Assembly: GCA_029863125.1 (NCBI GenBank)
Contig: JAOTWB010000025.1
Coordinates: 1 to 33,855 of the forward strand
Direction of reading: 5' to 3'
Origin: Gammaproteobacteria bacterium
GTDB taxonomy: Bacteria > Pseudomonadota > Gammaproteobacteria > Steroidobacterales > Woeseiaceae
DNA length: 33,855 bases
Below the pieces are notes generated by a model. That model was given only the letters and a program-made list of their open reading frames with translations. It was not told the origin of the DNA and did not search any database. The first letter of the stretch is position 1. Each line of letters opens with the position of its first letter. This document shows, in pieces, positions 1-33,855 of the stretch. Position numbers and translations under genes: made by a program.

Positions 1-64
1 TCCCCGGGGCTTGTTTTTCTTTAGCTATTGCCGGCGGCGCATTCTACAGGATTGCCCGCGGATG

Positions 65-943
65 TCAGGCCTGAAGTGCAACAAGCCAGCTTGTAACCAC
101 GAGGAGCATCGCAAGACCGCCGGCAACCCTCTGGGAACGACGGTCTGTAGGTACGGGCCCCAACGCGATGAGCAGCATGCCCGTCAGGAATCCGCAGACG
201 AAGCCGAGCAGGTGGGCACCGATATCCGTGTTCGGCCCGCCGGTGCCGGTGTACATGAGCAGCGCAAGCCCACCAACGATCGGACCGTAACGGTACGACC
301 AGCGATCCTGCGCCATGAACTGCCCCCGCCAGACAAAACCGGCAACGAGACCGAGCGCGGCAAAAACAGCGGTCGAGGCACCGACCGATCGATGCGCCGA
401 CTCGAGCAATAAAGTGTTGGCTGCGTTTCCGGTAGCTGCCGCTGCGACGATGGCGAGCCAGGCAATGCCGGATCCGAGCAGTCGACCCGCGAACAGGCCG
501 AAAAGGATACCGAAGACAAGGTTGCCTATGAGGTGCCGGCCCCCGGAATGGAGCGTCAGCGCAGTGATCGTCCGCCACCATTCGCCGCGGCGGATCAATT
601 CCCCGTCGACGCGGCCGGCGTCGAACCAATCATGACCGAACATCGAATAACCCGCCAGCCAGGCGATGGCGCTGACCACGAACACGTAGCCGACCAGCCC
701 GGGTACCGCATCCTGATAGACGATTTTTTTTCGCGATTTCGGGCGAGCCGGCGGGTTTTCGTCATCATAGAGCCGCAGTTCGTGAACCGCCTGTGCGGAA
801 AACTCGGCAGGAACGACGAGCGCCGCGGTTATCCCGTCGTCGACGATCTGGTGAGGAAGCTGAGCGGCGGCGAGCACCAATGCCCGGTCGGAACAACTCT
901 GCCGGTTACGGCTTTCAAAAACGACGCGCAGGTCTTCATCCAC
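65..943 (-). CDS. Rhomboid family intramembrane serine protease with DUF2007-like N-terminal region
   Basis: Predicted inner-membrane protease of 292 residues that cleaves transmembrane substrates within the bilayer. The catalytic serine lies in GASTAVF (Ser190) and the catalytic histidine in IGAHLLG (His244). An HxxxN motif at His137-Asn141 supplies the oxyanion-side residues typical of rhomboids. About six hydrophobic segments follow residue 80. The first 60 residues are soluble and resemble the small DUF2007 'putative signal transducing' fold (alternating beta strands, LVVPAEFSAQAVHEL); that match is inference. The start is GTG, with AGGA about 10 bases upstream. Nothing upstream on this strand suggests an operon partner. 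A second, shorter rhomboid is encoded at 23.2 kb. The substrate cannot be predicted. Confidence 0.88.
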   Translation of the reverse strand: MDEDLRVVFESRNRQSCSDRALVLAAAQLPHQIVDDGITAALVVPAEFSAQAVHELRLYDDENPPARPKSRKKIVYQDAVPGLVGYVFVVSAIAWLAGYSMFGHDWFDAGRVDGELIRRGEWWRTITALTLHSGGRHLIGNLVFGILFGLFAGRLLGSGIAWLAIVAAAATGNAANTLLLESAHRSVGASTAVFAALGLVAGFVWRGQFMAQDRWSYRYGPIVGGLALLMYTGTGGPNTDIGAHLLGFVCGFLTGMLLIALGPVPTDRRSQRVAGGLAMLLVVTSWLVALQA

Positions 944-1086
944 AGCTCGCGAATCCTTGAGTCTAGCTAAAAAACAACAGGCATTTCAATGATTTATACA
1001 CTAAGACTTCCCTTCAGCCGGGGTTCAGGCGCGGGGGGTTAAGAATACACTCAGAACGAATCTTGTCACTTCACTCGAGCGATTTA

Positions 1087-1161
1087 ATGGCATTCTGGAA
1101 AAAAATATACTTCGGACTGGCGCTCGCCGGCGCCGTCTTTCTCGCTATTTCGCTGTTCTGA
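1087..1161 (+). CDS. Possible 24-residue single-pass membrane peptide
   Basis: A short ATG-started frame encodes a basic, aromatic N-terminus (MAFWKKIYF) followed by about 15 hydrophobic residues and a TGA stop, the typical shape of a bacterial small membrane protein. It lies alone in the 267-base gap between the divergent rhomboid gene and the SRPBCC gene. No convincing Shine-Dalgarno sequence precedes it. Such a composition can arise by chance, so the call is tentative. I recognise no family. Confidence 0.35.
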   Translation: MAFWKKIYFGLALAGAVFLAISLF

Positions 1162-1210
1162 GTCCGCATCAGGATTGCGGTAAGCTAGGGCTCCTGTCAC
1201 GGGAGTTCAA

Positions 1211-1762
1211 ATGGGAAACACACCGTCATCCGTGCTGTTCGCATTCTTGTTCATCTGTGGAAGTGCCACAGCGGACGTCGTTGACGCCGAGGCAGGCGGA
1301 TTCACGTCAGTCAATGAAACGACCATCGATGCGCCGCGCGACGCAGTCTGGCAAGCCGCGATAGCAGAGATCAATCAGTGGTGGAGTTCGGATCACACGG
1401 TTTCGGGAGAGGCCAGCCGACTCAGTATCGAGGGCAGACCGCTGGGCTGCTTTTGCGAAGACCTCGGCGAGGGCGCCGGCGTAGTTCACATGACGGTGAC
1501 GACACATAGTCCGCCGGCGATGCTGCGCCTGACCGGTGGACTCGGTCCATTGGGTCTGATGGGCGTCGATGGCAACATGACCTGGGAGTTTTCAGATACC
1601 GATGCCGGCACACGGGCCCGGTTTACTTATGCCGTGGGCGGATACCGTCCGGGCGGGCTGGACAGCATTGCCGGCCCGGTGGACGGCGTTATCGGCGAAG
1701 CGCTGCTACGGCTGAAAGCCTATATCGAATCGGGCGACGCGGAGCCGTCCTCCATTGAATGA
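1211..1762 (+). CDS. Exported SRPBCC (START/Bet v1-like) family protein
   Basis: A 183-residue protein with an N-terminal signal peptide (hydrophobic residues 7-20, likely cleavage near ATA-DV). A single SRPBCC domain follows, recognised by the opening strand SVNETTIDAPRDAVWQAAIAEINQWW and the closing helix GEALLRLKAYIE. These domains form a deep hydrophobic pocket for lipids or other small hydrophobic ligands, and the ligand here is unknown. The start has GGGAG about 6 bases upstream. The 3' end overlaps the start of the Nudix gene, so the two are probably co-transcribed. A periplasmic SRPBCC protein is less common than a cytoplasmic one. Confidence 0.75.
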   Translation: MGNTPSSVLFAFLFICGSATADVVDAEAGGFTSVNETTIDAPRDAVWQAAIAEINQWWSSDHTVSGEASRLSIEGRPLGCFCEDLGEGAGVVHMTVTTHSPPAMLRLTGGLGPLGLMGVDGNMTWEFSDTDAGTRARFTYAVGGYRPGGLDSIAGPVDGVIGEALLRLKAYIESGDAEPSSIE

Positions 1763-2525
1763 TATTGCGCCTGCTCAACCATCTTCGACGGTTGTCGTTG
1801 TTCGGGCAGGAACGACCGAGCCCGAGGTATTCATGGTGCGCCGGCATGCAGATTCTACATTCGGTGCTGCCTACGCGTTTCCGGGCGGTGTTGTAGAACA
1901 GGATGATGCAGCGGTTCACGAATTCTGCACCGGTGTCGGCAGCAGACAGGCGAATCTGCGTCTCGGCGTAAATGCGCGCGGTCTCGATCTTTACAGTGCC
2001 GCGATCCGCGAGCTTTTCGAAGAGTCGGGCCTGTTGCTTGCGACGACCTGCAGGCTGGATGAAGATCTCGGTGCGGTTCGCGACGCGTTGAACAAAGGGA
2101 CTGAAAGCTGGGCGGAATTCGTCGCGCGAAACCAGCTTGAATTGCAGTGCGACAGGCTGCACTACTTCAGTCACTGGCTGACGCCGCCGACACTACCCAG
2201 GCGTTACTCGACGAGGTTTTTCCTCGCAGAGGCGCCGCGAGGTCAAACGGCCACGCACTGTGGCGGCGAATTGACGGATTCGCGCTGGATTTCTGCGCAC
2301 GAGATGCTGGAAGCAGGCCGCACCGGGGACGTAGAGCTGCATTTCCCGACAGTTAAGACGCTGGAGAGTATTGCGCGGCACAAGTCGCTCGACGAGCTGG
2401 TCGAGTGGGCGCGATCCTGCGTGGAGTGGGGTGTTACCAGCATGGTCCCGCAGATCATCGAACGCGACGGCGAAAAAGTAATTGTTCTGCCGGGAGAAAA
2501 AGACTACCCGGGCGCGAAATCGTGA
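1755..2525 (+). CDS. Nudix hydrolase, NUDT19/CoA-diphosphatase-like
   Basis: A cytoplasmic 256-residue Nudix enzyme, expected to cleave a nucleoside diphosphate linked to another moiety. The Nudix signature is split: GG at 44-45, then a roughly 35-residue insertion, then the catalytic RELFEESG (Arg85, Glu86, Glu89, Glu90). This long insertion is characteristic of the NUDT19-type acyl-CoA/CoA diphosphatase branch, so CoA derivatives are the best guess. The start is TTG and overlaps the previous stop by 8 bases, with GGAG about 10 bases upstream. The 3' end overlaps the metallo-hydrolase gene by four bases. In many proteobacteria these two families are neighbours, possibly in acyl-CoA housekeeping. 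Confidence 0.87.
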   Translation: MNDIAPAQPSSTVVVVRAGTTEPEVFMVRRHADSTFGAAYAFPGGVVEQDDAAVHEFCTGVGSRQANLRLGVNARGLDLYSAAIRELFEESGLLLATTCRLDEDLGAVRDALNKGTESWAEFVARNQLELQCDRLHYFSHWLTPPTLPRRYSTRFFLAEAPRGQTATHCGGELTDSRWISAHEMLEAGRTGDVELHFPTVKTLESIARHKSLDELVEWARSCVEWGVTSMVPQIIERDGEKVIVLPGEKDYPGAKS

Positions 2526-3391
2526 CTTCCTTTGGTCCCGACATGGCCCCGTTCAGCGATCTGGGGCCCGGCCTGCGGCGGCTCGTTGCGCCGAATCCGT
2601 CGATGATGACGGGGCCCGGCACCAACACCTACCTGTTCGGTAAAAAGTACGTGGCCGTGCTCGATCCGGGGCCGGTGATCGCAAGTCACCTCGAAATGAT
2701 TCAGGGGTATGCCGGTGCACCAATCCGCTGGATTCTGGTGACGCATACGCATCCCGACCATTCGCCGGCCGCGATGAAGCTTGCGGCGATGACAGGCGCT
2801 GAATTGTTGGGGATGCCGGCGCCCCGAAGCGGGTACCAGGACACAACGTTCAAAGCGGATCGGGTGCTCGAAGATGGCGACCAGCTGGCCACCCCGGAAT
2901 TCGTCATCGAGGCGGTGCATACGCCGGGGCATGCATCCAACCACTTGTGCTACCGGCATGTTGCAAAAAACTGGTTGTTTACGGGTGACCATGTCATTGA
3001 CGGCTCTACCGTCGTTATCAATCCACCCGACGGCAACATGAAGCACTACCTGCAATCATTGCAGCGTGCGAAAGAGCTGCGCTGCGATGCGCTGGCGCCC
3101 GGTCATGGCGAGATTATTCACAAGCCCGACCGAGCCATCGACTGGTTGATCAACCACCGTCTCGAACGAGAGCAGAAGGTAGTGGCAGCGCTTGTTGCCT
3201 ATCCCAACCTTTCCGCGCGAGACCTCGTTCGGCACGTTTACGAGGACGTCGACAAGAAACTATATGCTTTGGCAGAGCGCTCATTGCTTGCGCACCTGCT
3301 TAAGCTCGAGCACGACGGTACTGCAGAGCGCATTGACGACCGCTGGCTACTGGTCGAACCCGGTCATGTACGCCAGCCGCGGCTTGATTAG
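2522..3391 (+). CDS. Metallo-beta-lactamase-fold hydrolase, LACTB2-like
   Basis: A cytoplasmic protein of about 289 residues in the metallo-beta-lactamase superfamily. The metal-binding motif HTHPDH is at 75-80, with further ligands in TPGHASNH (His137), GDHV (Asp156) and GHGEII (His195). The N-terminal [14 protein letters not shown] and a C-terminal winged-helix-like region (about 205-285) match the LACTB2 branch, which contains hydrolases and RNases; the actual substrate is unknown. I place the start at GTG 2522 because it overlaps the Nudix stop as GTGA; an ATG at 2543 is the alternative. It probably forms one transcription unit with the SRPBCC, Nudix and ferredoxin genes. Confidence 0.88.
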
Positions 3392-3440
3392 CGGCCAGAC
3401 TTCGAATAGTTTACGCGGTCCGGAAAGCGAGGAAAGCAGC

Positions 3441-3764
3441 ATGACATTCGTTGTCACCGAAGCCTGTATCAGGTGCAAACTAACCGACTGCGTCGAAGTT
3501 TGCCCTGTGGATTGCTTCCACGAAGGCCCGAATTTTCTTGTGATCGACCCCGACGAGTGTATCGACTGCACCCTGTGCGAGCCCGAGTGCCCCGTCGAAG
3601 CGATCTATTCAGAGGATGAGCTTCCGGCTGACCAGGAACATTTCCTGCAACTCAACGCCGAGCTTTCCCGCGACTGGCCGGTTATTACGGAAATGAAGGA
3701 CCCGCCGCCGGATGCCGACGAGTGGCGCGAGGTGAAGGACAAGCTGCAGTACCTGGAGAAATGA
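3441..3764 (+). CDS. fdxA: 7Fe ferredoxin FdxA ([3Fe-4S][4Fe-4S])
   Basis: A small soluble electron carrier of 107 residues, almost the same length and sequence as Azotobacter vinelandii ferredoxin I. Nine cysteines are visible at 9, 12, 17, 21, 25, 40, 43, 46 and 50. By the known family structure Cys9, 17 and 50 hold the 3Fe cluster and Cys21, 40, 43 and 46 the 4Fe cluster. The long acidic C-terminal tail ([10 protein letters not shown] onward) is also typical. The start is the ATG preceded by GAGGAAAG; the open frame extends upstream but only inside the previous gene. FdxA proteins are linked to redox stress and reductant supply, but no dedicated partner is adjacent here. Confidence 0.95.
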
Positions 3765-3802
3765 ACCTGTATCAGCGCGCCCCGGCGCGCGAAGCGGCAG
3801 CG

Positions 3803-3818
3803 GCGGCCGTCAGGCCGC
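3803..3818. terminator. Hairpin between convergent fdxA and dehalogenase genes
   Basis: Inverted repeat GCGGCC-GTCA-GGCCGC (6-bp arms, 4-base loop) 38 bases after the fdxA stop. Only two T residues follow, so it is a weak intrinsic-terminator candidate. Its position between converging genes supports a termination role. Confidence 0.4.
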
Positions 3819-3823
3819 TTGAT

Positions 3824-3852
3824 GTAGTATCGTGCCCAGGGCGCGCTCCTAC
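3824..3852 (-). repeat. REP-like element with GTAGGAGC head
   Basis: On the minus strand the sequence begins GTAGGAGCGCGCCC and folds into a 7-bp stem around a minimal loop (plus-strand arms 3831-3837 and 3839-3845). GTAGGAGC heads followed by a GC-rich palindrome are typical of REP elements in Pseudomonas- and Xanthomonas-like genomes. A second copy lies at 31713-31747. The TAG stop codon of the haloalkane dehalogenase gene lies inside the GTAGGAG head. Confidence 0.6.
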
Positions 3853-4739
3853 GATTCACGTATGAACTTCAGCAGCACCTCGACCAGCTCAGGCCCTTTG
3901 TCTTCCTGCAGGAAGTGACCAGCATTCTTGATTTTCACGTGGTCGCGATTTTTCGCGCCCGGCACCGTTTGCTGCCACGGCACTTCGCCGCCGCGCGTGA
4001 TCGGATCCCTGTCGCTGAACGTCGTCAGAAAAGGCTTTTGCCATTGGCTGAATGCTTTCCAGGCGGCGCGATTGGCTTCGCTGGCCGGATCGTCCGGCGT
4101 AGTGGGCACCAGCATCGGAAACGCGCGTGCGCCGGCCTTGAATTTTGACGACGGGAAGGGCGCGTCGTACGCGGAAACAACCTCGTCGGACAATTCCGTG
4201 ACGGTCCCGCTTTGGACAATCCTGCCGATCGGAAACCACGGGCTGAAGTGAGCGAACGCACGCCAAACCCTGAAAGCTCTCGGCAATTCCTGGTCACCCG
4301 TGGGCAAGCCGCCGTTGCCGAGGGCGATGCGCGCAAATCGCTGTTCGTTTTCGGCCGCTGCGCGCAGGCCGATGAGCGATCCCCAGTCCTGACAAAAAAG
4401 AGTGATACCGTGGAGATCGAGTTGCTCGATAAAATGCACCATCCAGGCGACATGGGCCGCGTAGCTGTAGTCGCTCCTGCGAGTCGGCTTGTCGGACCTG
4501 CCGAAGCCAATCAGGTCCGGCGCGATCACGCGGAGTCCGGCCGCGCCGAGCGGAGGAATCATGGTCCGGTAAAGGTAGGACCAGCTCGGTTCACCGTGCA
4601 GCAGCAGCACGACGTCGCCGTCCCTGGGTCCTTCGTCGACGTAGTGCATGCGCATTTCATCGACGTCCACATAGTTGGGCGGGAAGGGATAGTCGGGCAG
4701 ATTCTCGAAGCGAGCGTCCGGCGTGCGCAGTGTTTTCAT
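3849..4739 (-). CDS. Haloalkane dehalogenase, HLD-I (DhlA-like)
   Basis: An alpha/beta-hydrolase of 296 residues predicted to convert haloalkanes to alcohol plus halide. The nucleophile is Asp118 in CQDWG rather than serine, His275 in NAGHF is the catalytic base, and the acid is probably Asp245 in SDRDPITRG. Halide-stabilising tryptophans are visible at Trp119, next to the nucleophile, and probably Trp168 in SPWFPIG, the arrangement of subfamily I (DhlA). HGEPSW at 48-53 forms the oxyanion region. Length matches the family. GGGAG lies 8 bases before the ATG. The gene is divergent from an esterase gene, with no other degradation genes nearby. The natural substrate is unknown; epoxide hydrolase is less likely given the Trp pair. 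Confidence 0.88.
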   Translation of the reverse strand: MKTLRTPDARFENLPDYPFPPNYVDVDEMRMHYVDEGPRDGDVVLLLHGEPSWSYLYRTMIPPLGAAGLRVIAPDLIGFGRSDKPTRRSDYSYAAHVAWMVHFIEQLDLHGITLFCQDWGSLIGLRAAAENEQRFARIALGNGGLPTGDQELPRAFRVWRAFAHFSPWFPIGRIVQSGTVTELSDEVVSAYDAPFPSSKFKAGARAFPMLVPTTPDDPASEANRAAWKAFSQWQKPFLTTFSDRDPITRGGEVPWQQTVPGAKNRDHVKIKNAGHFLQEDKGPELVEVLLKFIRES

Positions 4740-4805
4740 TCTTGTACTCCCGCTCGTGTATTCGGCCTATGATAGCCGCTTCTTCCAATCAGTGATTCAT
4801 GATTT

Positions 4806-5738
4806 ATGAGCAGCCTGCGTGCAAGAATGGTCCGTCGGATCACGTCTCGATTCGTGAGAGGCATTGATACCTCGAAGGTGGACCTGGCGCATATTGTCGA
4901 AATGCGGGAGCGCCTCAACCGAATAAGCCGGTTCCTGAAACGTGCGCTCCGCGTGTCCGTAGAGGCAACGACGGTGAACGGGCTGTATGCCGAGTGGCTG
5001 CGGCCAAAAGCCGCGCCCGAGGGCAAAGTGCTTCTATACCTTCATGGAGGCGCCTATCTTGTCGGCAGCTGCCGAACGCACCGGCAGCTGGTGAGTCATA
5101 TCGCACGCGCTGCCGGTATCAATGCGTTGGTCCCGGAGTATCGCCTGGCGCCCGAAAATCCGTTTCCCGCCGCTATCGAAGACGCGGTCGGCGTCTATCG
5201 GTCGCTGCTGGCGGGGGGATTCAAACCGAGCGACATTTTCATCGCCGGCGACTCTGCGGGCGGCGGATTGACAATCGCGATGCTGCTCTCGTTGCGACAT
5301 GCGGGTGTGCCGCTGCCTGCGGCAGCTGTGCTGCTGTCGCCGTTCCTCGATGTGACGGCAAGCGGCGAATCAGCAGTCACGCGGGCCGATCAGGACCCGT
5401 GGTTCGACGCGAAAGAAGTGGTCATGGTGGCCGACAACTACTGCAGAGCCGGCGAAGACCTGAAAAACCCGCTGGTGTCGCCGGTATTCGCCAACGTGGC
5501 GGGTCTGCCGCCGACTTTTATTCAGGTCGGCGACGATGAAATACTGCTGAGCGACTCGACGCGCTTTGCCGAAAAAATGGAAGCTGCGGGCCTCGATGTC
5601 GAGATCGAGGTTTGGCCGGAGATGTGGCACGTGTTTCAACTGTTCGTCGGTAAGATGCCCGAGAGCCGAAGGGCAATCAGGAAAATCGGGGCTTACCTGC
5701 GTGCACGGATAGAATCCGTCGAGCCACTAGAAGCCTGA
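4806..5738 (+). CDS. Alpha/beta hydrolase, HSL family (family IV esterase)
   Basis: A 310-residue esterase/lipase of the hormone-sensitive-lipase group. The oxyanion motif HGGAY is at 80-84. The nucleophile is Ser150 in GDSAGG, the acid probably Asp244 in VGDDE, and the base His275 in MWHVFQ. The first 55 residues form the helical cap that shapes acyl-chain access. It probably hydrolyses short- or medium-chain esters in the cytoplasm. No signal peptide is present. The ATG has little Shine-Dalgarno support. The last 12 bases overlap the convergent methyltransferase gene. A TATGAT at 4768-4773 could be its -10 box, but I see no good -35. Confidence 0.9.
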   Translation: MSSLRARMVRRITSRFVRGIDTSKVDLAHIVEMRERLNRISRFLKRALRVSVEATTVNGLYAEWLRPKAAPEGKVLLYLHGGAYLVGSCRTHRQLVSHIARAAGINALVPEYRLAPENPFPAAIEDAVGVYRSLLAGGFKPSDIFIAGDSAGGGLTIAMLLSLRHAGVPLPAAAVLLSPFLDVTASGESAVTRADQDPWFDAKEVVMVADNYCRAGEDLKNPLVSPVFANVAGLPPTFIQVGDDEILLSDSTRFAEKMEAAGLDVEIEVWPEMWHVFQLFVGKMPESRRAIRKIGAYLRARIESVEPLEA

Positions 5739-7094
5739 CTGTTTTTGCGAGTCGTCGTACATTTTTGTCAGGAATGATCGGATCGCCGGCTCGGCTTCCT
5801 CTTTGCTCATGAGTTTTTGCTTTTCGAGGATTGCCGCCATGTCCCGAATCGATCGCTTGCCGTCGATCAGCGACATGATGAACGAATAAACCTGGGTCGT
5901 CATGGCCTGGGTTCTGAACGACGGTGACAGCGGAACGGGTTCCTTGGCGGTCACTATCCAGTCCGGCAACGCCTTGTGGCGTTCCGGTTTTCTTAGGTCA
6001 CGCTCTTTGTAGGCGGAGAATGAGAATATTTTTTCCTGTCTGCCGTGACGGCTGGCCGGTGAGCACATGTAGGGAATCGTGTTTTGCGAGACGTAAGGAT
6101 CCGAGAAACCGTTTTCGGCAATGATCGCTTTGGTCTCTTCCGGACTGTATCGGCGCGAACGCTCCGGACTCGCAAATGCGAGCGAGCCGAAATTTACCCA
6201 TCGGCCGTTGTCGGCGAGCAGATTGTTTATACGTGCCGCAAGCACACGCAAATCATCGCTGATAATATCAATTAGCCATGGCGTCACGACAGTATCGAAC
6301 GATCGTTCCGCAAACGGTGCGCGCAGCGCGTCGCCGAGAACCAGGTGGAATCGCTTATCGACGGCTTTCGGGGCCGTTAACGTACGCAGCACCGCGTCGT
6401 CCTCGAGCGCCAATGGCGCTATAGGAAATTCGTACAGTTTCAGTTTGTCACCGCGCATAACCGCCTGTGCGACGAGCATAAGCAGGGGATTGAAATCCAT
6501 CGCGACTGTGAACGCACAGTCGATGTTCATGTGAATGTCATACGCGAGTCGCCCCGCACCGGCACCGAGCACCAGTACATTTCCGAGACTGGCATGATCA
6601 TGCAGCACCGACCGAATTTGTTTCAGAGACGCGCTGTTTTCGTCGTCGCCCCAGGCCCAGTCACGATGAATGTTGGCGTAGTAGGTGTTTAGTCCCTGGT
6701 CAGGCGGCAGCCGTGTTCTGAGCGCAAGATAAGTTTCGTAGTTGCCGTGCAGCGACTGCACGTCAAGGGGCCGCAGCAGTTTGCCCAGGGCGCGGTGGTG
6801 GTGTTGGACGGCTTTCTTGTAACGTTCAACGCGGCGTCGCGTGAGCGAATGCAGGTCCTTGTTTTTGAGCTCAATATCCAGGCCGGCGATCTCGTGGCTA
6901 AGTTTCTGCAACGCAAACTGCATCCGTCCGCGCCATTCGCCCAGCGCCGCCTGTGGTTCTGCAAACATCCAGGGAATCCCGTTAACAGCCGGGAAATCGA
7001 CTTTGCACGCTTTGCAGTAGAGGTTGCTGTCTTTGTGCGCGAGGGGCGACTTGTCGCAGCGTGGGCAGGCGAGAAGGTCGGTGATGTCGGTCAT
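5727..7094 (-). CDS. N2227-type SAM-dependent methyltransferase with zinc ribbon
   Basis: A 455-residue protein in three parts. Residues 7-45 form a Trm112-like zinc ribbon (Cys10, Cys13, Cys27, Cys30). Residues about 115-365 form a Rossmann methyltransferase with the SAM loop LVLGAGAGRLAYD (174-186) and PWLIDI and GRWVNFGSL segments, closest in pattern to the N2227 family that includes eukaryotic carnosine N-methyltransferase. Residues about 385-445 (SLIDGKRSIRDMAAIL) form a small helical domain resembling PqqD/RRE-type modules, which is a tentative match. The ATG at 7094 is chosen because the ribbon begins directly after it; the frame stays open upstream but crosses a terminator. The substrate is unknown. 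Confidence 0.82.
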   Translation of the reverse strand: MTDITDLLACPRCDKSPLAHKDSNLYCKACKVDFPAVNGIPWMFAEPQAALGEWRGRMQFALQKLSHEIAGLDIELKNKDLHSLTRRRVERYKKAVQHHHRALGKLLRPLDVQSLHGNYETYLALRTRLPPDQGLNTYYANIHRDWAWGDDENSASLKQIRSVLHDHASLGNVLVLGAGAGRLAYDIHMNIDCAFTVAMDFNPLLMLVAQAVMRGDKLKLYEFPIAPLALEDDAVLRTLTAPKAVDKRFHLVLGDALRAPFAERSFDTVVTPWLIDIISDDLRVLAARINNLLADNGRWVNFGSLAFASPERSRRYSPEETKAIIAENGFSDPYVSQNTIPYMCSPASRHGRQEKIFSFSAYKERDLRKPERHKALPDWIVTAKEPVPLSPSFRTQAMTTQVYSFIMSLIDGKRSIRDMAAILEKQKLMSKEEAEPAIRSFLTKMYDDSQKQSGF

Positions 7095-7110
7095 GGCGGG
7101 ATTATGCACG

Positions 7111-7149
7111 AAATAAAAACGGCCAGCCGAAAGGAAGGTGGCCGGCCGT
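7111..7149 (-). terminator. Strong intrinsic terminator after the DUF1501 gene
   Basis: On the minus strand a 10-bp stem (arms 7149-7140 and 7128-7119, one G-U pair) with an 11-base loop is followed directly by TTTTTATTT. It ends the three-gene cytochrome/DUF1501 operon 67 bases past the stop codon and lies just before the methyltransferase start. Confidence 0.85.
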
Positions 7150-7215
7150 GTTCTTGCTGCGCTGCTCGGCAGCGCCATAGCCGCAGCAATACCGGATGGA
7201 CTTCCCTGTTGTTGG

Positions 7216-8832
7216 CTACGCGGGCACTGTTCCCGTGACGATGTTCTGGAACGCGATGTACCGGTCGATGTTGGCGCCCAGGCCGTGGCTGATGCCAAGG
7301 CTTTGATAAAGGCCGTCGAAGTTTCCTTCTTCGCCGTGTAGCGCCATGTAGTTCAGTATTACCGAGTTGACCAGCAGGTTGACGTTATTCGCCATCGGCG
7401 TCGCGGCGCGCTGTACCGAGCCGCCTGCATCCATATAGCCGATTTGCTGGTGCTGCATCTGTTCCTCTAACGTGCCGCCGCGCAGCACCGGCCGTCCACC
7501 GAGCCGGGGCGGGTTGTATACGAGGAAGAAAGAGCCCGCCGTCGACGAGTTGTCGCTGGTCCATTCGCCCTTGCCGCGGCCGTCCGTAGAATTGTCGATT
7601 GCACCGTTCGAGGAGAGCGAGCCATCGCTGAAGACGTACAGCATGACGGGTTTGTCGAGAAGTGCCGCATACTCGAGGCAGGCGCCCATGCACTGGCCGG
7701 CACGGAAGTCTTTGACCTCGCCCTCGGCGCGCGCGCCGCCGTGATAGTCGTAGCCGCCCATTTCGATGCAGCCGGCACCGGCAAAGCCGTTCATCACGAG
7801 CTTCATGATCGAAGCCGTCTTCTGGAATTCACGTCCGTCGCGGTCTCCGGCAAAAAACTCGGCCGAGCTGAAGATACCGGTGGCATCGTCCACGATCATT
7901 GCATCTGCGCCCGGGTCGATTGGGGTGCCACCGAAGCGGTCGGCGATATGCGCCGCCTTGAGGTAGCTGCAGCGCACGGCCCTGTCGATGTCGACGTCCC
8001 GGTTCACGAGGTTTTCGACCTCTGCAACCTTGCTGTCCGAAAGGCGATAAATCGACTCCATGACCATCGTCGCATCGTCTTTCGACAGGATGCCGACGAG
8101 GTCGCCCGTGTCAACCAGGTTGACGACGTCACTCGGACGGTCAACCTTGGTCGGGCGCAGCTCGGGATCATACAGCGCCTGTGGCAGCATCGAGTTGCCG
8201 CCCGAATCCGTATTTTCCGAGCCCGAGAGCGTCAGGATCGAGCCCTTGGCGCCCGCAAGAGCAATGCCATACATCGGGTTGTGAGGGTTATTGCCCGTAT
8301 CGTTATCCGAGCGTGCCGGTATCACGGCGCCGTTGATGTTGGCAGCGGTCGTCGGGCTGACTCTCGACAGGATGCCGCGGCGAAACGCGCTGTCAAAGTG
8401 GAAACCCAGGCCCAGGTCGAAGTTCGCGAAGGCATTGCCGTTAGCGTCGCTGAGTCCCGGAACCATGTCGCCCGGCAGTCCCATCTTCTCGTACCCCTGC
8501 GTGCTCAGGAAATCGCTCTGGCCGCCTTGACCGCCGACAAGGACATTCGAGCCGGCGATATTGGCGCCGCCCGCCAGGTCGAAGCAGATAAACGGGATCT
8601 TCCCTGCGCCGTCCGTAATGTTGCATTCAGCGGGGGAGCGCAGGGCGTCGAGGTCCGGCGAAAGAGCGGCATTTGCATTTCGCGGGTTCAGCAGCGGAGC
8701 GATTCCGCCCACCGTATAAGCCGCACCCGTCATAAATCCCTGCGACAAAAATTGGCGTCGCGTGACAGGACGCGGATGATCGGCGTGAAGCAGCGGCAAA
8801 TCCCAGTTGCCTTTATTTCGTTTCGTGCTCAT
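7216..8832 (-). CDS. Tat-exported DUF1501 protein
   Basis: A 538-residue periplasmic protein of unknown function. A twin-arginine signal, TRRQFL at 24-29 followed by a hydrophobic stretch to about residue 48, indicates export in a folded state. The segments GGYDYHGG and VMLYVFSDGSLSSNGAIDN correspond to conserved parts of DUF1501, a distant relative of the alkaline phosphatase/sulfatase fold, although I cannot identify an intact sulfatase active site. AGGAAG precedes the ATG. It is the last gene of an operon with two CxxCH proteins. In Planctomycetes and Verrucomicrobia DUF1501 genes pair with haem-binding PSCyt proteins, so the pairing here suggests a shared role on an unknown substrate. Gammaproteobacterial members are sometimes mislabelled GspF. 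Confidence 0.85.
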   Translation of the reverse strand: MSTKRNKGNWDLPLLHADHPRPVTRRQFLSQGFMTGAAYTVGGIAPLLNPRNANAALSPDLDALRSPAECNITDGAGKIPFICFDLAGGANIAGSNVLVGGQGGQSDFLSTQGYEKMGLPGDMVPGLSDANGNAFANFDLGLGFHFDSAFRRGILSRVSPTTAANINGAVIPARSDNDTGNNPHNPMYGIALAGAKGSILTLSGSENTDSGGNSMLPQALYDPELRPTKVDRPSDVVNLVDTGDLVGILSKDDATMVMESIYRLSDSKVAEVENLVNRDVDIDRAVRCSYLKAAHIADRFGGTPIDPGADAMIVDDATGIFSSAEFFAGDRDGREFQKTASIMKLVMNGFAGAGCIEMGGYDYHGGARAEGEVKDFRAGQCMGACLEYAALLDKPVMLYVFSDGSLSSNGAIDNSTDGRGKGEWTSDNSSTAGSFFLVYNPPRLGGRPVLRGGTLEEQMQHQQIGYMDAGGSVQRAATPMANNVNLLVNSVILNYMALHGEEGNFDGLYQSLGISHGLGANIDRYIAFQNIVTGTVPA

Positions 8833-8860
8833 CTCTGTTGCTTCCTTTAATGTCCTGTCT

Positions 8861-11476
8861 TTACTGAATCAGTGTAACTGCGCTGCCGAGTACCGAAGCG
8901 CAAACACCTTTGGCGATTGCGCGCGTGTCACTCGTACCTCCCAGCAAGCGATCGATAAGATTGTCTGGACGATTGCCGCCGCCCGAGATAAACGCGGCGA
9001 TCTCATCGTGAACGATCGTATAGCTGGGCTGCGAGTCCAGCTGTGGGCTCGTCGATGAGTGTCCGACTGCGCGCGCAATCAACGGCTCAACAAAGCTGTC
9101 GCGATTGGTTACGCTGAATGCCTGGCCAGGTGCCGCACCGAAGTTGAATCCGGGCCAGATCGTTGCGTCTTCGACGGCCGCATCGCAGTACTGGATCGCG
9201 AGCTGGGCGATGGCAACCTGGTGCGATGACAAGACGGCTTCGATATTCTCGACGGCCGGCAACGACTGACGCAGCTCCTGGTAGGTTTCATCCACCAGGA
9301 AGTTGCCGCCGCGCTGGTAGGTCGTGCGATCGATACCCGTGATCGCGGCATAGGTCGCATCAATCTCGTCGAAGGTCTTGACGCCGATGTCCGAACTGCG
9401 CTCTTCAGCTGTTGCGATATAGTCAGTCACAACAAGCATCGGGTCTTCGGTGCGATTGAAGGTCACGCCGCCGAGGTTGTCGAACGTCAGGAAGAACTCG
9501 TCGTCCTCCGGCCCTTTCTCGAGCGGCAGCACGGCACCAAGCACGGAGAGCGGCTGACCGAGTTCGTCCAGCGCCGCCGGATTCGAAAGGTCGAGCGATT
9601 CATTGAGGTTCGCGTAACTCTGTCCGACCGGCGCTTCCTGGCCGTTCATCGCTACGCGCATGCCCTGCATGGTAATGCCGGACGGCGTCGTGCCGTCAAG
9701 CGTCGTGAAATGCGGCTTGTCGAACAGGTAGGCGTATGAGTCGAATTGCTGCGCTTCAAACAGGACGTAAGACGTTTGCACCGGGGCGCCGATACGCTCG
9801 GAGATATCGAACAGCAGGTAAAAGCGTTCACCGACACCCGCATCGAAGTTCTGATTGATCTGTTCTTCGCTGAGCGCGCGGCGGTGAATCGCGGCGAGCC
9901 GGAATGTGCCTTCCCACAGACCGTCGCCGGAGGCCTCATTGCCGAGCACCAGGGCGAACGTGTCCTGCCAGTCCACGAACGTACCTCCGGGAACCGGATC
10001 GGCATTGCTGGCAAGCACGCCGTTAACGTAAATTCTGCGTCCGTCAACCGGGTTGTACGTTGCGACGACGTGTTGCAATGTAGCCTGCAGTACTTCGTCG
10101 GCGTCCGGTGTGGATAGCTGCGGATTTCCGTTCAGGTCGGTCAGCGGGTCACCGTTGGCGTCCTGTGCATTCGTGCGCAACAGGAAGTCATAGTTGTAAA
10201 GCGTCTGCTGCAGCGTGAAGTTGCGAGACGTCTGGCCGGCCGAGTAGCTGACGATCTTCGACATGTCCTGAGTCACATTTGCCGGTACGACCCAGGCTTC
10301 GATCGAAAACTCGCCTGATTCCTGCAGTATGTCGGCGAGTTTCTTGCTGGCCGTCGTCGAGCCCTGTGCTTTGCCGGGACCCTGCGCCTGGTTGTAACCG
10401 ATTGTGATGCCCCAGCCGCCGTACCAGGTGACGTCACCCGACAGGTTCAGATCGATGGCCGGGTCGACGCCGCTCGTATCAAAGGCCGTCAAGCCCGTGC
10501 CGGTCTTGAATTCCCACAGAGCAATCTGTGCGTCTTCATAGCGATTGCCGCCGGACGCGAGCGTGCCGTCAACGAGGCGCACGGCCTTGCTGTGGACAAG
10601 ATCCGGATTGACCGTTGTTGGATCGATCGCATTCGCGAAGGCTGTGATTGCGTTCAGCATTTCGACGGAAGCCGTCGCACAGTCGTTGTTCCAGCAGTTG
10701 TGTGATTCACCGCCTTGAGAGCCCGGTGATACCTTGATGACAAAGCGAGAATCGGCGGGGGTGTCCAGGTTGATCCTTGACTTGGCCGCTTCGTACGCGC
10801 TCGCTACATCAAGCTCTGCGAAGTACGGTTGCTGTGCTGTCGGGGATTCCGAACTGTGGCAACCGTCGCAATACTCCGCGAGAATCGGCGTGTAGACGAA
10901 CTGCTCGAACAGCGCCGGGTCCGTCGGGAAGTTCTTGCTGTCGCTGGGATTACGATCCGGCGGAGCAGTCAGGACAATCTGCCGTCCGCCGCCCGCTGCT
11001 GCGCCAACCCAATTCTCGATCCAGGTGGTCATGATCGTGCCGCAAACGCCCGGGTCCGCGACCCAGCAGTTGTGGCCAATAGGCGGTTCACTGACTTTTT
11101 CCACAATGCGCGACAACGATGGCTGCTGCACATTGGTCACGGTAACGGCCTCGTCGTAGGCCATGTTGATGTCATCATTGCGGACGAACATCGGCACCTG
11201 GCCAACCGATTCGTTATGGCACGAGCCGCAGCGGTCCGTCGTCTTTACGTTGATCCAGAATTCCTGTTGAAACTTGAGGACGTCGGCATCACGAGCGACG
11301 GGGCCCGTATACACCGCGTTGTTATTGTTACCAGGACCCTGCGACACGGGGTTTTCGGTCGTTTGCGCGCCGCCGCCGCAGGCGGCGAGAACGATGCTCG
11401 CAAGCGCGGCAACTGCGCCGCTTTTCAGTGCGCGCGTAACCACAGGCCAGTCAGCAATTCCAATTGCTTTATTCAT
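8861..11476 (-). CDS. Di-CxxCH LamG-domain lipoprotein
   Basis: An 871-residue lipoprotein (lipobox LAAC, Cys33) predicted to sit in the envelope. Two c-type haem sites are visible: RCGSCH (83-87) and YCDGCH (203-207). Each begins a similar module ending in HNCW (135-138 and 259-262) with another cysteine soon after (145 and 266), so the N-terminal third looks like a tandem duplication. Residues about 300-540 form a LamG/concanavalin-like sandwich (FSIEAWV, LQHVVATY, GRRIYVNG, RLAAIHRRALS), usually a carbohydrate- or surface-binding fold. The remaining 330 residues are unrecognised. I prefer the ATG at 11476 over 11482 because GGGAG lies 9 bases before it. It is the middle gene of the operon, 13 bases after the previous stop. 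Confidence 0.85.
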   Translation of the reverse strand: MNKAIGIADWPVVTRALKSGAVAALASIVLAACGGGAQTTENPVSQGPGNNNNAVYTGPVARDADVLKFQQEFWINVKTTDRCGSCHNESVGQVPMFVRNDDINMAYDEAVTVTNVQQPSLSRIVEKVSEPPIGHNCWVADPGVCGTIMTTWIENWVGAAAGGGRQIVLTAPPDRNPSDSKNFPTDPALFEQFVYTPILAEYCDGCHSSESPTAQQPYFAELDVASAYEAAKSRINLDTPADSRFVIKVSPGSQGGESHNCWNNDCATASVEMLNAITAFANAIDPTTVNPDLVHSKAVRLVDGTLASGGNRYEDAQIALWEFKTGTGLTAFDTSGVDPAIDLNLSGDVTWYGGWGITIGYNQAQGPGKAQGSTTASKKLADILQESGEFSIEAWVVPANVTQDMSKIVSYSAGQTSRNFTLQQTLYNYDFLLRTNAQDANGDPLTDLNGNPQLSTPDADEVLQATLQHVVATYNPVDGRRIYVNGVLASNADPVPGGTFVDWQDTFALVLGNEASGDGLWEGTFRLAAIHRRALSEEQINQNFDAGVGERFYLLFDISERIGAPVQTSYVLFEAQQFDSYAYLFDKPHFTTLDGTTPSGITMQGMRVAMNGQEAPVGQSYANLNESLDLSNPAALDELGQPLSVLGAVLPLEKGPEDDEFFLTFDNLGGVTFNRTEDPMLVVTDYIATAEERSSDIGVKTFDEIDATYAAITGIDRTTYQRGGNFLVDETYQELRQSLPAVENIEAVLSSHQVAIAQLAIQYCDAAVEDATIWPGFNFGAAPGQAFSVTNRDSFVEPLIARAVGHSSTSPQLDSQPSYTIVHDEIAAFISGGGNRPDNLIDRLLGGTSDTRAIAKGVCASVLGSAVTLIQ

Positions 11477-11489
11477 TGTCATAATCTCC

Positions 11490-12686
11490 CTACTGGCCCA
11501 TGCAGTATTCGGCGGTATCCGCGAACACCTGTTTCATCCTGAAGCCGTTGGCCGCAAAACTTGAATTGATCTGGTCGACCCTACTGTGGTCGCTGACCGT
11601 CTCGGGATCGCGCAGGCACACTGCCTTGAATACTTTCTTCACCTGGCAGGCCGCGAACGCGTCACTGTTGGCAAGCTCCACGCCGAGTGACTTGGCGCCG
11701 AAGTCATCCCCGGTACCCGGGCCGTTGAAGCCAAGGTAACGGTTCTGGCCGTTGCGCCAGTAGTTCGTCCAGTGATCGTCCGGCGTGCGGAATCCCTGCG
11801 GGAAGTTCAGGTCGTTATTGAAATACTTGGGCTGGACATTGCCAGCGGTGTACTCGATCGTGCCCGTGGCGTCGTTGTAGTTGTAGTAAGCAAACGCCTG
11901 CGCCATCGGGTCCATGCCCGTGTGGCAGCCGACGCAGTTGTTCAGGAACAGGCGGCTGTCGCCACCGGGGCTCCGGCTCACATCCTGACGGATGCGATCC
12001 GGGGACAGGCGCGGATCATGCAACTGTTCCATGTCCGTACAAAAGTGATTGACCATCGTAAAACGGAACATTGCGCGGTTGGTGCCGGCGATGAAAAATG
12101 CTTCGGACGCCGCGCGCGACGTCATCACACCGGCCGTTGCCGTGGAGGGGATACCGTTTATGCCTGACTGTGTCGTTGGCTCGAGCACGGCTTTAAGGTC
12201 GTGATTCCCTGCTTCCAGCTGCTCGTAGTGATTGTTGTTGTTACCAGCCGGCGCAGAAGAAACGGTCCCGGCGCGCCCGACGTACTGCAGGTCGGCCGAC
12301 AGCACGGTGCGGAAGTCCACGTCGTCGCGGATCATGCCGATTACGGTCGCGATGTAATCATTGAGCGGAACGAACACAGAGCGGTCGCGATTCGTCCAGG
12401 GTGCGGCGAAATTTTTCAGCGTCACGTTGTAAAAGCTGCTGTTTTCCATTGCAATGTACGCTGCGCAGGCGGCCCCGGAAACGGCATTGCTGACGCAGAC
12501 GGGGTCCGTTCCGGTGTTGTTTTCCATTGCGTCCAAGACCGTTTCGGTCGGCGGTACACCGGCGAGACGATCATAAATACGCTTGGCCTGTTCCCTGGTC
12601 TGGGCACCTGCCGGCGCCGCGAGCATTACTGACAGCAATACTGTAAGCGCGATCCATGTGTGTAGGTTCCACATCCTGTTATTCAT
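11490..12686 (-). CDS. Exported CxxCH protein, DUF1588/planctomycete-cytochrome-like
   Basis: A 398-residue secreted protein with signal peptide (residues 8-28, cleavage near AGA-QT). One haem c site, CVGCH, lies at 251-255, followed by TGMDP. The order of elements, SRAASEAFFIAGTNRAMFRFTMVNHFC then CxxCH then MDPMAQAFAYY, parallels DUF1588-type proteins in which an RxxPxxRG-like region precedes a CxxCH and DP; this is a pattern judgement, not a search. Further paired cysteines at 64/74 may form a disulfide. First gene of the minus-strand operon, downstream of the long divergent intergenic region. The frame opens at a GTG (12704), but the ATG at 12686 gives a cleaner signal peptide. Confidence 0.75.
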   Translation of the reverse strand: MNNRMWNLHTWIALTVLLSVMLAAPAGAQTREQAKRIYDRLAGVPPTETVLDAMENNTGTDPVCVSNAVSGAACAAYIAMENSSFYNVTLKNFAAPWTNRDRSVFVPLNDYIATVIGMIRDDVDFRTVLSADLQYVGRAGTVSSAPAGNNNNHYEQLEAGNHDLKAVLEPTTQSGINGIPSTATAGVMTSRAASEAFFIAGTNRAMFRFTMVNHFCTDMEQLHDPRLSPDRIRQDVSRSPGGDSRLFLNNCVGCHTGMDPMAQAFAYYNYNDATGTIEYTAGNVQPKYFNNDLNFPQGFRTPDDHWTNYWRNGQNRYLGFNGPGTGDDFGAKSLGVELANSDAFAACQVKKVFKAVCLRDPETVSDHSRVDQINSSFAANGFRMKQVFADTAEYCMGQ

Positions 12687-12884
12687 ATCGTTTCTGCTCG
12701 TCACTCGTACGATTCAAACATTGTGCTTACTTGTGTACCCGAACGTCTCCGGGAATCACGCACCCTGAGCCACGAATTAGTCAGGACTGATTTGCTGCGT
12801 CGCGTGACGCGCGCCAAATCTCTTGCTCCTTGTAGCTCCACATTTACGCGGTGGACTCCTGTCCGCCAGATCGGTTGCTCAACT

Positions 12885-12904
12885 TGGCAAGAAAAATCTT
12901 GCCA
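12885..12904. promoter_or_regulatory. Perfect 8-4-8 inverted repeat, operator candidate
   Basis: TGGCAAGA and TCTTGCCA flank AAAA. The symmetric dyad is 199 bases upstream of the minus-strand operon's start. It could be a dimeric regulator site. A terminator is less likely because no U tract follows directly on either strand. Confidence 0.5.
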
Positions 12905-13157
12905 GACCTTTTCAGTCTTCGCCGTGCGTGCATTCACGAATTCACGTATCACGGTTCGGTTTTCAATCGATCTTTAATCTATAAAGCAAGTGCTGTGCCA
13001 GTCTCGATTGGGGCGCGGACAATCTTCAAAAAATATATGTGAATCAGTTACTTATTCTTATGTGCTCGGAACGTGCCAAGGCAGAGATATGTCAAGTCAT
13101 TGTCGGTGCTTCGGCACAAGGTTTATGACCCGGATGTCTAAGCTACTGATTGACAAA

Positions 13158-13172
13158 GACAGTGCAACTGTC
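13158..13172. promoter_or_regulatory. Perfect 6-3-6 inverted repeat
   Basis: GACAGT-GCA-ACTGTC, about 245 bases upstream of the right-hand -10 box. A related GACAG half-site follows within 30 bases. Possible regulator site. Confidence 0.35.
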
Positions 13173-13259
13173 GCGGAAGGGAGACAGGTCGGTAACGAAT
13201 TGACACGCCCAAACAACAAATGGAAGCGACATAAAGTTCATGGGGTTTCTTAACGTGGC

Positions 13260-13280
13260 ACAAAAATCACACTTTTTTGT
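13260..13280. promoter_or_regulatory. A/T inverted repeat
   Basis: ACAAAAA and TTTTTGT flank a short spacer beginning TCACAC. Could be a hairpin ending in a T-rich arm or an A-tract bend; no assigned role. Confidence 0.25.
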
Positions 13281-13344
13281 CGCGCAGTTAATCGTCGTTA
13301 TGGAACCGAATCCCGCGTCGCAGCATGTACTGGCAGGGGCGATG

Positions 13345-13358
13345 CGGAATGAATTCCG
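13345..13358. promoter_or_regulatory. Perfect 6-2-6 inverted repeat near promoter
   Basis: CGGAAT-GA-ATTCCG ends 33 bases before the -35 candidate of the right-hand operon, at a distance suited to an activator. Confidence 0.4.
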
Positions 13359-13391
13359 TTTGATTTTGTTCAATGTCGTGCTTTTGAGACA

Positions 13392-13421
13392 TTACAAAGA
13401 GCTTGAGGCCTCTCCTATAAT
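13392..13421 (+). promoter_or_regulatory. Sigma70-type promoter of the HzsA-like/barrel operon
   Basis: A perfect -10 box TATAAT (13416-13421) with a poor -35 match TTACAA (13392-13397) at 18-base spacing. CTCTC and GAGAG arms flank the -10 box symmetrically, hinting at an operator over the promoter. The predicted leader is about 120 bases. Confidence 0.55.
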
Positions 13422-13549
13422 CGAGAGCAACACGCGCCGAATATTTCGGGGCAACGTTCGATAAACGGTTAATTGCGGTTTGTGACTGCGTTAACGGTAC
13501 GGCCAGTGCATCGCGTCGTACGCTGGCATGATGACCCAAGGTGAAAGCT

Positions 13550-16324
13550 ATGTTTAGGCTGGCACGACAATCCGGAGAAGGAACTACGAGCAAAGTGACC
13601 AGGACGGTCGCGTTGTCAATGGCATGTCTGGTGGTCGCCGCCTGCAGCAGGGGAGACGGCGTACAAATAGGCACCGGACAGGATCCGGATCCTGTGGTTA
13701 TCGATTTCCCGATTGCCTACATAAAGTCGCCGCTTCCGGTCGATGACAACGGCACATTCCAGCAGCAGGATCTGCGAGAGCAGATCACGTTCGAATTCGG
13801 CGCCGACCTCTATTTTCGAGATCGCGCATCGCCCAGCGCCGAAGCGATCAATATTACCGAAAGCGTATCGCAGGGCCTCGCGGCCATTCGCGACGTTGAA
13901 ATCGACTATGACGGCAGCCGCGTGCTGTTCGCCATGCGCGTGCCGTTCGACCCGAACCTGGACGAGGAAGATCTGCCGACCTGGAATATATGGCAGTACA
14001 CGTTTGAAACCGGCGAGCTGCTGCGGGTCATAACATCCGATCTCACGGCCGGGATCGGGCATGACATCATGCCGAAGTACCTGCCGGATGGACGGATAAT
14101 CTTTTCCTCGACGCGTCAGACCCAGTCGCAGGCAGTCTTACTCGACGAAGGAAAAGGGGCTTTCCCGGCCCAGGATGAGGACGACAACGAGCCCGCTTTT
14201 AACCTGCATGTCATGAATGACGACGGCACGGGCGTAAAGCAGGTGACTTTCAACCAGAGCCACGACCTCGATCCCTCTGTAATGGCGGATGGCAAAATCG
14301 TCTTCAGCCGCTGGGACCACAACCAGTCGAATAACGCCGTAAACCTGTATCGCATGAATCCAGACGGCTCGGCCCTGGAGTTGCTTTACGGGCAGCAGAG
14401 TCATGCTACGGGAACCAATGGCGACATCATTCAGTTCATGCAGCCGCGCCAGGTTTCAGACGGTCGCGTCATGGTGCTCGCCCGCCCGTTTACGAATACG
14501 GAAGGCGGCGGCGAACTGCTGCTGATCGATACACCTCAGTACCTGGAGAACACGCAGCCGACAAAGGAGAACATCGGTATCCTGACCGGCCCGGCGCAGG
14601 AAGACGCGACCGTCAACGAGGTTTCGACGATACCGGGCGCGCCTTCGGTCGGCGGTCGCTACTTCTCCGTGTACCCCATTCAGGATGGCACGGATCGGCT
14701 GATGGTCAGCTGGAGCCAGTGTCGCCTGGTCGAAATACTGGCTGACGACGGGGATCCCGCGACGGAGGACAGTCAGATCGTTCCTTGCACCGAGGACCGC
14801 CTCGCGAACGTCATCTTGGTTGATCCGAACAATCCGCCAACGCCGGTCGAGGGCGACCTGTTTGTCGCGCCGCCGCTGTACGGCATCTGGATCTACGATC
14901 CGCGTGATGATACGCAGCTGCCCATCGTGCCGGGTGAAGAAGGCTTCATGTTCACCGAAGTGGTTTCAGCCGACCCCCGGCCAATTCCACCAGTCGTTCT
15001 CGACGGCATGAACGACTATCCGCTCGACGTGACGCTTGCTGACAGCGGCGAAGCACTGCTGAACATCCGCAGCGTTTACGATTTTGACGGCGCGGCAATT
15101 GTCGATATCCCGACGGTGGCCGATCCTACGCAGACCCTGGCCGCCGATCGAATTGCCCGTTTCCTGCGCATCGAAAAAGCGGTATCACAGCCGGACGACG
15201 ACCTGCGGGACATTGACAACACCGCATTCGGCGTTACGACCCAGTTTGGAATGAAGGAAATCGTCGGCTATGCGATGGTCGAGCCCGATGGCTCTGTCAT
15301 GGTGAAGGTACCGGCCAACACCGCACTGATGGTCAGCGTGCTCGACGAGAACGGCCACCGCATCACGCAACGGCACCAGAACTGGATGTCGCTTGGCGCC
15401 GGCCAGGAACTGAGATGCAATGGCTGCCACGATGCCAACAGCGGCGTGTCTCACGGCCGTATCGACGCTTTTGAAAGCGCGTACGCGGGCGCGCCGAGCG
15501 GTATCACGGCATTCCCGGGTACCGATGATATGGTCTGGCCCATTGCCACCGTCGGCGAAACGATGGCGGAAGTGCGCGCGCGCATAACCTGCGCAGATGG
15601 TTCCTGTTCCTCGATCGAACCGTCAATGAACGTCATTTACCGTGACGTCTGGACGGCAGACCCGGTGATCGCGGCGAACAATGCCGACATCGATTACCTG
15701 TACACCGCCTTGACGACGGCGTCGCCGACCACCTTGTCCTGTCAGCAGGACTGGCAGTCGAACTGCCGCAGTGTCATCAACTACGAAACGATCATTCACC
15801 CGCTATGGAGCCAGCCGCGCCTGGCCACTTTCGATGATGATAATGATCCCGACACGCCGGAAGTGCCGTTGATCGACCCGGTTTCCGGCCAGCAGGTCAA
15901 CAACAACTGCCTTAACTGTCATACGCCCGTGGATCCCGCAAATGGCGCCGCACGCGTCCCCGCCGGCCAGCTGGAGCTCCAGGATGGCCTGTCGGTTGAT
16001 GAGCCCGATCACTTCCATGCCTATCGCGAGCTGTTAGTTACTGATAACCTTCAGGTTCTGGACAATGGCGTGTTGGTCGATGCGACTGAAGTTGTCGGAC
16101 AGGATGCAGACGGAAACGACATTCTGGCTCCAATCTCGAACGGTCCGCCGCCATTGAGAGCGTTCTTGGGCGCAAGGTTATCGAGCGATTTCTTTGACCG
16201 ATTCAACGATCCATCGGATCTACACTTCAATATATTGTCCCAAGCGGAGCGACGCCTTGTTGCGGAATGGTTGGATGTCGGAGCCCAGTATTACAACAAT
16301 CCCTTCGACGCCCCCGCCAACTAA
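13550..16324 (+). CDS. HzsA-related beta-propeller lipoprotein with two CxxCH sites
   Basis: A 924-residue lipoprotein (lipobox VAAC, Cys32). Residues about 60-500 contain WD40/TolB-like (PD40) repeats such as MPKYLPDGRIIFSSTR, DPSVMADGKIVFSRW and QPRQVSDGRVMVLARP, like the middle domain of hydrazine synthase alpha subunit. The C-terminal half carries CNGCH (623-627) and CLNCH (787-791), the layout of 'HzsA-related' proteins. No HzsB/HzsC subunits are nearby, so hydrazine chemistry is not implied. The ATG at 13550 is favoured over GTG 13541 because AAGGTGA precedes it. It is the first gene of the plus-strand operon; its last 50 bases overlap the SH3-barrel gene. Likely role: envelope electron transfer or a redox enzyme. 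Confidence 0.82.
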   Translation: MFRLARQSGEGTTSKVTRTVALSMACLVVAACSRGDGVQIGTGQDPDPVVIDFPIAYIKSPLPVDDNGTFQQQDLREQITFEFGADLYFRDRASPSAEAINITESVSQGLAAIRDVEIDYDGSRVLFAMRVPFDPNLDEEDLPTWNIWQYTFETGELLRVITSDLTAGIGHDIMPKYLPDGRIIFSSTRQTQSQAVLLDEGKGAFPAQDEDDNEPAFNLHVMNDDGTGVKQVTFNQSHDLDPSVMADGKIVFSRWDHNQSNNAVNLYRMNPDGSALELLYGQQSHATGTNGDIIQFMQPRQVSDGRVMVLARPFTNTEGGGELLLIDTPQYLENTQPTKENIGILTGPAQEDATVNEVSTIPGAPSVGGRYFSVYPIQDGTDRLMVSWSQCRLVEILADDGDPATEDSQIVPCTEDRLANVILVDPNNPPTPVEGDLFVAPPLYGIWIYDPRDDTQLPIVPGEEGFMFTEVVSADPRPIPPVVLDGMNDYPLDVTLADSGEALLNIRSVYDFDGAAIVDIPTVADPTQTLAADRIARFLRIEKAVSQPDDDLRDIDNTAFGVTTQFGMKEIVGYAMVEPDGSVMVKVPANTALMVSVLDENGHRITQRHQNWMSLGAGQELRCNGCHDANSGVSHGRIDAFESAYAGAPSGITAFPGTDDMVWPIATVGETMAEVRARITCADGSCSSIEPSMNVIYRDVWTADPVIAANNADIDYLYTALTTASPTTLSCQQDWQSNCRSVINYETIIHPLWSQPRLATFDDDNDPDTPEVPLIDPVSGQQVNNNCLNCHTPVDPANGAARVPAGQLELQDGLSVDEPDHFHAYRELLVTDNLQVLDNGVLVDATEVVGQDADGNDILAPISNGPPPLRAFLGARLSSDFFDRFNDPSDLHFNILSQAERRLVAEWLDVGAQYYNNPFDAPAN

Positions 16325-17069
16325 ATCCGCCTGGTTCGGATGCCTGGTTGCCGTCGTACTGCAGATTTTTCTGACAGCGCCGGTCCAGGCCGCCGATGAC
16401 TATCGCTCCGTTGCCGTTGCCGACCCCTACCTGGAATTGCGCACCGGACCCGGCAGCGGCTACCCGATTTTCCATGTTGTCGACCGCGGTGAGTCAGTCG
16501 ATGTCCTGATGCAGCGCACGGACTGGTACCTGGTTCGGGCTGCAAACGGCAAAGAGGGCTGGGTCGATCGCGCTCAAATGGAGCTGACGCTGCAGCCGGA
16601 CGGCGACAGGGTCAGTTTCGAGCAGGCCGACATCGATGACTTCACGAACGCCAAGTGGGAGACCGGAATTCTGGCCGGTGACTTTGGCGGTGCGAACATC
16701 ATTTCGCTGTACGGCGGGTACTCGCTCAACCCCTATGTGTCGCTGGAGGCATGGGGTTCACAGATTTTGGGTAATTTCTCGAATGGCTGGATGGGCAGTG
16801 TTAATGTCGTTCACGAAGCGTGGCCGGATTGGCGCGTATCGCCATTCTTCACGCTGGGCGCCGGCATCATCCGCACCGAGCCGAAATCGACGATCATCCA
16901 GGGTGAGGATCGCACCGATCAGATTGGGCACGTTGGCGCGGGATTCCGTATATATGCATCGCGGCGCTTTTTGTTGCGAGCCGAGTACAAGAGCTACGTG
17001 GTGTTCACGAGCCGGGACGAAAATGAGGAAGTAGAGGAATGGAAGGTCGGTTTCGCGTTCTTTTTCTGA
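16275..17069 (+). CDS. SH3-domain outer-membrane beta-barrel protein
   Basis: A 264-residue exported protein: signal peptide to about residue 39 (VQA-AD), a bacterial SH3b domain at about 46-103 (LELRTGPGSGYPIFHVVDRGESVDVL, WYLVRAANGKEGWV), then alternating amphipathic strands ending in FAFFF, an outer-membrane barrel signature. About eight strands fit the length. SH3b domains commonly contact peptidoglycan, so the protein could tie the barrel to the cell wall (inference). The only good start in frame, ATG 16275, lies inside the preceding gene. The 3' end overlaps the next barrel gene by 31 bases, suggesting translational coupling. Confidence 0.8.
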   Translation: MSEPSITTIPSTPPPTKSAWFGCLVAVVLQIFLTAPVQAADDYRSVAVADPYLELRTGPGSGYPIFHVVDRGESVDVLMQRTDWYLVRAANGKEGWVDRAQMELTLQPDGDRVSFEQADIDDFTNAKWETGILAGDFGGANIISLYGGYSLNPYVSLEAWGSQILGNFSNGWMGSVNVVHEAWPDWRVSPFFTLGAGIIRTEPKSTIIQGEDRTDQIGHVGAGFRIYASRRFLLRAEYKSYVVFTSRDENEEVEEWKVGFAFFF

Positions 17070-17719
17070 TCATTGCCATGATCAGCCTGTCGGGCTGTGC
17101 GGCGACGAAGAACCTGTTCGGCTTCGGCGACGAAGAGGCGCCGCCTCCCACGTCGGAAGCGCCAGGGCAGGTCATCGATCCCGAAGTTGAGCGTCGCGAA
17201 ATCAAGGAACCGGCAATCGATCGAGAGGATTTCGAGATCGGTGGCTATGTCGGCATCATGAGCGTCGAAGATTTTGGTACCGATGTCGTCTACGGTGTGC
17301 GGCTGGCCTACCACATCACGGCCGGCTTCTTTGTTGAAGGCACGGTCGGGCAGACCGAGGCGGGGCTGACAAGCTTCGAAGAACTGTCAGGTGGCGCCCG
17401 GCTCATAACGGACAGCCAGCGGACCTTTACGTACTACAACCTGAATCTGGGCTATAACATCCTGCCCGGCGAAGTTTTTATCGGCGAAGGGCGCGCTTAT
17501 AACACCAACCTGTACTTGATTGCGGGGCTGGGCTCCACGCGATTTGCCGGCGATGACCGGTTCACGGTCAACGTTGGCGCCGGCTATCGATTCTTGCTAA
17601 CAGACTCGATTGCGCTGCACCTCGATTTCCGCGATCACCTGTTCGATATCGATCTCCTTGGTGAGGAGAAGACGGCCCATAATCTCGAGGCTCACCTTGG
17701 TTTCACGGTGTTCTTCTGA
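17039..17719 (+). CDS. Outer-membrane beta-barrel lipoprotein
   Basis: A 226-residue protein with a lipobox (LSGC, Cys near 21), a charged, Pro-rich linker to about residue 60, and a barrel of about eight strands ending in GFTVFF. The barrel pattern resembles that of the preceding SH3-barrel protein, so the two may be paralogous. A lipid anchor plus a barrel is unusual. The two genes overlap out of phase and are surely co-transcribed. A short CGGTTT-C-AAACCG dyad followed by GTTTT lies just after the stop and could be a weak attenuator before the DUF4266 gene. Function unknown. Confidence 0.78.
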   Translation: MEGRFRVLFLIIAMISLSGCAATKNLFGFGDEEAPPPTSEAPGQVIDPEVERREIKEPAIDREDFEIGGYVGIMSVEDFGTDVVYGVRLAYHITAGFFVEGTVGQTEAGLTSFEELSGGARLITDSQRTFTYYNLNLGYNILPGEVFIGEGRAYNTNLYLIAGLGSTRFAGDDRFTVNVGAGYRFLLTDSIALHLDFRDHLFDIDLLGEEKTAHNLEAHLGFTVFF

Positions 17720-17766
17720 GGCAGGGATCACGGTTTCAAACCGGTTTTCCGGGATAAAGTGGCATT

Positions 17767-18009
17767 ATGCAAAAGTATTGTTTAGCGATTGGTCGAATTT
17801 TTCTGCCGCTGCTCGTCATCGGCGGATTGTCCGGATGCGGTAATGTCGAGCCCTGGGTAAAGCCCTACGAGCGTGACAGGCTTGCGGATCCGATTATGGC
17901 GCTCGATGGTGACCCCGTTTCAACCGCTTATTTGCAGCACGTTTACGAAGCCCGCGAAGGCGCTCGCGGCGGGGAAGGCGCGGTCGGCGGTGGCTGCGGC
18001 TGCAATTAG
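17767..18009 (+). CDS. DUF4266 mini-lipoprotein ending in GGGCGCN
   Basis: An 80-residue protein. The lipobox LSGC gives a mature lipoprotein of roughly 57 residues. The conserved DUF4266 core PWVKPYERDRLADPIM is followed by a His-containing helix and a Gly-rich tail GGGCGCN with two cysteines. From general knowledge DUF4266 genes often sit beside DUF3570 genes, and often near ApbE-type flavin transferases or thioredoxin-like genes; neither of the latter is visible in this window. The tail could bind metal or be modified, which is inference. The DUF3570 start follows 15 bases later. The Shine-Dalgarno is weak. Confidence 0.88.
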   Translation: MQKYCLAIGRIFLPLLVIGGLSGCGNVEPWVKPYERDRLADPIMALDGDPVSTAYLQHVYEAREGARGGEGAVGGGCGCN

Positions 18010-18024
18010 CGGTATCGAGTGGCG

Positions 18025-19167
18025 ATGATGTGCCGACGCGGAGTCTTGATTGCAGCCATGGTGATGGCTTTTGGCACCGCCCATGCAGGCGTGTTGCCGG
18101 AAGACCGCGCCGACATTCTTTATCACCTTTACGATGGTGGCGGTGTCGAGATCGACGGCCCGTCTATCCTGGTCCGCAAGCAGGTCGGAAAGAGCCTATC
18201 CTTCGTTGGCAACTACTACGTCGACATGGTGACTTCGGCGTCAATTGACGTCATTACGACAGCGAGTCCCTATACCGAAGAACGCAAGCAGTGGTCGATG
18301 GGTATGGATTACCTGCGGGGTAATACGACCATGCGCGTCGGCTATACGAGCAGCGAAGAGTCCGACTACGATGCGTCGACCTATAATTTCTCGGTGAGTC
18401 AGGACATGTTCGGTGCTCTGACAACGCTGACGCTGAGCTATGCGCTCGGGGACGATATTGTCCGGAAGTCCGGAGACGATGCGTTCGAAAAAGATCTGGA
18501 CAAGCAAATTTACGGCGTTGGTTTGACACAGATCCTGACAAAAAACCTGATAGCGACGCTGAATTTCGAAACCATGACTGACGAGGGCTATTTAAATAAC
18601 CCGTATCGGACGGTTCGTTATTTTGATGCGAGCGATTTGCTTGGGCGCGGCTATAGTTATGAAGAGGAACTGTACCCGAATACGCGCACCAGCAATGCTC
18701 TGGGGATGAGGGCGCGATACTTCCTGCCGTATCGTGCGGCCATTGAAGGCGAATACCGGTACTTCACCGATACCTGGGACATTGAAAGTCATACAGCCTC
18801 GCTAACCTATATTCACCCGTGGAGAGATTTCACGTTTACGGGCAAGTTTCGCTATCACGATCAGACGGGCGCGCATTTTTACAGCGATCTCTTCCCCAGG
18901 TCACAGGCAACCAATTTCCGTGGTCGTGACAAAGAGCTGAGCCCGCTGACCAGCTATACGTTCAAACTGAAAGCGGCCTACGAATTCCTCAATGAAAACG
19001 AGGGCTGGGGCTTTCTGAAGAAAGGCTCGGTCACGGCATCGATCGACATGCTGCATGTCGACTTTCATGACTTCTCGGACTTGACGGCGCTCGCGCCGAT
19101 CGGCGAAGAACCGCTCTATAAACTCGACGCCGACGTCTACCAGATCTTCTTTTCTTTCTGGTATTAG
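18025..19167 (+). CDS. DUF3570 outer-membrane barrel protein
   Basis: A 380-residue protein with signal peptide (cleavage near AHA-GV, about residue 21), the DUF3570 opening DRADILYHLYDGGGVEIDGPS, and then a long series of amphipathic strands ending in FFSFWY, typical of a 14- to 16-strand outer-membrane barrel. The open frame begins at GTG 18019, but ATG 18025 has a better-placed purine-rich upstream stretch. It follows the DUF4266 gene directly, the known pairing. With the upstream lipoproteins it would supply the transmembrane conduit or assembly platform of the locus (inference). Function of the family is not established. Confidence 0.88.
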   Translation: MMCRRGVLIAAMVMAFGTAHAGVLPEDRADILYHLYDGGGVEIDGPSILVRKQVGKSLSFVGNYYVDMVTSASIDVITTASPYTEERKQWSMGMDYLRGNTTMRVGYTSSEESDYDASTYNFSVSQDMFGALTTLTLSYALGDDIVRKSGDDAFEKDLDKQIYGVGLTQILTKNLIATLNFETMTDEGYLNNPYRTVRYFDASDLLGRGYSYEEELYPNTRTSNALGMRARYFLPYRAAIEGEYRYFTDTWDIESHTASLTYIHPWRDFTFTGKFRYHDQTGAHFYSDLFPRSQATNFRGRDKELSPLTSYTFKLKAAYEFLNENEGWGFLKKGSVTASIDMLHVDFHDFSDLTALAPIGEEPLYKLDADVYQIFFSFWY

Positions 19168-19255
19168 TTTTTTCGCGCGGTACGCTGCGATCGCGGCGAT
19201 GAACCGGTCCTGCAGATGATAGGATGTGCTCCGGGCAAACCGGAGGCTGGCACCT

Positions 19256-19825
19256 ATGACATCGATTATTGTTGTGGTACTCATCCTGATTGGCCTGATT
19301 GGCCTGGTTGGCGTTGTCCTTTATAACCGCCTCATTCGCAGTCGCAACCGGGTCGATACGGCCTGGAGCGATATCGACGTGCAGCTGCAGCGACGGCACG
19401 ACCTCATTCCGAGACTGGTGGCGGCGGTCGACCAGTACGCCAAGTATGAGCGTGCAACGCTCGAGGCGGTCACCGAGCTGCGAGCCGAGGCCATGCAGAT
19501 GGCGGACGTGAGCGCGAAAGGCAGGGCCGAGGAGAAGCTCAGTGCGGGCATTGAGCGGATCATCGCGATTGCCGAGAACTACCCGGATCTCAAGGCCAAC
19601 GAGAATTTCCTCAGCCTGCAAAACGAGCTCGTGGAAACCGAGAACTACCTGCAGTTTGCGCGCCGCTATTACAATGGGTCGGTTCGTGACTACAACACGA
19701 TGACCGAGATCGTGCCGAGCAACATCATCGCCGGCTGGTTCAACTTTTCGATGCGGGAATTTTTCCAGAAGAAATCTGACGATGCGGCAAACGTGCCACT
19801 GGTCAGGATTGGTTCGGTTGAATGA
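19256..19825 (+). CDS. LemA family protein
   Basis: A 189-residue membrane-anchored protein: one N-terminal transmembrane segment (residues 3-24) and a helical-bundle domain with the LemA pattern [41 protein letters not shown] and [15 protein letters not shown]. The start is ATG 19256, with GGAGG 9 bases upstream. The stop overlaps the DUF2207 start as ATGA. LemA-DUF2207 pairs are common, and the two products probably act together at the membrane, but the process is not defined. The transmembrane segment is partly encoded by a 9-base tandem repeat. A Ser/Thr-phosphatase role has not been shown. Confidence 0.93.
19286..19312 (+). repeat. Three 9-base tandem copies inside lemA
   Basis: Copies CTGATTGGC, CTGATTGGC and CTGGTTGGC encode LIG-LIG-LVG in the LemA membrane segment. 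Copy-number change would lengthen or shorten the anchor without a frameshift. Confidence 0.6.
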
Positions 19826-21522
19826 GCCGGGCTACGACGCTTCTGCTTCTGCTGCTGTCACTGACGGCGATCGCCGATGAGCGGATTCTGAGTTTTCACA
19901 GCGACATTCGTGTCATGACCGACGGCACGATCGAGGTTACCGAAACGATCAAAGTCCGGGCCGAAGGGAATCGCATCAAGCGCGGTATCTACCGGGATTT
20001 TCCGACCGAGTACGAAGACAAGTTGGGCAACTCATACGTTGTCGACTTTGTGCCGCTCGCGGTCTTGAGAAACGACAGACCAGAGTCCTTCCATACCCAG
20101 GCCCTGCGTAACGGCATCAGAACTTATTTTGGCAGCGCCAATCGATTCATCGATCAGGGTGTGCATACCTACACATTTCGTTACCGGGCCAGTCGAATGC
20201 TCGGTTTTTTTGACGAGCATGATGAGCTTTACTGGAACGTAACGGGGTTCGACTGGGCGTTTCCAATAGACAAAGCGAGCGCTACGGTGGTGCTGGAGTT
20301 CGACGCGCCGTTAGGCGGCATCAGCGAGGAAGCGTATACGGGCCCCTTCGGCGCCAGAGGCAGAGACTACCGCTCACGACTCGACTCGGGGAGGCGGGTT
20401 TTTTTCGAGGCGAACAGCCCTCTTTCGCCGGTTAATGGAATGACGATAGTTGTCGGATGGCCCAAAGGCTTTGTCGACGAGCCAACCAGGGTCGATCGCA
20501 TCGGCTGGCTGCTGAAGGACAACAAGAACCTGCTCGCGGCCGTGATTGGTTACCTGCTGTTGCTGGCTTACTACGTTCCAGTCTGGCGCAAGTACGGCCG
20601 GGATCCTGAGGAAGGCGTTATCGTGACGCGCTACGCGCCCCCCGCAGGCTTCTCACCGGCGTCGCTACGCTACATCAGGCAGATGTACTACGACGACAAA
20701 GTGATGACGGCGGCTGTCGTGAATCTCGCGGTCAAGGGCTACCTCGAAATCAAGAAACGGGGAAAGACTCACTGGTTAATCAAGCAAGAGTCGGGGGAAC
20801 TCAAGCCACCCCTGGCGGCCGGCGAGCGCGAACTCTACACCGGGCTGTTCAAGAGTGGCAGCACGGTCGAACTTGACGACAAGAATCACGCGGTGCTGGG
20901 CAAAGCCCGGAGCGCCCACCGCAGGTCCCTGGTGAAGGACTACAAGCAGCACTATTTCAAGACCAACATGTTGCTCAATGTTCCGGCTATTCTGATCATT
21001 ATTGGTTCGATGCTAATTGCCCTGAACATCGGTCGCGGCCCGACACCATTGGTCATTGCAACCATCATTTTGTCATTCGTTACGATGGCGTTCTTTGCCA
21101 TCATCATGAAACGTCCCACGATACGGGGTCGAAAACTGCTGGACGAAATGCTGGGATTCAAGGACTACCTCGAAATCGCCGAGAAAGACGAACTGAACCT
21201 CCGAAACCCGCCACAGAAAACGCCGGAGCTGTTCGAAGCGTTCTTGCCCTTTGCGCTGGCGCTCGGTGTCGATCAGCAGTGGTCGGAACGTTTCGCGACG
21301 ATACTCGCCAGTATTCGAGGTCCGGACGGCGGAGAATACCGGCCGTCCTGGTACAACGGTTCCTGGAACAGCTCCAACCTGGGCAAGACGACCAGAAAGC
21401 TGTCCAGTAGCCTGAATTCGGCAATCAGTTCGTCGGTTTCGCCACCGGGTTCGTCGTCGGGCGGCGGAGGCGGCGGATCGTCCGGTGGTGGTGGCGGCGG
21501 CGGGGGCGGCGGCGGCTGGTGA
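19822..21522 (+). CDS. DUF2207 membrane protein with Gly-rich tail
   Basis: A 566-residue protein: signal peptide (residues 1-18), an extracytoplasmic DUF2207 beta domain (about 20-220; [26 protein letters not shown]), a transmembrane segment near 236-255, a cytoplasmic region, a transmembrane pair near 385-435, and a low-complexity Gly/Ser tail of about 35 residues ending in GGGW. Gly-rich tails of this sort are common in DUF2207 proteins. It is coupled to lemA by a four-base overlap and to the amidohydrolase gene by one base. Function unknown; an envelope stress or quality-control role is only inference. Confidence 0.9.
21459..21516 (+). repeat. GGC/GGT low-complexity tract
   Basis: A near-uninterrupted run of Gly codons at the 3' end of the DUF2207 gene, broken once by two Ser codons. 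Prone to slippage and sequencing error. Confidence 0.8.
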
Positions 21523-23231
21523 TGCGAAGACACTTGAACATGTCAATTGGCCCGGCATTGCTTGGCCTGATCGCCTGTAGTCCCCCGACGGACCACGTTG
21601 CAGAGACAGCGGCCGACCGTGTGTTCCTGAATGGACAGGTATACACGGTCGATGAGAACCGCAGCTGGGCCGAAGCCATCGCAATCAAAGAGGGAAAGAT
21701 CGTTTACGTGGGTGACAATGCCGGCGCCAGTCGCCGTATCGGTGATACCACGCAGGTCACAGACCTCAGGCGGCAGATGATGCTGCCGGGATTCCACGAT
21801 TCGCATATCCACATCATGATCGGTGTCATGGCCGACCAGGAATGCAGCCTGCTTCGTCTGGAAACGCCCGAAGACGTTGCCGAACGACTCAAGGAGTGCA
21901 CGTCACTGGCCGGGTTAGGAGGTGACGGCTGGATACTGGGAGGCGGCTGGGGCGAATGGTTATGGCCGGATGCGAACCCGCAAAAAGGTCTGCTGGATCT
22001 GCTGTTTCCGGATCGCCCCGTGTATCTCGAGTCGAGTTTTGGTCACGCGGCATGGGTGAACAGCAAGGCGATGGAGACAGTAGGGCTCGACGCCGGGACT
22101 GAAAGCCCGCCTGCCGGCGTAATCGAGCGCGATGCAGAAACCGGTGAACCCAGCGGCACACTCCGGGACGCGGCGATGCTGTTGGTGAAGAACAAGCTGC
22201 CGCCGATGACGCTGCAGCAACGAACTGATCGCGTGCGGGCCGGCATGGCGCTCGCACACTCGGTTGGAATTACCGCCGTGATCGAGCCGGGTCTCGACGG
22301 CGAGCTGATTCGGCCAATCGTCGCGCTGGCGGACGCCGGCGAACTCGACATGCGCGTGCGTGCGTCCCTTTCGCCGATCAACTGGCAACCCGGTGTTTTC
22401 GATGAGAGCGTTTTTGAGTTTCTCGATGAGCGTGAACAGTGGCGCCGCGAGAATCTCGACGTTGATTCCGTCAAGATCTATATGGACGGCGTAATCGAAT
22501 ATGGCACCAGCCCGTTACTCGAGCCATACGCCGATGAGCACTATGGATCGGGCGACTTCTTTTACACGCAGGATGAAGTTGATCGCTATATGAGGCGCTT
22601 CGACGCCATGGGTCTGCAGGTGCACGTGCACGCGATCGGCGATGCAGCCATTCGACGGGCGCTAGACGGCTTCGGAGCCATGCGAGAGGCAAACGGCATG
22701 TCCGACAATCGCCACCAGATTGTGCACCTGCAGCTGATTCATGAAGACGACCGGCCGCGATTCGGCGAGCTCGATATCGCGGCGGTTTTTCAACCACTGT
22801 GGGCCTACCCGGACCCGGCGGCCCTGGAGCTTGACGTTCCCATGCTCGGCAGGGAACGGACGTGGCAAATGTACCCGATTGCGAGCGTGCAGAAGGCCGG
22901 CGGTCGCATCGTTGGTGGCAGCGACTATTTCGTGACTGACCTGAACCCGCTGCATGCGATCGAGGTTGCAGTCACACGACAGGATCCGTATACGAATGAT
23001 GGTCCGGTCCTGAATGAAGATGAGCGCGTTGATCTCAGGACCATGATCGATGCGTACACGATCAATGGCGCCTATCAGATGGGGCTGGAGCATGAGCAGG
23101 GCTCGATCGAAGTTGGCAAACGAGCTGACCTCATTGTCCTTGATCGCAACTTGTTTGAACTTTCGGCCTCGGAAATCAACGAAGCGAAGGTAACTATGAC
23201 AGTTTTCGATGGCAGGACAGTCTACGAATGA
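21522..23231 (+). CDS. Amidohydrolase family lipoprotein (YtcJ-like)
   Basis: A 569-residue metal-dependent hydrolase. The N-terminus carries a lipobox (LIAC, Cys19), so the enzyme is probably exported and lipid-anchored, which is unusual but known for this branch. The metal motif FHDSHIH lies near 91-97, and HVHAIGD and GSDYFVTDLNPL supply later ligands. The catalytic domain follows an N-terminal composite-domain strand set (VFLNGQVYTVDENRSWAEAIAIKEGKIVYVG). The nearest described relatives are YtcJ and N-substituted formamide deformylase, but substrate assignment is uncertain. ATG 21522 overlaps the previous stop by one base; the 3' end overlaps the rhomboid gene by four. Confidence 0.88.
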   Translation: MRRHLNMSIGPALLGLIACSPPTDHVAETAADRVFLNGQVYTVDENRSWAEAIAIKEGKIVYVGDNAGASRRIGDTTQVTDLRRQMMLPGFHDSHIHIMIGVMADQECSLLRLETPEDVAERLKECTSLAGLGGDGWILGGGWGEWLWPDANPQKGLLDLLFPDRPVYLESSFGHAAWVNSKAMETVGLDAGTESPPAGVIERDAETGEPSGTLRDAAMLLVKNKLPPMTLQQRTDRVRAGMALAHSVGITAVIEPGLDGELIRPIVALADAGELDMRVRASLSPINWQPGVFDESVFEFLDEREQWRRENLDVDSVKIYMDGVIEYGTSPLLEPYADEHYGSGDFFYTQDEVDRYMRRFDAMGLQVHVHAIGDAAIRRALDGFGAMREANGMSDNRHQIVHLQLIHEDDRPRFGELDIAAVFQPLWAYPDPAALELDVPMLGRERTWQMYPIASVQKAGGRIVGGSDYFVTDLNPLHAIEVAVTRQDPYTNDGPVLNEDERVDLRTMIDAYTINGAYQMGLEHEQGSIEVGKRADLIVLDRNLFELSASEINEAKVTMTVFDGRTVYE

Positions 23232-23845
23232 CCCAAACCGTTTATCGCCGCAGGCCAGGCAGTACGATACCCAACGTCATTTTCGGGCTGCTCATCGCCA
23301 ACGGCCTGGTGTTTGCTTTGCAGCAAATGAGCGCGGAGTTCATGTTCATCAATTTTGCCCTGTGGCCCGCAACGGATCCGCGATCGCCGTTCATGCCCTG
23401 GCAGCTCGTCACGTACGGCTTTCTGCATGGCAACACGACCCACATCTTTTTCAACATGTTCGGCCTGTGGATGTTTGGCCGCGACCTCGAGCAGTTCATG
23501 GGGTCGCAGCGTTTTCTGATTTACTTCCTGGTCTGCGTAGTGGGGGCAGGCATCGTGCAGCTCATCGTCGCGGGCATGCAGGGGGGGCTGTACCCGACCG
23601 TCGGCGCATCCGGCGGCGTGTTCGGCATCTTGCTTGCTTACGGCCTGACCTTCCCCAATCGCGTCGTGGTGCCGCTGTTTCCGCCGATTCCGATGCGAGC
23701 CATCACCTTCGTGATCATCTACGGCCTGCTGGAGCTGTACCTGGGCGTTAGCGGCGGGGCGCCCGGGGTCGCAAACTTCGCCCATCTCGGCGGCATGTTG
23801 TTCGGCTTCCTGCTGATCCGGTACTGGCGGCGCCGAAGGCGTTAG
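23228..23845 (+). CDS. Rhomboid family intramembrane serine protease
   Basis: A 205-residue inner-membrane protease with about six transmembrane segments. Catalytic Ser128 is in GASGGVFG and His186 in FAHLGGM; HIFFN (72-76) supplies the conserved His/Asn pair. The ORF is compact with a basic C-terminal tail (RRRRR). It starts with an ATGA overlap on the amidohydrolase gene and ends six bases before the convergent SDR gene. Its position at the end of the lemA/DUF2207 run suggests co-expression with those membrane proteins. The substrate is unknown. Confidence 0.93.
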   Translation: MTQTVYRRRPGSTIPNVIFGLLIANGLVFALQQMSAEFMFINFALWPATDPRSPFMPWQLVTYGFLHGNTTHIFFNMFGLWMFGRDLEQFMGSQRFLIYFLVCVVGAGIVQLIVAGMQGGLYPTVGASGGVFGILLAYGLTFPNRVVVPLFPPIPMRAITFVIIYGLLELYLGVSGGAPGVANFAHLGGMLFGFLLIRYWRRRRR

Positions 23846-23851
23846 CAACGG

Positions 23852-24586
23852 TCAGGCAGTTGCCCCGCCGTCGATCGGAATAGCGGTGCCCGTTATGTGC
23901 GTCGCCGCATCGCCGGCAAGGAACAGGGCCAGTTCCGCAACTTCCTCCGGCGTGGCAATTCGGCCATTGGGACTCTCTTCCGCGGCTTCTTCAAGGTAAG
24001 CGTCGAGCTCCATGCCCTGTTCGTCGGCTTCGGCGGCAAGCATCGGCGTCTCCACATCCCCGGGGCAGATCGCATTCACGCGCAGTCCCTCTCGCGCATA
24101 GTCTATGGCCATTGCTTTGGTCAACAGGACGATGCCGCCTTTACTGGCACAGTAGGCGGCCGCACGTTCGCCGCCGCGCAATCCCCAGTCGGATGCAATA
24201 TTCACGATACTGCCTTCGGCGCCCAGCAAATGCGGCAGGGCAGCGCGGCTCAGGAAAAACGGTACGTCCAGGTTGATGGCCATCGTGTATCGCCAATCTT
24301 CGTCGCTCGTATCGGCGACATCGGCACGCACGATGACCCCCGCGTTGTTGACGAGGCAGTCGAGTTGCCCGAACTCGTCAATCGTATCGCGTACCAGCTC
24401 GTCGCAGTCCTCTGAACCGCCCAGCTCGCCCGACCACGTGACAATCTTGGCCGACAAATCAGCGACTTCTTCGAGCCGTCCCTCATCTCGACCGGCGGCC
24501 ATGACGTCCCAACCGTTCTCAGCGAAGGCAATGGCGATCGCGGCACCGATCCCGGAGCTGGCCCCGGTAACTAGTACGACACGCAT
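23852..24586 (-). CDS. SDR family NAD(P)-dependent oxidoreductase
   Basis: A cytoplasmic 244-residue classical short-chain dehydrogenase. Cofactor loop TGASSGIG is at 7-14, NNAG at 80-83, catalytic Ser132 in IASDWG, and Tyr145/Lys149 in YCASK. The C-terminal ITGTAIPIDGGATA is typical. The residue after the cofactor beta-strand, in AAGRDEGRLEE, favours NADP(H). AGGGA precedes the ATG at 24586 by about 8 bases. The longer open frame starts 84 bases upstream but lacks such support. Substrate unknown; it is not clearly FabG. It is divergent from pxpA with an 84-base gap. Confidence 0.92.
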   Translation of the reverse strand: MRVVLVTGASSGIGAAIAIAFAENGWDVMAAGRDEGRLEEVADLSAKIVTWSGELGGSEDCDELVRDTIDEFGQLDCLVNNAGVIVRADVADTSDEDWRYTMAINLDVPFFLSRAALPHLLGAEGSIVNIASDWGLRGGERAAAYCASKGGIVLLTKAMAIDYAREGLRVNAICPGDVETPMLAAEADEQGMELDAYLEEAAEESPNGRIATPEEVAELALFLAGDAATHITGTAIPIDGGATA

Positions 24587-24670
24587 GGTAATTTCCCTGA
24601 CAGTATTGACGTGTGATCCAGTGTATATCATGTGATTGGACTTGCGTCGTCGCGGTGGGAAAATCAGCAA

Positions 24671-25414
24671 ATGGTGAGCATAGACATCAATGCCGATCTC
24701 GGCGAAGGCGAAGCATCAGACGCTGATATTCTGCGCGTCGTGTCGAGCTGCAATATTGCCTGTGGCGGACATGCGGGCGACACGGCCAGCATGCAGGCCA
24801 CCGTTACGGCGGCCATCGCGAACGGCGTCGCAATAGGTGCGCACCCGTCCTACCCGGATCGCGAAGGTTTTGGCCGGCGCAGCGGTTTCACTGCAGAGTC
24901 CGATCTTCGGGCGACGCTGGTGAAACAAATCCGATCGTTGTCCGACATCGTCTCTGAACATGGCGCTGCACTGCATCACGTAAAGCCGCACGGCGCCTTG
25001 TACAACGACGCCTGTGCAGACGCCGAGCTGGCCGACGTCGTGGCAGAAGCCGTACTCGACGCCTGCGACGGTGTTTACCTGGTTGGCCCGCCCAACAGCG
25101 AACTGCAGCTAGCGGCAGGCCGTCGCGGGCTGCCGTACCTGGCGGAAGCGTTTGTCGACAGGGCTTATCTCGCCGATGGACGGCTGGTGCCGCGTGCAGA
25201 GCCCGGCGCCGTGCATCGCAGTCTCTCGGCCATCGTAGCCCAGGCGATTTCGCTGGCGCGCGATCATGCGGTGACCAGCATCGACGGCCGAACCGTTTCA
25301 CTGTCAGCAGACACAGTTTGCGTCCACGGCGATACGCCAGGTGCGGCGGAAGCGGCGCGCGCCGTCCGTCATGCCCTCGAGCAACAGGGAATCGAGATCC
25401 GTGCCGTTGGCTAA
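24671..25414 (+). CDS. pxpA: 5-oxoprolinase subunit PxpA
   Basis: A 247-residue LamB/YcsF family protein. It opens with IDINADLGEGEASDADILRVVSSCNIACGGHAGD, the family hallmark, and contains HHVKPHGALYND. With PxpB and PxpC it forms the prokaryotic ATP-dependent 5-oxoprolinase, which reopens 5-oxoproline (pyroglutamate) to glutamate. All three subunits are encoded here in the usual order. The start is ATG 24671; the upstream Shine-Dalgarno (GTGGGAAAA) is weak. The last 14 bases overlap the pxpB start. Confidence 0.96.
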   Translation: MVSIDINADLGEGEASDADILRVVSSCNIACGGHAGDTASMQATVTAAIANGVAIGAHPSYPDREGFGRRSGFTAESDLRATLVKQIRSLSDIVSEHGAALHHVKPHGALYNDACADAELADVVAEAVLDACDGVYLVGPPNSELQLAAGRRGLPYLAEAFVDRAYLADGRLVPRAEPGAVHRSLSAIVAQAISLARDHAVTSIDGRTVSLSADTVCVHGDTPGAAEAARAVRHALEQQGIEIRAVG

Positions 25415-26039
25415 CAAGATACGCGTCTGTGGAGACGACCTGATCGGCATCGATGTGTCGAATCCGGCAGAGGCCGACAGTCTCGCCGAGCGCCTGCGGG
25501 TCACAGGCGATTGGCTGGAGGTCGTGGGTGGTATAGACACGGTCGTGCTTCGATTCGATGCGGCAACGCTCGACCCCGATTTTGTCGTCGGCAGGGTCCA
25601 CGAGACTACCGGCATGGATATGCCCGCAGCGGCGACGTCAGCGGAGGTGGTAACGATTCCAGTTTGCTACGGTCGCGAGTTTGGTCCGGATTTTGACGCT
25701 GTTTGCGCGATGCTCAAGCTCTCTGCCGAAGAACTGGTCGCGCTGCATGCGGGCCACGTTTACACGGTCGATATGCTCGGATTTACGCCCGGCTTCGCCT
25801 ATATCGGAGGCCTTGACGAGCGCCTCGCTGTGCCGCGCTTGCGTCAGCCGCGCGCCCACGTTGCGGCAGGCTCGGTCGGTATCGCGGACGGGCGAACCGG
25901 GCTGTATGCGTTACCGGGCCCGGGAGGCTGGGTGCTGATTGGCCGCACATCGTATCCGCTGTTCGATGCGAGCGCCGAGCCGCCGTTCGCACTCAAGCCC
26001 GGCATGCGCGTGCGTTTTATCGCGGAGCAACAGCCGTGA
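25401..26039 (+). CDS. pxpB: 5-oxoprolinase subunit PxpB (KipI-like)
   Basis: A 212-residue protein of the KipI/allophanate-hydrolase subunit 1 family. The motifs VVTIPVCYGREFGPD, LGFTPGFAYIGGLDERLAVPR and AAGSVGIADGRTGLYALPGPGGW are diagnostic. It forms the 5-oxoprolinase catalytic pair with PxpC. I place the start at GTG 25401 behind GAGAT; TTG 25407 is the alternative. It overlaps both neighbours: 14 bases with pxpA and four with pxpC. Confidence 0.95.
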   Translation: MPLANKIRVCGDDLIGIDVSNPAEADSLAERLRVTGDWLEVVGGIDTVVLRFDAATLDPDFVVGRVHETTGMDMPAAATSAEVVTIPVCYGREFGPDFDAVCAMLKLSAEELVALHAGHVYTVDMLGFTPGFAYIGGLDERLAVPRLRQPRAHVAAGSVGIADGRTGLYALPGPGGWVLIGRTSYPLFDASAEPPFALKPGMRVRFIAEQQP

Positions 26040-26977
26040 CGCTGGAAATCCTGAAACCGGGCCCGCAGACGACGATCCAGGCGGCGCCGCGCACGGGGCA
26101 GCGTCACCTTGGCGTACCGGCCAGCGGACCGGCAGATCCGCTGTCGATGGCATTGGCCAATCGGCTGGTCGGCAACGACCTGCTGGCGCCCGCGCTGGAG
26201 ATTGTCCTCGGCAGGCTAACGCTGCGCTTCCATTCGCAAACAGCCGTTGCACTGACCGGTGCGCACGCCCCGGCAACGCTGGATGGTAAACCGCTGCCGC
26301 TTCACAGTACGCGAGAAGCCAATGCCGGTGACGAACTGCAGGTGGGTCCGGCGGAGCAGGGTGCACGCGTCTATGCCGCATTCGCGGGAGGCCTGCAGGC
26401 GGACGAGATCCTGGGCTCGACCTCGACCTATCTGCCGGCGGGGCTGGGCGGGCATCATGGGCGGGCGCTGGTTAAGGGCGATCGCGTCGCTATCGTGCGC
26501 CATGAGCGACCGGTCGGGGTACTCGATACGCCCGACGAGTTTCAGCCGCCCATGTCAAAAAGCTGGGCGGTTCGCGTTTGCGATTCAGCAGAGACCGCTT
26601 GGCTGCAGGATCGGCGGCAGCTGTTTGATACGAATTTCAGTGTTGCAGGGCGATGCGATCGCATGGGAATCATGCTCGAAGGCGCGGCAATCGCAATCGA
26701 CTCGGACGGTCGCATGTCGAGTGCGCCGGTATTTCCGGGTACCGTGCAGTGTCCGGAGGATGGGCAGGTTTTCATGCTGTCGGTCGACGCGCAGACGACG
26801 GGTGGGTATGCGCGTGTCGCTCAGGTCACGCGTGCCGATCGTCACCTGCTGGGTCAACTACGCCCTGGCGATCATGTCAGGTTATTGTGGCGCGACCAGA
26901 TAAGTGCGATCGAGGACCTGCGCGAAAAGCTGGACTACTGGCGCGCGTGGCTCGCCGACATCGAGCGCGTGATCTGA
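26036..26977 (+). CDS. pxpC: 5-oxoprolinase subunit PxpC (KipA-like)
   Basis: A 313-residue member of the biotin-dependent carboxyltransferase-like/KipA family. TTIQAAPRTGQRHLGVPASGPADPLSMALANRLVGN and GTVQCPEDGQVFMLSVDAQTTGGYARVAQV are characteristic. It completes the PxpABC enzyme. GTG start overlapping the pxpB stop as GTGA. Only nine bases separate its stop from the tRNA gene on the other strand. Confidence 0.95.
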   Translation: MTLEILKPGPQTTIQAAPRTGQRHLGVPASGPADPLSMALANRLVGNDLLAPALEIVLGRLTLRFHSQTAVALTGAHAPATLDGKPLPLHSTREANAGDELQVGPAEQGARVYAAFAGGLQADEILGSTSTYLPAGLGGHHGRALVKGDRVAIVRHERPVGVLDTPDEFQPPMSKSWAVRVCDSAETAWLQDRRQLFDTNFSVAGRCDRMGIMLEGAAIAIDSDGRMSSAPVFPGTVQCPEDGQVFMLSVDAQTTGGYARVAQVTRADRHLLGQLRPGDHVRLLWRDQISAIEDLREKLDYWRAWLADIERVI

Positions 26978-26986
26978 CCGAAAAAG

Positions 26987-27063
<77 letters not shown>

Positions 27064-27108
27064 TTTTTTCTGATGTGGCCCTGACTGCAAGCGCACATAC
27101 GGAGCGCG

Positions 27109-27114
27109 ATTCTA
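27109..27114 (-). promoter_or_regulatory. -10 box candidate for the tRNA gene
   Basis: Minus-strand TAGAAT, 45 bases upstream of the mature tRNA 5' end and directly after the rpoD terminator. No clear -35 hexamer. Confidence 0.35.
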
Positions 27115-27122
27115 GCAGAACA

Positions 27123-27143
27123 AAGCCGGGCATTGCCCGGCTT
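27123..27143 (-). terminator. rpoD terminator hairpin
   Basis: AAGCCGGGCA and TGCCCGGCTT form a perfect 10-bp stem with a minimal loop, 26 bases after the rpoD stop; TTTGTTCT follows on the minus strand. Confidence 0.7.
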
Positions 27144-27168
27144 CTTTGCCAGCTGTTGAAACGGCGAA

Positions 27169-28980
27169 TCAGTCTTCGAGGAGGAAGCTCCTCAGCTGAT
27201 CCGAACGAGTCGGATGCCGGAGCTTCCTGAGCGCTTTCGCCTCGATCTGACGAATGCGTTCTCGCGTGACGTCGAACTGCTTGCCGACTTCCTCGAGCGT
27301 GTGGTCGGTGTTCATGTCGATGCCGAAGCGCATGCGCAGCACCTTGGCTTCGCGCGGCGTCAGGCCGGCAAGCACCGAATGCGTCGTTTCCTTTAGACCG
27401 GAGGTGGTCGCCGAGTCGACCGGTGAATGTACGGTCTGGTCTTCGATGAAATCGCCGAGATGCGAGTCTTCGTCGTCACCAATAGGTGTCTCCATGGAGA
27501 TCGGCTCTTTCGCGATCTTGAGCACCTTGCGAACCTTGTCCTCCGGCATTTCCATGCGCTCGGCCAGCTCGTCGGGCAACGGCTCGCGCCCCATTTCCTG
27601 CAGCATCTGCCGCGAAATACGGTTCAGCTTGTTGATGGTTTCGATCATATGGACCGGGATGCGGATCGTGCGGGCCTGGTCTGCGATCGAACGTGTAATA
27701 GCCTGTCGAATCCACCAGGTTGCATACGTCGAGAACTTGTAGCCGCGCCGGTATTCGAACTTGTCTACGGCCTTCATCAGGCCAATGTTGCCTTCCTGGA
27801 TAAGGTCGAGGAACTGCAGGCCGCGGTTGGTGTACTTCTTGGCAATTGAGATGACGAGCCGCAGGTTCGCTTCCACCATTTCCTTTTTTGCACGGCGGGC
27901 CTTCGCTTCGCCGATCGACATCTGGCGGTTGATTTCCTTGATCTCACTGATCTTGAGTCGGGTCGCTTCCTCGACCGCAATCAGCTTGCGCTGAGCTCGC
28001 GTGACATCATCCCTGAGCTTGGCAAGTATCGAGGAATGCTTGCGCTTGGCTCGAATATGTTTTTCGATCCAGGCAAGATCGGTTTCGCTCTTCGGAAAGC
28101 TGGACAAAAAGTCCTTGCGCGGCATGCCGGCATCGCGTACGCAAAGCTGCATGACGAGGCGCTCCTGGCTGCGGATGATCGAAACGACATCGCGCAGGTT
28201 GCGGACCAGTGCGTCGAAGAGCTTGGGCGCCAGCTTCAGTTCCATGATCTGGTCAGCCATGTCAGCGTGTGCCTTGACCGTCTTCTTGTCCTTCAGGCCA
28301 TGCAGGTCCAGGTTCTTCATCGCGCGGTTGAAGTGTCGACGAATAACCTTGACGCGAGCTATTACTTCATCGGGATCCGGTCCTGTCTCGATGACTTCAT
28401 CGTCATCGTCAGATTTTGGCGTGGGCGGCTTGATTTCATCAGGCTCGTTGGGGTCAATGAATCCAACGACAAAGTCCTGCATGCGGGTCTCGCCACTGGC
28501 CACCCGACCGGCTACTTCGAGCAGCGCCTCAGCCGTGGGCGGAAAGTGCACCATGTGGTACTTGACCTGGTTCAGGCCGTCCTCAATGCGCTTGGCGATT
28601 TCAATTTCGCCCTGCCGGGTCAGCAGTTCGACAGTCCCCATCTCACGCATGTACATGCGGACTGGATCGGTCGTGCGGCCGAATTCCGCGTCCACGCTGG
28701 CGAGCGCGGCCTCGGCTTCTTCGACGGCATCATCGTCCGTCGCCGTTGCGTCGGACAATGTTATCGATTCGACGTCGGGCACTTTTTCGTGCACGGCAAT
28801 GCCCATGTCGTTAATCATGTTAACGATGTCTTCGATCTGTTCCGGGTCGACGATGTCATTCGGCAAGTGATCGTTGACCTCGGCATAGGTCAGATACCCT
28901 TGATCCTTGCCGCGGGCAATTAATGCTTTCAGCTCCTTGGCTTGCTTGCTGCCACCGACTGCTGCTTTCTTTTTCGTCAA
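27169..28980 (-). CDS. rpoD: Primary sigma factor RpoD (sigma70)
   Basis: The housekeeping sigma factor, 603 residues against 613 in E. coli. Region 1.1 ([19 protein letters not shown]), the non-conserved spacer, region 2 ([39 protein letters not shown]) and region 4 with its helix-turn-helix ([29 protein letters not shown]) are all intact. It directs RNA polymerase to -35/-10 promoters. The start is TTG: the frame closes 12 codons upstream, there is no ATG or GTG in between, and AGGGG sits about 7 bases before the TTG. It is the last gene of the rpsU-yqeY-dnaG-rpoD operon. Confidence 0.98.
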
Positions 28981-29068
28981 GACAAAACCCCTGCGGGCAA
29001 AAGATACAAACGATTAATAATACGCTTTCGAGATCACCCAATCCACAAATTGTTCGCTGGTTTTGGAC

Positions 29069-30814
29069 CTAATTCAGCGCCCGCAGTTCCGATTTTTCAT
29101 CGTCCGAAAGCCCAATAACTCGCTGTTTTTCAATAAGAAAATCAATCCTGTCCTTGCGTCCGGCCAGGGCCAGCTGATCCACGCATTCGCGAAGCTCTGC
29201 CGCCGGGTCGAATTCCTCGTCCTGCGGCAGTGCGACAGCGGCCAGCTTGCCGAGGTGGCGGCCCTGCTCATCATGCCGCCAGCGTTCGAGCAAGCCTGCC
29301 GTTGTGATATTGGGCTCGGACCGTACGGTTTCAATGAGTGACCGCAGCAAATCGGCACCGGGCCGATTGACACCCGCAAGCCTGTCGATGTCGATATTCC
29401 GACCCGCTTCCGGGTGGTTCAGGATAATCGTGATGGCATGGCGCACCACGGAGGGTTTGCCTGCGCCCGGAGGCAGCCGCTGTCTTCTCTCTGCGGTGGC
29501 GAACCTCGACGTCGAGTCCCGGCCTCGGGCCGACCCGCCGGCTATCATTTTCTCGAGTTTTGCGGCCGTCAGACCGACGGCCTCCGCGAGACTCTCGATC
29601 AACAGTTCGCGGTAAACCCCGGTCGGTATCTTGTGCACAAGAGGTCGTGCCAATTCCGCCAGTCTCGCCCGCCCATCGACGGTGTCCATGTCGACCTGGC
29701 TCGAGAGTTCTTCGATAAGAAACTCGGACAAGGCAACGCCGGCATCCAGGGCGTTGACGAAACCGTCGGCGCCGTGCGCGTTTACGAATGAGTCGGGGTC
29801 ATGTCCCTCCGGCAGAAAAACGAAGCGGATCTGCCGGCCTTCGCGAACCTGAGGCAGCGCGTTTTCCAGCGCTCGCCAGGCAGCCGCCCTGCCGGCGCGA
29901 TCGCCGTCGAAGCAGAAATAGACGTTCTCAGTCAGACGAAAAAGGTTATTCAGATGTTCGCTGGTTGTCGCTGTGCCGAGCGTCGCGACCGAAAAGTCGA
30001 TGCCATGGCGCGCCAGTGCAACCACGTCCATGTAGCCTTCGACAACGACGAGCCGGTCGATCTGTCGCAATGCGCGGCGAGCCTCGAATAACCCGTACAG
30101 TTCGCGGCCCTTGTGAAAAAGGACGGTCTCCGGCGAGTTCAGGTACTTTGGCTCTCCGTCAGCCATTATGCGGCCGCCAAATCCAATCGTACGACCGCGC
30201 GCATCCCTGATCGGAAACATGATGCGATCGCGAAAACGGTCATAGTGCTGCCCGTTGTCCTTGCGAATAATCAGCCCGGTCGCAAGCAGCCGTTCCGTCG
30301 CTTCCGGTGATTTTCCGAACTTGTCGAGTACGTTGCTCCAGCCATCCGCGGCGTAGCCGATGCCGAAGCGTTTCGCGGTCGCGCCGTCGATACCGCGCTG
30401 TTTCAAATAGGCAACAGCTGCCGGCATGTCATTCATCGCGGCCTGCCAGTGCCTGGCGACCGCATCCATCAGGGAAAACAACTCGTCGTAGCGGCGGGCA
30501 GGTTTGTCGCTTTCGCTTCTCGGCACATCGACGCCCATCGAACCAGCCAGATTCTCAATGGCCTCGACAAAACTCATGTGATCGAATTCCATCAGGAAGC
30601 CAATAGCCGTGCCGTGAGCCCCGCAGCCGAAGCAATGGTAGAAGCCCTTGCCCGGGCTGACCGTGAAGGACGGCGTCTTCTCATCGTGAAAGGGACAGCA
30701 GGCCTTGAATTCCCGGCCGGCCTTTTTCAAGGGCACGCGGCGACCGACAACCTCGACGATATCCGCTCTTGCGACCAGATCATCAATGAAATCCTGAGGA
30801 ATCAGTCCGGACAT
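29069..30814 (-). CDS. dnaG: DNA primase DnaG
   Basis: The replication primase, 581 residues. The CHC2 zinc domain is complete (Cys40, His43, Cys61, Cys64). The TOPRIM core follows, with EGYMD at 259-263 and DGDRAG near 305. The C-terminal helicase-binding domain ends in SELRALN. It makes RNA primers at the fork with DnaB. The ATG lacks a recognisable Shine-Dalgarno sequence, in line with the low translation expected for primase in this operon. The gene lies between yqeY and rpoD. Confidence 0.98.
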   Translation of the reverse strand: MSGLIPQDFIDDLVARADIVEVVGRRVPLKKAGREFKACCPFHDEKTPSFTVSPGKGFYHCFGCGAHGTAIGFLMEFDHMSFVEAIENLAGSMGVDVPRSESDKPARRYDELFSLMDAVARHWQAAMNDMPAAVAYLKQRGIDGATAKRFGIGYAADGWSNVLDKFGKSPEATERLLATGLIIRKDNGQHYDRFRDRIMFPIRDARGRTIGFGGRIMADGEPKYLNSPETVLFHKGRELYGLFEARRALRQIDRLVVVEGYMDVVALARHGIDFSVATLGTATTSEHLNNLFRLTENVYFCFDGDRAGRAAAWRALENALPQVREGRQIRFVFLPEGHDPDSFVNAHGADGFVNALDAGVALSEFLIEELSSQVDMDTVDGRARLAELARPLVHKIPTGVYRELLIESLAEAVGLTAAKLEKMIAGGSARGRDSTSRFATAERRQRLPPGAGKPSVVRHAITIILNHPEAGRNIDIDRLAGVNRPGADLLRSLIETVRSEPNITTAGLLERWRHDEQGRHLGKLAAVALPQDEEFDPAAELRECVDQLALAGRKDRIDFLIEKQRVIGLSDDEKSELRALN

Positions 30815-30880
30815 AATAGTACTAACGACGACCGGGCACTGCCGGGTCTTGGCTGTTGTTACGAGGTCTGAACTCTCCGG

Positions 30881-31330
30881 TCAAAGGGCGTTAAGGCGCT
30901 CCTTGACTGCGGCACTGACTGCGCCCATATCGGCGCGGCCTGCTGCCTTGGCTTTAATTTGGCCCATGACCTTGCCCATGTCACGAATGCTCTGGGCCCC
31001 CGTCGCCCGAATAACCTGATCGACCATGGCAGCCAGTTCATCGGCGGCGAGCTGTTTCGGCAAATACTTCTCAATAATGGCGATTTCGTCGCGCTCGATT
31101 TTCGCGAGGTCCTCGCGCTTGCCTTTTTCGAATTGCTCTATCGAGTCGCGCCGTTGCTTGACCATTTTGGCTAACACGGCAAGTACAGCGGCATCGTCCA
31201 ATTCGACGCGCTTGTCGACCTCGATTTGCTTGATTGCCGCGAGGATGAGCCTCACCGTTTTGAGCCGGTCCTTATCACCGGCCTTCATGGCGGCCTTCAT
31301 GTCTTCTGTGATCTGGCCTTTGAGGGACAT
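30881..31330 (-). CDS. yqeY: GatB/YqeY domain protein
   Basis: A 149-residue helical protein related to the tRNA-binding tail of GatB. Motifs MKAGDKDRLKTVRLILAAIK, EIAIIEKYLPKQL and DMGKVMGQIKAKAAGRADMGAVSAAVKERL are characteristic. Probably binds tRNA or another nucleic acid; no precise function is proven. GGAG lies 8 bases before the ATG. Insertion of yqeY between rpsU and dnaG is common in gammaproteobacteria. Confidence 0.95.
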   Translation of the reverse strand: MSLKGQITEDMKAAMKAGDKDRLKTVRLILAAIKQIEVDKRVELDDAAVLAVLAKMVKQRRDSIEQFEKGKREDLAKIERDEIAIIEKYLPKQLAADELAAMVDQVIRATGAQSIRDMGKVMGQIKAKAAGRADMGAVSAAVKERLNAL

Positions 31331-31365
31331 TACAGCAGCTCCACGAATGCGAAGCTCAATTCGTA

Positions 31366-31581
31366 TTAGTAAAGACGCTTGCGCTTGGCTTCGTCCCGAG
31401 AAATGCGCTTGAGATGGCGCTTGACGGCGGCCGCTTTCTTGCGCTTGCGCTCCTGTGTGGGCTTCTCGTAGAACTCGCGACGACGAAGCTCGGTCAGGAT
31501 TCCCGCCTTTTCACAGGCACGCTTGAAGCGCCGCAGGGCAGCGTCAAAATACTCGTTCTCTTTTACGCGAACGCTTGGCAT
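31366..31581 (-). CDS. rpsU: 30S ribosomal protein S21
   Basis: A 71-residue, highly basic small-subunit protein, the normal length for gammaproteobacteria; [21 protein letters not shown] is unmistakable. S21 helps 30S subunits bind mRNA near the anti-Shine-Dalgarno. It is the first gene of the macromolecular-synthesis operon. The leader of about 50 bases contains a terminator-like hairpin. Confidence 0.99.
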
Positions 31582-31600
31582 TGTTCAGGTATTCCGTCCA

Positions 31601-31630
31601 GACATAAATAAACCCGGCTCTAGGGCCGGG
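31601..31630 (-). terminator. Terminator-like hairpin in the rpsU leader (attenuator candidate)
   Basis: Minus-strand CCCGGC-CCTAGA-GCCGGG followed directly by TTTATTTATG, starting about 12 bases after the -10 box and ending about 20 bases before the rpsU ATG. It has the form of an intrinsic terminator or attenuator in the transcribed leader. Confidence 0.55.
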
Positions 31631-31642
31631 ACTGAGCAGCAT

Positions 31643-31671
31643 ATAATAACGCCGGATTTGGCGGTTTGCAA
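31643..31671 (-). promoter_or_regulatory. Sigma70 promoter of rpsU-yqeY-dnaG-rpoD
   Basis: -35 TTGCAA (31666-31671) and -10 TATTAT (31643-31648) separated by 17 bases on the minus strand. Good match and ideal position. Confidence 0.7.
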
Positions 31672-31702
31672 AGCATTTGCCGGCGAAATCCAGTGCGGAC
31701 GG

Positions 31703-31723
31703 AGGCCACATCGTAGGTGGCCT
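31703..31723. repeat. 7-bp inverted repeat beside the REP-like element
   Basis: AGGCCAC and GTGGCCT around a 7-base loop, overlapping the left part of the REP-like element upstream of tsaD. Possibly part of a two-hairpin structure. Confidence 0.5.
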
Positions 31724-31747
31724 GGCGCGGGCATGGCCCGCTCCTAC
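31713..31747 (-). repeat. REP-like element with GTAGGAGC head, second copy
   Basis: On the minus strand GTAGGAGCGGGC leads into the stem GCGGGC-ATG-GCCCGC (plus-strand 31727-31741). GTAGG/CCTAC at the outer ends makes the whole unit palindromic. Same head and orientation as the copy at 3824-3852. Confidence 0.65.
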
Positions 31748-31766
31748 ACGGTATGATCCGCGGCCT

Positions 31767-32777
31767 ATGAACATTCTGGGAATCGAAACCAGCTGTGATG
31801 AGACCGGCGTCGCGCTTTACAGCAGGGAGCGCGGCCTGATCGCGCATGCACTGCACAGCCAGGTTGACCTTCATGCGGTCTATGGCGGAGTGGTCCCGGA
31901 GATTGCGTCCCGCGATCACGTGCGCATGTTGCTGCCGCTGATCCGGCAGGTTCTCGGGGAGGCCGGCATCGCGAAGCCGGACGCGATTGCCTATACGGCG
32001 GGCCCCGGCCTGATCGGCGCCCTCATGGTCGGCGGGGGCATGGCGAACGGGCTAGGGCTGGCCTGGGGCTGCCCGGTTATCCCGGTGCATCACATGGAAG
32101 GACACCTGCTGGCGCCGATGCTCGAGGATGACCCGCCCGAGTTTCCATTCCTGGCGCTGCTCGTCTCGGGGGGACATACGATGCTCATCGCGGTGCGTGC
32201 GCTGGGTGACTACCGCCTGCTTGGCACCACGCTGGACGACGCGGTCGGCGAGGCTTTTGACAAAACGGCGAAGCTTCTTGGCCTCGGCTATCCCGGCGGG
32301 CCGGCGCTGGCCGCACTGGCAGAACGGGGGGACGACAATGCGTTCGCCTTTCCGCGGCCCATGCTGCAAAAGCCGGGATTCGATTTCAGTTTCAGCGGAC
32401 TGAAGACAGCCGTCATGCTCGAAGTCAGAAAGGCCGAAGCCGCGGGCGTGCTCTGCCGGGAAGATGTTGCAGCATCGTTTCAGCGCGCAGCCGTCGATAC
32501 GCTGGTGGCCAGAGCAATCAAAGCGGCCAGGTCGCACGGACTCGGGCGCATAGTCGTCGCAGGAGGAGTCGGTGCAAACAAATTGCTGCGGAAGGAAATC
32601 GCGGAGCGTTTCGATGGCTCCGTTTTCTATCCTCGCATGGAGTTTTGTACCGACAATGGTGCGATGATTGCTGTCGCCGGTGCACTGCGTTTGACGGAAG
32701 CTGTGCCTGCCGATGAAATTAGAGTGCAGTCGCGCTGGTCGATAGCATCATTGGGTGTGCCGCTACCGGTACAGTGA
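31767..32777 (+). CDS. tsaD: tRNA threonylcarbamoyladenosine transferase TsaD
   Basis: A 336-residue ASKHA-fold enzyme that transfers threonylcarbamoyl to A37 of ANN-decoding tRNAs, acting with TsaB, TsaE and Tsa[16 protein letters not shown] opens the protein; the metal-binding histidines are in HHMEGH (His109 and His113). LVSGGHT and [10 protein letters not shown] are also present. The ATG is chosen at the conserved N-terminus; the open frame continues upstream through the REP-like element. It is divergent from rpsU, the classical arrangement. folB follows after 21 bases. Confidence 0.98.
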
Positions 32778-32798
32778 GAAAGGAATATCGATCACATT

Positions 32799-33158
32799 AT
32801 GGACAAGATCTTTCTAAACGAACTCAAGGTCGATACGGTCATCGGCATCTGGGACTGGGAACGCAAGATTCGTCAGACAGTCGTCATCGATCTCGAAATG
32901 AGCGCGGACGTCGCGAAAGCAGCGGCGACGGACAACGTTGACGACACGCTGAACTACAAATTGGTCGCCAAGCGCATCCGGACTTTCGTTGCCGATTCGA
33001 GTTTCCAGCTCGTCGAAACGCTCGCGGAGCGAATTGCCGGAATCGTCCGTGACGAATTCGGCGTTGCATGGGTAAAAGTGCGGGTAAACAAGGTCGGGGC
33101 GATTCGAGGCTCGCGCGATGTGGGTATTCTCATCGAACGCGGCCAGCGGCCCGACTGA
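32799..33158 (+). CDS. folB: Dihydroneopterin aldolase FolB
   Basis: A 119-residue folate-pathway enzyme that cleaves 7,8-dihydroneopterin to 6-hydroxymethyl-dihydropterin and glycolaldehyde. IFLNELKVDTVIGIWDWERKIRQTVVIDLEM, DTLNYKLVAKRI and LVETLAERIA are diagnostic. The next gene, folK, encodes the following step of the pathway, 20 bases downstream. Confidence 0.96.
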   Translation: MDKIFLNELKVDTVIGIWDWERKIRQTVVIDLEMSADVAKAAATDNVDDTLNYKLVAKRIRTFVADSSFQLVETLAERIAGIVRDEFGVAWVKVRVNKVGAIRGSRDVGILIERGQRPD

Positions 33159-33178
33159 AAACGAATCCGGGAAGAATC

Positions 33179-33667
33179 ATGTCGATCGTCTACCTGGGGC
33201 TCGGGAGCAATATCCGGCCCGAAGAGAACCTGAGCCTCGGCGTGCGCGAACTGCGGCGGCACCACGAGGACGTGGAAGTCTCGTCGGTCTACCGTAGCGC
33301 CGCAGTCGGCTTTGAAGGCGATGACTTTTTGAACCTCGTTCTGCGCTTCAGGTCGGAACAGACACCGGTTGAAATCTGCAGCGAGATCGATCGACTACAC
33401 GATCTGGCGGGACGCGAGCGCAGCAGCGATAAATGGGCGGCACGCCCGCTCGATATCGACCTGCTGCTCTACGATGATCTCATTATGGATGAACGCCCGG
33501 TGCGGGTACCGCGCAGCGACATACTCGAATACAGCTTCGTGCTAGGGCCGCTGGCGGAGCTGGCTCCGGACCTCGTGCACCCGGTAACGGGAAAAACGAT
33601 GCTGACGCACTGGCAGGAATTCGATGCGGAGAGTCAACCGCTGGAGTTTGTCGGCGTTATTTTGTAA
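33179..33667 (+). CDS. folK: HPPK, 2-amino-4-hydroxy-6-hydroxymethyldihydropteridine pyrophosphokinase
   Basis: A 162-residue cytoplasmic kinase that pyrophosphorylates the FolB product. YLGLGSNIRPEENL opens the protein; the signature WAARPLDIDLLLYDD carries the conserved RxxDxDxxL metal/ATP residues. The ATG is preceded by GGGAAG. The reading frame extends upstream inside folB but the family's N-terminus fixes the start. Confidence 0.97.
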   Translation: MSIVYLGLGSNIRPEENLSLGVRELRRHHEDVEVSSVYRSAAVGFEGDDFLNLVLRFRSEQTPVEICSEIDRLHDLAGRERSSDKWAARPLDIDLLLYDDLIMDERPVRVPRSDILEYSFVLGPLAELAPDLVHPVTGKTMLTHWQEFDAESQPLEFVGVIL

Positions 33668-33677
33668 CGGAGGAGTC

Positions 33678-33855
33678 ATGCGCAAACTGCCCGGTGTGCT
33701 GCTCATACTGTCCCTGGCTGGTTGCGGCAGCGACGGTGATGGTTCCGCCGGGCCGCAGGTGGGCACGGCTGCCTGTGAAAATGACGGCCAAAAACAGTTC
33801 GTGCTCGACGGTTTGTATGCCTGGTACCTGTGGAATGACCTGCTGCCGGCCGATA
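33678..33855 (+). CDS. Lipoprotein, probable S41-family peptidase, 5' part only
   Basis: The first 59 residues of a gene cut by the window edge. A lipobox LAGC (Cys17) follows a short hydrophobic stretch, then an acidic/Gly-rich linker and CENDGQKQFVLDGLYAWYLWNDLLPAD, a segment typical of the N-terminal helical domain of S41 (C-terminal processing-like) peptidases. Catalytic residues lie beyond the window. A strong Shine-Dalgarno, GGAGGAG, precedes the ATG. Confidence 0.65.
   Translation, partial: MRKLPGVLLILSLAGCGSDGDGSAGPQVGTAACENDGQKQFVLDGLYAWYLWNDLLPAD

Follow-up and report, generated by a model that had tools for sequence, protein, structure and literature searches.

The stretch of DNA analysed here (the window, 33,855 nt) carries, at positions 7216..19167, eight genes arranged as two divergent operons, with three genes on the minus strand to the left and five on the plus strand to the right. 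In the coordinates given below, each open reading frame (ORF) begins at the first start codon after a stop.

7216..8832, minus strand: DUF1501-like protein, 538 aa, with a twin-arginine motif and no Pfam/NCBIfam match
8861..11482, minus strand: LamG protein, 873 aa, with a lipobox and two CxxCH motifs
11490..12704, minus strand: PSD2-like protein with one CxxCH, 404 aa, weakly akin to planctomycete PSCyt3/PSD2 (DUF1588/DUF1585)
13541..16324, plus strand: HzsA-like lipoprotein, 927 aa, with an HZS_alpha middle domain and two CxxCH motifs
16194..17069, plus strand: SH3 domain with a small outer-membrane barrel (OMP_myx_plus-like)
17039..17719, plus strand: OMP_myx_plus outer-membrane barrel (OMPm) with a lipobox
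17767..18009, plus strand: DUF4266 small lipoprotein, ending in GGGCGCN
18019..19167, plus strand: DUF3570 outer-membrane barrel with two tandem ApbE-type motifs that lack the glycine

Judged by eye, the HzsA-like protein probably starts at the ATG at 13550 and the SH3 protein probably starts inside its ORF. The original prediction, made from this DNA alone, described eight genes in two divergent operons, and all eight ORFs are present where it placed them. Its count of five CxxCH motifs in three products is likewise confirmed (LamG protein two, PSD2-like protein one, HzsA-like protein two), the motif being absent from the other 25 of the 28 non-overlapping window ORFs of at least 100 aa. Export signals are found as predicted, with lipoboxes in the LamG, HzsA-like, OMPm and DUF4266 proteins, the twin-arginine (RR) motif in the DUF1501-like protein and aromatic C-termini on all three barrels; the remaining Sec signals were judged by eye. 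Matches to OMP_myx_plus, OMP barrel, DUF3570 and DUF4266 models support the three barrels and the mini-lipoprotein.

The identification of the first left-operon protein as DUF1501 did not hold, and the label describes a fold-level resemblance at best. Not one of ten family members matches any Pfam family, PF07394 (DUF1501) included, at E values up to 1; an hhalign comparison of the family with eight DUF1501 proteins is not significant, and the predicted fold gives a weak match to the alkaline-phosphatase superfamily. DUF1552 (PF07586) was rejected as an alternative family, being carried by just 1 of 80 genomes. The LamG protein matches Laminin_G_3 (3.7e-18) and has its CxxCH motifs at residues 85 and 205, an HNCW motif following each repeat; C35, H137, H261 and both CxxCH are invariant in 10/10 aligned rows. 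The PSD2-like protein matches PSD2 at 0.00039 (20.5 bits, under the cut-off of 25.8) and, at E up to 1, 9 of 10 aligned family members match PSD2 (best 1.7e-05) and 8 of 10 match PSCyt3. The CxxCH motifs are kept in 125/125 near-full ORFs of relatives for the LamG protein, 141/141 ORFs for the PSD2-like protein and 155/158 near-full ORFs for the HzsA-like protein, in counts drawn from overlapping named and unnamed sets, so that some genomes are counted twice.

The HzsA-like protein, which has beta-propeller-type repeats, matches HZS_alpha (1.9e-15) and PD40, and aligns with the structure 5c2v_A at 3.7e-08 (7.1e-18 with a profile). Its lipobox Cys35, its second CxxCH (790-794, outside the printed 5c2v alignment) and His895 are invariant in 13 rows. 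The first CxxCH is matched to the haem alpha-I motif of the structure, and His895 pairs with chain position 745 (772 after an offset of 27) in a weak segment of 7.5 bits, or 13.6 bits with the profile. The NCBIfam equivalog model for hydrazine synthase alpha, however, scores 64.1 bits against a cut-off of 800, and no tyrosine occurs within eight residues past the first CxxCH in any of the 13 rows, which have S, T, Q, A or R at His+4. The active-site tyrosine (Tyr591, a haem alpha-I ligand) is thus missing, a judgement made from the rows and the published numbering, as the alignment to 5c2v stops at His+3.

Of the right-operon products, the SH3 protein matches SH3_3 (1.6e-11), an OMP barrel model weakly and TIGR04565 below its cut-off (8.1e-08), and ends in FAFFF. 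The OMP_myx_plus barrel scores 163.9 bits with TIGR04565 (2.9e-48, cut-off 60) and also matches OMP_b-brl. The DUF4266 lipoprotein matches PF14086 (6.3e-23), and its CxC end is found in 149/151 loci. The DUF3570 protein matches its Pfam family at 2.6e-37 (129.1 bits, cut-off 25) and its predicted model is an outer-membrane barrel of about 16 strands; a fold comparison returned no porin-cytochrome barrel among the 50 matches listed, which is uninformative either way.

Earlier work has placed the DUF4266/DUF3570 pair in an ApbE flavinylation system, a relationship that the original prediction overlooked, and has shown a Chlorobium DUF3570 to be flavinylated at two [S/T]GA[S/T] sites (PMC8238504). 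The window protein carries the motif D-x-x-[ST]-x-A-[ST] twice in tandem, with acceptor-type serines Ser75 and Ser83. The motif aspartates are kept in 130/131 and 131/131 distinct relatives at sites 1 and 2 respectively, as are the acceptor S/T residues (130/131 and 131/131). The sites read TSAS and TTAS, neither of which is [S/T]GA[S/T]; because the glycine is absent from both, flavinylation is not assured. By alignment column the glycine is present in 13/131 relatives at site 1 and 9/131 at site 2, and by pattern any [ST]GA[ST] occurs there in 18/131. The argument that loss of the glycine means loss of flavinylation is nevertheless weakened, since the glycine motif is missing from 22 of the 31 distinct sequences whose fetched locus includes ApbE. 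Residues 74-83 fall below pLDDT 50, and both sites lie in the loop that the model predicts with least confidence. Elsewhere the window's genome holds a canonical ApbE/DUF3570-type copy (L001; L numbers are our handles for loci) and a CcmF gene.

The divergent operons share a gap of 836 bp, in which the following candidate sites lie.

12924..12937, no strand assigned: palindrome-like GTGCGTGCATTCAC, candidate regulator site (conserved alignment block, by eye)
12986..13000, minus strand: sigma54-type -24/-12 promoter TGGCACAGCACTTGC, into the left operon (motif scan)
13169..13186, no strand assigned: TGTC-N10-GACA palindrome, candidate activator site 1
13374..13391, no strand assigned: TGTC-N10-GACA palindrome, candidate activator site 2
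13392..13421, plus strand: sigma70-like promoter TTACAA-N18-TATAAT, right operon (by eye)

The consensus of the first site among close relatives is GTGAATGCATTCAC. The sigma54-type site is the sole exact match in the window (0.14 expected) and is exact in 56/59 close-relative loci (0.15 expected), and a gene with a sigma54 DNA-binding domain was found in 20/20 genomes. Outside the close relatives it occurs in 2/58 loci (L073 and L140), both with genus-like sequence, and is a trait of the close relatives rather than of the whole system. The TGTC-N10-GACA palindrome has two matches in the window (0.47 expected); at least one is present in 57/59 close-relative loci, which hold 104 sites against 1.05 expected. 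An Rfam search of the gap returned nothing up to E 5, and the conserved blocks are therefore read as DNA sites. An ORF at 12990-13253, clustered in 10 loci, is most likely a by-product of DNA conservation in the gap.

The nearest named relatives of the window are Woeseiaceae; in surveys of marine sediment, the Woeseiales account for 1-22% of the 16S sequences (PMC7082342). Among 40 loci of relatives, 26 carry the full set of eight genes arranged as in the window, contig ends truncate 11 and 3 lack the left operon (L068-L070). Among cultured bacteria, Steroidobacter gossypii S1-65 (L151) has the eight genes and a thioredoxin, and the DUF1501-like gene is found in Aliiglaciecola lipolytica and Alteromonas sp. 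M12. The neighbourhood search that the original prediction proposed thus finds the eight genes together across genomes, so that the outcome it named as counting against it, that the two operons never co-occur, clearly fails. In a wider sample of 369 Gammaproteobacteria, 51 genomes (about one in seven) have a strong HzsA-like match, and 64 have a match at E up to 0.001. DUF3570 is present in 50 of these 51 genomes and the DUF1501-like gene in 44, being not found in 7. At their 52 HzsA loci, DUF3570 lies on the same strand within 12 kb (midpoints) in 46, and the DUF1501-like gene within 12 kb in 34 (opposite strand in 33, same strand in 1). The left operon was not seen in the fetched stretch of L258-L266, and it is dispensable to the system; three loci of one family (L270, L271 and L273) have the barrel module, a conserved secreted protein (CC) and TPR genes but no HzsA-like gene. 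The conserved order in relatives, together with the site counts in the gap, shows that the locus is more than a chance assembly.

The eight genes are one half of a system that extends to TPR proteins and a motor of the ExbB/ExbD/TonB type; the original prediction saw no more than this half. In other families the locus runs on into a thioredoxin, ApbE and CC, and is further joined to three TPR proteins, ExbB, two ExbD and a TonB-like protein. In the window's genus the motor-bearing half lies at a second locus, through to ExbB/ExbD/ExbD/TonB-like, and the mapped loci have no thioredoxin beside DUF4266. The second locus of the window's genome (G000:C34) has the ApbE-thioredoxin-CC order of the linked loci, and its ApbE scores 483 with an HMM of the HzsA-locus ApbEs; the genome's two other ApbEs score 193 and 119. 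Judged by HMM score, the second-locus ApbE is orthologous to those of the HzsA loci. CC is present at 149 bits or more in 50/51 HzsA genomes, and in 12 genomes without a strong HzsA match. At L301 the motor genes match MotA_ExbB (5.8e-30) and ExbD (1.6e-16 and 1.9e-15), and the same order of ExbB and two ExbD is repeated at L303-L306, L308-L310, L315-L322, L324 and L326-L329. The TonB-like protein scores 63.7 bits with the AgmX/PglI C-terminal domain NF033768 (cut-off 40) and 33.5 bits of the 650 for the GltG equivalog. All three TPR proteins have TPR domains, and the GltE model gives 38.6 bits (cut-off 225); their tentative assignment as GltC, D and E follows gene order and size.

We propose that the products of the eight genes make up that half of a conserved, proton-driven envelope machine which sits in the outer membrane and at the cell surface, a tentative reading to which we give somewhat less than an even chance; its gene content and linkage are observed, and from them we infer its redox scheme. 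This content suggests a machine that uses haem, flavin and thiol proteins to deal with electrons or polymers at the cell surface. In the manner of AglRQS-Glt, the ExbB/ExbD/TonB-like motor and the TPR proteins would transmit proton-motive force as far as the outer membrane, where the DUF3570 barrel and the two small OMP_myx_plus-type barrels would form an assembly. ApbE would attach FMN at Ser75 and Ser83 of DUF3570, and thioredoxin would cycle the CxC tail of the DUF4266 lipoprotein so that thiol electrons reach the flavins. The flavins may then give electrons to, or take them from, the surface CxxCH lipoproteins, the HzsA-like and LamG proteins, which would bind an extracellular substrate, probably a polymer, and reduce or oxidise it. 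This surface chemistry would be completed by the PSD2-like and DUF1501-like proteins, and outward electron flow is the direction we favour.

The original interpretation is partly upheld. An envelope redox role is backed, as far as sequence can back it, by linkage to ApbE and thioredoxin, by the CxC tail of DUF4266 and by the conserved CxxCH motifs; oxidation of a nitrogenous substrate and the DUF1501 family label are not. The most specific form of our proposal is a Glt-type outer-membrane redox machine, driven by proton-motive force, in which a barrel with two covalent FMN groups, in the DUF3570 loop between strands 3 and 4 and on a glycine-free ApbE motif, passes electrons from periplasmic thiols to surface haem lipoproteins. 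In this detail it is unlikely; if it is true, the porin-cytochrome conduit has a flavin-based counterpart, an outer-membrane barrel can be flavinylated and ApbE accepts a motif without glycine. Against the wider proposal stand the replaced glycines and the low-confidence loop around both sites, the dispensable left operon, the loci with the barrel module but no HzsA-like gene, the genomes with CC but no strong HzsA match and the mapped genus loci that have no thioredoxin beside DUF4266. The mtrABC genes reported in other Woeseiaceae (PMC12175321) also count against it, as a second conduit would be partly redundant.

A surface transport machine of the Glt/Nfs kind, moving polymer or protein cargo, is the strongest alternative to this redox machine, though on balance it is somewhat unlikely. 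The redox proteins would be cargo or folding helpers, the thioredoxin and CxC tail would serve disulfide handling and the CxxCH proteins would simply be displayed. The motor, TPR and TonB-like composition fits the Agl-Glt core complex, whose myxobacterial versions are described as moving polymer of the slime or the spore coat (PMC3858216). The LamG domain may bind polysaccharide, and the LamG and PSD2-like proteins have more invariant cysteines outside CxxCH. A pure transporter, however, would need neither the orthologous ApbE that travels with the system nor the two acceptor-type serines, almost or fully invariant, and most loci with the module retain the CxxCH proteins.

Decidedly unlikely is an oxidoreductive system that acts on polysaccharides, possibly sulfated ones, with the help of an energised outer-membrane module; it would be the gammaproteobacterial equivalent of the PSCyt/PSD, LamG, DUF1501 or DUF1552 genes of planctomycetes and verrucomicrobia. 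DUF1501 and DUF1552 are partners of the PSCyt-PSD genes in those groups. The weak PSD2/PSCyt3 matches, the Laminin_G_3 match and the weak alkaline-phosphatase/sulfatase-type fold of the DUF1501-like protein all point this way, and PSCyt genes sometimes carry carbohydrate-binding modules including Laminin_G_3 (PMC5615132), but the PSD2/PSCyt3 matches lie under their cut-offs and no glycoside hydrolase was noticed among the genes of the loci. A hydrazine-synthase-like enzyme oxidising a nitrogen compound is scarcely credible and is ruled out as a leading reading by the equivalog score and the missing tyrosine, for all that the HZS_alpha domain, the aligned first CxxCH and the invariant His895 at the His772 position, in its weak segment, speak for it; next to the HzsA-like gene no HzsB or HzsC gene was noticed. 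That two adjacent operons of unrelated function share an intergenic region by accident is very improbable: some genomes (L272, L274, L276-L279) have the left operon at a distance from the right, but the divergent arrangement is kept in 33/52 HzsA loci of a class-wide sample and the HzsA-like and DUF1501-like genes co-occur by genome at 7e-43 (hypergeometric, relatedness ignored).

The proton-driven redox machine can be set beside several known systems. With hydrazine synthase alpha (PMC12758564) it shares an HZS_alpha domain, propeller-type repeats and two CxxCH, and differs in lacking Tyr591; the abstract of that survey names homologues in Planctomycetota and Desulfobacterota, and its main text mentions neither gammaproteobacteria nor Pseudomonadota. 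The terms 'hydrazine' and 'DUF' are absent from the main texts of two Woeseiales papers (PMC12175321, PMC7451513). Like the PSCyt-PSD genes (PMC5615132), the window encodes PSCyt3/PSD2-like, LamG and DUF1501-like proteins together, but as separate proteins with below-cut-off matches and a link to an outer-membrane machine.

The clusters of DUF3570, DUF4266, ApbE and thioredoxin reported in 2021, with uncertain function (PMC8238504), have the four families adjacent, as in many relatives here; the window DUF3570 is shorter, has both glycines replaced and belongs to a set that also includes HzsA-like, barrel and motor genes. The main text of that paper does not use 'barrel' and mentions 'outer membrane' once, on siderophore transporters; a 2024 paper includes the outer membrane among the locations of flavinylated domains (PMC11334425), with no occurrence of DUF3570 or barrel.

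The Agl-Glt core complex comprises gltC, D, E, G, aglR, Q, S and one additional gene (PMC3169522, PMC3858216), and was reported in gammaproteobacteria in 2011 with no function given (PMC3169522). The likeness, judged by gene composition, lies in a single cluster of ExbB, two ExbD, an AgmX/PglI-type TonB-like protein, three TPR proteins and a further small gene, with OMP_myx_plus-type barrels in the linked operon. Neither 'ApbE' nor 'cytochrome' occurs in PMC3169522 or PMC3858216; what sets the present complex apart is its linkage to ApbE, thioredoxins and DUF4266, to a DUF3570 barrel and to CxxCH proteins. The analysis ties the core complex and the DUF3570/DUF4266/ApbE/thioredoxin set, with an HzsA-like family and a DUF1501-like module, into one system of ~20 genes, and the cargo of the core complex, the role of DUF3570 and the role of HzsA-like proteins outside anammox merge into one genetic test. 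If the most specific form of our proposal is true, this orphan gammaproteobacterial core gains a function. MtrCAB-type porin-cytochrome conduits have an outer-membrane barrel beside CxxCH lipoproteins, as does the window; the window locus differs in having no multihaem cytochrome, and we propose a flavin barrel in place of the haem plug.

All eight reading frames of the divergent locus were recovered where the original prediction had placed them, and the five CxxCH motifs it had counted are confined, among the window's 28 non-overlapping reading frames of at least 100 amino acids, to the LamG, PSD2-like and HzsA-like proteins. Pfam matches across the eight products comprise HZS_alpha, Laminin_G_3, OMP_b-brl, DUF4266 and DUF3570; an OMP_myx_plus match was also obtained in an NCBIfam search, and the SH3 protein gave an SH3 domain match together with a weak outer-membrane barrel match. 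Motif scans located a lipobox in the LamG, HzsA-like, OMPm (OMP_myx_plus) and DUF4266 proteins, and terminal aromatic residues in all three predicted barrels; the DUF1501-like protein has a twin-arginine motif. The protein labelled DUF1501 matched no Pfam or NCBIfam model, and at E up to 1 no Pfam family was returned for it or for any of nine relatives. Public databases annotate this protein as 'general secretion pathway protein GspF' (P0018, P0028, P0038, P0092, P0096), apparently in error. The window's only Rfam match at the gathering threshold is:

26990-27063, - strand, tRNA gene (Rfam RF00005)

The host genome (G000) is a 74% complete draft, its 73 contigs totalling 2.49 Mb. Judged by the HzsA-like gene, its closest named relatives are MAGs of the Woeseiaceae. 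Among its genes are one for the cytochrome c maturation protein CcmF and one with a sigma54 DNA-binding domain. At another site of this genome (G000:C69, locus L001) there is a canonical thioredoxin-DUF4266-DUF3570-ApbE cluster.

The HzsA-like gene was detected in 46 of 60 relatives, and 40 matching loci were fetched for comparison of gene order. All eight genes are present in 26 of these 40, with order and divergence as in the window, counting two loci (L041, L055) where a contig end cuts the DUF1501-like gene; contig ends cut short 11 of the other 14, and the left operon is missing from three (L068-L070). Across a class-wide sample of 369 Gammaproteobacteria, searched with three queries at E up to 0.001, the HzsA-like protein matched in 64 genomes, the DUF1501-like protein in 50 and DUF3570 in 95. 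A strong HzsA-like match (a limit of about 350 bits) was present in 51 genomes, 44 of which also hold the DUF1501-like gene and 50 DUF3570. At 46 of 52 HzsA loci DUF3570 lies downstream, on the same strand and no more than 12 kb away (midpoints), and the DUF1501-like gene is within 12 kb at 34 (33 on the opposite strand, one on the same); contig ends account for some of the missing partners. By eye, three loci without the left operon (L260, L261, L264) carry an extra small lipobox protein with CxxxxCH between the HzsA-like and SH3 genes. One family (L270, L271, L273) has the SH3/OMP/thioredoxin/DUF4266/DUF3570/CC/TPR set without the HzsA-like gene, CC being a conserved secreted protein; a CxxxxCH-motif protein, again by eye, lies immediately upstream of this set in L270 and L271.

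The window carries half of a larger system, whose two parts lie apart in its genus and together in other groups, as follows from the joined gene runs of other families and from a second locus within the genus. In most other families a thioredoxin gene lies between the OMP_myx_plus and DUF4266 genes. Further genes are found either after DUF3570 or on the far side of the DUF1501-like gene: ApbE (absent from some fetched stretches), often a second thioredoxin, CC (motif LEEELLFPANTQV) and a TPR protein. A farther run, its order kept in many loci, encodes a TPR protein of ~930 amino acids, a short TPR protein, a small secreted protein, ExbB, two ExbD and a TonB-like protein. Four loci (L319, L320, L324, L329) have the TPR-to-TonB-like run after DUF3570 within a single fetched piece, and in four genomes (G073, from L230 with L324; G138; G405; G391) this motor run and the full divergent locus share one contig. 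Within the window's genus CC and ApbE stand together away from the eight-gene locus, at most 2.5 kb apart on the same contig and strand in 28 of 37 genomes (hand count). The second locus of the host genome (L301) reads ApbE, thioredoxin, CC, three TPR proteins, small protein, ExbB, ExbD, ExbD, TonB-like; its ExbB, ExbD and ApbE are Pfam-confirmed, and its TonB-like protein has an AgmX/PglI C-terminal domain above cut-off. CC is found at 149 bits or more in 50 of the 51 HzsA genomes and in 12 further genomes without a strong HzsA match.

Several neighbouring genes were also noted. A LemA gene and one more gene (window 19226-21522, + strand) follow DUF3570 in many genus loci, and a LemA-like gene (by eye; L301 7206-7796, - strand) adjoins ApbE at the second locus. 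A SAM methyltransferase with a Trm112-like N-terminus and a weak PqqD-like C-terminus (window 5727-7298, - strand; probable start near 7094) clusters in 47 loci and adjoins the DUF1501-like gene in many.

The operons are separated by 836 bp, within which a sigma54-type site reads left. Among 59 close-relative loci, 56 have an exact copy of this site where 0.15 would be expected, and 57 contain TGTC-N10-GACA palindromes (104 sites against 1.05 expected); near-identical loci were dropped from this set only when their last 200 bases were identical. Together these elements suggest an enhancer-binding activator common to both operons in the window's genus, outside which both are mostly absent. A small reading frame at 12990-13253 clusters in 10 loci but overlaps conserved regulatory DNA and is probably no gene.

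The HzsA-like protein matches hydrazine synthase alpha (structure 5c2v) at 3.7e-08 as a single sequence and 7.1e-18 as a profile. In the alignment, the haem alpha-I CxxCH pairs with the first CxxCH of the HzsA-like protein, whose second CxxCH is invariant but falls outside the part printed. All 13 rows keep His895, which a weak segment of the alignment pairs with chain position 745; by the offset of 27 this is His772, a residue that Haegglund et al. 2025 (PMC12758564) report as absent from their clade I homologues. At the Tyr591 position all 13 rows have S, T, Q, A or R, never Tyr, and on the features tested we therefore reject identity as a hydrazine synthase; an ordinary haem role appears likelier.

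We propose that the whole system may be an energised envelope machine acting on an extracellular, probably polymeric, substrate. Its outer-membrane part would assemble as a complex holding thiol centres in thioredoxin and the DUF4266 CxC, a flavin centre on a flavinylated DUF3570 and haem centres in haem-loaded HzsA-like, LamG and PSD2-like proteins, and the machine would draw on the proton-motive force. What the analysis shows is which genes are present, their order and linkage, the conserved motifs and a predicted barrel fold; the cofactors, the complex, the energy source, the substrate and the way electrons move are inferred. A polymer or protein transporter carrying redox cargo is the chief competing explanation. 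An mtrABC set has been reported in other Woeseiaceae (PMC12175321), which a second conduit would in part duplicate.

For the proposed machine there are partial precedents. Luciano et al. 2011 (PMC3169522) describe a core complex, of unknown function, whose genes gltC, D, E, G, aglR, Q, S and one more form clusters in several gammaproteobacteria and in Geobacter; a table there gives Myxococcus GltC, GltD and GltE as 673, 1191 and 471 amino acids. The words ApbE and cytochrome occur neither in that paper nor in PMC3858216, and among the papers listed in our literature searches none was seen to join these parts. In its gene set, which matches, the motor and TPR portion is similar to the Agl-Glt core, and the DUF3570/ApbE part resembles a described flavinylation system.
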